A stretch of 64,000 nt of DNA from positions 12,452,635 through 12,516,634 of the forward strand of contig NC_087079.1 of assembly GCF_026151205.1 (NCBI RefSeq), read 5' to 3'. Of the stretch, positions 1-64,000 are shown in pieces; within the stretch, counting starts at the first letter, position 1; each line of letters begins with the position of its first letter. The notes below the pieces were generated by a model. That model did not search any database. It was not told the DNA's origin and was given only the letters and a program-made list of their open reading frames with translations. The translations under genes were made by a program, and so were the position numbers. Source of the stretch: Bolinopsis microptera. Its lineage: Eukaryota; Ctenophora; Tentaculata; Lobata; Bolinopsidae.

Positions 1-7
1 TATAAAA
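1..7 (+). promoter_or_regulatory. TATA box of the GST-like gene
   Basis: A perfect TATAAAA begins the window, 83 bases before the ATG at 90. This is the right distance for a start site near base 30 and a short 5' untranslated region without an intron. It is the clearest core promoter in the window. Anything further upstream is outside the window. Confidence 0.6.
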
Positions 8-89
8 GCCATTAAGACTCACATTAATCACCAGTATTCTCAGTTTTCGTTCAACTCTTGTTTTCGTTTAGACACAAACCTTTCTTACC

Positions 90-821
90 ATGGATGTTGA
101 CCTACGAACACATCACCCCAAGATCGAAGGGCCCATCCCTTACGAACGTCTCCCCAAGATAGCTAAGATGATGATAAAGTACTGCGGAGTAGAATACGAC
201 CCCGAGCTGCACTCGCCCAGCATGCACGCAGACGATACACCCCACTGGCTGACTGACGAGGCTCAGGACGTACAGAACGTGCATGTCTACGATCTTGACG
301 GTAAGATAACAGAGAACTTCATCCTGATGAGGTCTCTGGGCTGGATCACTAACATGATACCCAAGACCTACGAGGGAGCTATGAGGTGCGAGGAGCTGGA
401 GACTAAGCTGTTCTACCTGATGAACAGGATGACGTGGATGATAAACAAAGTGTGCTATGATCCTGAGAAGGAGGTGTCTTATGATGATAACTACGCTAAG
501 AACCGTTACAGCAGGAGGTTGAGACTGGAGCTGCCTAAAGTGAACGCTATGATAGCAGTGGAGTGCACCCCTCCTGGGGATCTACTCTGTGGAACCACTC
601 CTTGTTATGCTGACTTCCTCGCGTACGCCTGTCTCTACGACTTGAAGCAGTTCGTACCTCGTTGCTTCCATGGGATCAACAACAAGCCTGTTACCATGTT
701 CTTTAGAGCCATGGAGACCTTGCCGGAGCTGAAGGAGTGGTTTGAGGGAGAAGGGGCTAAGGGAGAGTATATCAGACCTCCTAGACCTTCTGTTACTATC
801 CGTATTGGATACTTCGCTTAA
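90..821 (+). CDS. Glutathione S-transferase-like protein, intronless
   Basis: A single open frame of 243 codons starts at the ATG at 90, behind a TATA box and with ACC before the ATG. Residues 15-85 look like a divergent thioredoxin-fold N-terminal GST domain: PIPYERLPKIAKMMIKYCGV resembles the mu/sigma helix-1 region, and VYDLDGKITENFILMRSLG resembles the 'DG..L.QS.AI..YLG' segment. Residues 95-220 read as the all-helical C-terminal domain, with GDLLCGTTPCYADFLAYACL matching the helix-6 capping-box region. GSTs conjugate glutathione to electrophiles in the cytosol. The catalytic Tyr/Ser region is too divergent to assign activity, so a structural role is possible. The lack of introns, in a locus where every other gene is split, suggests a retrogene or intron loss. 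It is antisense to PLD and probably lies inside the last PLD intron. Confidence 0.75.
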   Translation: MDVDLRTHHPKIEGPIPYERLPKIAKMMIKYCGVEYDPELHSPSMHADDTPHWLTDEAQDVQNVHVYDLDGKITENFILMRSLGWITNMIPKTYEGAMRCEELETKLFYLMNRMTWMINKVCYDPEKEVSYDDNYAKNRYSRRLRLELPKVNAMIAVECTPPGDLLCGTTPCYADFLAYACLYDLKQFVPRCFHGINNKPVTMFFRAMETLPELKEWFEGEGAKGEYIRPPRPSVTIRIGYFA

Positions 822-1107
822 GTCGTGGATACTTCACTTTGCTTGTAGACAATTCGCTTACTTGGTGTCGGCTGATATATTTAGTGTCATTTGATGGGGA
901 AAAAGTAACTTTTGATTTTTGAGCATTATTTTGTATGACCGAAATATTTTCCAGTTTTATCTTCGAAAAAGAATGTTGCTATGAATTTTTGCGAAGGAAC
1001 AGTTTCAACGTTTAGATCTACCATATTATTTGTTTTTTGGTATTGTACTGTATTGTAAAGTTATAAATTTGCATAGTACACTGACATTATTTGTTTAATT
1101 TGGTCTC

Positions 1108-1113
1108 ATTAAA
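1108..1113 (+). terminator. Possible polyadenylation signal of the GST-like gene
   Basis: ATTAAA lies 287 bases after the stop codon, and a second ATTAAAA follows near 1135. The stretch 822-1308 otherwise shows no coding potential on either strand. I looked on the - strand for the PLD C-terminal exon and did not find it. Confidence 0.3.
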
Positions 1114-1308
1114 GCCAGAAGCTTTGATCAATTTCATTAAAATTAGTCCCGACTTTAGTTCATAGACTATGAAAGAATGGATAACAAGCCGAACTTTCGA
1201 GAAGCGATTTACGTTTGACAAAAGCAAACCAACCCATGGGCATACATAACACTTCTAAACGTAGTATAAAAAACACAGTTCTTTAAAAAGTAAAAGTAAG
1301 ATACTCAC

Positions 1309-4300
1309 ATCACCTGAAGGCAGCTCCCCTTCCTGACAGAGGAAGTTAGGCTGGTAGCACCCCACCGCCATCTCCGTGTCCCTCCTCCCGGACATACTTC
1401 GCTGGTTGATGTTAGCGCTACCCACTATTATATACTCATCATCTGCTATTAGCATCTGGAGGGGTTACTAATTACTCTAATTACTAATTAGTCTAATTAC
1501 TAATTAGTCAGGTTAGTCTTAACAACAATGGATTCCAATTTATGTCACAAAAACAAATTAACTACAAGAAATCAAAAGATGCAAAAATCAAAACTGCCAC
1601 TCTATTTGTAAAAATATCTCCAGGATCTTAACCTTAGAATGCACGTAGATAGGGAAGCGGTTCTTTTCCCTCAGGTGGATCTCAACATCAGTCTCCGGTT
1701 CTGCTAAATCCTCTGGAATTTCATCCCCTCGTACACCTGGGTTTCAAATGTTTTACACTTGTGTTTAATTCTAATACTGTCGATATCACAAAATTATACC
1801 TTCCAGAATTATAGTCATGGATACTCTCTGGGCTTTATTTTTTTGGCACGTGACAGATCTATCAAATGATCAGCGTGCAACAGCGACCAATCAAATCCAT
1901 AAATCATTGTCATGTGTCAAAACATGGTATAAGAAATTATTACTATCCTACCGATGCAGTAAAATGATAGATAATCAGTCGGGTGGGTGTCGAGTCCTTC
2001 CTCCTCGATGGTCTGCGCTATATACCTATACATCATCCTCATTGTAGCTGTCTGCCAGTATAGAATCTCTTGAACCTGCCACGACAATGAACTTTTCAGG
2101 TTGATATAAGGGTATAGCCAATTTGTGTTCTACTGTAAAATATAATTCAGTATAGTTTAATTTAAGGTGTTTATCGATTAAAACTATAGTTTACATATTT
2201 GTGTTGATAATTAGAATAATTGTACTGATACTGATACTGGTACTGATACTGGTACTGATACTGGTACTGGTACTTGTGCTGGTACTGATACTGATACTGA
2301 TACTGGTACTGATACTGGTACTGGTACTTGTGCTGGTACTGATACTGATACTGATACTGATACTGGTACTGGAACTGGAACTGGAACTGGTACTGGTACT
2401 GGTACTGGTACTGATACTGGTACTGGTACTGGTGCTGGTGCTGGTGCTGGTACTGGTACTGGTGTCTGGTACTGGTGTCTGGTACTAGTACTAGTACTGG
2501 TACTGGTACTGGTACTGGTACTGGTACTGGTACTGGTACTGGTACTGGTACTGGTACTGGTACTGGTACTGGTACTGGTACTGGTACTGGTACTGGTACT
2601 GGTACTGGTACTGGTACTAGTACTGGTACTGGTACTGGTACGGATACTGGTACTGGTACTGGTACTGGTAAGGTACGGATACTGATACTGGTACTGGTAC
2701 TGGTACAAGTAGTGAAACTAATGATGCACATCTACATACCGGCATGGAACTGGGTATTCCCTCTGGGTACATGGGTATAACACAGTAGACAGAGTGGTGG
2801 CATCCCTGTTTTATAGCCTCGATAATGTTCCGTACCAGCTCTATCGCTATCAAGTTGGTCGCTTTTTTAGGAATGTCATCTCCCTCCCAGACGTGCGCTG
2901 AGCCTGAGGAGAAATTATAATTGGTTGCTAATTAATCAACTAAATAATAAATTAATAGGCCACAATATTCCAGTCAGATGCCCTGTTATGGAGTATACAT
3001 GTTAAGTGTTAACCTACCTAAAAAGTACTGGTTCTCAATGAAGATGTGGTTTTGAGCACGTCTGATGTGATGAATGTATCCGGAGTGTATAGTGTCCTCT
3101 ATTTTCTCGGATCGCTCTGTCTTTAGCTTTCTTGCCCTCTCCATGTATGAAAACTGAAAAAAAAACCTCTGTCTTAGAAACCGGGTGTTCTCAACAGTCT
3201 TGATACAAGCGATTTACACATGTGTATTTTCTAGGACAGCACACTTACAGTTACACAATTTGCGCGAGCATCTGCCATCTGATCATTGATCATAATGATA
3301 TTTCATAGTAATTACTTAATTAATTAATTAATTACATAGTGACCTGGCAACTCTGACTAGTAATGGACCTCAGGAACTGCACGTTCCATCTATCATCTCC
3401 CTCGTAAACCTCCTCCAGATTATACTCAGATTCGTCAAGATAGTTCAACTCGTTGGAACCGTCGTCTTCAGCCGACCATCGCTCCTCAAAGTTACGTCGT
3501 ATGTCTTGAGCTATCTTGCCTTCCAAGTAACTGAGATAACAGATTTATAACAAACAACACCTGGTATTTAGTGCTTTTAATACTATGATCGTTTATTCTT
3601 TTATCACATTGAAATTGATATACCAACAAAATTTAGAATGATCGTATCCACTTCCAGCCACGAGACATCGATGATGGTTATGACGCTGGTATGGTTCTAG
3701 ACAATTATTAGGAAACTACCGTTTTTACCAAGATTGTTTTTGCTAAGAGGTTATGCCATCATTCGATAAATGACAGCAATCACGTCCTTTGACCAAATCT
3801 ACCTCGATATATAAAGAATTTAGCAAGAATTCAAATCAGTCCATTAATAAGCGATTTAATGGTGACTGAAATTCGTTTGAAGTTGACTTAATTAATGCAT
3901 CCTTGCTAGATGAACTGCTAAATTCTTAATGCTGAGATGCGGTAATCTTGACCAATAAACAGCAAGATCTTCAAATACAGACATTTCAAGACAGTTAACA
4001 CAAACAATTTCACAGTCACATGGTAACCATATGGTAACCACGTGGTAACCACGTGGTAACCACATGGTAACCACGTGGTATAACCCACCTGTGAATGTCA
4101 TGCCAGGGCTGTCTAGGTCCAGCCTCGGCCCGGACAGTCACGCAGTTCTGGTAGAAGTCATGAGCTGCGTGTTTGTCTAGGAGGGTTGAGAAGAGGGGGT
4201 GTTGGGGGGTGTCGTATCTGCCATCTGTCAGGTCTAGTCCTCCTACAAACGCCACTACACGTAATCTGTTTGGAGAGGGTTTATTATAGTTGGAGTACAG

Positions 4301-7300
4301 TGTGATCATGTGGGTAACACGACTCTTGTTCGACGGCAATGTTTTCTTGTGTTTGAAGTGATATCTCAAATTTGACACATTATATGAAGTACAGGATGAT
4401 CCCGTGTTACAGATATGCAGTGTGATTATGCCGAAGGAAATGTATTGTCATTATATCGTAACGATAATATCGTACGTTTAGAGTACAGACCTCTCGTCGT
4501 CCTCGTTTATAGAAGGAGAATCGCAGATAATACTCTTTTGGTGATGAGAGTATATCAGTCGGGTCATCGTATCCCCTGAGGAGGACTTTAAATTAACACA
4601 AATATCCGCTCAAATAAATGGAATCCATTTGTGGAGACTGTCAAACAAGCACAGCTCGGAAAAAAGGAGATTTAACACAAGGATATATTCTATTACTGAA
4701 CCAGTACCGGATGTTCCACTTTCTGTACAACCACGTGCACATCTCTTCACTGTAACACGTGTGTCCTCGAAGTACTCTGCCGTATCTGTGTCATGTGTCC
4801 CCACCAGACTGGGAATCATGTCGTCATATTCGTCCCAGATCTGAAATGGTTGAGGTGAGGATTTACTTCCCAAGCACTTAACAATATACATATAACTTAT
4901 CAGTATGCAAATTTATAGCCTCATCATCATGCAGTACACGATGCTTTCACACATGTTAATTAAAAACGAGTATATTTACGGCGCGCGCATTGAAAAGGAA
5001 TGACGATGCCACTCTTTTTACATCTAAATGTCGTCTAAAGCATGGCAATATGTGAAATAAAATGTTTATAACGTGCAGGAGCTGAAAAGGTAGGTCTACA
5101 CTCTACGTGTCCACAAGTCAATGTAATATGATCATTGTTCGTTACATATGATACCTTTACATCGGAATGTGGCTCCATATATATGATAAATAGCTGTGAT
5201 AACTTTCGCATATTATTTGCTGATTGATAAACTTTTGTATGTATTATTATATGTTTTGACTCTCATCTACTAATTAACATTATAATGAATAATAAAAAAC
5301 CGCTAATCTGAGATACAGTGTGAATATCAGGAACTATAGAAGACACAATATTGGGGCAAAATGCACATCTGACTTCCTATCTTCACTTGATACGCTTCCT
5401 TGTTATGACAACTTTTTACAGGTCACTGGACATTGTGTTGTTACTTGCAACACAGACTGTTTTCAGGGCATATACCCTGGAGTGTAATTACTTTGGACAG
5501 ATGTTCAAAGTTTTTAAAAAACAATCTTTAAAATGACCCTACAAACCAAACAGTAAATACCCAACATATTACACACCATGATAAATACAACGCAGCCCTC
5601 TTCTGCTTTTTCTATTAGTATTTCACCCAGTGTTCTGTTGTCAGCATCCTCTTCTCGGACTAGTACTACCTCCGTAAACACAGCCCAACCTAGAGTTTAT
5701 TGTTTATGGTATGAGATAATCAATGCTTTGTTAAATTCATGTTAGTGGATTAAATTGGGAAAACAACTTCATACAATCATTAACAAGAACACTGAACAAA
5801 ACTGCCAGTTTACATTATCGTGTAGCTGCTAAAACATTTATATCTTCAGTGCTGTTTCACCACAATGTACATCAGGTGTGTAATTATATTACGTCGTGGT
5901 TTAAGGAACGGTCGTATCGAGTGCACATTCCTTTCTCTATATGAGGATTGTATTTCACAAAATATATGGATGGTCTTGCACAAATAATTTGACACATATT
6001 ATATAGGTACAAGTTACGAGTTTCGACCGATACATTTTGAGATCAGATGTATACCTGTGATGTATATTACAGTATGTGATGTATACCTGTGATGTATATT
6101 ACAGTATGTGATGTATACCTGTGATGTATATGACAGTATGTGATGTATACCTGTGATGTATATGAACTTTGTAGCGTTGGTGATAACTTCGTACACTTGC
6201 TTCCAGGCGCCGGGGGGAACGTAACTCTCACCTAGAGCTGAGGGGAGATTCAAATTAGTTTTTATTAGATAAAAATTAGTTATTAGATAGGTTTTAAGTT
6301 TCATGTCACAAACGTTATCTGGGAAAATTTAAAATTGGTTAGGTGGTCCAATGTTTTATCGGGTCTAGTTTTATTTTTTATTTTATTTGGTCTAGTTAGT
6401 CATTTTGATGATTTAAGTACTCCAGTAGAGGTAGAGTTTACAAAGGAAGGAGGGAAGTAATGTTTTGGAATCTGATATGTAAGTAAGATTTGTATTTCTG
6501 CCAATAACAGAATAACAAGTTTGTGGTATTTCGAATAATGACGAGTATTGTGTGTGTCGCATATTACATTTTCTATTTATTTACATTATGGCAATATTCA
6601 AAATATCTCCCAACACGACAATCAATAGTCATATATTATATATATGACTATGATATAATATAATATGTATCATGTGATAGTATCTTACTGTGTTCTATTC
6701 AGGAAAATGGTATTTTGTCAGTTTACTTCAAGCTGCTACGCACAAACATTAGCTCTTGTTAGAATTAATAACAGTATTATATTATGTATATTGTGTCTTT
6801 ATCAACTACTGCACGGTGGACAGTTCAATCATTATTCATGCACGTTTACTTCATATTCAACAATTCATTGAACAAAGTTAACAGTTATGCTTATCGTCTT
6901 CTGACCGAGATTTCTCGTTTAAAACTTTGTTACAAAAACAAAAATTGTCTTCATCGCATGTAAATCTGCAGAAAGTATTTCAATTTGTGTGAATCAAAGA
7001 GAAGTCTTTAACAGAGTTGATGTAATTGTTATAAGTATACTGTGTATCAAACAGCGTGCAATAAACTACACTATTGTATATATACAATATATATATTGTA
7101 TAATATAACAATATATATATTATACAATGTATATATTGTATAATATAACCACAAGTTTACATAACTTATCATGTAGTTTGGCACATATTATTATGCAGCT
7201 CATAGAGCTACGTGGTGAATATTTACATGTTGAGGGCATATGGGCTTCAGAGCGTTATAAAAACATAATTATAAAATTTGTATAGGCATTTAGTCGACCC

Positions 7301-10300
7301 CAACGTTAATGTGGCTCTTGCTATGTTGGGGGAGGGGGGGGGGGCACACAGGTACGTTTCGCCACTGTACATGTTGACACAACACTTACTAGAATACATT
7401 ATTATATTTACACTACACAATACATTTTATTTACACAACACAATACATTATATTTACACTACACAATACATTATATTTACACTACATAATACATTATATT
7501 TACACTACACAATACATTATATTTACACTACACAATACATTATATTTACACTACACAATACATTATATTTACACTACACAATACATTATATTTACACTAC
7601 ACAATACATTATATTTACACTGCACAATACATTATATTTACACTGCACAATACATTATATTTACACTACACAATACATTATATTTACACTACACATTACA
7701 CAATACATTATATTTACACTACACATTACACAATACATTATATTTACACTACACAATACATTATATTTACACTACACAATACATTATATTTACACTACAC
7801 AATACATTATATTTACACTGCACAATACATTATATTTACACTGCACAATACATTATATTTACACTACACAATACATTATATTTACACTACACATTACACA
7901 ATACATTATATTTACACTACACATTACACAATACATTATATTTACACTACACAATACATTATATTTACACTACACAATACATTATATTTACACTACACAA
8001 TACATTATATTTACACTACACATTACACAATACATTATATTTACACTACACACTACACAATACATTATATTTACACTGCACAATACATTATATTTACACT
8101 ACACAATACATTATATTTACACTACACAATACATTATATTTACACTACACAATACATTATATTTACACTACATAATACATTATATTTACACTACACAATA
8201 CATTATATTTACACTACACAATACATTATATTTACACTACACAATACATTATATTTACACTACACATTACACAATACATTATATTTACACTACACACTAC
8301 ACAATACATTATATTTACACTGCACAATACATTATATTTACACTACACAATACATTATATTTACACTACACAATACATTATATTTACACTACACAATACA
8401 TTATATTTACACTACACAATACATTATATTTACACTACACAATACATTATATTTACACTACACAATACATTATATTTACACTACACATTACACAATACAT
8501 TATATTTACATTACACAATACATTATGCATATGTAAACACAAATTAACGCATGAGAGCACCTTCCTGTTATACATTACACAGCGGTTAAAGTAACTACTT
8601 GTAAACCGATCACATGTCACGTACTGTTATTGTATCAACATTACACATTATACATTTAGCTGATAAACGTTAGTGTTTAGTGTTTTCTGTAGTACATCAT
8701 GTGGCAACTATAATGATGGTGTTGTGGTGTACACAAATAAAACACAGCAGTTGAAGTAAATAAGGAGTGTTGATCTTACATGATGTAAATATAATTATGG
8801 TTAATATATAAATTGTCAACATATAAACTTTATAACTAGGGAATATAAATTATAAACTTTATAAGGGGGAGATTGAAAATGGTCATATTGTAAATAGAAT
8901 GTGATATTCCCTTATCTTGGTACGTATAACATTATCTATCATCAATCATAACTCTCGGCCTAAATTCATTGCACCGAGTTAAACACTAAATTCGTTGCAG
9001 TACCAATTTATAACGAGATGCGGTTACCAAAATCCTTTATTATTTAAAGCTATGAAAGCTCATCTTTTTTAGCTGTAAAGTACGCACCGAGCAGATAATG
9101 CCTTTTGTTTTCCGCCTCCGTCGAATGAATGACTTTCATGGCCTGATAATGAATATTTAAAAAAAAGAAAGTGTCTTTCGTATATCCTAAATGTTTTTTA
9201 TCACCAAAGTGTTTCTGTTAGTATGCTGTCATTCCATTGTCATTCCTTTGTTAATCTATTAAAGCTAGGCTGTCTGTAAATAGGTGAATTTATGAAATTA
9301 TTTTGTGGACTAATCTATGAGAACAAACAAATAATTTGAGGACAACATGACACTTCAAAACTTTGAACATAATACGAGGAAATATGGACAGAACTGAACA
9401 AGAACAAAAGCCACGTTCAAAGACTGAGGAATCAGGAGGACTCTGCAATCGGTTTGGGATCGACGTTACGTACTTTGATTTTCCAACTTTAAAGCTGACT
9501 GAAGAAACTAGGGAATTAATTTTACTTTCCTAAAATTAAATCGTTGATTTTATTTCTATATCACTGTTTTTCAAACATTCCAGTACAGTGTGCAGAAAGT
9601 TGGAGATTTAAATTTTGGAAGTATGTAGGGATCGAGATCTGATATCGATCGTAAATACTAAAAATACACTAGCACAGTTATTGTAACTGCAGTTTTACAC
9701 TAATTGCAGGTACCACCCGTATTCACACTCAAAATTGAGTTTAGTCATTTTCCAATACGAGATTGGGGACAGGTTCTATAAAAAACAAACAACAAACAAT
9801 TACCAGTGGGAACCACTGTACAGTGTACATGTTACATAACTACCCCACACACATGTTACAGGCCAGTTGGTAGATCACCGACCGGCTATAAGCCGGCTAA
9901 TAACCGGCTATAAGTCGGCTTATAGCCGGCTACAATTTTTATAGCCGGCTATAAGCCGGCTTATAGCCGGTTAGTAGCCGCTTACATTTGTTGTTGAGCG
10001 ACGGCTATTAGCCGGTTATAAGCCTGCTATTAGCCGTTTTTGGTATTAAAAGTGGTTATAAGCCGGCTATAAGCCGGCTATAAGCCGGTTATAAGATATT
10101 AACTCAACTACATCGTACTGAACGATAGTCAGGAGCCGGCTATAAGAAATTCAGTGAAAACGCGAACGGCTATTAGCCGGTTATAAGCCGGCTATTAGCT
10201 GTTTAGGTATCGAAAGTGGTTATAAGCCGGCTATAAGCCGGTTATAAGATATTAACTCAGTTCAGTACGATGAAGTTAAGTTAATATCTTATAGCCGGCT

Positions 10301-13300
10301 CCTGACTATCGTTCAGTACGATGAAGTTGAGTTAATATCTTATAACCGGCTTATAAATCAAGAGGCTTGCATATAATGAACATATTGACACGGGTGCAGA
10401 GGTGAGTCTGTACGGAACCTAGTAGTTTCAGATCCTTGTTTAACTTGCCGTACAGCAAGGTCATCCACTACTTTAGCCCGGCGAGGCACATAACTCCCTC
10501 TACAACTCCATGACAAATGTTTCATATATACTAGCCGAGTTCACAAGTTATATCCTTGTGTTTGAGAAGAGCTCGTTAGAACTGCTTCCTTTCCCTTCAG
10601 TATCCCACAGTCTCTCGAGTTTCGTAACTGCCAGAGAACTCTCTTAAACAATTACTAGACTCGGTGATTATAAATCAAGAGGCTTGCATATAATGAACAT
10701 ATTGACACGGGTGCAGAGTTGAGTCTGTACGGAACCTAGTAGTTTCAGATCCTTGTTTAACTTGCCGTACAGCAAGGCTTATAACCACTACGGCTATAAG
10801 CCGTATAGCCGGCTTATAACCACTTTCGATACCTAAACGGCTAATAGCCGGCTTATAACCGGCTAATAGCCGTTTTCACTGAATTTCTTATAGCCGATAC
10901 CAAAAACGGCTAATAGCCGGCTTATAACCGGCTAATAGCCGTCGCTCAACAACAAATGTAAGCGGCTACTAACCGGCTATAAGCCGGCTTATAGCCGGCT
11001 ATAAAAATTGTAGCCGGCTATAAGCCGGTTTATAGCCGGCTTATAACCGGCTTATAGCCGGTCGGTGATCTACCAATTTCCCATGTTACATAACTACACG
11101 TGTGTTACATAACTACTCCACACACATGTTACATAATTACACGTGTGTTACATAATTACACGTGTGTTACATAATTACACGTGTGTGGGGTGTAGTAGAT
11201 ACATGTGACAACCCTCCAGAGGCATCATGTAGCCTCCAGGCACGACAAACCCCGTCAAACCCCGACATATCCCGACAAACCCCGACATATCCCGACAGAC
11301 CCCGACAAACCCCGACGTGTCGAGATATGTCGCATCATGTCGGGCCCACCGGCTACATGAGGCCCACCGGCTACATGAGGCCTCCATGGGATTTAAAATT
11401 AAAATTTAAAAATAAAATTTAAAAAAATTAAAAGTTTAAAAAAATAAAATTTTTAAAAAATAAATAAAAAAATTAAAAAAAAACACAACCCCATTGATCA
11501 AACTTCTTTAGGCAACTTCTAATCACTTTTCATCCATTATTAACGAATTCCGACAAACCCTGACAAACCCCGACAAACCCCGACAAACCCCGACACACCC
11601 CGACAAACCCTAACAAACCCCGACAAACCTCGACGTGTCGAGATATGTCGTATCATGTCGGGCCCACCGGCTACATGATGCCTCTCCAGGGAGTTCAGTA
11701 AGTCTAATAGTTTAGTGTTAGACTCTGGGAGTTTATCAGGTTATCGTAGGTCCGGGTCAGTATGGTGTTTATTAAGGATTCAGGGAGTAACTGTTTCAGT
11801 TATAGGTATTAGGTAAGTGTTGTGATAAGGATTTTTAGGGGTTGTCCGGCTATAATTCAGTCATTTTAGCTAAATCCAGGCTAACAAGTACGTCTGAAGT
11901 ACTCAACCATTTTTTAAAGATAAAGAAAGAAAGAAGTTTACTCCATACGATGAATCCATGTCTAAAATATACAGTATCTTTTGAGTAAAGTAAGATTAAA
12001 ATGGACACTTAACGGAGTGGGGACCACACGGCTATTATCCGGATTTAGTGGGGACCACACGGCTATTATCCGGATAGAGTGGGGACCACACGGCTATTAT
12101 CCGGATTTGGAAAGCCGGGAATCAGATTTCAGGCGAGTTTGTTTGGTTGCTGTTACACGAGCCTCGTGATATGAGTCAGGGGTGTAGGTATTATTAAGTA
12201 TTGTAATACAGGAAACCTTATCAATATGAGATTGACCTCTGACCGATGCGTTTTGTTTTAAATTCCTAATTATCACACGACTAAATTTAAACTGCGGTAT
12301 TAAGGGGAATAGAACTTGAATGTGCTATCATTTCCAAAGTTTGGTCATGTACGTATAATTCGTTAACTGAATATTCGTGAATACCAAGGTACAGGTGGTA
12401 CTACTTACTAGAAGATATAGCGCATAGGAATAACGCCCAAACACTGTACACCTGATGTAAACAATATAATGTACACAATATAATGTACACAATATAATGT
12501 ACACAATATAATGTACACAATATAATGTACACAATATAATGTACACATTATAATGTACACGATATAATGTACACGATATAATATACACAATATAATGTAC
12601 ACGATATAATGTACACAATATAATGTACACAATATAATGTACACAATATAATGTACACAATATAATGTACACAATATAATGTACACAATATAATGTACAC
12701 AATATAATGTACACAATATAATGTACACAATATAATGTACACAATATAATGTACACATTATAATGTACACAATATAATGTACACAATGTCACAAATATGA
12801 TTAGATGTACTTAGTCTGCTATGCTTTATTGCTATTTCATATTCGGCCAATTCCAGAATACTCTATCGTAGAAAATATGCTCTGTTTTATTCACATATTG
12901 AGTGTTGACGAAAAATGATGTCAACTTGTTATGTTAATATGCCAGGTACATTTCAGTGCGTGCAATATTGTTCTAATGTTACTTGATCTCGAAAAGTGCA
13001 GCATTTAGTAACACTATAACACACGATGAATGATATATTTTGTAATGAAATAAACATATAATATCCACGGAGAGCATATCTTCAACAGCTCTTCAAAACA
13101 ATTCTCCCCTACTAAGATAAATAACAAATTACAAATAAATTACCAATAACAAATTACAAATAAATAACCAATAACAAATTACAATGCCTATACTACTAAC
13201 CAGTGGTGATGGGCTCATGTTCAGGTTGAGCAGTGTTTACAATGCCTACTAACCAGTGGTCATGGGCTCATGTTCAGGTTGAGCAGTGTTTACAATGCCT

Positions 13301-14944
13301 ACTAACCAATGGTCATGGGCTCATGTTCAGGTTGAGCAGTGTTTACAATGCCTACTAACCAGTGGTGATGGGCTCATGTTCAGGTTGAGCAGTGTTTACA
13401 ATGCCTACTAACCAGTGATGATGGGCTCATGTTCAGGTTGAGTGGTGTTTACAATGCCTACTAACCAGTGGTGATGGGCTTATGTTCAGGTTGAGCAGTG
13501 TTTACAATGCCTACTAACCAGTGGTCATGGGCTCATGTTCAGGTTGAGCAGTGTTTACAATGCCTACTAACCAGTGGTGAAGGGCTCATGTTCAGGTTGA
13601 GCAGTGTTTACAATGCCTACTAACCAGTGGTCATGGGCTCATGTTCAGGTTAAGCATTGTTTACAATGCCTACTAACCAGTGGTCATGGGCTCAAGTTCA
13701 GGTTGAGCAGTGTTTACAATGCCTACTAACCAGTGGTGATGGGCTCATGTTCAGGTTGAGCGGTGTTTACAATGCCTACTAACCAGTGGTGATGGGCTCA
13801 TGTTCAGGTTGAGCAGTGTTTACAATGCCTACTAACCAGTGGTCATGGGCTCATGTTCAGGTTGAGCAGTGTTTACAATGCCTACTAACCAGTGGTGATG
13901 GGCTCATGTTCAGGTTGAGCAGTGTTTACAATGCCTACTAACCAGTGGTCATGGGCTCATGTTCAGGTTGAGCAGTGTTTACAATGCCTACTAACCAGTG
14001 GTGATGGGTTCATGTTCAGGTTGAGCAGTGTTTACAATGCCTACTAACCAGTGGTGATGGGCTCATGTTCAGGTTGAGCAGTGTTTACAATGCCTACTAA
14101 CCAGTGGTGATGGGCTCGTGTTCAGGTTGAGCAGTGTTTACAATGCCTACTAACCAGTGGTGATGGGCTCGTGTTCAGGTTGAGCAGTGTTTACAATGCC
14201 TACTAACCAGTGGTGATGGGCTCATGTTCAGGTTGAGTAGTGTGGTCAGCGTCCTGGAACAGAGTAACACGACAGTTCTCTCTCATCGGAAAGTAGCACG
14301 CTGGTACCTGGGGGGGGGGGGGGGGGTGGGGGTGTTGCTATTATTTGGGAGATAAGAGAAACATCTGGGTATTCTAAAGTGCCCAAAAATAAGAAGGGAT
14401 AATCTGGGTATCCTAAAGTGCCCAAAAATAAGGGATAATCTGGGTATCCTAAAGTGCCCAAAAATAAGAAGGGATAAGTTTTGATGTGGTAAAGGGTACA
14501 GATTACCCTTTAACTTCCACTTCTGCTTGATGTACACAGGAACAGTACAGAAACAGTAGAGTACAGAAACAGTAGAGTACAGAAACAGCAGAGTACAGAA
14601 ACAGTAGAGTACAGAAACAGTAGAGTACAGAAACAGTAGAGTACAGAAACAGTAGAGTACAGAAACAGTAGAGTACAGAAACAGTAGAGTACAGAAACAG
14701 TAGAGTAAGAAACAGTAGAGTACAGAAACAGTAGAGTACAGAAACAGTAGAGTACAGAAACAGTAGAGTACAGAAACAGCTACTGATTGAAACTTACTTT
14801 CCTACTGCATTCGTTTTTGTTTTCGTTACAATAAGGCTCGTATCTGAGTGCGATTTCCAGTAGTCCCCTCTCCTCTCCATCAAGCATCAACTGTACAGGT
14901 CCCTCAAACTCGCCCCCGTTTTCAACAAACTCACGGAAATTTAT
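1309..14944 (-). CDS. C2-type phospholipase D, exons 4-16 (end of C2 domain and catalytic domain)
   Basis: Thirteen - strand exons, in transcript order: 14798-14944, 14208-14307, 6151-6237, 5577-5689, 4708-4840, 4491-4575, 4089-4265, 3344-3530, 3018-3153, 2740-2903, 1952-2075, 1633-1736 and 1309-1455. All have GT-AG borders and compatible phases. The product continues from the C2 exons at 42812-44015. It is colinear with plant PLD alpha: VTLFQDA, the [11 protein letters not shown] helix, [13 protein letters not shown], first HKD motif HQKSIICD (about residues 296-303), [35 protein letters not shown] and second HKD motif HSKMLIAD (about 609-616) followed by GSANINQRS. Both catalytic His-Lys-Asp sets are intact, so hydrolysis of phosphatidylcholine to phosphatidic acid is expected. 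The last 100-odd residues are missing: the exon at 1309 ends in a good donor, GTGAGT, and the rest should lie left of the window. Two exons end inside minisatellites (see repeats). Confidence 0.9.
2220..2706. repeat. GGTACT hexamer microsatellite in a PLD intron
   Basis: About 490 bases of (GGTACT)n and variants (GATACT, GGTGCT, GGAACT), uninterrupted from about 2490 to 2620. It lies between PLD exons 13 and 14 and begins about 30 bases inside the exon-13 donor. Because the unit is a multiple of three, long open frames appear on both strands; they are not genes. Confidence 0.95.
4018..4084. repeat. 11-bp tandem repeat next to the PLD exon 10 donor
   Basis: Six copies of an 11-bp unit (GTGGTAACCAC and variants ATGGTAACCAT). 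The array ends 4-5 bases from the donor of the exon at 4089-4265. Most units hold the near-palindrome CACGTG. Confidence 0.85.
6040..6166 (-). repeat. 32-bp repeat carrying four copies of the PLD exon 6 splice donor
   Basis: Four 32-bp units place the same exon end and donor (ATACATCACAG then GTATACATC on the - strand) with last exon bases at 6151, 6119, 6087 and 6055. The true exon uses 6151, since only this joins in frame to the next exon (FIYITG then WAVFTEV). The others would add multiples of 32 bases, and the frame shifts after one or two units. Confidence 0.85.
7071..7148. repeat. AT-rich palindromes
   Basis: Alternating TATATA, ACAATATATATATTGT and TTATACAATGTATATATTGT segments form overlapping self-complementary stretches within the 8-kb PLD intron 5. 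No gene is seen around it (6238-7400). Confidence 0.7.
7400..8527. repeat. 23-bp minisatellite, about 1.1 kb
   Basis: Roughly 45 units of ACACTACACAATACATTATATTT, some with an extra 8 bases (ACATTACA) giving a 31-bp variant. Single-base variants (CTGCAC, CTACATAAT) recur at intervals, showing higher-order duplication of blocks. It gives a 438-codon open frame that is plainly repeat sequence. Confidence 0.95.
8528..9851. other. PLD intron 5 sequence with no recognised feature
   Basis: AT-rich sequence. I see no coding exon, RNA gene or ordered repeat on either strand. Confidence 0.5.
9861..11081. mobile_element. Long inverted-repeat element built of AAGCCGGCTTA-type repeats
   Basis: The two ends are inverted copies (both contain GGTAGATCACCGACCGG read inwards) and are followed by arms made of short GC-centred palindromes such as ATAAGCCGGCTTAT and TATAGCCGGCTATA. 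CATGTTACA (9 bases) flanks both sides (9852-9860 and 11082-11090), which fits a target-site duplication, although the flank is itself somewhat repetitive. The left arm contains a further hairpin: about 60 bases at 10085-10146 return inverted at 10286-10342. The centre holds a direct repeat of about 110 bases (10345-10455 and 10669-10778). There is no transposase, so it would be non-autonomous. A 9-base duplication suits Mutator- or Merlin-like families, but I cannot assign one. Confidence 0.7.
11212..11691. mobile_element. Small inverted-repeat element with CCGACAAACC minisatellites
   Basis: The ends share 23 bases in inverted orientation with two mismatches (AGAGGCATCATGTAGCC on each). Inside are two blocks of CCGACAAACC-type tandem repeats, each closed by a stretch containing GTCGAGATATGTCG and GGGCCCACCGGCTACATGA. 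Between them is A/T-rich low-complexity DNA (11390-11490). I see no clear target duplication and no coding sequence. Confidence 0.6.
11692..12457. repeat. Intron sequence with a 30-bp repeat (three copies)
   Basis: Three copies of a 30-bp unit (GAGTGGGGACCACACGGC followed by TATTATCCGGAT) lie at 12014-12106. Nothing else is recognised in this stretch. Confidence 0.7.
12458..12787. repeat. 14-bp minisatellite (AATATAATGTACAC)
   Basis: About 23 units, almost perfect. The open frames across it on the - strand (Tyr-Cys-Val-His-Ile repeats) are by-products of the period. The following 400 bases (12788-13183) hold only a short AAATTACAAATA repeat. Confidence 0.95.
13184..14250 (-). repeat. 53-bp minisatellite made from the PLD exon 5 end and its splice donor
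   Basis: About 20 units of 53 bp. Read on the - strand, each unit holds about 36 bases matching the end of PLD exon 5 (CAACCTGAACATGAGCCC and ATCACCACTG), the donor GTTAGT and about 17 intron bases. The real exon (14208-14307) ends at the last unit. Reading past its donor meets TAG immediately (ACT GGT TAG), so only the copy at 14208 gives a full protein. Units differ by single substitutions, for example GTGATGGG versus GTCATGGG. Confidence 0.9.
14308..14475. repeat. Poly-G/C acceptor tract and 35-bp repeats
   Basis: A run of about 17 G on the + strand (poly-C on the - strand) forms the polypyrimidine tract of the exon 5 acceptor. It is followed by three copies of a unit of about 35 bp containing CTAAAGTGCCCAAAAATAAG. 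Confidence 0.75.
14534..14780. repeat. 16-bp minisatellite (AGTAGAGTACAGAAAC)
   Basis: About 15 units filling PLD intron 4 almost up to the donor of exon 4, which is GTAAGT at 14792-14797 on the - strand. Unlike the exon 5 and exon 6 arrays, it does not include the splice site. Confidence 0.95.
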
Positions 14945-15671
14945 CTGGAATAAAACCATATGAGTGTCATGTGACGATATAAAAGGAGTCATAATTGAGC
15001 GCAAGATTTTACTTATTTTAAGTGTTCATAATTTAGATATTCAGCTCCCCGTCTCCCCGATCTCTGAATCACAACCGAATAAATCGGGTGAAATATTTGT
15101 ATTGTAACTAAAGGGATACATAATATGTGAACGACCCTTTACGACAGTCGCTCAATCATGGTGTGGAAAACAGTACTTTATCTTTTTTATTTTTTATTTT
15201 TTATTTATAATATTGTTCCTACAATTTGCACCGAGTGGGTCTCACGTTTTGAACTAAATAGTATGTTCGGTTGGGTATGTAGCAAAAAGAAACGACAAAG
15301 TTAATCAAAATTTAGATAAGGTCATAAAGGTAAAATAGCAAGTAACAAAATATCAAGTTACCGCATTTTTAATAAAAGCTTTCGCTTAAAGATGAATAGT
15401 TAATCTAAGTTTCAGATAACTGACTAACCATTTTATAAAGTAAAAACAAAGATGCAAAAACATTTCCAATCAAGAAGGATTGAATATTAAAGTATCTCAA
15501 TTAAGTGGATTTTTTTTCATTTTTTAAATTTTTAAATTTTTTAATTTTTTTAAAGAGAGGAATAATTAATTAAGTGGATAATTAATTAAGTGGATTGTCC
15601 AAAGTTTAAATCCTCAGTCACTATAAAGCAGATTGTCCTTGTTGGGAGAATTCTCCTTCATCTCCGGTAAG

Positions 15672-16852
15672 TTAGTTCTCAGTCACTGCAGGATTGGAAT
15701 ATCTTGAAATGAGTTATCACACTCTCAGTAATTGTTACTCCTACAAAGTTACCTGTCAGAGATATTGATTAGTTAATTAATAAGTTAAATTATCTTCAAT
15801 CTTGCAATGAAACAATTAATTTCATCATCAGCCTTATATTGAAAAATAACATAATCTCGAATAATCTACGTAATGTGCCAAAATGTAACTTATAAAGTTC
15901 ACATACCAAGGATGTCCCAGTAAGATCTAATTTTCTCCAGAAGGTCCACAGGCAGTGTCCGGTTGAAAATATCCTCGGAGTACAGGATGTCCCACTGAGT
16001 TATCTCCTTCTTCTCCTCGCACTCACATTCAGTCCTGTTCTTCTCAGCAGCATCATTCCTTCCTTCCCGGGATCCTGGTGTGGGTTCCTCTGTCTCCTCC
16101 TTCTCTGTGGGACAGGTCCGAGCAGGACATCCTGGTTCCACCTCCGTAATGTTCCCGTTTCTCTGCTCCAGGAGCAGATCCTCCCATCGGAGATACCGGA
16201 CTCTCCCGTAACTCTCCTCCACGTCCGAGCAGAGTCCTGCCTCTTTCATCTCCAGTACCTCCTCCCCTGTTAGCTCCTTTGCGAAAAAGTTAACCTTAAA
16301 AAGCTCCCCTCCAAATATTTCACTTGCGGATCTGCTACCGCCGTCATAATGATTTTCATTACCGAAGAAAAGGAATCCATCCAATCCAAAAGTTCTGGAC
16401 GGCGTGGCACCCTGTCCAACAAGTTCCCCGTTAAAGTATACCTTTCTAGTGTTGGACGATGTACTCCAGGAAGTACAGTAGTGGTACCATGTTCCTTTAG
16501 AGGGGTTTATCTCGCTGCTCAAGTCTAAGCTGGAGTCCAGAAAGTAGTTCCTATCACCATTATCCGAGATCCATATTTCGTGTTGGTGAGAACTGGTAGC
16601 ATAAGATAGCCAGGTAGGACGGATATTAGAGGACAGCGATTTAACCCAGGAACAGACTGTTAGCGCGTTTTGTAGAGGTGACATATCGGGCTGGAACATG
16701 ATGAAATCCTCCAATGTATCCCCGAACTTGAGAGCGAACTGCCGTCTGTCTACCAGTCTGGAACCGTCTGTAGTGTTGAACCCAATAGTGGGGCCGGTCA
16801 GAATAAATAGTAGAACAACTCCTAAGTTTACCTTCTGGTGGACTCTCATCAT
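15672..16852 (-). CDS. Secreted pentraxin-domain protein, copy 1
   Basis: Exon 1 is 15907-16852 and a proposed terminal exon is 15672-15685 (GTATGT donor, CTGCAG acceptor), ending ...DILVTEN. The first ATG of the pair at 16852 is chosen; a signal peptide follows (LGVVLLFILTGPTIG). Residues about 35-215 form a pentraxin/concanavalin-like domain: FALKFGDT, LTVCSWVKS, WLSYATSS, the exact pentraxin signature HYCTSW (H-x-C-x-S/T-W), VYFNGELVGQG, LFFGNENHYDGG and GGELFKVNFFAKELTGEEV. The tail is acidic, with a CPARTCP stretch, an ECECEE motif and an NRT site. Pentraxins are calcium-dependent secreted recognition proteins. Here the GNENHYDGG loop keeps only part of the usual Glu-Gln-Asp calcium set. 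The gene is nested in the PLD intron on the same strand. Confidence 0.85.
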
Positions 16853-18788
16853 ATTTATCAATAACTATTTGGAAAGTATGAAATGAAATTAAAAACTGTA
16901 TTTACACCCTACATAAACAATAAAATCATCAAAGATAGAGATCACTAATACCAGATCGGCTATCCATTACAATTTACATGTATTACCAATGATTCGAAAG
17001 TAACATCATCAAAAGACAAGTTCAAATTTAGGGAAAACTGGGACTTCTATGAAAAAAATTATAAAATTTCTGAATCGTTCAAAAATGGAACTGTAAAAGT
17101 AATTCTGAAAATTCCAAGTACAACAATTGGTGTTATTAGCTCAAGTAAAATTTAGAGAAATAACGTCGCAAAGAATAATGAAAAGGTTACAAAGTGGGCA
17201 CTTTATAAAGGTTACCTTAGGTGGGGCTGGGTTAAGAATGTTGGTAGGATAAAAATGTTGTGATAACCTAGATTTATGAGTATGGGTTTGTAAACATGTT
17301 AACGTAAGATTTCTGGTGAGACCAGTTATCTGAACTCTGACTGTTGTTTTGGTCAGTTACTATGAACATAACGTTAAACCTATTGTTCCTGTAATATTCG
17401 ACTATCTGAAAGATTTCAACAGTCCTGTTCAAGGAGTCAAAGCACTTAGCGTTGACACATTGCAACTGCTGCACTTTCGCTTTTGGGTACTAATATCAGA
17501 CGAAGCCTTATATCACGGTCAACTCTTTGCTTCGTGAAATATGGAATTTACTGTTCAGCAAGAAAAGTTATTTATTTGAATACATAGTTTGTTGAGCATC
17601 ATTTCTATTATTGAGAAAATACAGTTTTTTACTCGCGATCTTATTTCATTAAGATTTCACCTCGCCATAATAAAATCAATAACGTCACTGTAATGCAAAT
17701 GATCACAGTAGCAGTAGTATTTACAACTCTGCACTTCCCCATCACCATATCTCGAGCACGTTTTAAAGTTATGTGAAATCTCCACCTGAGGTTCACAATT
17801 ATCCTTGCGCAACTAGGTAAAACAAAGTATTTTAGTAAAACAAAGTATTTTATTTATTAGCAGTGCAATCAATTCATATGATATTATTATAAGAATATAA
17901 TAGTATGTCACACCAATTTAACTGCTACGTTTGAGTAGTCGTGCCATGGCTAAATCTAACTAGGACCAGTGGTGTCGATTAACATTTAATAGGTGAGTCT
18001 AAGTGATACAAATGGAAAATTTTATGAAAATACGGATCAAAACACAGATCCAAGGACAAGAAGACCCCACTGCAGGACCATTCATGCTATTGGCTTGTGC
18101 ATGGCCCGAAAGGTTCCAGTTGTCCAGGAAACTGTACGTAGCTGGTCAACTAGTTTTGAATTCAGGCTAGGCTTGATGAGTTCTGGGGTTTCTAGAGGTA
18201 AGATTTGATGGTGCCAATCGAGCACAAGACTATGGACAATCTTACTTATTTTAAGTGTTCATAATTTAGATATTCAGCTCCCTCACTCCCTGTCTCGGAC
18301 CGAATCTCTGAATCACAACCGAATAAATCGGGTGAAATATTTGCCTTGGAACTAAAGGGATACCAAGTCCTTTTCAGTTTAGTAACTTACGAGGAGCCAA
18401 CTTAGTCGCTCAATCATGGTGTGAAAAACAGTATTTTATCGTATTTGTTTTTTATTTATTCCTAAAATTTTATTAATTCCTAAAATTTGCACCAAGTGGG
18501 TCTCACGTTTTGAACTTAATAATATGTTTAATTGGGTATGTAGTAAAAATAAACGACAAAGTTATTCAAAATTTAGATAAGGTAAAATAACAAGTTACAA
18601 AATATCAAGTTACCAAATTTTGTAATAATAGCTTTCGCTTAAAAAAGAATAGCTCATCTAAGTTTCAGATAACTGACTAACCATTTTAAAAAGTAAAAAC
18701 AAAGATGCAAAAACATTTCGAATCAAAAAGAATTGAATATTAAATTATCTCAATTAAGTGGATTGTCCGAAGTTTAAATCCTCAGTCA

Positions 18789-20038
18789 CTATAAAGCAGA
18801 TTGTCCTTGTTGGGAGAATTCTCCTTCATCTCCGGTAAGTAAGTTCTCAGTCACTGCAGAATTGGAATATCTTGAAATGAGTTATCACACTCTCAGTAAT
18901 TGTTACTCCTACAAAGTTACCTGTCAGAGATATTGATTAGTTAATTAATTAGTTAAATTATCTTCAATCTTGCAATGAAACAATTAATTTTATCATCAGC
19001 CTTATATTGAAAAATAACATAATCTCGAATAATCTACATAATGTAGCAAAATGTAACTTATAAAGCTCACATACCAAGGATGTCCCAGTAAGATCTAATT
19101 TTTTCCAGAAGGTCCACAGTCAGTGTCCGGTTGAAAATCTCCTCGGAGTACAGGATGTCCCACTGAGTGATCTCCTTCTTCTCCTCACACTCACATTCTG
19201 TCTCGTTCTTCTCAGCAGCATCATTCCTTCCTTCCCGGGATCCTGGTGTGGGTTCCTCTGTCTCGTTCCTGGTCTCCTCCTCCTCCGTCTCTGTGGGACA
19301 GGTCCGAGCAGGACATCCTGGTTCCACCTCCGTAATGTTCCCGTTTCTCTGCTCCAGAAGCAGATCCTCCCATCGGAGATACCGGACTCTCCCGTAACTC
19401 TCCTCCACGTCCGAGCAGAGTCCTGCCTCTTTCATCCCCAGTACCTCCTCCCCTGTTAGCTCCTTTGCGAAAAAGTTAAGCTTAAAAAGCTCCCCTCCAA
19501 ATATTTCACCTGCGGATCTGCTACCGCCGTCATAATGATTTTCATTACCGAAGAAAAGGAATCCATCCAATCCAAAAGTTCTGGACGTGGTGACACCCTG
19601 CCCAACAAGTTCCCCGTTAAAGTATACCTTTCTACTGTTGGACGATGTACTCCAGGAAGTACAGTGGTGGTTCCATGTACCTTTAGAGGGGTTTATCTCG
19701 CTGCTCAAGCCTAAGTTGGAGTCCAGAAAGTAGTTGTAATTACCATTTTCCGAGATGAGTATTTCGTGGTCATTAGAACTGGTAGCATAAGATAGCCAGG
19801 TAGGATGGCTATTAGAGGACAGCGATTTAACCCAGGAACAGACTGTTAGGGCGTTTTGCAGAGGTGACATATCGGGCTGGAACATGATGAAATCCTCCAA
19901 TGTATCCCCGAACTTGAGAGCGAACTGTCGTCTGTCTACCAGTCTGGAACCGTCTGTAGTGTTGAACCCAATAGTGGGGCCGGTCAGAATAAATAGTAGA
20001 ACAACTCCTAAGTTTACCTTCTGGTGGACTCTCATCAT
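18789..20038 (-). CDS. Secreted pentraxin-domain protein, copy 2
   Basis: Exon 1 is 19075-20038 and the proposed terminal exon is 18789-18853. Organisation matches copy 1: signal peptide, pentraxin domain with signature HHCTSW, acidic tail (here longer, ETEEEETRNETEEPT). In the terminal exon TTA replaces the TAA of copy 1, so the protein would run on through LLTGDEGEFSQQGQSAL to a TAG at 18789. The signal peptide equals that of copy 1. Differences from copy 1 cluster in the segment from about SSN-SH-PTW to GTWNHHC, where loop residues change (HQ to ND, W to L, DR to NY). Confidence 0.85.
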
Positions 20039-21956
20039 ATTTATCAATAACTATTTGGAAAGTATGAAATGAAATTAAAAACTGTATTTACACCCTACAT
20101 AAACAATAAAATCATCAAAGATAGAGATCACTAATATCAGATCGGCTATCCATTACAATTTACATGTATTACCAATGATTCGAAAGAAACATCATCAAAA
20201 GACAAGTTCAAATTTAGGGAAAACTGGGACTTCTATGAAAAAAATTATAAAATTTCTGAATCGTTCAAAAATGGAACTGTAAAAGTAATTCTGAAAATTC
20301 CAAGTACAACAATTGGTGTTATTAGCTCAAGTAAAATTTAGAGAAATAACGTCGCAAAGAATAATGAAAAGGTTACAAAGTGGGCACTTTATAAAGGTTA
20401 CCTTAGGTGGGGCTGGGTTAAGAATGTTGGTAGGATAAAAATGTTGTGATAACCTAGATTTATGAGTATGGGTTTGTAAACATGTTAACGTAAGATTTCT
20501 GGTGAGACCAGTTATCTGAACTCTGACTGTTGTTTTGGTCAGTTACTATGAACATAACGTTAAACCTATTGTTCCTGTAATATTCGACTATCTGAAAGAT
20601 TTCAACAGTCCTGTTCAAGGAGTCAAAGCACTTAGCGTTGACACATTGCAACTGCTGCACTTTCGCTTTTGGGTACTAATATCAGACGAAGCCTTATATC
20701 ACGGTCAACTCTTTGCTTCGTGAAATATGGAATTTACTGTTCAGCAAGAAAAGTTATTTATTTGAATACATAGTTTGTTGAGCATCATTTCTATTATTGA
20801 GAAAATACAGTTTTTTACTCGCGATCTTATTTCATTAAGATTTCACCTCGCCATAATAAAATCAATAACGTCACTGTAATGCAAATGATCACAGTAGCAG
20901 TAGTATTTACAACTCTGCACTTCCCCATCACCATATCTCGAGCACGTTTTAAAGTTATGTGAAATCTCCACCTGAGGTTCACAATTATCCTTGCGCAACT
21001 AGGTAAAACAAAGTATTTTAGTAAAACAAAGTATTTTATTTATTAGCAGTGCAATCAATTCATATGATATTATTATAAGAATATAATAGTATGTCACACC
21101 AATTTAACTGCTACGTTTGAGTAGTCGTGCCATGGCTAAATCTAACTAGGACCAGTGGTGTCGATTAACATTTAATAGGTGAGTAGGTTTTATGAAAATA
21201 CGGATCAAAACACAGATCCAAGGACAAGAAGACCCCACTGCAGGACCATTCATGCTATTGGCTTGTGCATGGCCCAAAAGGTTCCAGTTGTCCAGGAAAC
21301 TGTACGTAGCTGGTCAACTAGTTTTGAATTCAGGCTAGGCTTGATGAGTTCTGGGGTTTCTAGAGGTAAGATTTGATGGTGCCAATCGAGCACAAGACTA
21401 TGGACAATCTTACTTATTTTAAGTGTTCATAATTTAGATATTCAGCTCCCTCACTCCCTGTCTCGGACCGAATCTCTGAATCACAACCGAATAAATCGGG
21501 TGAAATATTTGCCTTGGAACTAAAGGGAAACCATGTCCTTTTCAGTTTAGTAACTTACGAGGAGCCAACTTAGTCGCTCAATCATGGTGTGAAAAACAGT
21601 ATTTTATCGTATTTGTTTTTTATTTATTCCTAAAATTTTATTAATTCCTAAAATTTGCACCAAGTGGGTCTCACGTTTTGAACTTAATAATATGTTTAAT
21701 TGGGTATGTAGTAAAAATAAACGACAAAGTTATTCAAAATTTAGATAAGGTAAAATAACAAGTTACAAAATATCAAGTTACCAAATTTTGTAATAATAGC
21801 TTTCGCTTAAAAAAGAATAGCTCATCTAAGTTTCAGATAACTGACTAACCATTTTAAAAAGTAAAAACAAAGATGCAAAAACATTTCGAATTAAAAAGAA
21901 TTGAATATTAAATTATCTCAATTAAGTGGATTGTCCGAAGTTTAAATCCTCAGTCA

Positions 21957-23206
21957 CTATAAAGCAGATTGTCCTTGTTGGGAGAATTCTCCTTCATCTC
22001 CGGTAAGTAAGTTCTCAGTCACTGCAGGATTGGAATATCTTGAAATGAGTTATCACACTCTCAGTAATTGTTACTCCTACAAAGTTACCTGTCAGAGATA
22101 TTGATTAGTTAATTAATTAGTTAAATTATCTTCAATCTTGCAATGAAACAATTAATTTTATCATCAGCTTTATATTGAAAAATAACATAATCTCGAATAA
22201 TCTACATAATGTAGCAAAATGTAACTTATAAAGCTCACATACCAAGGATGTCCCAGTAAGATCTAATTTTTTCCAGAAGGTCCACAGTCAGTGTCCGGTT
22301 GAAAATCTCCTCGGAGTACAGGATGTCCCACTGAGTGATCTCCTTCTTCTCCTCACACTCACATTCCGTCTCGTTCTCCTCAGCAGCATCATTCCTTCCT
22401 TCCCGGGATCCTGGTGTGGGTTCCTCTGTCTCGTTCCTGGTCTCCTCCTCCTCCGTCTCTGTGGGACAGGTCCGAGCAGGACATCCTGGTTCCACCTCCG
22501 TAATGTTCCCGTTTCGCTGCTCCAGGAGCAGATCCTCCCATCGGAGATACCGGACTCTCCCGTAACTCTCCTCCACGTCCGAGCAGAGTCCTGCCTCTTT
22601 CATCCCCAGTACCTCCTCCCCTGTTAGCTCCTTTGCGAAAAAGTTAAGCTTAAAAAGCTCCCCTCCAAATATTTCACCTGCGGATCTGCTACCGCCGTCA
22701 TAATGATTTTCATTACCGAAGAAAAGGAATCCATCCAATCCAAAAGTTCTGGACGTGGTGACACCCTGCCCAACAAGTTCCCCGTTAAAGTATACCTTTC
22801 TACTGTTGGACGATGTACTCCAGGAAGTACAGTGGTGGTTCCATGTACCTTTAGAGGGGTTTATCTCGCTGCTCAAGCCTGAGTTGGAGTCCAGAAAGTA
22901 GTTGTAATTACCATTTTCCGAGATGAGTATTTCGTGGTCATTAGAACTGGTAGCATAAGATAGCCAGGTAGGATGGCTATTAGAGGACAGCGATTTAACC
23001 TAGGAACAGACTGTTAGGGCGTTTTGCAGAGGTGACATATCGGGCTGGAACATGATGGAATCCTCCAATGTATCCCCGAACTTGAGAGCGAACTGTCGTC
23101 TGTCTACCCGTCTGGAACCGTCTGTAGTGTTGAGCCCAATTGTGGGGCCGGTCAGAAGGAATAGTTGAACAACTCCTAAGTTTACCTTCAGGTGGACTTT
23201 CATCAT
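21957..23206 (-). pseudogene. Pentraxin-domain gene copy 3, with a nonsense codon
   Basis: Exon 1 is 22243-23206 and the proposed terminal exon 21957-22021. The sequence is almost that of copy 2, but the Trp codon of LTVCSWVKS is TAG (23000-23002), stopping translation at about residue 68, before most of the domain. The rest of the frame is open. The signal peptide is more divergent (MMKVHLKVNLGVVQLFLLTG) and resembles copy 4, so the copy looks mosaic. A single-base assembly error or RNA editing would restore the frame, so pseudogene status is likely rather than certain. Confidence 0.75.
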
Positions 23207-23330
23207 ATTTATTAATAACTATTTGGAAAGTATGAAATGAAATTAAATATTTTATTTACGCCCTACATAAACAATACAAATCATCATATATAGAGATCAC
23301 TAATATCAGATCGGCTATCCCAACCGTTCT

Positions 23331-24628
23331 ATAAGGCCATTTCCTTAGATTTTCGTGTTAAAAGCGATTTCTCGACGGTTATCATCTCTTTAGATCATGC
23401 TTAAAACTTGTGGCCATTATTGCATTTTTGATCACACCCTTTTTCAGGGTTTCACGGTCACTCGAATTTTTCTATTTCAGCCCAGGAATGTCGTAGAGAC
23501 TATTCCGATACACAAAAATGTGCCTAATAACTCTCAAAGTCAAGGTGTACTCAAAACATGAAAAATCGAAAATAAGTTCAAAGTTTAGTAATAAAATGGA
23601 AATGATATGGTTTATTAAGTATAGCTGTGGTCAGTTTACTACCGCCCTCATCAGATACAAATTTCAAGTGTGGCAGTGCAATTGTTTCCTATTCTAGGTC
23701 AAACTTGGCTCTCTTTCAAAGTTTTATCTTTGTTGGTTTTGTACCCGTAAACTCTTAATAACTTTCATGTCTTTGTTTTTCGGAGCAAGTCGAGACTTCC
23801 CCTCATCGCATCATTTACTAATACCACCTAGTCATAGATTATAGTATTAGTACTATTATAATAGGGTACTATAATTAGTACTACTATAGAGTCACTAGGG
23901 CGGAGTTTGTGGACATACCACCATTAATATTACTGTGCACCAACAAATTATATCAACTCCATTGGTCTCGACGTGATGAGGGACAGTCTACACTTATAGT
24001 TATACTGATAGCTTCAAAAGTTTGAGCTGGAATATTGAACAATTGAGTTGTGGGTATGGGAGCGTTCACATATTATGACGTCAGCAGCCGAGGGGAAGGG
24101 CGGGTTTGGAAAGAAAGCTCTGGCTTTGTGCCAGAGCTTAGACGTAGCATCCTGGGTAGTGGGTGTCTATCACGAACAGTTTATGGTGTATTAAAAATGA
24201 CTTAAGTACGAATTTAAGTACACCTCTTCGTTCGTCATCCACGAACTGGGTCTTAAGTACAAATTTTTACCTAAGTTGCATGATTTAAGTTCGCACTTAG
24301 ATATTTAAGTGCGACTTTGGGAGTGGAACTTAACGTGAACTTGGGCGCAACTGTCGTTTTGAAAATCTGACATGGCGAATCAAATCACGTCACTGATTGA
24401 GAACCTGTTAATGGCTTGTTAAGGTGTGGAAAACTGTCGGTAGGCCATTTTTTAGGTGTTTCTGGACAAAAAGTGAGTCATCTTGCATCTTGTGACAAAA
24501 TTCTATGTTGCTCATGGGTCTTTAGGTCTCTAGTTAACAGTCCAATAGCCCATTTGTGAGTATTTTTATTGTTCGCTTGACAAAAATTTGTTTTCAGCCA
24601 CATTTCCGAAAATAAGCATTTTAAGGTA
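23331..24628. repeat. Spacer with the left arm of an imperfect inverted repeat
   Basis: No gene is seen. About 110 bases near 23430-23540 (including GACTATTCCGATACAC) recur inverted and diverged (about 75% by eye) at 25435-25545. The pair may be the worn ends of an old element of about 2 kb, into which the mariner-type MITE at 24629 later inserted. Confidence 0.5.
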
Positions 24629-25402
24629 CAGGGTGGGCCAAAAGTCAGTACCCATACGTTGGCCTTTATAGCTTAGTCACTGAGTGCCCAATTGAAATAA
24701 TTATTTCTGGTATGACTTAGTACCACCACTGGTTCGAGTAATTTGTCAACTCGAAAAATATTCGTGTTCATTTTTTTCAAATGAAGGTTCATTTTCGCAT
24801 TTATTTGATAGTTTGGATAGTCGGATCGAACCAAATTTTAATGAATTGTGTTTGGTCATTCGAGTTACGTTTGTCCTGAAAAAATTAGAGTTGCAGCTTC
24901 TCAGATGACCGAGATACGACGCATAACTAGTTTATTCATTACGTGTGATCAGGCGATTGGCTTACCGCCTTACCTAATCACGTGATAAGGTGACCCCGTT
25001 AACCACCCGTTAAACATTATGGGAATCGTCGACGCTGCCCAATTAAGGTGTCTTATCACGGTGTCACATAATCACCCAATCAATGTTACTAACGAGATAC
25101 ACAAAATGCTTGATAATTCCGTCATTCCTAATCCGTTTAACATAATTTTTTCAGATCAGATGCAACATTTAATAATCTACCGTCTCTGAAAAAATTAGGT
25201 GTCCAGCATGTTCAGAAAGAACAATATAGGTGGTTTAATATTGAATGGGCGTGGTCTAAAATATTCTAATTTTCAAATTTTGGCGACGGAATCGTCGAAC
25301 AAGTAGGTACAGTATGACATCTGCAAAGCAACAACTCTCAAATATAAAACACGGCGGAGGTATAAGACCCAACGTATGGGTACTGACTTTTGGCCCACCC
25401 TG
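24629..25402. mobile_element. Mariner/Tc1-type MITE, 774 bp
   Basis: Perfect 34-base terminal inverted repeats, beginning CAGGGTGGGCCAAAAGTCAG, are flanked by TA on both sides. Both the motif and the TA duplication are typical of Tc1/mariner. No transposase frame remains, so it is non-autonomous. The identical ends point to recent activity. Confidence 0.9.
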
Positions 25403-26305
25403 TATATATATTGCTTCACAAGTTGTATATTATAAATATGGCTATTAGACACATTTTGGTGTATCGGAATAGTTTCTACGACCTCCTAGACGGAAATGCC
25501 AAAAATCGGAGTGATAGTTGATACCGATAGCTGTGATCATGGTCAGCAGTATATTATGTATTCCTCAGAACCAAGTATTATTATTATCGGATTAACCCAT
25601 AGTATTCATAACTAATTCTGCTCGCGACTAACATAATGGCGAACAGACAAAGTGTTAGCCGATTCTGCTTTGAACAAGCAGAATTCAAAAGTCAAAACAG
25701 CAGCCCATTTTGGTTTTGACTCAACAAGTAACAACAAAAAATAAATTATAGAGTTTGATGAACAGATTTGCCATGTGAACTCTACCCTAGATCTAGCCCA
25801 TTTCTAAGTCATTAAAATTCCATCCATTGACCACATAACAAATTAATTGTCACTTATTGGTCGACCGTCGACGTGATCCGATCACCGTGGAATCCCGGAT
25901 CTCAGAAGGCCTTATTGTCTGCCACGGGGAAGGGGGGTTGGGTCTTGATTACAGTTAATTTAAATTACGGTTAATTACGGAGGGGGAGAGGTAAAAATTG
26001 CCAACAAATTGATTACGTAGGTAATATGTGAACTTAATTCCTGAGCAGCCCCCCCCCCCCCCCCCCCCAATAAAGGAAATGACAAAAGTTAATCGAAATT
26101 TAGATTAGATCATTATTATGTATTATTATTTCAGATTACTGACTAACCATTTTTAAAAGTAAAAACAAATATGCAAAAACATTTCGAATCAAAAAGAATT
26201 GAATATTAAATTATCGCAATTAAGTGGATTGTCCGAAGTTTAAATCCTCAGTCACTATAAAGCAGATAGTCCTTGTTGGGAGAATTCTCCTTCATCTCCG
26301 GTAAG
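25403..26305. other. Spacer, poly-C run and start of pentraxin unit 4
   Basis: It contains the right arm of the imperfect inverted repeat (25435-25545) and a run of about 20 C at 26048-26067. From about 26078 the sequence is homologous to the 3' flank of pentraxin units 1-3. No gene is seen. Confidence 0.6.
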
Positions 26306-27430
26306 TTAGTTCTCAGTCTCTGCAGGATTGGAATATCTTGAAATGAGTTATCACACTCTCAGTAATTGTAACTCCTACAAAGTTACCTGTCAGAGATATT
26401 AATTAGTTAATTAATAAGTTAAATTATCTTCAATCTTGCAACGAAACAATTAATTTTATCATCAGCCTTATATTGAAAAATAACATAATCTCGAATAATT
26501 TACATAATGTACCAAAATGTAACTTATAAAGTTCACATACCAAGGATGTCCCAGTAAGATCTAATTTTCTCCGGAAAGTCCACAGTCAGTGTCCGGTTGA
26601 AAATCTCCTCGGAGTACAGGATGTCCCACTGAGTGATCTCCTTCTTCTCCTCACACTCACATTCCGTCTCGCTCTCCTCAGCAGCATCATTCCTTCCTTC
26701 CCGGGATCCTGGTGTGGGTTCCTCTGTCTCGTTCCTGGTCTCCTTCTCTGTGGGGCAGGTCCGAGCAGGACATCCTGGTTCCACCTCGGTAATGTTTCCG
26801 TTTCTCTGCTCCAGGAGCAGATCCTCCCATCGGAGATACCGGACTCTCCCGTAACTCTCCTCCACGTCCGAGCAGAGTCCTGCCTCTTTCATCCCCAGTA
26901 CCTCCTCCCCTGTTAGCTCCTTTGCGAAAAATTTAACCTTAAAAAGCTCCCCTCCGAATATTTCATTTGCGTCTCTGCTACTGCCGTCATAATGATTGTC
27001 ATTACCGAAGAAAAGGAATCCATCCAATCCATAAGTTCTGGATGTCGTGGCACCCTGCCCAACAAGTTTCCCGTTAAAGTATACCTTTCTAGTGTTGGAC
27101 GATGTACTCCAGGAAGTACAGTGGTGGTTCCATGTTCCTTTAGAGGGGTTTATCTCGCTGCTCAAGTCTGAGTTGGTACCCAGAAAGTAGTTGTAAATAC
27201 CATTATCGGTGATGAGTATTTCGTGTTGGTGAGAACTGGTAGCATAAGATAACCAGGTAGGATGGCTATTAGAGGACAGCGATTTAACCCAGGAACAGAA
27301 TGTTAGCGCGTTTTGTAGAGGTGACATATCGGGCTGGAACATGATGAAATCCTGCAATGTATCCCCGAATTTGAGAGCGAACTGTCGTCTGTCTACCAGT
27401 CTGGAACCGTCTGTAGTGTTGAGCCCAATA
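26306..27430 (-). pseudogene. Pentraxin-domain gene copy 4, main part, split by a 10-kb insertion
   Basis: Exon 1 body is 26541-27430 and the proposed terminal exon 26306-26319 (ends TEN then TAA, as in copy 1). The frame is open through FALKFGDTLQDFIMFQPDM, signature HHCTSW, FFGNDNHYDG and the acidic tail. At 27430 homology stops within the CCAATA codons after the signal peptide. The missing signal-peptide piece is found at 37521-37589. The mature domain is fully coding and differs from copies 1 and 2 at the same variable sites, so the insertion may be recent. It would have to be spliced out for the gene to work. Confidence 0.8.
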
Positions 27431-27650
27431 ATAGTTTATAGTAAATACACACGATTGCAGAATAGAGGAGCACAATTGGGTTCCTTGTTCTGCGACTGTG
27501 TTTCCTCGGTGGGCCGACAGGTTTTTGTTGTGTAGTAGTGCTGGGGAAAAAAACGCTTTAACTATCAATGAGAGTAAAAATTTTTAATTCTTGACCTTAG
27601 TGCCACAGTTTCTGTGGTAAAAACAAATTTATAGTTAAACGTTATATATT

Positions 27651-30600
27651 ATATATATAAAAAAATTTCAGAACAGAAGTTGAATTTTTTCAAACGCTGT
27701 AAACGACAGCAAGTTTTTCCTGTATTTATGTTGAACAGTACTACGTTTAATCAGTCATCATTGTTTCCGATGAGGCAGAATTCTGGCAGTGTAACACGTT
27801 ATCAGCACAGAATAAGAACATTATCATTGCAACAGCACATATCATATCAGTATCAGTTTATTGCAGACAGAAAACGTGATTTATTACAGTTGAAGGACAG
27901 TTTATTTCATAAAGTGGACCACTCTACTTTCATCAGTATTGCTACTATTTGCGAGGAACACCAGCGTTATGTTAAGCAGCATTATAAGGACCGTTTACAG
28001 AAGAAGTTTTCTTGGTTGTTGGAGAAATACTACCCTCCTACTCCTCCTCCTCCTCCATCCACTACTCAACCTGCTGACGACAGAGTCACTACTCTCAACA
28101 TCGACAGTGTCTCCGAGCAGCAGAAGTCAGTTTTAGCTCTCGGACCTAACTTTGCCGTGTCTCCGCGAATTGACCAGTCATTCAAGGATAAAGTTGCCGT
28201 TGATATCGCTCAGTGTGTGTTTAAGATCAGACACAAACACGCTATCACTCAACGTGCCAACTCAGACACTAGTGCAGAAGTTAGTGCCCCGATTGAGCCC
28301 ACCGAGGAGTCGAGTTCCAGCAAAGTGAGGAGATTGTGTCCCTTTCCCTCACCATTCACCAGTACACCTGACCCCACTCACCCGGTTTTAGAGGACAAGC
28401 TGGCACAGTTTAACCGCTTTGTACAGGACCTCGTGACTAACACCAACCCACAGGATAACCTCACTCGTTTTCAGAAAGATGGTTTACGCTCCCTTCTGAC
28501 AGACAGGACGTTACACGTGTCGGTATCAGACAAGTGCGGTGAGTTTGTGGTGACAACTAAGGACACACATCGGCATCTAACAGAGAATCACCTCCAGGAG
28601 ACAGCTGTGTACCAGCGTGTGCTTCCCACGAGAAAAATCAACGGTAAAACTGTCTCAGTAGCGGAACCCACCTCTCAACAGCTCACACAGCTCATCAAGA
28701 AGAAGACGGAGAACCTGGTGAAGGAGTCGAATAACCTGTGGAAGAAGATCTCATCACAGCGGAACCTTGACGACGACTACAAGCGACGGATCAGAGTTCC
28801 TGACCATGTCAGCCTCCCAGTCATGTACATCCAAATCAAGACCCACAAGAACCCTCCGGAGAGCTTCCGCTCGACGATCCCTCTTGAGCAGGTTAAGGTT
28901 AGACCCATCATCAGCTGCGTGGACTCACCTACAGAGAGACTCAGTTGGCTAGTGACGACCATTCTTAAACCTCTCCTTAATGAGGTGCCTAGTCACCTGA
29001 GTAATTTAATCCAGCACATAGAGATGCTCCGCCAGATCTCTCAGGAACAGCTTGCCAGGAGAAAGTTCTTTGCCGCGGATATTTCAGCTTTATACACTAA
29101 CATAAACGTACAGGGCTGTATAGACGATGTCATTGAGCTAGCTACAGAGCACCGAGACAGTTTGGACCTGATGGGACTCAGCCTGACAGACATTCATGAG
29201 ATCCTACTACACATCCTTACCAACTCTTTCTTTGTGTATAACAGGACTCTCTGGCTACAGCAGGATGGTCTGTTCATGGGTTTGAGGCCAGGGCCCTTCT
29301 GTGCCATCATTAGAGTGTACAAGTTCGAGAAGAACTCTATCTACACCGATCGACACTACCTATCGGTATACTTATCGAACTTCTACAAACGCTACATAGA
29401 TGATGCTGCCAGTACTGCAGAGACGAAAGAAGAAGCCCTTGCTCTGGTTCAACAGATTGCAGACCAAGATCCGGACAAAAAGTTGAAGTGGGAGGTCGAC
29501 TTTCCAGAACAACAGGACGATTTTATCCCCTTCCTGAACACTGAGGTCCGGATCGAGCCAAACGGTAAATTAACCAGCAGATTGTACCGCAAGCCGCAAC
29601 AAAAAGGATATTACCCTGCACAACAACTCTTGCCATCCTGAGTCTGTTAAGATTAATACAGTGAAGAACCTATATAGCGAGGCTTGCCGTATCTCATCTG
29701 GTCCAGCGGAAAAGGAGCACTCTCTCAGACTCCTTGATGATCTATTACAGAAAAACGGTTACCAGAACCCAAGACGTTATTGTAATAGTAGTAATTCTAA
29801 CAGGCGTCAGAGTGTTGAGGATGATTCCAGGACAGTTCTTAATTTAGATTTTATTTCGGACAGTACTAGCAATAAGATTAGAAATTATGTAAAGCAGAAC
29901 AATTTACCTATTAAAGTAAACTTTAAACCTACTTCGAAATTGAGAAATATTTTATGTAGTAACAGACCGTATGATAAACGTGTGTGCAGTATTAATTCAT
30001 GTAAAATTTGTCCTTTGATAGTTTGTAATAAAGATTGTGAAGTGAAGAATGTTGTATATAAGATTAAGTGTAAATTATGTGACCAGCTGTACGTTGGAGA
30101 AACCAGTAGGAAAGTACATGCTCGTGTAGGAGAACACTTACGTTACGCTACCTACCCTGCTACCCCTTCTAATGTTAGTCAAGCTTTTGCCATACATTAT
30201 TCGAGCTGTCATGAGGGGTTAAATCCCAGTTTAGAAGTAGATATTTTAAGAATTGAACCCAATACTGTCAGAAGAAAGATTTTTGAAGCGATGTTTATTA
30301 TTAATCTGAACCCTACAATTAACAAGAGAGAAGAACTGGATACTATTAAACGTTTTATCATAGCTAGTACTGAAGAATTTTAGATATTTTAGTTTCATTC
30401 CCTTTTTATTGCATACAGTTTAAGTTTTCTTGCAGTAGTAAGTTTTAATGTTTTTTCACATCTCGCTCACAATCAGTAACCATTCACTATATTTTCACTC
30501 ACATTGTGTATACACCATCTCACATGTATTGTATCTTTTACCTTATCATCTGTTATCACTTACATCTTAAATCATCTGTTATCACTGTACATGTCATTCC

Positions 30601-30909
30601 ATCACACGATCACAATCACGTATTTGCTGTTTAGTGGATGTTTTAAGTTTATTGAATAGCAGATCGAGTAGTGTTGTATATATATAGATTTTGATTCTAA
30701 TTTTAGTCGAGTATTTGAACAATTTGTTGTCGTTTAGCCATTTTTGATTAATAAATTTTATGAGACAGTTTTCTCACATATTTACCAATTTTGTCAGCAT
30801 GAATAAGAAGTTGTTACTTTGAAACGTCGTTTATCCTAACAGTGCAATATCATTTGTCGCAAATCAGAATAATCAGAAACTATTTGGAAAAACCCAAAAA
30901 CTGTCTATT
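27651..30909 (+). mobile_element. Penelope-like retroelement
   Basis: The element is flanked by GTTATATATT on both sides (27641-27650 and 30910-30919), a 10-base target duplication. The empty site is visible in the sister repeat at 40744-41513 as GTTATATAAT. It carries a reverse transcriptase and a GIY-YIG endonuclease (next entry). The 3' region 30384-30909 is non-coding. It inserted into the 0.8-kb repeat, which had itself inserted into pentraxin copy 4. Confidence 0.85.
27728..30383 (+). pseudogene. Penelope-like reverse transcriptase and GIY-YIG endonuclease, one frameshift
   Basis: Two frames, 27728-29641 and about 29605-30383, form one protein of about 880 residues joined by a one-base shift in the AAAAA near 29603; after the shift the frame reads DITLHNNSCHPESVKINTV. 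Reverse transcriptase motifs are YIQIKTHKNPP, VKVRPIISCVDSPTERLSWL, FFAADISALYTNI, DGLFMGLRPGPF and the catalytic FYKRYIDD. The MG motif is followed by LRPGP rather than the usual S-P-x-x-A, possibly a degenerated site. The C-terminus has a CX2C-rich linker (CSINSCKICPLIVCNKDC) and the endonuclease start VVYKIKCKLCDQLYVGETSR with R and EH downstream. The frame is otherwise long and open, so the element is young. Confidence 0.85.
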
Positions 30910-31493
30910 GTTATATATTGTAGAAGGGCATGATTTACTCACATCACTAAGCATCTGGATGGATAATTAGCACACAAAGATAAACTGACCTTTAAACATG
31001 ACCACCAGCTATACCACGTAACCATAGCTCCGAAATAAATAAATTGCTCTACATAGAAACATCTGGCCTGATCCTATCACATTGTGGTCCCCAGGGGTTC
31101 GGTAAAGCCCTTGATTTGATTGATTGAGGAGCACTACCCGAAGGCATTACTCGGCACTAACGCCTTAAAATCTTTAATTACAATCAAATATAAATATATG
31201 CACACAATGTATAAAGTATTAATGATGTATAAAATATGATTATGCTATTAGCAAATTTAAATAGTACTATTAAAAATTTTAAATAACTCTTATCTCTTGA
31301 CATAAATTTAGAACAGCGACACAGGGTCTGAAGAATGCGCGGTGATATTTTTATCTTTTAAAAGTTGTAAATGACAGTGAAATTGCGCGGTTTCGATAGC
31401 ATTGTAAAAGATGCTCGAAGATAGTCATATTTTGTTATGAGGTTAAAGTTTTGTTGCTCGTTATTATGATCAACGTATGTTGTACCAAATTAT

Positions 31494-33478
31494 TTAAATT
31501 TCTAAAAGTACGAAATTTGAGTTGTCCCAGTCCTTGTCATCCGGTTTATGTGCTTGTGCAGTAAGCACATGCTTGTTGACTGTAGACTTGAATGAATTTA
31601 GGAATTTGTCTTGTAGGCAAGTGGTGACATATTTTATGTCCTTGTTAATAATGTTGACTGTTTGGTTATATAACTTAGGCCCAATGTAAGAAATGCTCTT
31701 GTCTGAATTACATGAACGGTTAAATGGTACTGCAAAGAACTCAGGTTCTCTTCTAGGTGCGTTTAAGTTTGAAACAGTGAACATTCTTATAATATTTGGT
31801 GGTGCAGTGTTAGAATAAACTTTGTGCATTAAGCATAATATACATTTAGCTATCACGTTCGGTAAAGCTAATACTTCTAGTTTATTGAAAATTTCCTTTG
31901 TGTGTGAAGGTGTGCTATTCAGATATTTGTCATAAAAATAGCGGTGGTATTGGTTATCTGCAGCGCGAATGTCCTTTTTCTGGGCCGAGAAGACTCTTTT
32001 AACGGAGTTTAGCGATCTTGTTCCCCAAACTGTGCAGCAGTAGTACAAGTGAGACTGAACAAAGCTGTTGTATATCAACTTGAGAGCTTTGTTAGGTACT
32101 GAGCCTTTGAGTTTGTAGAGAATACCCGCATTTCTAGATACTTTAGTGGCTAAATGTCTAATGTGGTGGGCCCAATTTAGCTTAGTATCAATGATCACGC
32201 CAAGAAACTTTTCGTGATAACTTTGCTTTAGTCGCTCACCTCCCATGTAGATTTCTATATCCTTAGTTTTCTTATTTGTAAAGATCATATATTTAGTTTT
32301 GCTAGTATTTAATTTAAGCCCGTTATTAGTAGCCCAATCAATTATCAAAGTCAGAATCTCATTCACCAATGCATTAAGTTGTTCAAATGTATTTGTACTT
32401 ATTATTAGGTTTGCGTCGTCAGCGAAATAAATATGTTTAGCTAAATTACTAATCTGAGGAAGGTCGTTGATGTAGATTATGAACAGAATTGGTCCGAGAA
32501 TGGAGCCCTGTGGTACTCCGTAGTTAAGTTTGAGGTGAGAGGACTTGCAGTTGTTGACGCTCACGTATTGCTCTCTATCGGTTAGATATGAGTGAAACCA
32601 AGATAAAGCCAACCCCCGAACTCCATAGTGCTCAAGTTTTCTCAGAAGAATACTGCTGTCAACCATGTCAAAGGCCTTGCTGTAGTCCAATAGAAGCAGT
32701 GCTGTGACCTGCTTTTTTTCTAGTACCCTGTGAATATGGTTTTGGGCTTCTAGTAAAGCATGTTCGCAGCTGTGCCCAGCCCGAAATCCGTATTGAGAGT
32801 CAAATAGGATTTTCTCTGTCTTTAAGTGATCTAATAGTCGCGCTTGCATAATTTTTTCAAAGATTTTTGAGAAACATGAGAGTAGTGAGATAGGTCGATA
32901 GTTTGAAACTTCAGCACGTGACCCACCTTTGTGAAGTGGAACTACTTTCGCGATTTTCAATTTATGCGGAAACTTCCCCTGATGTAGAGACGCAGAGACT
33001 AGGCAGCTAAGCACTGGTGCAAGTATATTGCTCACTTTTTTCAGGGGAAGTATACTCATATCAGAAGTCGACTTAATCTTCAAACCCTTAACTATTTCAA
33101 TTATTTCTGATGCGGACGAATCTTCTAGATTCATGCTCCGCTGGCATTTGCTATCTTGAGTTTCTGTTACGATAGTCCTGCCCTCAGAGCATACGAGACC
33201 ATTTTCTCTCTTAAGAGTCTCAGCTATATTGCAGAAATAGTCATTGAAGCTATTCGCAATTTGCTGAGAATCTGTTATCTCGCTCCCATTATAGTTAATT
33301 TTGTTTATCTTAATTTTGCCTTTTTTCTTTCTGTTTAACAAGTTATTAACCATTTGCCATTGTTTTCTGCTGTCGCTAGAATATTTTGTAAAGTACGCGT
33401 TGTAATATTTGTTTTTGGCCTTATCCACGTGTTTATTCACAAATTTCTTCATTTTCTTGTACCTAATATCATTTTCAG
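31494..33478 (-). pseudogene. LINE reverse transcriptase (3' part of the interrupted LINE)
   Basis: About 660 codons in frame. Motifs are ENDIRYKKMKKFVNK in the linker, SNYRPISLLSCFSKIFEKI, DSQYGFRAGHSCEHAL, LLLLDYSKAFDMVD, NYGVPQGSILGPILFIIYIN, catalytic IYFADDAN and EKFLGVIIDTKLNW. The full domain is present and ends ...DWDNSNFVLLEI. The 5' codons of the LINE, including the end of the endonuclease with its SDHLATFV motif, are at 36754-37157. The open frame extends a few codons into the LTR at 33479, which is not part of the LINE protein. Confidence 0.85.
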
Positions 33479-36400
33479 TGTGAAATGGCAAGTACCAGTG
33501 AAAGCAATGAAACACCAAGGGTATAAGGGAAGGGATATCAAACAAGGCTCCACTAGCCTAAGACACATAAACAGGGAACATATCACCTGAAACAGTTATA
33601 TAGTAGTAATTGAAAGTATTAAAACTATGTTAATGGAAATACAAACATTCACAATCTCCCCTTTCTTTCTCTTTATTAAAAACTTAAATAGATAAAAATG
33701 CTCGTGCTCGAATGGGACCAATTTATGTGATAAATTGTAATTATGATAAAAATAATAAATATATACCTTTATTCAACTCTTTAAAAACTGTCTTTAAAAA
33801 AAACGTTCGAATACGAACTAATACATCACACATAAAATTCATAAAATTCAATTGTTTTTGGAACCAACAAATAAGCGTTCTAAATTCCATTGAACAATAA
33901 AGCTGATACAGCTTTGGGAAGTTTCCCATCCTCAATAGTCCCACGTAGATTAAAACGGTGCCTCAGACATCTCTCCATTGGTGAACATGACTTCATGCTC
34001 TTGTTCTGGATCAGCGTGCCACTAGGAAGCAAGCTCAGACCAGTCCACACATTGGGTAGTGCTTTCCCCATCGAGCTGAATGTTCAGACACTTAGCATAT
34101 TTTTCCAGAGGCTTTTCCTGCTCTACTAATATATAAACCTTCTCCCATGTTTCTTCTTCTCCGTCTTCAGGGTATTTTGCTCGAAAGAGAACATGTGTCT
34201 TCACTTTGGGGAGCTCTATCTTTTCTACAGACTCTTGCTGTCTACTTGCCGTAGGCACTATGACTTGAGTTACCAACTCGCGGGTGTCAGCAGTTACTAC
34301 CGTGCTTGTCGTAGGAATTCTCAACTCTTTCTCTCTAGAAGCTCTCTGCTCAAGTGAAACTTCTTCAGAAAAGTATCTTGGAGTCTGATCTTCGTCAACC
34401 ATCCTTTTTTCTGTACCATCATTACTTTCGGGTGAAACAAATTGATGCTTCTCTTGATCTTGGGTCGTCTTCTTGGAGATATGGCATGGGTGTACTTTCA
34501 CTATTTGGAAGCCATGTTTGACAACAAAAGTTTGGCCATCACGTCCTATCACAACACCAGGTCCACTCCATCTGTCAGAATTGTTTCTCTTATAGAGAAC
34601 CTTTTCACCCATCTCCAGCACAGTGTCTTGACAGGTAGTGACCTGTGACCGCAAGACATGTTTGATTTTAGCACTATTCTCTGCTTTTATGAACTCCTCA
34701 CGTGCAGTCCTCATTGCTCTCAGATTGTCTTCCAGATGTCTACTGGCAACTTTCTCCTCCAAGGCAGGAAGATGATTATCTACCACATTTGGCAATGGCG
34801 GGTTCTTTCCCAAGACAAGCTGGTACGGGGAATATCCTCCTGACATCTGTCCTTGCACAGTTTTCAAGTCCATTGCCACACAATCATTGAAGACAGTTCC
34901 CCTTGGCAGCCCGACAACGGGTCTTGGTTTTGGCTTAGCATATCTTTGGCACACTTCGCAGTTACTGCATACTATCTCTAGAACCTTCATAAACTCTTTC
35001 TTAGTGAAGCCTGCATTCCTCAACATACTCTGCAGCTTGTATGCTGGAGCATGAGCAAACTGCCTATGCAGTTTCAAGGCTTTCTTTTTCATTTCTTTTT
35101 CATCTGTGCCACCCATAGTATCTTCAGTAACTGTCAATACCAACTGCACACTTGAGTCGCTGAGACATCTCCTTCTGTTGCACAGGGGTACACAGTAATG
35201 TCCTGACTTACACTCAAGCAATTTGACCTGTTCTCCGTTGAACATCATTGTGTCTTTGGTTAAGTCAATTACTGCTCCTGCCTTCTTCAAAGAGGGTTTG
35301 CTCAATAGTAGGGGTAAGTCACAACTCACAACATTTGCATCGATGAGTATTTTCTGCGTCCCAATCCTCCCTGGTATCTTTATCTTTTCAACTGAGGTCA
35401 CCTTCTTTCCATCTCCGAACTTGAAAGGGGTTGCACATTCAGTTGGAGTCATCATCCGTCTTTCTTCTTCTCCCAATGTTTCTGCATACTGTTCAACCCA
35501 GTTTCTTCCAACCACAGTCTTTGTGCAGCCAGAATCAATGACTGCACACGATAGTGTCTCGAACACTAGGGAGCTGAAATCGGGCTTCTCCTGAATGAGG
35601 GTGCAGGTGGTTTCTTCTACCATCAGAGTCACGTAGGCGCTTCCAGAGTTCTCTGATTCCATTTCTTCCTCCGCGAAGTACTGAGCACCTCTTGCTTTCT
35701 TTGGACAAAAACGAACAATATGGCCCTTTTCTCCACACTCAAAACAGCCGCTATTGAACCTGGTTCTAGCATCTCCTGAATTATATGGAAATGAAGTTCC
35801 TCTGTTGGTTCCTCGGTTATTTCTGTACGGACCACTGTAACTCCCTGAACCTCTTGAACCTCCTCTAGAGTCTCGTCTCCAGTTGTTGTTGTAGGTAAAG
35901 TTACACTCTTCTGGCTCACTCTTTATCACAGTAGTTTCACTTCCGTGTTGCTGACTGTCAGTGTTTGGGAGTCGTGTGAAGATTTTCCCTATCGTTTTTG
36001 CCATCTCTGCATAGGTCATACTCTTCACAGTTGCCAATGCAAGATCAACTTTCTCTGGTGCCAGCTTGGCACTGTTCAATACTCTATATGCAAGTACTTC
36101 TTCTGGCAGCTCGATCTTGTGCTTTTTCAGATCGTCGTACAACTTCTCGAACTCAGATATATAACTCTGCAGATTCATTTCATCGCGCCTTTCATACTGT
36201 TCGAACTTACAGTATATTTTATATGCTATATGTGACGAGTCTTCCTTGTAGATCTTATCTAATCGAGCTATTATCTGCTCCAAGCCATCCTCAGCTATGA
36301 GCACTTCCTTGCCCAAGGATCTAACATGGTTCTTGACTTTTCCTTCATTCAGCTCCAAAAGAAACGCAGTTGCCCTCCTCTTCTTGGGAAGAGCTGTAAA

Positions 36401-36753
36401 CTCACTCCACAGATCAATGTCCAACCTCCAGTCTTCATAGCAGCGACCTTCCTTGTAAGCCGGTGGAGCCTTGTATCCAGTCCTATTGTTACCCAAGCTT
36501 GGTGCAGGTGTCTCCTCTGAGTTTTCACCTGTCATCACGGTAGATCTCAAATCAGCAGGTTCACTTCCTTGCTACCAATGTGAAATGGCAAGTACCAGTG
36601 AAAGCAATGAAACACCAAGGGTATAAGGGAAGGGATATCAAACAAGGCTCCACTAGCCTAAGACACATAAACAGGGAACATATCACCTGAAACAGTTATA
36701 TAGTAGTAATTGAAAGTATTAAAACTATGTTAATGGAAATACAAACATTCACA
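33479..36753 (-). mobile_element. LTR retrotransposon with 175-bp LTRs
   Basis: LTRs at 33479-33653 and 36579-36753 look identical and begin TGTGAAATGG and end ATTCACA. On the - strand a primer-binding site TTGGTAGCAAGGAAG follows the 5' LTR, and a polypurine tract AAAGAAAGGGGAGAT precedes the 3' LTR. The insert splits a LINE between FVTNP and ENDIRY. I see no 5-base target duplication (CCC on one side, CTG on the other), which is odd for so young an element. Confidence 0.9.
34022..36535 (-). CDS. Gag-protease-integrase polyprotein of a defective LTR retrotransposon
   Basis: One open frame of about 837 codons from the ATG at 36535. In order: a gag region (YKAPPAYKEGRCYEDW...), a CCHC zinc knuckle CFECGEKGHIVRFC, an aspartic protease AVIDSGCTKTVVG, a GAG-pre-integrase region LHRQFAHAPAYKLQSM with CSNCEVCQ, then an abrupt jump from VAMDLKTV to GGYSPYQLVLGKNP. 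The jump removes most of the integrase core. No reverse transcriptase or RNase H follows. The intact frame with missing enzymes suggests a non-autonomous element that depends on partners. The layout with pre-integrase and integrase early is Ty1/copia-like; the DSGCTKT protease is atypical, so family assignment is tentative. Confidence 0.8.
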   Translation of the reverse strand: MTGENSEETPAPSLGNNRTGYKAPPAYKEGRCYEDWRLDIDLWSEFTALPKKRRATAFLLELNEGKVKNHVRSLGKEVLIAEDGLEQIIARLDKIYKEDSSHIAYKIYCKFEQYERRDEMNLQSYISEFEKLYDDLKKHKIELPEEVLAYRVLNSAKLAPEKVDLALATVKSMTYAEMAKTIGKIFTRLPNTDSQQHGSETTVIKSEPEECNFTYNNNWRRDSRGGSRGSGSYSGPYRNNRGTNRGTSFPYNSGDARTRFNSGCFECGEKGHIVRFCPKKARGAQYFAEEEMESENSGSAYVTLMVEETTCTLIQEKPDFSSLVFETLSCAVIDSGCTKTVVGRNWVEQYAETLGEEERRMMTPTECATPFKFGDGKKVTSVEKIKIPGRIGTQKILIDANVVSCDLPLLLSKPSLKKAGAVIDLTKDTMMFNGEQVKLLECKSGHYCVPLCNRRRCLSDSSVQLVLTVTEDTMGGTDEKEMKKKALKLHRQFAHAPAYKLQSMLRNAGFTKKEFMKVLEIVCSNCEVCQRYAKPKPRPVVGLPRGTVFNDCVAMDLKTVQGQMSGGYSPYQLVLGKNPPLPNVVDNHLPALEEKVASRHLEDNLRAMRTAREEFIKAENSAKIKHVLRSQVTTCQDTVLEMGEKVLYKRNNSDRWSGPGVVIGRDGQTFVVKHGFQIVKVHPCHISKKTTQDQEKHQFVSPESNDGTEKRMVDEDQTPRYFSEEVSLEQRASREKELRIPTTSTVVTADTRELVTQVIVPTASRQQESVEKIELPKVKTHVLFRAKYPEDGEEETWEKVYILVEQEKPLEKYAKCLNIQLDGESTTQCVDWSELAS

Positions 36754-37157
36754 GGGTTTGTGACAAAATCTTCATAAAATTTATTTTTGCGATCACATGC
36801 GCACCGTAACCATTCTTGGATCCACGGCTTTGTGTTTTTACGGCGGCCTGGTTTACTCTTTTTTGCCTTAATTGGGAAATTTCGGTCGTATAGTTCACTA
36901 TATTTTTTATCGAAAGCCTCAAATTTTTCATCTACAGAATCATAGTTATTAACCAAGTTCCAGTCTACCGCAGAAATGTCGTTCTCGAACTTTTGGATAC
37001 TGTCATCGTTTATTACTCGAGAAGACATTTCTGTTGTATCTTCTTGAAGTTTACAACTGAGCCTATTCTGATCAACCATGATTGTGACAAAAGTTGCCAA
37101 GTGGTCAGAGATTGACTCAGAAATTACTCCCGATTTTGTAACAGCGTGGCAATTATT
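36754..37157 (-). pseudogene. LINE endonuclease end and linker (5' part of the interrupted LINE)
   Basis: It reads ...KSGVISESISDHLATFVTI, the C-terminal SDH region of an APE-type endonuclease, then a linker with KKSKPGRRKNTKPWIQEWL and KNKFYEDFVTNP. It stops at the LTR border and continues at 33478. The catalytic front of the endonuclease is missing. Confidence 0.75.
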
Positions 37158-37520
37158 GACTTACAGGCAACTGGGTCCTTTTACCAGCCACAATAAAATT
37201 GGTCATGCCAGTACTGTCATAAACTGTAACCAACTATTTAAAAATTAGATATCTTTTGCTAAATTTTAAATTTTAAGTCATAGAGCAATCCTCTCAATTT
37301 TAAAATTTTTAAGAATTATATTTTACCCTAACTATGATGTGGTGGCATTTCATACTTAACTAAATTTCAACTTTGAAAGTAAATAGATTATTAGTGACAA
37401 CAAAATTATAGTTTAAGACATCCATTCTGCATTGTGTTTCCAATATTAGAATTTATGATATGTATTGATTGAATAATTGGTAATAAATTTAACTTTTGTT
37501 TTATTAACTTTTGTTTTATT

Positions 37521-37589
37521 AATAGTGGGGCCAGTCAGAAGGAATAGTAAAACAACTCCTAAGTTTACCTTCAGGTCGACTCTCATCAT
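37521..37589 (-). pseudogene. Start and signal peptide of pentraxin copy 4
   Basis: ATGATG at 37589 opens MMRVDLKVNLGVVLLFLLTG, homologous to the starts of copies 1-3. It breaks at AATAGTGGGG, exactly where 27430 breaks off. AATA at both borders fits a 4-base target duplication. The flank that follows (37590-38146) matches the 5' flank of the other units and resumes at 41519-42275 after a second insertion. Confidence 0.8.
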
Positions 37590-38146
37590 ATTTATCAATA
37601 ACTATTTGGAAAGTATGAAATGAAATTTAACACTTTATTTACACCCTACATAAACAATAAAAATCATCAAAGATAGAGATCACTAATATCAGATCGGCTA
37701 TCCATAACATGTAATACCAAAGTAACATCATCAAAAGACAAGTTCAAATTTAGGGACAACTGGGACTTCTATGAAACAAATTATATAATTTTTGAATCGT
37801 TCAAAAATGGAACTGTAAAAATAATTCTGAAAATTCCAAGTACAACGATTGGTGTTATTAGCTCAAGTAAAATTTAGAGAAATAACGTCGCAAAGAATAA
37901 TGAAAAGGTTGCAAAGTGGGCACTTTATAAAGGTTACCTTAGGTGGGGCTGGGGTAAGAATGTTGGTAGGATAAGAATGTTGTGACAACCTAGATTTATG
38001 AGTATGGGTTTATAAACATGTTAACGTAAGATTTCTGGTGAGACCAGTTATCTGACTGTTGTTTTGGTCGGTTACTATGAACATAACGTTAAACCTTCAG
38101 AATCCTATTGTTCCTGTAATATTCGACTATCTGAAAGATTTCAACA

Positions 38147-40191
38147 GTAATAAAAGAAACCGTTATGATGACTACAAAGAATATAGAAAGGCTCTAAAAA
38201 AGGTTCGTAAAAAAGCTGTATCTGAATATTATTCTGACAAGTTTCTTGAAACTCAGGGAAATTCCAAGAAAACCTGGGAACTGATAAATAAAATTCGTGG
38301 CAAACAGAAACGTGATATCAGACCTATATTTACCATAGACAATGAAAAGATAACTGATCGCAGAGTTATAGCTAATGAATTCAATAAGTATTTTGTATCC
38401 CTAGCATCTAACCTTAATGCAGCCTACACAGAACTAGGAGAGATACAAATAAATCAGCTTCCAAGTTTCTGTGACTTCTTACCTAAATCGAATACAGCTA
38501 ATATATATCTACATGACTGCTCACCTGAGGAGGTGGCTAAGATCATATCGGAACTTAAGAATGGCAAGGCTAGCGACATACCAGTACATATAGTAAAGGC
38601 AGTATCAGGCAAAATTAGCCCACTACTATCGGTATTGTACAACGAATGTATGCAACAGGGATTTTTTCCAGACGACCTAAAAGTAGGTAAAATAAGTCCA
38701 ATATATAAGAAAGAAAATGCTGAGCTTCTTGAAAATTACAGGCCTATCTCAACCTTAGCAATATTCGGTAAAATACTTGAAAAAATCATATTCTCCAGGC
38801 TTTACAGTTTCTTTCAGTCGCAAGGATTATTATATGAAAATCAATATGGCTTTAGAAAAAATCACTCGACAAGCCATGCACTCAACTTTTCTGTCGACTA
38901 CATTGAAAAATCTTTAAGAGATAAAAATCACGTACTAGGCATCTTCATTGATTTAAGTAAAGCTTTTGACACAATCTGTCATGATAAACTGCTTAAAAAA
39001 CTGAATGATTATGGAATTCGAGGGACTGCAAATAAATTGATAGCCAGTTACCTTTCTAATAGACAGCAATATGTTTCAGTACTTGGAGAAGAATCCGAAA
39101 AACTGTCTGTAATATTTGGTGTTCCTCAGGGGTCAGTATTAGGTCCCTTGCTTTTCATTATCTACATCAATGAAATATATAGAGTATCAGACCTAGGTAA
39201 GTTTATACTTTTTGCCGATGACACCAACATATTTGTTGTAGATAAATGTATAAAAACACTTTACTGCAAAGCTAATAAAATTCTTAAACTTGTTCATCAG
39301 TATATGAAGAGTAACTTGCTGCATATCAACATAAAGAAATGTTGCTATATCCACTTTAAGCCGAACTGTAGAAATGAACCAGATTCAAACACCAATGAAT
39401 TAGAACTGACACTAAATAATATAGTAATTAAAAAGGTGGAGGAAACTAAGTTTCTTGGAGTCATTATTGACCAAAAACTGAACTGGGATGCTCACTTAAG
39501 AGCGTTAAACCGTAAATTGAAATGTGAGATAGGTAGACTATGTGGAATTAGACGCTGTGTACCTAAAAAACTATATAAGGACCTGTACCACACCCCCCTT
39601 TTTGAATCACACCTATGTTATGGAATATCTGTTTGGGGAGGTGTATCAAATAATAAACTAGAAGCCATATTTAAAACACAAAAGAAATGCATAAGAATTC
39701 TCTTTGGTGATAATGATGCATACTTCAATAAGTTCAAAACATGTGCCAGAGTAAGGCCTATCACTAGGGATAAGACCGGTAAAGTTATCAAGCAGATGTT
39801 AGGCAAAGATTTCTTTGAACTAGAACACAGTAAACCAATCTGTAACGAGTATAACTTCCTGACTGTCCACAATCTTCATAAGTTGCACTGTTTACTGGAA
39901 ATGTTCAAAATTAATAAGTTCCAATCACCAATCTCAATGTTCTCTTTATTCAACAGGTCACCAAGACGAGACAACTACTTCATCCCACCCACTCCATCCT
40001 CACTATTCATCTATCAATCAACTAGTATTTGGAATCACTGCCGTAAGTCAACAAGTGAAATAGACTTCTCCACTCCCATCAGTATATTCAAGAATAATCT
40101 TAAGAAATCTTTGTTAGAACTACAGTCTAAATATGACCGACAACTTTGGTGCAGTTACAACTTTGATGCAAATGAATTATCATTGAAATAG
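38147..40191 (+). pseudogene. LINE reverse transcriptase, endonuclease lost by 5' truncation
   Basis: About 680 codons. It starts inside the endonuclease-RT linker (KKVRKKAVSEYYSDKF, TWELINKIRGKQKR) and has LENYRPISTLAIFGKILEKI, ENQYGFRKNHSTSHAL, GIFIDLSKAFDTICHD, FGVPQGSVLGPLLFIIYIN, catalytic LFADDTN and KFLGVIIDQKLNWD, then a full C-terminal region. The frame happens to stay open upstream into the pentraxin flank (VTMNITLN... to DYLKDFNS), a chance fusion. It is related to, but clearly distinct from, the LINE at 48930-51256. Confidence 0.85.
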
Positions 40192-40742
40192 GTTGATTTA
40201 GTAAACATAATCACATGAGTAAACCACGGTGTTATTGCAAAAAACCATGACAAGGGTATCAGACCTATATTAATCTAAGAGACGACACAAAACGAATCAT
40301 CATACAACAAATTTTAAAATCCTGCGGCACAGGATCTTGTTGTTTTCCCACTCTACCTCTCCCAAACCCCTCTCTCCTTCTCCTCTCTTCAGGTTTATTC
40401 TTCAATTTTTAAAAAAATTAGATAGCAGATGTATTTTCTTTTAAATGAAGTAATGGCATTATACATTGATTGGTATCGTATGTATGTTGTGTATAGTGTT
40501 TGCTGACTGGGTATATGCTATATATTTTGAGGCTCACGACGTCTCGTCCCATGGGTGGAGTTGTAGGCTGAGTATGTGTTCTCCTTACTTCGTATGGGGA
40601 AACATTGACAGGTTTGCCTTAGCCTTTGGGACGAGTGTTTGCCCACCGGGGATCCAAAAATATGATTATCATGGACATTACTTTGACACATAAACTAATC
40701 AAACGACTTGAATGATTCCAGAAAATTTTACTAACTGCATTT
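38147..40742 (+). mobile_element. CR1/Jockey-like LINE, 5'-truncated, in pentraxin unit 4 flank
   Basis: It begins within ATTTCAACAG|TAATAAAAG, where the pentraxin unit normally continues TCCTGTTCAAGG, and is followed directly by the 0.8-kb repeat copy B. The bases TCCTG of the target are missing, suggesting a small deletion on insertion. Coding ends at 40191, then about 550 bases of 3' flank. Confidence 0.75.
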
Positions 40743-40743
40743 A

Positions 40744-41513
40744 GCTAGTTTATAGTAAATACACACGATCGCAGAATAGAGGAGCACAATTGGGTTCTTT
40801 GTTCTGCGACTGTGTTTCCTCGGTGGGCCGACAGGTTTTTGTTGTGTAGTAGTGCTGGGGAAAAAAAAAAAAAAAACGCTTTAACTATCAATGAGAGTAC
40901 AAATTTTTAATTCTTGACCTTAGTGCCACAGTTTCTGTGGTAAAAACAAATTTATAGTTAAACGTTATATAATGTAGAAGGGCATGATTTACTCACATCA
41001 CTAAGCATCTGGATGGATAATTAGCACACAAGGATAAATTGACCTTTAAACATGACCACCAACTATACCACGTAACCATAGCTCCGAAATAAATAAATTG
41101 CTCTACATAGAAACATCTGGCCTGATCCTATCACATTGTGGTCCCCAGGGGTTCGGTAAAGCCCTTACAGGCAACTGGGTCCTTTTACCAGCCACAATAA
41201 AATTGGTCATGCCAGTACTGTCATAAACTGTAACCAACTATTTAAAAATTAGACATCTTTAGCTAAATTTTAAATTTTAAGTCATAGAGCAATCTTCTTA
41301 ATTTTAAAATTTTTAAGAATTATATTTTACCCTAACTATGATGTGGTGGCATTTCATACTTAACTAAATTTCAACTTTGAAAGTAAATAGATTATTAGTG
41401 ACAACAAATTATAGTTTAAGACATCCATTCTGCATTGTGTTTCCAATATTAGAATTTATGATATGTATTGATTGAATAATTGGTAATAAATTTAACTTTT
41501 GTTTTATTATTAT
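40744..41513. mobile_element. Unclassified repeat of about 0.8 kb (copy B, uninterrupted)
   Basis: It has the same sequence in the same order as the three pieces of copy A, without the Penelope-like element and LINE. It therefore supplies the empty sites for both insertions. No coding frame and no terminal repeats. Confidence 0.7.
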
Positions 41514-41737
41514 TTATTTGTTCAAGGAGTTAAGGCGCATAGCGTTGACACATTGCAACTGCTGCACTTTCGCTTTTGGGTACTAATATCAGACGAAGCC
41601 TTATATCACGGTCAACTCTTTGAAATATGGAATTTACTGTTCAGCAAGAAAAGTTATTTATTTGAATACATAGTTTGTTGGGCATCATTTCTATTATTGA
41701 GAAAATACAGTTTTTTACTCGCGATCTTATTTCATTA

Positions 41738-42097
41738 GCGCAGGTAGCGCAGTTGGTTAGAACGCCTGTCTTACAATCGTTAGGTTGCGAGTTCGAAACC
41801 CACTGACTGCCTGGTCGTGGGGTGAGCGTCGTGGACGTTCAGCTAAGGATCATGAGTGGTCTATGCAGCCCCCCGGTCTACTCAGCCGAATACTCGAGAA
41901 ATCGGGTGTGAGGGTTAAATGAGGAGCTGCACATTGCAGCAAAGTCTCGGACGAAGAAAGTATGGTACACACTACCTTAACCGTCACTGGCCAAAAAGAT
42001 CCTTCGGCTTCCTGTAATTGGCTGGTTGCACTTGTGTAACATTGTGGCTGTTGGAATACACCGAAGTAAAATAAGTGTCTAGATAATAAAAAAAAAA
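41738..42097 (+). mobile_element. tRNA-derived SINE
   Basis: The head resembles a tRNA gene: A-box-like GTAGCGCAGTTGG and B-box-like GAGTTCGAAACCC about 45 bases apart, as in internal pol III promoters. About 270 bases of unrelated body and an ATAATA(A)n tail follow. The empty site is visible in pentraxin units 1 and 2 (TTTCATTAAGATTTC), with ATTA/TTA repeated at the borders here. It will be transcribed by pol III if active. It is not a functional tRNA. Confidence 0.85.
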
Positions 42098-42811
42098 AAT
42101 TAAGATTTCACCTCGCCATAATAAAATCAATAACGTTATTTTTACAATATAACGTCACTGTAAGGTAAACGATTACAGTAGCAGTAGTATTTACAACTCT
42201 GCACTTCCCCATCACTATAATATCTCGAGCACGTTTTAAAGTTATGTGAAATCTGAGGTTTACAATTATCTAGGTTTTTAAAACTATCAACTACTGCAGT
42301 ATTAAGGAAGATAATCCTACAAAAAATAGAAAAGCGAGGATGCTCCTATCATCATTATCATTTACTGAAGCGAAGTAATTTGCAACAGGTAGCAAGGGTA
42401 ATTGGGAGATTAGGTTTGGCCATTATACAGCCACTATACGGCCACGACACGGTATAAAATTTGGAACATCAGTCTTCTCTCATACCACCGAATAATCCCC
42501 AGGGTAATGTTCATTATTTTCACAATAAATCATAAAAAAGGGCTGACAATTAGACAGTGTGATCTTGCCAAGTTTTACATGTTTTGTGTATACTGTATAA
42601 CATGTTTGCAGCTTTATTACATCTATTCAAGTGCATATAATATTTGCATTTTTACCTTCTTTCTCGCAAGATGATTGTTGGCGATCAAATGTACACAGGT
42701 CAAATCAAAGTGTATGCTCAAAATATTTTGATAAAATAAAATAATATACATATTATCATAGATATAAGGTGTAACACCTAATCTGTAGTACCTACTAAGT
42801 ACAGTAAATAC
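42098..42811. other. End of pentraxin unit 4 flank and PLD intron
   Basis: Homology to the pentraxin 5' flank ends near 42275 (ACAATTATC). The rest is unremarkable AT-rich intron DNA of the 28-kb PLD intron. Confidence 0.5.
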
Positions 42812-44015
42812 CTCATGAGTTCCGATAGAGTCGTTCTTCCCAATATCATCGTCTACCACCTCTATCGATAACACGTCTCCAATATGGTTGATAAATGTGA
42901 CGAACTTCTGATTCCAGATTGGGCTCGTACTAAATAGATATTGCTTAAAGTTATTGGTGATATTTATCGTCGTCGATTCTCTACAGATATATTATGTCAT
43001 TTTAAACATACTGAATGGAGTAAATTAAAACATTAAGTAAACACTATGAACATAGCAGACGATGTAAATTATATTGTAACTTACTTGTCTTCTACAATGC
43101 TAGTTTTGGCTATCTTTGCTCCATCGAGTTTGACCTGAGTGGAATCGGCACTTTAGCAAAATAAAACTTAAAATGAAACATGCACTAGGAATGTGCATTT
43201 TTTGGCTTTGCAGATACAAAAATCATATTTTCTACCTTAACTTTAAAAGGAAGCATTTAATGGTGTTTTGTTATCAATAACGCATATATAAATGTGCTAG
43301 TTGCGGTTATTTTGCACCCTTCCAAAAGTCTCTAGCACATTCCTATCGAAGTTTTAGAAAAATCTGTACATACGAAAACCGACAAATATGCCTAAATTTG
43401 TTGTATGACTTTGAGGTCCAAAAGATCAACTTTCCAGTTGAATAAACACATTTTTGAGGGCATCAAAAACTGCGCCAGAATTCAGAGAACATTTAAATGT
43501 CAAGCATCAAAACAATCCGATGTTCCTTGACGGAATTTTTGGTCAAAACAAGCCTGAAAAGTAAAATTACCACTCTTGGACTTTTAAAAATTTATAAAAA
43601 TGCAGCCTTTTCAGAAACGATATCAAGATTTTACACTGATCTTGAACAAGATATGAATAAACTTCTTGCAGAATTTCAGCTCGATATCAACAAAAAAACA
43701 CTCATGGGGGCCAGAGTAAGAGTTTAAAACATGTGCTCTAAAATGGATGTTCCCGGTTTCCATAATCATAATATATTACAGTCAAATTTACTAACCAGTC
43801 TGAGCATTATTCCAGCCTAAACATTCTTTGTCACCATTGTTTTTATATAAGTTCATTGCTGTATAATTCTGTATCATTTGATTAAAGTTTCAAATTAAAT
43901 CACTCACCTTGACATAAGCATCAGTAGCTCCAGCAAAGAAACCATCCGTGTCGGGAAGATCGATAGCCTCCTTAATCTCCACGTGGATCAGGCCTCGCAC
44001 CGTGGGCTCAGACAT
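42812..44015 (-). CDS. C2-type phospholipase D, exons 1-3 (start and C2 domain)
   Basis: Exons are 43908-44015, 43085-43134 and 42812-42929. They splice in phase to give MSEPTVRGLIHVEIKEAIDL..., then FFAGATDAYVKVKLDG, TSIVEDNTSPIWNQKF and a LSIEVVDDDIGKNDSIG segment, with the calcium-binding aspartates of a C2 domain in their usual places. The next exon in phase is 14798-14944 ([11 protein letters not shown] to [10 protein letters not shown]), which completes the C2 fold. The gap of about 28 kb holds the pentraxin genes. The C2 domain should recruit the enzyme to membranes on a calcium signal. A 3' splice site (CACTTAG) lies 9 bases before the ATG, so an upstream non-coding exon or a trans-spliced leader is likely. 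Intron 43135-43907 holds nothing I recognise. Confidence 0.88.
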
Positions 44016-44180
44016 GACACCCAACTAAGTGAGTGTGTTACAAGTGGGTATATCTTGATTCAAACCAGTCACCAATAAAATAAATATTCCCACTGTATTT
44101 GAAATGAGACAAACAATTAAGAAAGACAAACGGTTACATACGCTAATCAAACTGCTTATAACGCTGCAGTTGCACAATAA

Positions 44181-44305
44181 GATTGATACTGCAGATTGAT
44201 ACTGCAGATTGATACTGCAGATTGCAATACTGCAGATTGATACTGCAGATTGATACTGCAGATTGATACTGCAGATTGATACTGCAGATTGATACTACAG
44301 ATTGA
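44181..44305. repeat. 13-bp tandem repeat (ATTGATACTGCAG)
   Basis: About ten units just upstream of PLD. The stretch after it, 44306-45038, shows no gene or ordered feature. Confidence 0.9.
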
Positions 44306-45038
44306 CACCAGTAGTTTGACGAAATCTTTTTTATTTGTTGAGTACCCAGCGGCGTAACTTTGCATCTTGGCGACCCACCGAAAAAGCGCCCCCTATTTGC
44401 GCCCGTCCTATCATATTTTACCTTTAAGTTTTTATATTCATAGACATGTCTGAGTGGTTATGTTTTGTTGTTTCACACACATTCAAATTATGATGGCCGT
44501 CCATCAATAATTTAGAATAAAATTAAAAATCTTAATGCTAAATAGTTAATACACTTCAAGATACTAGAATAAATGTTCATATAACAAAATATTTGACTTT
44601 ACCATGCAGTCACTTGACGTTTCAAAATGAAACTGAGATTGAAGATGCAGTTACTGGACCAAAGACCAGTGGTTCTCAGTGGTTAGTGAAACAAAAGTTT
44701 CCCAAATTATCTATATCAATTTGAAGCAGTCCATATTTATTTTTTTGTGAACTAAACAGCTAAAGTAGAAAAACTGTTCCCATAATATTACGATAGTATC
44801 TAAATTAAAGATTTTTGTTTAAACACAGTCTAATATCGCTTTATTCATTTTACGCCAAATCTGAAATCTCTATTTATTGTTTATGAACATTATAACATGG
44901 GTCACCAGTGAACTGCTTCTTTCCCCTGTTTATTAAAACAACAACACTTTTACAATTACACTTCATCTTTGAAAAATATTCATACTTATTTTATTAATGT
45001 CACGTAACACTTGTGTTGCAGACGGATAATTTGTCCAT

Positions 45039-45266
45039 AATTAATGGACTAGCCCAGCGCGCGCTACTTCGTAGCACTTGCCTCGGGCCATTTTAAAAGA
45101 AAGCGGCGCGGCGCGCGCGCTACTTCAAAGAAATATAGATGAGTAACATCTGTCAAACAAATGGTATTTTCCTTAATTGCTTTAAAGAAGCGCGCGCCGC
45201 TTAAGCTTTATTTTCAAATTTTTTGCCGCTACGAAGTAGCGCGGCCGCCGAGTTAGTCCATTAATT
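45039..45266. mobile_element. Short GC-rich inverted-repeat element
   Basis: The ends AATTAATGGACTA(G/A)C are inverted copies, and the match continues inward through a GCGCGCGCTAC/TTCGTAGC segment, about 40 bases with gaps. The length of about 228 bp and the absence of coding suggest a MITE. The target duplication is unclear because the border is AATT-rich. Confidence 0.55.
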
Positions 45267-46732
45267 AACAATAAACAACACTTGTGTTAAACTTATTACT
45301 AAAAAAACAAAAGTGTGGGACGAACTTGACGGATTTTACTCGTTTTAATTTCGTCGAAGTAGCGCGCGCCACTTTCTTCTCGCCGGGCCAAATCATTAAC
45401 AATGGTCAACTGTCAAGGGACAAACGCGCGAATTCACAAAAAATAAAAAAGAATATTCATGATGACAGTATCACATGTCATTAAAAATTGCAAAATCACA
45501 AATATTGACGAAATATAATTGATACAAATACTCATATTTATAATTTAGATAAGCAGCTATAGCGCTTACCTGAAGACCTCAGGCTATTATGTTCATGACG
45601 AATAGAGATTCGGCGGAATGACAGGCTGAGCGCGGCCCAGTAACTATAGCGCTCGCCGCTTTTTTCTTGACGCGAAATACTGGGCACGTGCCGAACCGGG
45701 TTAGTTCATTGCATTAGCAATAAACGATATTACCTGGCACGCCAATCTCAATGCGCGGCGCTCTTTTCGAGTTATATACAGTATACAGCTTTGACAGGAG
45801 CAAGCTTCACCTAACCATGTGCTTTCGCGCCACTTCGGGCGCGCTTGTTTCACACCGTGAGGCGGGCGCGCGCTACTGCAAGCGCAAGGGCTCTGGAGAG
45901 AGCAAGGAGCGAGCAATGGAAAGCAAGCTAAGTAATAAAAATAATAAACGGGGCCGAAATAATTTCTTTTTTTTGGGCAGCTGACTTAAAAGATATTTGG
46001 ACTCTAAACATTTTTAAATTGCAGTGATATTTTTGGAGTATAACCCGTGAAAGTTTGTTTCATTTGTTTTGTGTGCTCTTTTCTGCAGCCTATTTTGCTT
46101 TTCTTGTGATAGAGACTTCTGGGTTATCAGTACTTGTATTCAAATCGCAAAAGATTGAAATAGTTTTTATTTAGAGCTTTCGCCACAGAAATCATTCCAG
46201 GTGATCATTCCAGCATACAAAAGGCTGAAAGTGTAACAAGGCTTTCACTGTAGCACAACAAAAATGTCACAACAGTTTACCATCAGTGTCACAAGACTGT
46301 AGCTGTAATGTGACCATTATATGTTAGTACTACTTCAATTTAATCGTTCAGAAAAGACTGGAGATTCGAATTCTTTCTGCGACTTGGGCACAAGTACTAG
46401 AAAAACTCCAAATCTGTGCACCAGGGTATTTTATATTAATAGTGGAACTACAATTTTAAGATTTATCTTTGATGTTATGATGATGTTTATGTCAGAATAT
46501 TGATTCGATTTGTTTGGAATGGTGGTGGATGAACACTTGAGGTTCTAATTTTGGCTGTTTCGACGTCTTTAATTAAAAATTTATGTTTCTGACCCTTGTG
46601 TTATAATTGCCTCTACTCGTTTATTCTTCTGGATTCTGACACCCTTCACAATAACCAATATAAATAGGATCTTATTGTTGTTTATTTTCTGTATTTATAC
46701 TAGGTCATTCAACTTCATTCTCATCAGGTGAC
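45267..46732. other. Region upstream of ZNRD2 with GC-rich patches
   Basis: Patches rich in GCGCGC and related to the preceding element lie at 45350-45380, 45620-45720 and 45750-45900, in otherwise AT-rich DNA. They may be decayed copies of the same element or part of a promoter. No exon is recognised. A 3' splice-like site, TTCTCATCAG, ends at 46727, five bases before the ZNRD2 ATG. Confidence 0.4.
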
Positions 46733-47772
46733 ATGGTTAATGTATATTCTACTGATCAAAACGAAAGGATGGAGCGTTTGGATCGGATAAGTAGCTTAGT
46801 TGGCAACTATTTGTTAAGAGGCTACAAGATGTTAGCTGATGAATGTGAGACCTGCCATACGGTTTTATTAGAGGTAATCTACATTAAAAAGAAACTAGAA
46901 AACATTTTAGGATGCAATTATTTTAGTGATGTTCTATTAATCTATTAATGCTTTTCATACAAAGTTACAACAAAATCTTCATGAATTTTTGTTTAACTGA
47001 GTAGTAGTACTCAATAAATGTAATAGATTTGTAGTTTTGTAATTAGTTTAAAACTAACTTAAAAGTCATTGCACGTTTGTTATATTGTCATTGAATAACT
47101 TTTAATTCAGAACAGAAGAAAGGAAACATACTGTGTTGGCTGCCAAGAGGTTGACCTAGTACCGGACAATGAACAGCCAGTTGTACAGGCCCCAGCCACC
47201 ACCACAGTTATCACTGATGTACCGGTGGGTACGACCAGAGAAGATCTATATGCCATGTTATCTCAACAAGCAGCAGAGAGGGAACAAAGAGAACTGAGAC
47301 GGACACCCTCACCTCCTCCCAGACTTGTTGCTGCTGCTCAAAGTTCTGTTACTCGTTCAGGTTGGAACATTGAACATGATGCATTGTAACTTGATTAGAT
47401 TTTGTCATTTTTTATGCATGCAGTTAGATTTCTTGCTGTTGGGTTTTATCATGCAATTATATGCACAGCACCTTTTATGGTTTGAGTGGGTCGAACATAT
47501 TTGATAGTTGGGGACGAAGTGAGAGTGTCCACTTAGTGTAATAAAATAAATAAAATTTGTTTATTTATGTTATTAAACATTTATTATTTTCAGGAACAAG
47601 AACAGAAGCAGTGCCCACTCAGGACAGCGATGCAGTTGACTTACGAATAATGCAGAGTATACGGACACTCTGCACTGCTATAGACAGCGCGGACCACAGT
47701 GGTTTAGCTAACAGCGCCCATTTGAAGGACTACTCAGAGGCCATATTAAACCTTAAGAATGCTCTGAAGTAA
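46733..47772 (+). CDS. ZNRD2: ZNRD2 (SSSCA1) zinc-ribbon protein
   Basis: Three exons, 46733-46873, 47111-47360 and 47594-47772, with GT-AG borders and matching phases, give 189 residues (human protein about 199). The N-terminal helix ERMERLDRISSLVGNYLLRG and YKMLADECETCHTVLL, joined to KETYCVGCQEVD, are diagnostic of the family. The zinc ribbon is Cys38, Cys41, Cys55 and Cys58. A proline/glutamine-rich linker and a C-terminal helix (YSEAILNLKNALK) follow. In vertebrates the protein is known as autoantigen p27 and binds chromosome- and telomere-related partners; its molecular role is not settled. The gene is compact and seems intact. The acceptor directly before the ATG implies an upstream leader exon or trans-splicing. 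Confidence 0.93.
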
Positions 47773-48465
47773 TTGAGTTATCGAAATTGCTGAAATGATA
47801 GGAAATGATTTTATTTGATAATTTATATCTGTAAAAAATGATATTATTTTATAACTTATATATTTTTGACAGATGGTAAATCGTATAACTTATGTTGAAA
47901 TTCGAGGAAGATCTGCGGATTTCAATTTTACCGTCCTCACCAGAGGATTAATGTTCATAATTTTCCATAATATCATTAATTAGTAAAATTTATACATACA
48001 GGTTGGCCCAGAAGTAACAGTCCACACGCACCCCTTGAATAACTCTTGAATTCCGTATCAGAAGTGTACAAACATTTCAGGGATTACATGGGTCAAGCTT
48101 ATATAGTACAGACAGATCCGTCTGAAAAAATCGATCTACCGACACTTAAGAAGCTTTCTAAGGATTTTTGACGTTTTTAAGTCCCCTTAGGTGCCCTCTA
48201 TGGCTGGCCACGTTTTCCAAACTTTTCCACGTGTCTTAAGGCCACTTTTTGCCACTTTTACCACTTTTTACCAACTTTATTGTTTGTCGAATATCTTTAG
48301 TTTTGAACATCGTAAAAGCTTGCAGATTAATCGAGGGTGTTTATCTTATCAAGAAAACAACAATTTCAAGAAAACAACAATTTTATTTAGTATCAATTAA
48401 AGCACACAAAAATATATTTCATATTATATATATAACTAGCACGAACTTTAGATCAGATATCTTAG
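47773..48465. other. Intergenic DNA with a possible mariner end
   Basis: At 47999 the sequence CAGGTTGGCCCAGAAGTAAC follows a TA and resembles a mariner-type terminal repeat. I could not find its inverted partner nearby, so it is at best a truncated copy. Nothing else is recognised. Confidence 0.35.
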
Positions 48466-48649
48466 GGGACTTGGAGTAGCAAGAGATTGACTAAAAGGTA
48501 TATAACTTTTACAAAGATACGTCGAGAAGAATCCAGGGTGATACAGGATCGGAGAGTGCAGACCAAAAGTTTACGCACCCACCTTTGCCTCCTGAGTTCT
48601 TGGTTGGGTAGAAATTTATGCAAACTTGGTCGTTTATACTCCAAGTCCC
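48466..48649. mobile_element. Small inverted-repeat element, about 184 bp
   Basis: Terminal inverted repeats GGGACTTGGAGTA at both ends. No coding frame and no certain target duplication. The region from here to 48929 has no gene. Confidence 0.55.
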
Positions 48650-48929
48650 TTTCTTAAAAGAAGTAGTATTAACTATGTCTAGAGTTAGCTTCGTTCAATA
48701 ATAACAATATCAATATAATCAATATCAATACCAGATAAACCTACCGAATAAATTATTAAATATCAATTAATTAATTCCGATAAAAAATTTTATAAATTTA
48801 GATATTTAACTTATCTAAAAACATTACAACAAATGTTTAAAAAGCGCCCAAAATCGATTTGAAAGATTTTCTGTCTATAGTACAATCATGATAGTAATAG
48901 TTAGTGTGTGCCGCTGCAATTAGATTTGA

Positions 48930-51256
48930 TTACTGCAATTTAAAATTGTTTGGAGTCCAAGTATCTTTTAAGTCAGCTGCCTGTGCTTGTATTAATAGTG
49001 CTTTGGTTCTCAGTTTTATCAAGCTAATGGACGTTTCTAAGCAATTGCTTGAAGTTAAAATTTTTTTATGAACAGCGTTCCAAAGCTTGGCTGCATTAAA
49101 CAAAAATGTATTTGATTTATTTAGGAGAATAACCATTAGACTCGTTGCACGGTTTGAAATGTTGATAGCCTCATAAAGGGAGTATGGGCAGTGGTACTTG
49201 ATAATCTTAGAGAATTCTAAAATACAGTGATATTTGTACAAGTTTTGAGCTGTAAGAATTTTTAATCTATTAAAAATGGGTTTTGTATGCTCCTTTTCAA
49301 AGTAAAACAAAGTATTTTAGTAAAACAAAGTATTTTATTTATTAGCAGTGCAATCAATTCATATGATATAATTATAAGAATATAATAGTATGTCACACCT
49401 ATTTAACTGTTACTTTTGAGTAGTCGTGCCTTGGCTAAATCTAACTAGGACCAGTGGTGTTGATTAACATTTAATAGGTGAGTCTTAGTGACACAAATTG
49501 AAAATTTTAAGAAAAGACGGATCAAAACACAGATCCAAGGACAAGGAGACCCCACTGCAGGACCATACATGCTATTGGCTTGTGCATGGCCCAAAAAGGT
49601 TCCAGTTGTCCAGGAAACTGTACGTAGCTGGTCAACTAGTTTTGAATTCAGACTAGGCTTGATTTGTTCTGGGGTTTCTAGAGGTAAGATTTGATGGTGC
49701 CAGGTTTGTTCAGGCGGACATGGAAATTATGCGATGGATATATAGGTATATAAAAATCATATCAATATAAAAATAGATCCAAAAATAGATCCAAAGATTC
49801 ACACGGCAGTCAGGGAACTTCCAGACAGGATGCTCTTGAAACAGGTATAATTAGCGCTTTTGTAATTAATTGTATGCAAGGGATGGGATGCTGATCAACT
49901 AAGCTGGTTCAATGCCCCAGCTATTTAGGGGGAGCCACTCAATTTCACGCCCAGGTGTTGTCAATTGCTGGGTTTCCAGTAACAAATCGAGACATGTTTA
50001 AGTACTAAGTTGGCTTTTTTGTATGTTGCTTCTCTAGATGGTCCTGATATGAAGATATTAGTGTCATCAGCATAAAGTACAAATTTCACCTCACTGTCTG
50101 AAAAGCAGTTTACTATATCGTTCATATACAATAGGAAGAGTAACGGCCCTAGAATTGACCCTTGTGGTACTCCAAATTTCACGTCCATTGTTTCTGATGG
50201 TACATCGTTATACATAACATACTGCTTTCTGTTAGTCAAATAGCTTTTTAGTAAGGTAAGTGCTGTGCCCCTAATACCGTAGGAATTTAATTTGCATAAA
50301 AGAATATCGTGATCAAGGGTGTCGAAGGCTTTGCTCAAGTCAATGAATATCCCTAGGACATGTTTATTGCTTGCCAGAGACTTAGTAACGGAGTCTATAG
50401 ATTTGTGTAGAGCATGGGTGGTAGAATGGCCTTTTCTAAATCCAAACTGTGAGTCTGTTAGTACACCTTTAGATGTGAAGAAATTATAGAGGCGTTTATA
50501 AATGACCTTCTCGAAGATCTTTCCAAATAAAGGTAATATTGATACAGGCCGATAATTTTCAATGCATTCCTTATTGTCTTTCTTGTAAATAGGAATAACT
50601 TTACCAGTTTTAAAAATACTTGGGAATGTACCACTTTGTATACATGTGTTGTAAAGCCTAGCCAAGGTACCAGCAATGAGCTTGGCCGGTTTTTTTACAA
50701 CAACTATAGGTATGTCACTCGCCTTACCATTTTGAAAATCTCTGATCACCTCTATAATTTCTTCTTCATTAGTTTCTTCCAGGTATATGGAGTCAGATAC
50801 CGAATTAGACATAAACTGAGCAAATGATTCTACTGGTTCCAGAGAAATACTATTGTTTGACAGTACATTTTTATTGAGATTACTTGCAAGAGATGTAAAA
50901 TATTCACAGAATTTGTTAGCAATTATTCGTCTGCAAGTAACTCTCTGGCCATCTATAACAAAATCGTCCTTACATCTAGACAAATTTTTGCCACGGAGTT
51001 CATTTATAATTTCCCAAGTCTTTTTTGAGTTCATGCTGTACTTCTCGAATTTTTGAGTATAGCACATAGCCTTTGCCATCTTTATTGAGCTCTCGAGAAA
51101 CTTGTCGAATTCCTTGTAGTAGATGTGCTTGTTTGGATCCCCATCAGGTAGTTTTAATGTACAAGTCTTCTTCCATTCGAAATACAACCTAGCTTTCTTG
51201 TCGATGGAGTTAATCAGGAGAAAAACTTTTGTAAAGGCAATTTTTACGTCAGACAA
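48930..51256 (-). pseudogene. CR1/Jockey-like LINE reverse transcriptase, internally replaced
   Basis: The 5' part, about 51256-49985, runs from the linker (KTWEIINELRGKNLSR) through ENYRPVSILPLFGKIFEKV, DSQFGFRKGHSTTHAL, IFIDLSKAFDTLDHD, KFGVPQGSILGPLLFLLYMN and catalytic LYADDTN. The C-terminal part, 49310-48930 (FEKEHTKPIFNRLKILTAQN to TPNNFKLQ), follows after a gap. About 200 residues expected between them are missing; in their place is non-LINE DNA, including a copy of pentraxin-unit flank at 49302-49702. The endonuclease is absent (5' truncation near 51258). Confidence 0.8.
49302..49702 (+). repeat. Displaced fragment of the pentraxin unit 5' flank
   Basis: It matches 17819-18209 and its copy in unit 2, from GTAAAACAAAGTATTTTAG to TTGATGGTGCCA, with scattered differences. 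It is exactly the segment that unit 4 lacks (homology there stops near 42275). It sits outside PLD, inside a LINE. Confidence 0.75.
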
Positions 51257-51258
51257 TC

Positions 51259-52350
51259 AGTTAATTGGACATGAGAATTGGATCAATTAGCTAATGATGT
51301 TTGGCTCAAATGATCGGAATAGCTTAAAACACGGAGAAAAGTAGTTTTTAGAAAAACTTTGAAAAATTTCACTTACATTTTTTTTCGAGACATGGAAAAA
51401 TTTCGAAAATTCAAGATATATGCTTCTCATAAAACTTCGTGAATTTTTAGTTTCAAGAATACTTAAATCACCAATATTTGTAGTTGAAGTTCAGTAATTC
51501 TCGGCAGATTTTAATAACCAGGAATTACTAAGTGGAAAGGTCTGAAACTGAAAAACGTTAACCATAAGATATTAGAGTTTCATAACTAATTACAGTACAG
51601 CCTTATCGATTGTAGCTATACTGATCTGAGGTTTTCTCCCGAACACAATTTATAGAATTTCCATTCCCAAAGAAAAGGGGAAAATCAGTCTCAGCTTTTC
51701 AGGAGTGCAAATTTCATGAATTATGTTCGGTAGAATCCGTCAGATCAGTTTAGCTACAACTGCAAATAGATTGGATATTATATGTTATGCGATAAAAACT
51801 GACTATCAAAGAATACGATTAGCTACCTCCCTGTGACCACTGGCTTTCTAGTTTTTATACAATTATTAACCGTATTTCAAGATTTATTGAAGGGTTGCAT
51901 GTTCGCAGTTACTTCTGGGGGCCAAATGTTTTCACATTTTTATATAACTAGCAGGAACCCGTATAACCCTAAAATGGTGTCAAGACTCAAGAGACTAAAA
52001 TAATTATTACCTATTTAATTCGTGTTTTTGACACCACTTGGGGGTCCAAATTTTGGGCTCTAAAACTCCTATTCCTTGGCCAATTTTTTATTTTTTCATG
52101 CTGATTTGAAGGCCATTAAAACATTTGACCCAGTCAAAAAAGTTTCAGTTGTATATCTTTTACGGTTTTTGCGGAAAGTCGCGTTAAAGTTGATGCCGTG
52201 GTGTCAGTAAAATGGTACGGATAAACACATCCATATATATCGTCTCGCTTTATATATAGTAAGATATAATTATTTAATTCATATTATATGTCAGCTAGTA
52301 TTATCTTTTAAATTGTGGTACAGTGTTTGACATTATATTTTATACGAAGA
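51259..52350. other. Intergenic DNA with an imperfect inverted repeat
   Basis: About 43 bases at 51608-51652 (TGATCTGAGG, TTCTCCCGAACACAATT) recur inverted at 51720-51768 (GAATTATGTTCGGTAGAAT, TCAGATCAGTTTAGC). They may be the ends of a small old element. There is no gene. Confidence 0.4.
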
Positions 52351-55300
52351 ATGAAAGCTAAAGATGGGGTTTGGTTGGTGGTCTGCTTCTTTGTTATTCT
52401 GATTGGACCCTGTGAGAGCAGCAGAAGAAGATCCTCGCCTGTAATTAGTAGAAGAAGATCGTCACCATGTAAGCTTAATTTGAATAATTTGGAAAGTTTG
52501 TAGATTCGTCTATCGTCTTACTCTTTAATAATCCAATCATGTTTTTAAAGTCGTATTTCATGTGTTTTTACTGATTGTGCGAAAATATGGATTTATCTGA
52601 TTTAAATTATGTGAGATTTGGGGCGTACTATCGCAGAACTACTAGGCGACCAAGTTTCCAAATAGTGAAATGTGAAGAGATTGTGGTACACTTCACAGTG
52701 AAATTTATATTTTATTTCTCCACTAGAATTTTGTATTACATATTTAAATTCAAATTTTACAGAGTACAGCAATAAATGAATATAAAATAGAATCGTTCAA
52801 AATAATGCCCGGCCATCTGTAAAATAAGATGGGCACCCAAACAGGTAAACACATAGTGAACTATGTCCGCAATTACTTGGACCCAATACATGAAATTAAT
52901 CTAAATCCAAAAGTTTATGAAAAACAAAATAGAAAAAGTAAAATACGAACAGAATGTATTCATACAGAGATTAAACTCAGGTGTTAGACGGGACGGGAAC
53001 TGGTCGGTGTGGGGTGGATGGAGCTCATGTGATTGCAAGGAGGCGAATGCAGCTGAAGGTAGCCGGTTTAGTTCACGAAGTTGCAGTAGTCCTTCTCCGT
53101 CCTGCGGAGGATTTTCCTGCTCTGGATCCTCTACAAAGACCACGAGTTGTTCCAAAGACTGCACAGTTGGTCGGCAAATATATTTCGTTATTTTTATATA
53201 TACATAGGGGGGGGTGTCACGTCCGTCTATGTCCGCTTGTCTCATAGAATCCAAAAAGGACAGGACATAGGCGGACATAGGCGGACATAGACGGACATAG
53301 GCGGACATAGACGGACAAAGGCGGACATTAATGGACACCTAAATTGCTAAATAAAATGTTCATTTTTTGCTGTTATAGGGGGATCATGTTTTTTGTCCGT
53401 TCGGTACCCTATATTTTCAAAACGGACAAAAAATAGAGCGGACAAAAATGGACAAAAACGGACAAAAATGGAAATAACATTTAGATGCTTCCTCCTCCTA
53501 CTCTTCCTTCTCCTCCCCCTGGGACTTCCTCATCAGTCCTCAACAGTCCTTCTCCTCCCCAGTCCTCCTCCTCCTCCTGGGTCCTCCTCCTCCTGTTTGT
53601 AGCCGTTTGGTAATGGCTACATGTATCGATCAGACTACCGTTATAGTGCACGTTCCATAATATGTAACCGTGATAACTGTGCCAACGACAGGCATTTCAA
53701 ATGCGATTAAAGTGCTGCATATGGTAGTAGACCTGAAGACAGTGGAACTATCCCGAAAGTTAAATATCCGAGCAGCTTTCATGGAACAAATTAGTCGTTC
53801 GATTTGTACAGGCCAATCCGAGGTTTGCCAAATGGTTTGTCACAGTTAGCAGACGAATAGAAATGCACTCTGGAAGTTTAGCGTTATAATTGAGTGCGGT
53901 TATTTAAACAGTGTTTTGTATTATTATTAACAGAGTTGGTCGGTGTTGAACACCTTTGCATCGCCTTCTCGCTCTCTGACAAAGTTCTGATATTTTGGTG
54001 TCTTTATTGTCCACAACCAACATCTAAAGTGAACAAAGTATTGTCCATCTGAATACTATAAAAAGACCCAAAGTATGGACTCCATCTTCCTATATCAGAA
54101 CCCCAGCTACCTCTCGTGCCTTGTAACAACACCCGAAGCTCCGGACTTTCAATCAGTTACAATGGCGCGAACTACAGGGAACCTACTGCGGAGGAAGTCG
54201 CCTAATTGAGCCCTACCGCTCTGGTTGACGTCCCGCACGCAGTTGACGAGGAACCTTGAAGTAAACTGACTGGAGTTCTGAGAGCTGCCTGGTGACGACT
54301 GGTATGCTGTGCTGTCGGAGAGGAAAAGAATTGGAAAATTGTCGGAGAGTCGGGAAAGGCACCATGAAGACCCGAAAACTAGTAGGGTAACAAGACGAGT
54401 CTTGTTTCGTTGTAAAACTGGAAAAGGCTTGATGATCGACACAGCACCGAGAAGATGATCAAGTAGATGACGGAGTGGTTGCTGAAGTGGATACCTGTCT
54501 CGATGTACAACTGGTAGGACACGGGCCAACCCTATCAGTTCAGTATTTATGTGCACGAGGCATTTCGACGATATGGGAGGACATCTCACGACGGCGTATG
54601 GGAACCTCGATCCCGGAGAGAGAAGAGAAGATTAAGTGATGCCGTTCGAGGAAGAACGCAGACTGAGATGGAGAATCTCGGTAAGATCGAGTCACAGATG
54701 AAGAAGAATCCTAAAAATTAAATCGTCGGAGTGAGATTGTTCGAGTTGAAGCTGGACAAAACTCTTCAGACTCTATGAGAGAGTCAAATCGACCGCTGGA
54801 AAAGTTGGAAGGTTTTCCGAGTTCAGCAACGTTCAACGTTTGGACGCTTCGGAGTTATAATGTTTGACGTCACGTGAAATGCATATATAATTATGGACTG
54901 CAGAATATGGAACAATATCAAGCGTGTGTTTTATGTGTGTGAGATTGAACAATTGTGATTGTGTAATATTGTTTATAAAAATTGATTTAAGGAATCCGTT
55001 TGGAAAGTAGGGCCCGGTGATGTCTCGAGGGAGAGACAGGGTGAGGTGTAGCCGGTAGTGGATACGGCTACCCAGTAAGCACAGTTCATAGGTAATATAA
55101 GTAGTTCATATGATCTCAGGAGGAAGACAGGGTAGATTGTAGCCGTTTGGTAATGGCTACATGTATCGATCAGACTACCGTTATAGTGCACGTTCCATAA
55201 TATGTAACCGTGATAACTGTGCCAACGACAGGCATTTCAAATGCGATTAAAGTGCTGCATATGGTAGTAGACCTGAAGACAGTGGAACTATCCCGAAAGT

Positions 55301-58300
55301 TAAATATCCGAGCAGCTTTCATGGAACAAATTAGTCGTTCGATTTGTACAGGCCAATCCGAGGTTTGCCAAATGGTTTGTCACAGTTAGCAGACGAATAG
55401 AAATGCACTCTGGAAGTTTAGCGTTATAATTGAGTGCGGTTATTTAAACAGTGTTTTGTATTATTATTAACAGAGTTGGTCGGTGTTGAACACCTTTGCA
55501 TCGCCTTCTCGCTCTCTGACAAAGTTCTGATATTTTGGTGTCTTTATTGTCCACAACCAACATCTAAAGTGAACAAAGTATTGTCCATCTGAATACTATA
55601 AAAAGACCCAAAGTATGGACTCCATCTTCCTATATCAGAACCCCAGCTACCTCTCGTGCCTTGTAACAACACCCGAAGCTCCGGACTTTCAATCAGTTAC
55701 ATGTTCATCCTCCTCCTCTTCCTCCTCAGTCCTCAGTCCTCCTCCTCATCCTTCTCCTCAGTCCTCCATCCTCCTCCTCAGTCCTCCCCCAGTCTCCCTC
55801 CTCCTCCTCCTATTCAGTCCTCCTCCTCCTCCTCCTTCTCAGTCCTCCATCCTCCTCCTCAGTCCTCCCCCAGTCCCCCTCCTCCTCCTCCTATTCAGTC
55901 CTCCTCCTCCTCCTTCTCAGTCCTCCTGAGTCCTCCTCCTCCTCCTGAGTCCTCCTCCTCCTCCTCCTCTTCCCTCTCAGTCATCCTCCTCAGCCATCCT
56001 CCTCAGTCCTCCTCAGTCCTCCTCCTCCTGGGTCTTCCTCCTCCTCTCCATCCTCCTCCTCTTCCTCCTCGGTCCTCAGTCCTCCTCCTCCTGGGTCCTC
56101 CTCCTCATCCTTCTCATCAATTCTCCTCCTCCCCAGTCCTCTCCCAGTCCCCCTCCTTCTCCTCCTCCTATTCAGTCCTCCTCCTCCTCCTCCTCAGTTC
56201 TCCTGAGTCCTCCTCCTGAGTCCTCCTCCTCTTCATTCTGAGTCCTCCTCCTGAGTCCTCCTCCTCCTCCCTCTCAGTCATCCTCCTCAGCCATCCTCCC
56301 CAGCCATCCTCCTCAGCCATCCTCCTCAGTACTCCTCAGTCCTCCTCCTTCTCAGTCATCGTCAGTCCTCCTCCTCAGTCCTCCTCAGTCCTCCTCCTCC
56401 TCCTGGGTCCTCCTCCTCCTCCTCCTGGGTCCTCCTGGGTCTTCCTGATCCTCCCCAGTCCTCTTCCTCCTCCCCTCCTCAGTCCTCCTCCTACTCGTCC
56501 TCAGTCCTCCTCATCAGTCCTCAACAGTTCTCCTCCTCCCCAGTCCTCCTCCTCCTCCTGGGGCCTTTTCCTGGGTCCTCCTCCTGGGTCCCCCTCCTCC
56601 TTGGTCCTCCTTCTCCTCCTCAGTCCTTCTCCTCCTCCTCCTCAGTCCTCTTCCTCCTCTTCCTCCTCCTCCTCCCTCTCAGTTATCCTCCTCAGCCATC
56701 CTCCTCAGTCCTCCTCCTTCTCAGTCCTCCTCAGTCCTCCTCCTGAGTCCTCCTCCTCCTCAGTCATCCTCCTCAGTTCTCCTCCTCCTCCTAGGTCCTC
56801 CTTCTGGGTCCTCCTCCTCCTGGGTCTTCCTGATCCTTCTCCTCCCTCTCAGTCATCCTCCTCAGTCATCCTCCTCAGTCATCCTCCTCAGCCATCCTCC
56901 TCAGCCATCCTCCTCAGCCATCCTTCTCAGCCATCCTGCTCAGTACTCTTCAGTACTCTTCAGTACTCTTCAGTACTCTTCAGTCCTCAAAATGTTTGTC
57001 CGCTAATGTCCACCAATGTCCGCTAATGTCCACCAATGTCCATCCAAGTCCGCCAATGTCCGTCCGGGTCCGCCAATGTCCGTCCGAGTCCGCCAATGTC
57101 CGTCCGAGTCCGCCAATGTCCGTCCGAGTCCGCCGATGTCCGTCCGTGTCCGCCAATGTCCCAAAAAACACGTCCGTTGTCTCATAGAATCCAAAAAGGA
57201 CAGGACATAGGCGGACATAGACGGACATGACACCCCCCCCCCCCCCCCCCCCCTACATAATAACATCATCTTTTTATTCATGTAATTATCACCATTTCAT
57301 ATGTATATTCTAACACGGTTTTAGAATTTGTAACTTAAGACATTTTTTTTTTTTTTTGTCGATGGGCGCTCACTCTACCTCCCCGGGTTTGCGGGGAGGC
57401 TACGTCCGCCTTGTGGCTAACGTCTCTTGGAGCTCCTTTGGTTGCGGAGGTGTACCGAAAGCTCGGCTGGGATGGGGACTCGCTGATCCGGCACGAACCA
57501 AATGGACATAACATTGCTGTTATGACCCGGTGGAACGGCGATAACCCTAAGAGTATCTGCCATATGTTCCGTCATCGGGGGACTATCTGAGTCCATAGAA
57601 AGTCAACTGTCGAAACAGCCTCCCGGAAAATGGGTTTGATAATGCGAGAAACTACCACTTCCACTGTTATCTGGCTAACAGCTCCGCTAGGTGTTTCTCG
57701 ATATTTACTGTGCTTGATGTTTGTTGTTTTGCCATGATTTGTTTGGTCGCGCGCGCACCAGTTTGGTGATAAATTTGTGGCTTTCTTTACTATGTATGTC
57801 TTTGTCCGCGCGTTCCGTGTTTTCGGTAGACCCCTTTTGCCGTTCTCTCTGTTTATGTGACGAGCTATTGTACTGTTTTGGCATATTTATGGGTTTTAGG
57901 TACCATTTGTCCATGGCTGGGTCGTTTTGATATTCTACTGTCCGTAGCGGAAAGGAGCTTGCCGGGCTCCTGTCACAGGAGTCCTGTGTGAGTGAGGTGG
58001 AGTGGAGAGAGGCCAGGTATGTGCTGGTATTTGATCTGATCCAGCCAGACGACGTTTAGCCTGGGCCTGCCGGACAATGAGGGGCAGTTACCATCCCCAA
58101 CCAACGTGGAGGTCACTCTGCCCATATCCAAAAAATTTTTAATTTCCTACATTCTCAATTTGTTCGTTTTATGTGGCCCGCTCGCTTCGCTCGCATAAAA
58201 AAGTCTTTGTATTCGCGCGGTTCAAAGATTTTTCATGGCGGATTCCAGATTCTTTTTTAGGGCCCGGAACGCTTTTTAATAGATAATCCTAGGTTACTTT

Positions 58301-59933
58301 TGGGGGCGAAGCCCCCGAAAATTTTGGAAATTTAAACTAGATTTGACCTCCTGGAACGAATCTGACAATGGAGAACGATTTTAGCATACTATTTTCTGAT
58401 TTCAATTTTATTGGGATAAATTGTCTGGATTCTAGAATCCCTAAACACTCATGGCTTAACTAAAGCACGAAATAGGAGACAGCATGAAGTATCAAGAGTT
58501 TATAATTTTGGCAGAAATGTTTTCTCATCTACTACCATCACTTTCTGCTTTCAAGCTATAAACTAATACAGGGTTAAGGGAATTTGGAGAAGGAAGCAAG
58601 TATGAGACCAAATATTCAATATAGCATCTTGTTAGTGGTTACTTGATGCACAGATTTTGTAGCTAATAGCAACAAACTTTGGTCTGTGAAATGAAATTTG
58701 ATAGACTGGATCAGTGGATCCCTGACTGAGGACATTCAAATAACGGTCCAGCAACTTTTAGTCTGCTCTTTCACTTAAATTCCTACTGAAATATTATCGA
58801 AAATTCTCAGAGTTGGCTCTCGAATTTCCTACTTTTTGTCAAAAATTTCCTACTTTTAAAAATTTCCTACATTCTTAGAATGCGAGAATGCGGGTTTTTG
58901 GATATGGGTCACTCTGAGGTTGCTAGTGGGTCCAGAAACAACAGGGGGGATGGAGTGAGTGATCCCTGCAGTTTGCTGGCTAGCCACCCACTTAAGACAT
59001 TGATTACAATTTACAAATGGAGATAATATGCGTGTCAAAAGAAAGAAATGACAAACCGAACCACCAGGCAACTTAAGAAACATCTATCACCAAAAAAAGA
59101 GTATAATCAATATAAATTCAAATTTTTTAATACTGATATCATGATATAAATACTTATATAATACATAGTTAATATTTCAGAGTGGGAGGGATGGGGTGGA
59201 TGGAGCACATGTGAATGTGCGGAAGCAAATGCAGTAGAAGGTACTCGGACTAGATCACGACATTGCCCCAATCCCTATCCCTCCACTGGGGAAAGTCCCT
59301 GCCCTGGCGACTCTAAACAGACCGAGGGTTGTACCCTAACCGCCGAGGACTGTACAGTTGGTGGGTAAAAATCTTGTTATACTTACTTTCTACTTTTCGA
59401 CAAGGCTAGTAAATAAAGGGTAATGCTTTTATGCCACCGTGGTTATTGTGAAAAAATATAATGATTGTCTGGCACTATGCCGCCATAGTGCCAGACAGTG
59501 CCGCCATAGTGCCATCAGGATCCGGATGTATGACCGTATTATATATATTATATAATAATATATAATATTATTTAATGAACAAAATTCACATTTTTGAAGA
59601 TTGGGCGGAGTGGGGTTCATGGAGCACATGTCTCTGCGAGGAAGCAAATTCATCAGAAGGTACTCGGTCCAGATCCCGAACTTGCCCGAATCCCTATCCG
59701 TCCACCGGGGAAAGTCCCTGCCCTGGAGATTCTAATCGGACCGAGGGTTGTACTAAGAATTGCACTTTTGGTGGGCAAAAATCTTTTTATACATACCTTC
59801 CACTTTCTAGATATTATCATCTTTATCATTCATTATTATATAATATGTATTATAATCTTTTAATGATATAATAATTTAATTTTCATTTTCAGAATATACA
59901 ATTGAGAATATTTACCGATATTGCCTTGTTTAA
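52351..59933 (+). CDS. Secreted protein with three thrombospondin type 1 repeats
   Basis: Exons are 52351-52468, 52981-53169, 59181-59360, 59600-59770 and a tentative terminal exon 59893-59933. Exon 1 encodes a signal peptide (VWLVVCFFVILIGPCESS) and an Arg/Ser-rich stretch. Each of the next three exons encodes one thrombospondin repeat, bounded by phase-1 introns: WSVWGGWSSCDC, WEGWGGWSTCEC and WAEWGSWSTCLC, each followed by EAN...EGTRSRS-type strands and ending CTVG or CTFG. The six-cysteine pattern with layered Trp and Arg is clear. Such domains bind glycosaminoglycans or matrix proteins outside the cell. The phase 1-1 exons explain easy gain and loss of repeats. Exon 4 uses the acceptor TTTTTGAAG. 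The last exon, ending EYTIENIYRYCLV, is uncertain, because the DNA after it is a LINE tail. Intron 2 is 6 kb, filled with mobile elements. Confidence 0.8.
53598..55701 (+). mobile_element. Short non-coding LTR retroelement (TRIM/LARD-like)
   Basis: LTRs of 564 bp at 53598-54161 and 55138-55701 look identical, beginning TGTAGCCG and ending CAGTTACA. TGTT flanks both sides (53594-53597 and 55702-55705). A primer-binding-like TGGCGCGAACTACAGGGAAC follows the first LTR, and a purine tract AGGAGGAAGACAGGG precedes the second. The 976-bp interior has no meaningful coding frame on either strand, so it must rely on another element's proteins. A 4-base duplication and the TGGCGC start fit a Ty3/gypsy- or BEL-type parent. 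Confidence 0.9.
55706..56990. repeat. (TCC)n / CAGTCCTCC low-complexity tract
   Basis: About 1.3 kb of TCC-based repeats with blocks of TCCTCAGTCC and AGCCATCCTCC, strongly pyrimidine on the + strand. It continues the tract at 53490-53597, from which it was split by the LTR element. Open frames rich in Ser, Pro and Leu arise from it and are not genes. Confidence 0.9.
57343..59069 (-). mobile_element. Poly(A)-tailed retroposon on the minus strand
   Basis: A T-tract at 57343-57357 is the tail of a - strand copy. AACTTAAGA lies at 57332-57340 and again at 59070-59078, a target duplication of 9 bases or more. The body, about 930 bases without the nested element at 58121-58908, has one short frame (MDKWYLKPINMPK...) but no reverse transcriptase. 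It may be a SINE-like or a heavily deleted LINE copy. Confidence 0.7.
58121..58908. mobile_element. Inverted-repeat DNA element with 8-bp target duplication
   Basis: TCACTCTG flanks both sides (58113-58120 and 58909-58916). The ends are CCCATATCCAAAAA and its inverse, and both continue into TTTCCTACATTCT-type sequence. An 8-base duplication fits hAT, P or Zisupton families. No transposase is present. It lies inside the poly(A) retroposon. Confidence 0.85.
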
Positions 59934-60069
59934 AAAGAGACTAAAGACTCATCTCTTTGACACAAACCATACTTCATAAAATGCTAAGTTCTTATGTACA
60001 TGTTCGTGAGTCGCTTTAGATGGCTTGAACTGAATCTTTGGATTGTGAGTTCTTTTTGGCTATAAAGCG
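59934..60069 (+). mobile_element. LINE 3' end fragment
   Basis: One frame reads LFKKRLKTHLFDTN followed by a stop, a common C-terminal signature of CR1/L2-type LINEs. The sequence then runs to GGCTATAAAGCGC, similar to their 3' ends. Only about 180 bases remain, starting before 59934 and perhaps overlapping the proposed last exon of the thrombospondin-repeat gene. Confidence 0.55.
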
Positions 60070-60371
60070 CCCATATCCAAAAAATTTTTAATTTCCTACA
60101 TTCTCAATTTGTTCGTTTTATGTGGCCCGCTCGCTTCGCTCGCATAAAAAAGTCTTTGTATTCGCGCGGTTCAAAGATTTTTCATGGCGGATTCCAGATT
60201 CTTTTTTAGGGCCCGGAACGCTTTTTAATAGATAATCCTAGGTTACTTTTGGGGGCGAAGCCCCCGAAAATTTTGGAAATTTAAACTAGATTTGACCTCC
60301 TGGAACGAATCTGACAATGGAGAACGATTTTAGCATACTATTTTCTGATTTCAATTTTATTGGGATAAATT
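60070..60371. mobile_element. Second copy (left part) of the CCCATATCC inverted-repeat element
   Basis: Its 302 bases are almost identical to 58121-58422, including the hairpin GGGGGCGAAGCCCCC. Homology ends at GGGATAAATT and the right terminal repeat is absent, so the copy is truncated or a rearranged variant. Confidence 0.8.
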
Positions 60372-61262
60372 TTCCAAGTCTCAAACCCCGGGCGGAAGTT
60401 ATATAGACGGAATGTCGTCAGATCCATGACTAAAAGGGTTACATAGCCGGTCGATTAAAATTGTCTAGAGCTTTGCTAAACCAAATCGTTAATTTAGCCT
60501 TTTTTCCAGGAAAATCAGCGGCATTATTAGCTCTACAGAACTAATGCGCAATAACTGGGAGTCATGGCAAAGACAACGCTTGATGTGGCCACTTACGGTG
60601 GGACGTAGACTTGTTAGACCATGTTAACCATCCAAGGAAGCAAAAACTTATCATTGGCGATGCTTTTGGATGTTAGACTTTTGAATTATTGCTGATTTCG
60701 GATATTATTATTGACAGAAAGCCTAGAATTAATTGATTGAATCCGTTTCTGAATTAAGCCTAAAAACAAGTTGCTTTTTTAAACTGCATATGTAGCGTTG
60801 GTACATGAATCATAATTAGGTTAACCGTGTAAGATTCACTGTCATGTAATACTATAAGCTTATTAAGGGAGGGGGAACTCATTGCGGTCTGTTTGGACTG
60901 CAGTAGAGAGAGTTCATACTTTCATACGACAATGTTAAATGCGTGTTTTCAACTGCGATAGTGAAGTCCCGGCCGTAGGCACGGGTTACACTAGTAATGT
61001 AATAAAATTATCGTATGGCTCTTTTATTATATGTTGGAGATATTTTTTATGAGATTTATGTTTTCTGGATTATGAAATCGAATCATTTACAGTTTGTCCA
61101 ATATAATATTCATATCGTAGAAAAATTTTGGTCGTAGAAAAAATAAAGAGGAAAACGTATAAATCTGCTTCAGTAAAAATTAAAGCAGTTAGTTGAAGTG
61201 GCAAAGAAATTCAATATTCACCTCCCCGCGCCCCTAGTGACCTCACAAAACACTTTCCTCAG
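60372..61262. other. Stretch upstream of the first visible eIF2A exon
   Basis: No exon, RNA gene or repeat is recognised. I searched it for the preceding eIF2A exons (the end of the WD40 propeller) and did not find them. The last 20 bases before 61263 are a good 3' splice site ending TTTCCTCAG. Confidence 0.5.
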
Positions 61263-63280
61263 GGGAACACTGTTTAACGTGAAGTGTGATCCAATACACG
61301 AGTTCGGAGAGAACCACTACAACGAGATCCTATTCAACCCTCAGGGCAACATGGTCGGACTTTGTGGGTTCGGGAACCTTCGAGGTAAGACTTGAGATGG
61401 AGGTTTTGATAAAGGGGTGGGCATGTTTTTTGAATTCCCAAGGGGTCAAAGAGGAAGTTATGTTAATTCTGTTGAATTTACCTTTTTCTGTGGAATGAAG
61501 TACATGAATTTTCTTTCATTTCTGGCGGCATTATCATTTAAATTATTGGTGATAATAAATGTGAAACCCAAATAAAAGATATCTAATTTTTTTAGGCATT
61601 TTCAAGTCATCTCAGTCCTTATTTCATTACATTGTATCCTGTATAACATTGATAAAAATTGAAAGTTTTTATTGGTGATTATAAATGTGAAACCCAGATA
61701 AAAGATATCTAATTACTATCTAATTACTATTACTAATTACTAATAATTACTAATTACTAATAATTCCAGGCAAGATAAAGTTCTATGAAACGGAGAACAA
61801 TAAGTTGTTATCAGACTTTGTGGCAGCGGATGCTACTTTCTTCGAATGGGCCCCCTGTGGAGATGTCTTTATCACAGGTGGGTCTTTCATTTATTTTCTA
61901 GAGCTTTTAAATGCAGTGATGGGACTGTACTTTGAGCAAACCCTGTGCGATGATCAAGAAGCAAGGACCACTGCATAAAAACCTCCTATACCCCATTATT
62001 AATTATACCCTAATTTTAAGAATTGAGCTTACTATTCCTTCGTGGCAACCAACTTCCCCCTGTCACATCTCACTCCCAGGTACCCTGTACTCCATTTTGA
62101 AAGAGTAACCCTATTATATTGACTCCTTCTAATTGTCCCCTCACAGGTACCCTGTACTCCATTTTTAAAGAGTAACCCTATTATATTGACTCCTTCTAAT
62201 TGTCCCCTCCCAGGTACACTGTACTCCATTTTGAAAGAGTAACCCTATTATATTGACTCCTTCTAATTGTCCCCTCCCAGGTACACTGTACTCCATTTTG
62301 AAAGAGTAACCCTATTATATTGACTCCTTCTAATTGTCCCCTCCCAGGTACACTGTACTCCATTTTGAAAGAGTAACCCTATTATATTGACTCCTTCTAA
62401 TTGTCCCCTCCCAGGTACCCTGTCACCCCGACTGAGACAAGACAATGAGTTTAAGCTGTGGGATGTGTCCGGTAAGATACTCCACCACTACCAGGTCCCA
62501 ACAGATGAGACCCAGCTGTGGCAGCTGATGTGGATCAACCCTGCTAAGCTGCTACCTCCCCCTGTTGTTCCTAGACCTGCCACCTCTAAGGAGATTGCTG
62601 CTGGAAAACCCCAGGTTTGTCAGCTTTTGTTTGTCTTAGCTCATCTGAAAATCCTAATATAGCATATTTTTTCATTAATCATAAAACTGAATTCTTGAGT
62701 TATAATTCCATATTAAAGCTTCGATATAAAATTAGAAATTAACCAATGTAAATACTTGAAAGAATGACTCGGCAGTATCTCCATTTTGCAACAACGCTTT
62801 TGATTGTTCGGCATTCACTTTTGACTGCTCCAAGATGATTTATTCTCCAATTTACCCTTAGTACACCCTAATCCCTCAATGCCTCCACCCCCTCAGGCGT
62901 ACAGACCACCTGGCTCCCGACAGGGTCCAGCTGCAGCTACCCGCTCACTCCTCCCCAACGTTCAAGGTGGAGTCTACAAACCCGGCAGTGATGCCCAACG
63001 AAACCAGCCCTCTAGGCAAGCCCAGAAAAATCAGAGAAAACGAGAAAATAGGGCCAAGCAAATTGAGGATGAGAAAGTTCCAGCGCCTACGATGCAAGAT
63101 TTGCAGTCTACCATAGTTGATGAGAGGGAGAAGAAGGTCAGGAATCTTAAGAAGAAATTGCACCAGATCGAAAAATTGAAGGGCCAGGTGGCCCAGGGCA
63201 AGACTTTGGAGAAAAATCAGATGGATAAGATTGCCTCTGAGAATGATCTTATCGAAGAGATAAAACGATTAGAGTTATAA
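61263..63280 (+). CDS. EIF2A: Eukaryotic translation initiation factor 2A, 3' half
   Basis: Exons are 61263-61384, 61770-61877, 62415-62614 and 62897-63280, all GT-AG and in phase, giving about 271 residues. GTLFNVKCDPIHEFGENHYN and GNMVGLCGFGNLRG, then TFFEWAPCGDVFITGTLSPRLR, EFKLWDVSGKILHHY and ELWQ-like QLWQLMWINP match the last WD40 blades of eIF2A. AYRPPGSRQGP, KNQRKRENR and a C-terminal coiled coil (KVRNLKKKLHQIEKLKGQ..., ending IKRLEL) match its basic tail. eIF2A delivers initiator tRNA to the 40S subunit at special start sites. The N-terminal 300 or so residues are not in the 900 bases upstream and may lie beyond intervening genes or be missing from the assembly. Exon 3 starts at the last of six tandem copies of its acceptor. 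Confidence 0.92.
62067..62420 (+). repeat. 67-bp repeat carrying six copies of an eIF2A splice acceptor
   Basis: Units of exactly 67 bases place CCCCTCCCAG followed by GTAC(C/A)CTGT, with exon-start positions 62080, 62147, 62214, 62281, 62348 and 62415. Each carries its own pyrimidine tract and a branch-like TTCTAAT. Only the last opens the real exon (GTLSPRLRQDN). Use of an earlier one would read GTLYSILKE or GTLYSIFKE (GTLYSILKE in the 62080 unit) and hit TAA, a premature stop. Confidence 0.9.
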
Positions 63281-63602
63281 TTTATTTGAATCTGAATTTG
63301 AGAAGGGTTTTTATTTATTTCTGTAGCTCATTGTGTTAAATATTTTTATTAACTAATGTTTGCTAAATTTTAAATTAAATGAGCATCAAATTTGTTATTC
63401 GAAAATTTTGATTTCCTCAATCTTGTTCGGCAATCCATCTCCCAGAAAATAATTAGTAGCGAAATGCCATCTACAATCCTTTTACCTGAACTGTTTTGTT
63501 ATATTGAACCTTAGATATAAATCATAGTGATATAACTTACTGATAAATTTTAAAGTAGCTAAAAGTAAAACATTGATTTTGTTTCCTAGCAAACACCCGA
63601 CA
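63281..63602. other. Short intergenic gap between eIF2A and the thiolase gene
   Basis: It must hold the eIF2A polyadenylation site and the thiolase promoter within 322 bases. ATTTTGTTTCCTAG at about 63576-63589 looks like a 3' splice site, 13 bases before the thiolase ATG. Confidence 0.45.
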
Positions 63603-63958
63603 ATGTCTGGAATTTTCATAGTAGCTGCTAAAAGGACTCCATTCGGAAAGTTCGGCGGTTCTCTTAAAAAGAAGACTATAACTGACCTATCTGAAATCGC
63701 TCTCAAAGCTGCCCTCGCTCAAGCAGGTTTGTTGGCAATACAACGAAATATTTTTAGTAATTGCTATTTTACCGGTAATCCTAAGCCCCAATTTTCGATA
63801 ATGATTGATTGATGGTTTTTTTAAATTAACATACCTTCCGAAACCACAGTTGTAAAACATAAAATCTCCCATCAAACAACCAATATCCGCAGGTTTATCA
63901 GCTGAACACGTCAGTTCTACAGTAGTCGGTAACGTCTGCCCCGTCACCTCCAAAGAAG
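63603..63958 (+). CDS. 3-ketoacyl-CoA thiolase (ACAA2-like), first two exons
   Basis: Exons 63603-63726 and 63893-63958 join in phase to give MSGIFIVAAKRTPFGKFGG, then LTDLSEIALKAALAQ-type sequence (TITDLSEIALKAALAQ) and AGLSAEHVSSTVVGNVCPVT. This is the N-terminus of the thiolase family, closest to mitochondrial acetyl-CoA acyltransferase 2 (GVFVVAAKRTPFG in mammals). The enzyme performs the thiolytic cleavage ending each beta-oxidation cycle. The nucleophilic Cys lies further on, beyond the window. The exon 2 donor is GTTAGC. The ATG follows a 3' splice-like site by 13 bases. Mitochondrial versus cytosolic form cannot be decided from this part. Confidence 0.88.
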
Positions 63959-64000
63959 GTTAGCACATCTCCCTAAAGTACATAATCGCACTTTTTTAGT

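Follow-up and report, generated by a model that had tools for sequence, protein, structure and literature searches.

Twenty tandem copies of a 5' splice site in a minisatellite of a phospholipase D gene of the ctenophore Bolinopsis microptera, with similar arrays at other exon ends

In poison-exon and alternative-5'-site regulation by nonsense-mediated decay (NMD), alternative sites lead to early stops. They do so too in the phospholipase D (PLD) gene of Bolinopsis microptera described here, but the alternative site of this gene is absent from its paralogue, PLD-B. In anatomy, the nearest precedent is the minisatellite of the human gene IFI6 (6-16), which, as far as the available description goes, likewise starts inside an exon and carries a donor in each unit. 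The IFI6 unit is said to be 12 bp long, so that extra units stay in frame, whereas the units found here, of 53, 32, 67, 29, 31 and 34 bp, shift the frame (the 36-bp unit of one acceptor array does not, and carries stops). In addition, several unrelated genes are affected here, and two of the arrays multiply an acceptor. To our knowledge, IFI6 is not known to show units that shift the frame, spread to unrelated genes or multiplication of acceptors. Work that cites the IFI6 report describes a minisatellite supplying several donors, with downstream repeat units serving as donors (PMC4526556). Among the entries listed by a search of an open-access library, there was no second case of a splice-site minisatellite. 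Choice among identical splice sites has so far been tested with pairs in minigenes. In the available text of one such study, a single acceptor is contested by identical 5' splice sites, as it is here, but with two designed sites in human cells in place of 3 to 20 natural ones (PMC9225289, Carranza et al.). The same text reports that, when an exon-defined human minigene carried a pair of identical strong donors (MaxEnt 10.9, introns of 365 nt), splicing went exclusively to the upstream one in all five constructs, and that when both donors were weakened the larger exons were mostly skipped and the smaller ones kept the upstream site (PMC9225289). It also gives an upstream preference in about 60% of human donor pairs of near equal strength, with short introns favouring the downstream donor; for acceptors, the upstream preference seen with short introns is reduced, not reversed, in strict exon definition (PMC9225289). 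In human DOK7, by the part of the report at hand, the downstream of two donors is preferred (PMC5585400).

The window, that is, the whole stretch of DNA analysed here, covers 64,000 nucleotides (C8:12,452,635-12,516,634) of a genome that was searched over 264.65 Mb in 232 contigs. Its minus strand carries a PLD gene, PLD-A, in which 13 modelled exons (exons 4 to 16, from 14944 to 1309) join with matching phases into an open frame of 568 residues (Table 1). The C2-like exon found by eye further upstream makes the numbering of exon 5 reasonable, not proven. Judged by homology, PLD-A is of the C2-PLD (plant-type phospholipase D) type, with two predicted HKD motifs and nearer to plant PLD-alpha than to animal PLD1 or PLD2. 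The second active-site (HKD) motif was matched by Pfam in the model of exons 4 to 16, and the first, HHQKSIICD, aligns to the first HKD of PLD-alpha-1 and had no separate Pfam match. No Pfam C2 match was obtained on the same model, which starts at exon 4. The closest solved relative of exons 4 to 10 is Arabidopsis PLD-alpha-1 (6kz8, E 3.6e-48), and the matches of these exons to animal PLD1 and PLD2 among solved chains are at 1e-05 or weaker. A genome search with PF00614 gave two places among the matches listed, none of them in the window; short motifs split by introns escape such a search. Four similar minus-strand reading frames, laminin-G-like by eye (15899-16864, 19067-20050, 22235-23218 in two frames, and 26533-27435), sit within the probable 28-kb intron 3 of PLD-A. 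Long reading frames resembling retroelement proteins, also by eye, were seen at 27635-30383, 31494-33557, 34022-36571, 38056-40191 and 49961-51256.

Table 1. Features of the PLD-A and eIF2A genes in the window (window positions; a slash marks the boundary between exon and intron)
Feature	Position	Strand	Details
Probable PLD exon 3	42812..42929	-	Resembles C2 by eye; predicted intron 3 of about 28 kb
PLD exon 4	14798..14944	-	Donor GAAA/gtaagt; gene model
16-bp array	14544-14779		Begins about 18 bp into the intron after PLD exon 4; TRF
PLD exon 5	14208..14307	-	100 nt, phase 0 to 1, donor ACTG/gttagt; gene model and PDB alignment across the junction
53-bp minisatellite	13193..14243	-	20 donors 53 bp apart; unit 1 holds the last 36 nt of exon 5; TRF period 53, 19.8 copies, 96% matches, score 1955
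First 5' splice site of intron 5 (predicted productive)	14200..14207	-	GTTAGTAG
PLD intron 5	6232..14207	-	7,976 bp, longest of 12 modelled introns
PLD exon 6	6151..6231	-	Donor ACAG/gtatac, phase 1; gene model
Second donor array, PLD exon 6	6046..6163	-	32 bp; donors CAG/GTATAC at 6150, 6118, 6086 and 6054; TRF
PLD exons 7-16	1309..5689	-	Both HKD motifs, open frame
eIF2A array	62073..62423	+	67-bp unit, six acceptor copies CTCMCAG/GTAC; TRF

The initial annotation had described a minisatellite that multiplies a 5' splice site about 20 times, in units of 53 bp that each contain the end of exon 5, a GT donor and some intron, and this description stands; its interval, 13184-14307, corresponds to exon 5 plus the array. 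GTTAGTA occurs at 20 of 20 minus-strand sites at an exact spacing of 53 bp (the G of the GT at 14207, 14154 and so on to 13200). The donor is G/GTTAGT, and its 9-mer reads CTGGTTAGT at 19 of the sites and TTGGTTAGT at the other one, in a sense-strand consensus unit of GCATTGTAAACACTGCTCAACCTGAACATGAGCCCATCACCACTG/GTTAGTAG. The array begins inside the exon, unit 1 holding its last 36 coding nt, which match the repeat with one difference in the unit alignment, and a donor is present in all 20 units. Splicing from donor 1 would give the 100-nt exon with the frame open, and the phases of the modelled exons fit this donor. Donors 2 to 20 would make exons of 153 to 1107 nt, and with a unit length of 53 (2 modulo 3) the frame is not kept. 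As had been noted before, these later donors meet a TAG at once: all 19 stop at the same one, just past the first donor. This TAG precedes the new junction by 51 to 1005 nt, and further junctions follow.

A partial second copy of PLD exons 4 and 5 with the start of the array lies 190 kb away (L001, G000:C8:12652500-12662000). Exon 4 is matched at 99.6% identity and the intron parts at about 94%, after which the copy becomes full of homopolymer errors; it is either a haplotype fragment or a recent duplication. Reading it as a shorter allele by its unit count was rejected, because unrelated sequence truncates its array, which is also full of homopolymer noise. Within the array of the window, the 18 internal units have a single change in the columns of the donor 9-mer versus 19 elsewhere, and a run of 22 columns, comprising the donor and the intron start, is invariant among them (gap test P 0.01-0.016, for a run chosen post hoc and units that are not independent). 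Such a run could reflect constraint. Constraint on the donors inside the array was nevertheless tried and rejected, given the post hoc choice of the run and the units of L001, which differ within it by eye. RNA structure hiding the downstream donors was rejected as well, since two stretches of 272 and 266 nt fold no better than their shuffles (z 1.02 and 0.13).

Of the 20 donors, the first looks ancestral. The junction of exons 5 and 6 made through it aligns with no gap to PLD-alpha-1 (6kz8), one 1-residue gap being located nine residues before. In PLD-B, on contig C3 (near 281-298 kb), exons 5 and 6 are fused into one exon that reads QDATCLPSPAHQQIKVHGSPLLARSAW, without an intron at this place, and the alignment with PLD-B has a 1-residue gap near the junction. 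Because of the alignment without a gap at the junction in PLD-alpha-1 and the intron-less PLD-B, donor 1 would be the old boundary, and its predicted role as the productive junction is supported. The donor position of exon 6 is kept in PLD-B, with one GTGAGT donor.

Splice-site arrays form a recurring class in this genome, with several donors and at least two acceptors in unrelated genes. At exon 6 of PLD-A, donors 2 and 3 shift the frame, which then runs into a stop in a later exon, whereas with donor 4 the frame is kept and 32 residues are gained without a stop. Within the same window, 48 kb away, the eIF2A array offers exon starts at 62080, 62147, 62214, 62281, 62348 and 62415. Only the last of them, predicted to be the productive one, keeps the frame, the other five meeting a TAA stop, and the alignment of the spliced eIF2A protein with solved eIF2A has no gap where the exons join. 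In a sample of loci chosen blind to arrays, a DDX42-like helicase (C1, near 14,022,600; best relative human DDX42, E 3.6e-49) has 18 CCT/GTAAGT donors; its alignment is gapless across donor 1, and donors 2 to 18 all meet a stop. The DDX42-like intron also ends in a run of C, similar to the acceptor of PLD exon 5, whose pyrimidine tract is a run of 17 C (window 14310-14326). PLD-B itself has six AAG/GTATGT donors 31 bp apart at e16', the exon with the second HKD, where the frame runs through the array without a stop, and three donors 34 bp apart at e9', the exon with the first HKD, whose start was judged by eye. An acceptor is multiplied in a DEAD-box exon on C13 (L098, near 10,581,000), in an array of 3.7 copies of 36 bp: TTGTTACAG/GTGAARTT is found in two units, 36 bp apart, and the upstream acceptor meets stops, which come from the acceptor array read in frame. 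Other candidates were discarded. The 40-bp array of PLD-B (22986-23178 of the joined stretch) begins about 120 bp inside the intron and was rejected as a donor array. By eye, the arrays at L111, L065 and L081 begin just past the donor and that at L106 sits just ahead of the acceptor, the splice site not being multiplied in any of them; the arrays at L028 and L038 were inspected and set aside.

The frequency of such arrays was derived from that sample, 117 loci with a total of 264,881 bp, scanned with TRF. Of 75 loci with partial or PLD matches, 14 were excluded because of stops or N, although L115, with one stop, was retained; the other 61 loci provided 39 donor and 45 acceptor ends. The 32 flagged loci among the 117 were inspected by eye (L095 being a neighbour of L048), and the 85 unflagged ones were judged by TRF alone, so that divergent arrays may be missed. 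Arrays span 2 of the 84 ends (L048 and L113). Two extra spanned sites are the L115 donor, at a neighbouring exon, and the L098 acceptor, from the dropped set. With L098 included, arrays span 3 donors out of 40 and 1 acceptor out of 46 (P 0.33), and two of these four ends belong to the same gene. When the kinase and DEAD loci are taken by themselves, the count is 2 of 72 with L098 and 1 of 71 without it. We rejected a bias of donors over acceptors, for which 3/40 versus 0/45 is obtained without L098 (P 0.10) and which is not shown once this locus is included. Pooling with the window gives 5/56 donors versus 1/62 acceptors (P 0.10), with denominators counted by hand and not blind to arrays, and without L098. 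In the introns of PLD-A, random placement of the 21 arrays with a period of 10 or more predicts 0.76 spanning arrays versus the 2 seen (P 0.17), and that of the 11 arrays with a period of 20 or more predicts 0.38 versus 2 (P 0.04). Array enrichment at PLD-A boundaries is weak and a mild one is possible; with these two P values, chance placement and survival may be enough. Arrays with a period of at least 10 make up about 35% of the intron bases of PLD-A; their share is 47% in the PLD-B stretch, 10.7% in the window as a whole and 3.3% in the 117 loci of the sample. The introns of PLD-B (L119-L122, C3:283,436-305,700) contain very large minisatellites (30 bp x 111, 41 bp x 76 and 51 bp x 40), and a single 41-bp array fills almost the whole of one intron of about 3.2 kb, reaching from close to the donor to close to the acceptor.

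The anatomy suggests that the array was founded by a tandem duplication of 53 bp with breakpoints in PLD exon 5 and just inside intron 5, although history and direction are read from the anatomy itself, and that this duplication grew into the 20-copy minisatellite. The exon-side copy would still encode the last 12 or so codons and, as homology supports, would be the ancestral donor. Human data point to a spliceosome that would take the first donor almost always, by pairing the nearest sites across the exon, while the other 19 would be largely ignored or would yield stop-bearing transcripts that are then discarded. The array would then be a tolerated by-product of minisatellite turnover in the introns of this genome, where some arrays start across an exon boundary. 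This whole reading, of a by-product array across an exon boundary that is tolerated with the first donor in use, is in our judgement the probable one, by a modest measure, and its by-product status is a default reading. We infer that the rule seen in human cells carries over to this animal. Given the exclusive use of the upstream donor in the minigenes, taking the first one may be a default and not a feat, and a 100-nt exon 5 followed by a 7,976-bp intron is in keeping with exon definition, under which donor 1 is expected to win. The GTTAGT of this array departs further from the consensus than the minigene donors. Short introns favour the downstream donor, and therefore mis-splicing is predicted at e9' of PLD-B, with its 114-bp intron; at acceptors the upstream preference is reduced and not reversed, which makes the eIF2A array harder to explain. 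These two are the hard cases for a choice of the nearest site across the exon.

The alternative that survives best, although we consider it unlikely, is noise: several donors would be used at real frequency and PLD output lowered, with no regulation of the choice. The same 9-mer in 19 of the 20 donors speaks for it, and in human IFI6, two downstream repeat units are reported, in the introduction of a later paper, to be used as donors (PMC4526556). However, minigenes with identical donors favour the first, in the available text of that study (PMC9225289), and PLD-A is intact over its 13 modelled exons. Lower still in probability, at roughly one chance in ten, is the tuning of PLD through NMD put forward in the initial annotation, in which some transcripts would use donors 2 to 20, carry the TAG and be removed by NMD, array length or splicing factors setting PLD output. 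Each of the 19 alternatives gives a premature stop, the same early one, with further junctions downstream, which is what such regulation would use. However, the alternative is not conserved in PLD-B, where the intron is absent, and the folds of the array are ordinary. The same anatomy, moreover, is seen at acceptors too and in genes unrelated to PLD, as would fit a general by-product of array turnover. Donor 4 of PLD exon 6 and the e16' array of PLD-B are read through without a stop, so that stops are not a shared design. NMD regulation of PLD by the array is possible, but the earlier claim is not supported.

U1 snRNP guards against premature polyadenylation (telescripting). Intron 5, the longest of the 12 that were modelled, opens with 20 donor-like sites, which might form a cluster of U1 snRNP sites shielding its 8 kb; this is very improbable, as four other arrays are in introns of less than 1 kb (DDX42-like 639, eIF2A 537, PLD exon 6 461 and PLD-B e9' 114 bp) and two arrays multiply acceptors. 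An assembly artefact, with the repeat collapsed, expanded or misplaced, is the least probable of all: the homopolymer noise of L001, 190 kb away, indicates that part of the contig is poorly polished, but the array described here is clean: its spacing is exact and its single-base variants are scattered. Moreover, similar arrays are found on contigs C1, C3 and C13.

These loci are natural experiments on the choice between identical splice signals: near-identical donors come in sets of 3, 4, 6, 18 and 20 and acceptors in sets of 2 and 6, in introns from 114 to 7,976 bp. Stops make many of the splicing errors visible. Even in conserved genes (DDX42-like, eIF2A), splice-site duplication can go far and the frame is not obviously lost. 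According to the available part of the genome paper, Iso-Seq and RNA-seq of B. microptera were used for annotation (PMC10232365), and with this Iso-Seq the choice rule may be directly readable. More tentatively, and with rather less than even confidence, we propose that splice-site-spanning minisatellites might occur genome-wide in this ctenophore, at about a percent or more of exon ends, including those of conserved genes. They would be survivable through a near-absolute choice of the exon-proximal site, and the intronic copies may act as templates for conversion that keeps the exon end and its donor from decay.

Short arrays of TACTAAT-like or CTAATTAG-like motifs were also seen at 61706-61765, adjoining the acceptor of the eIF2A exon that starts at 61770, and at 1465-1509, adjoining the acceptor of PLD exon 16 (exon start at 1455). 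In both cases, it looks as if a branch-point region had been multiplied.
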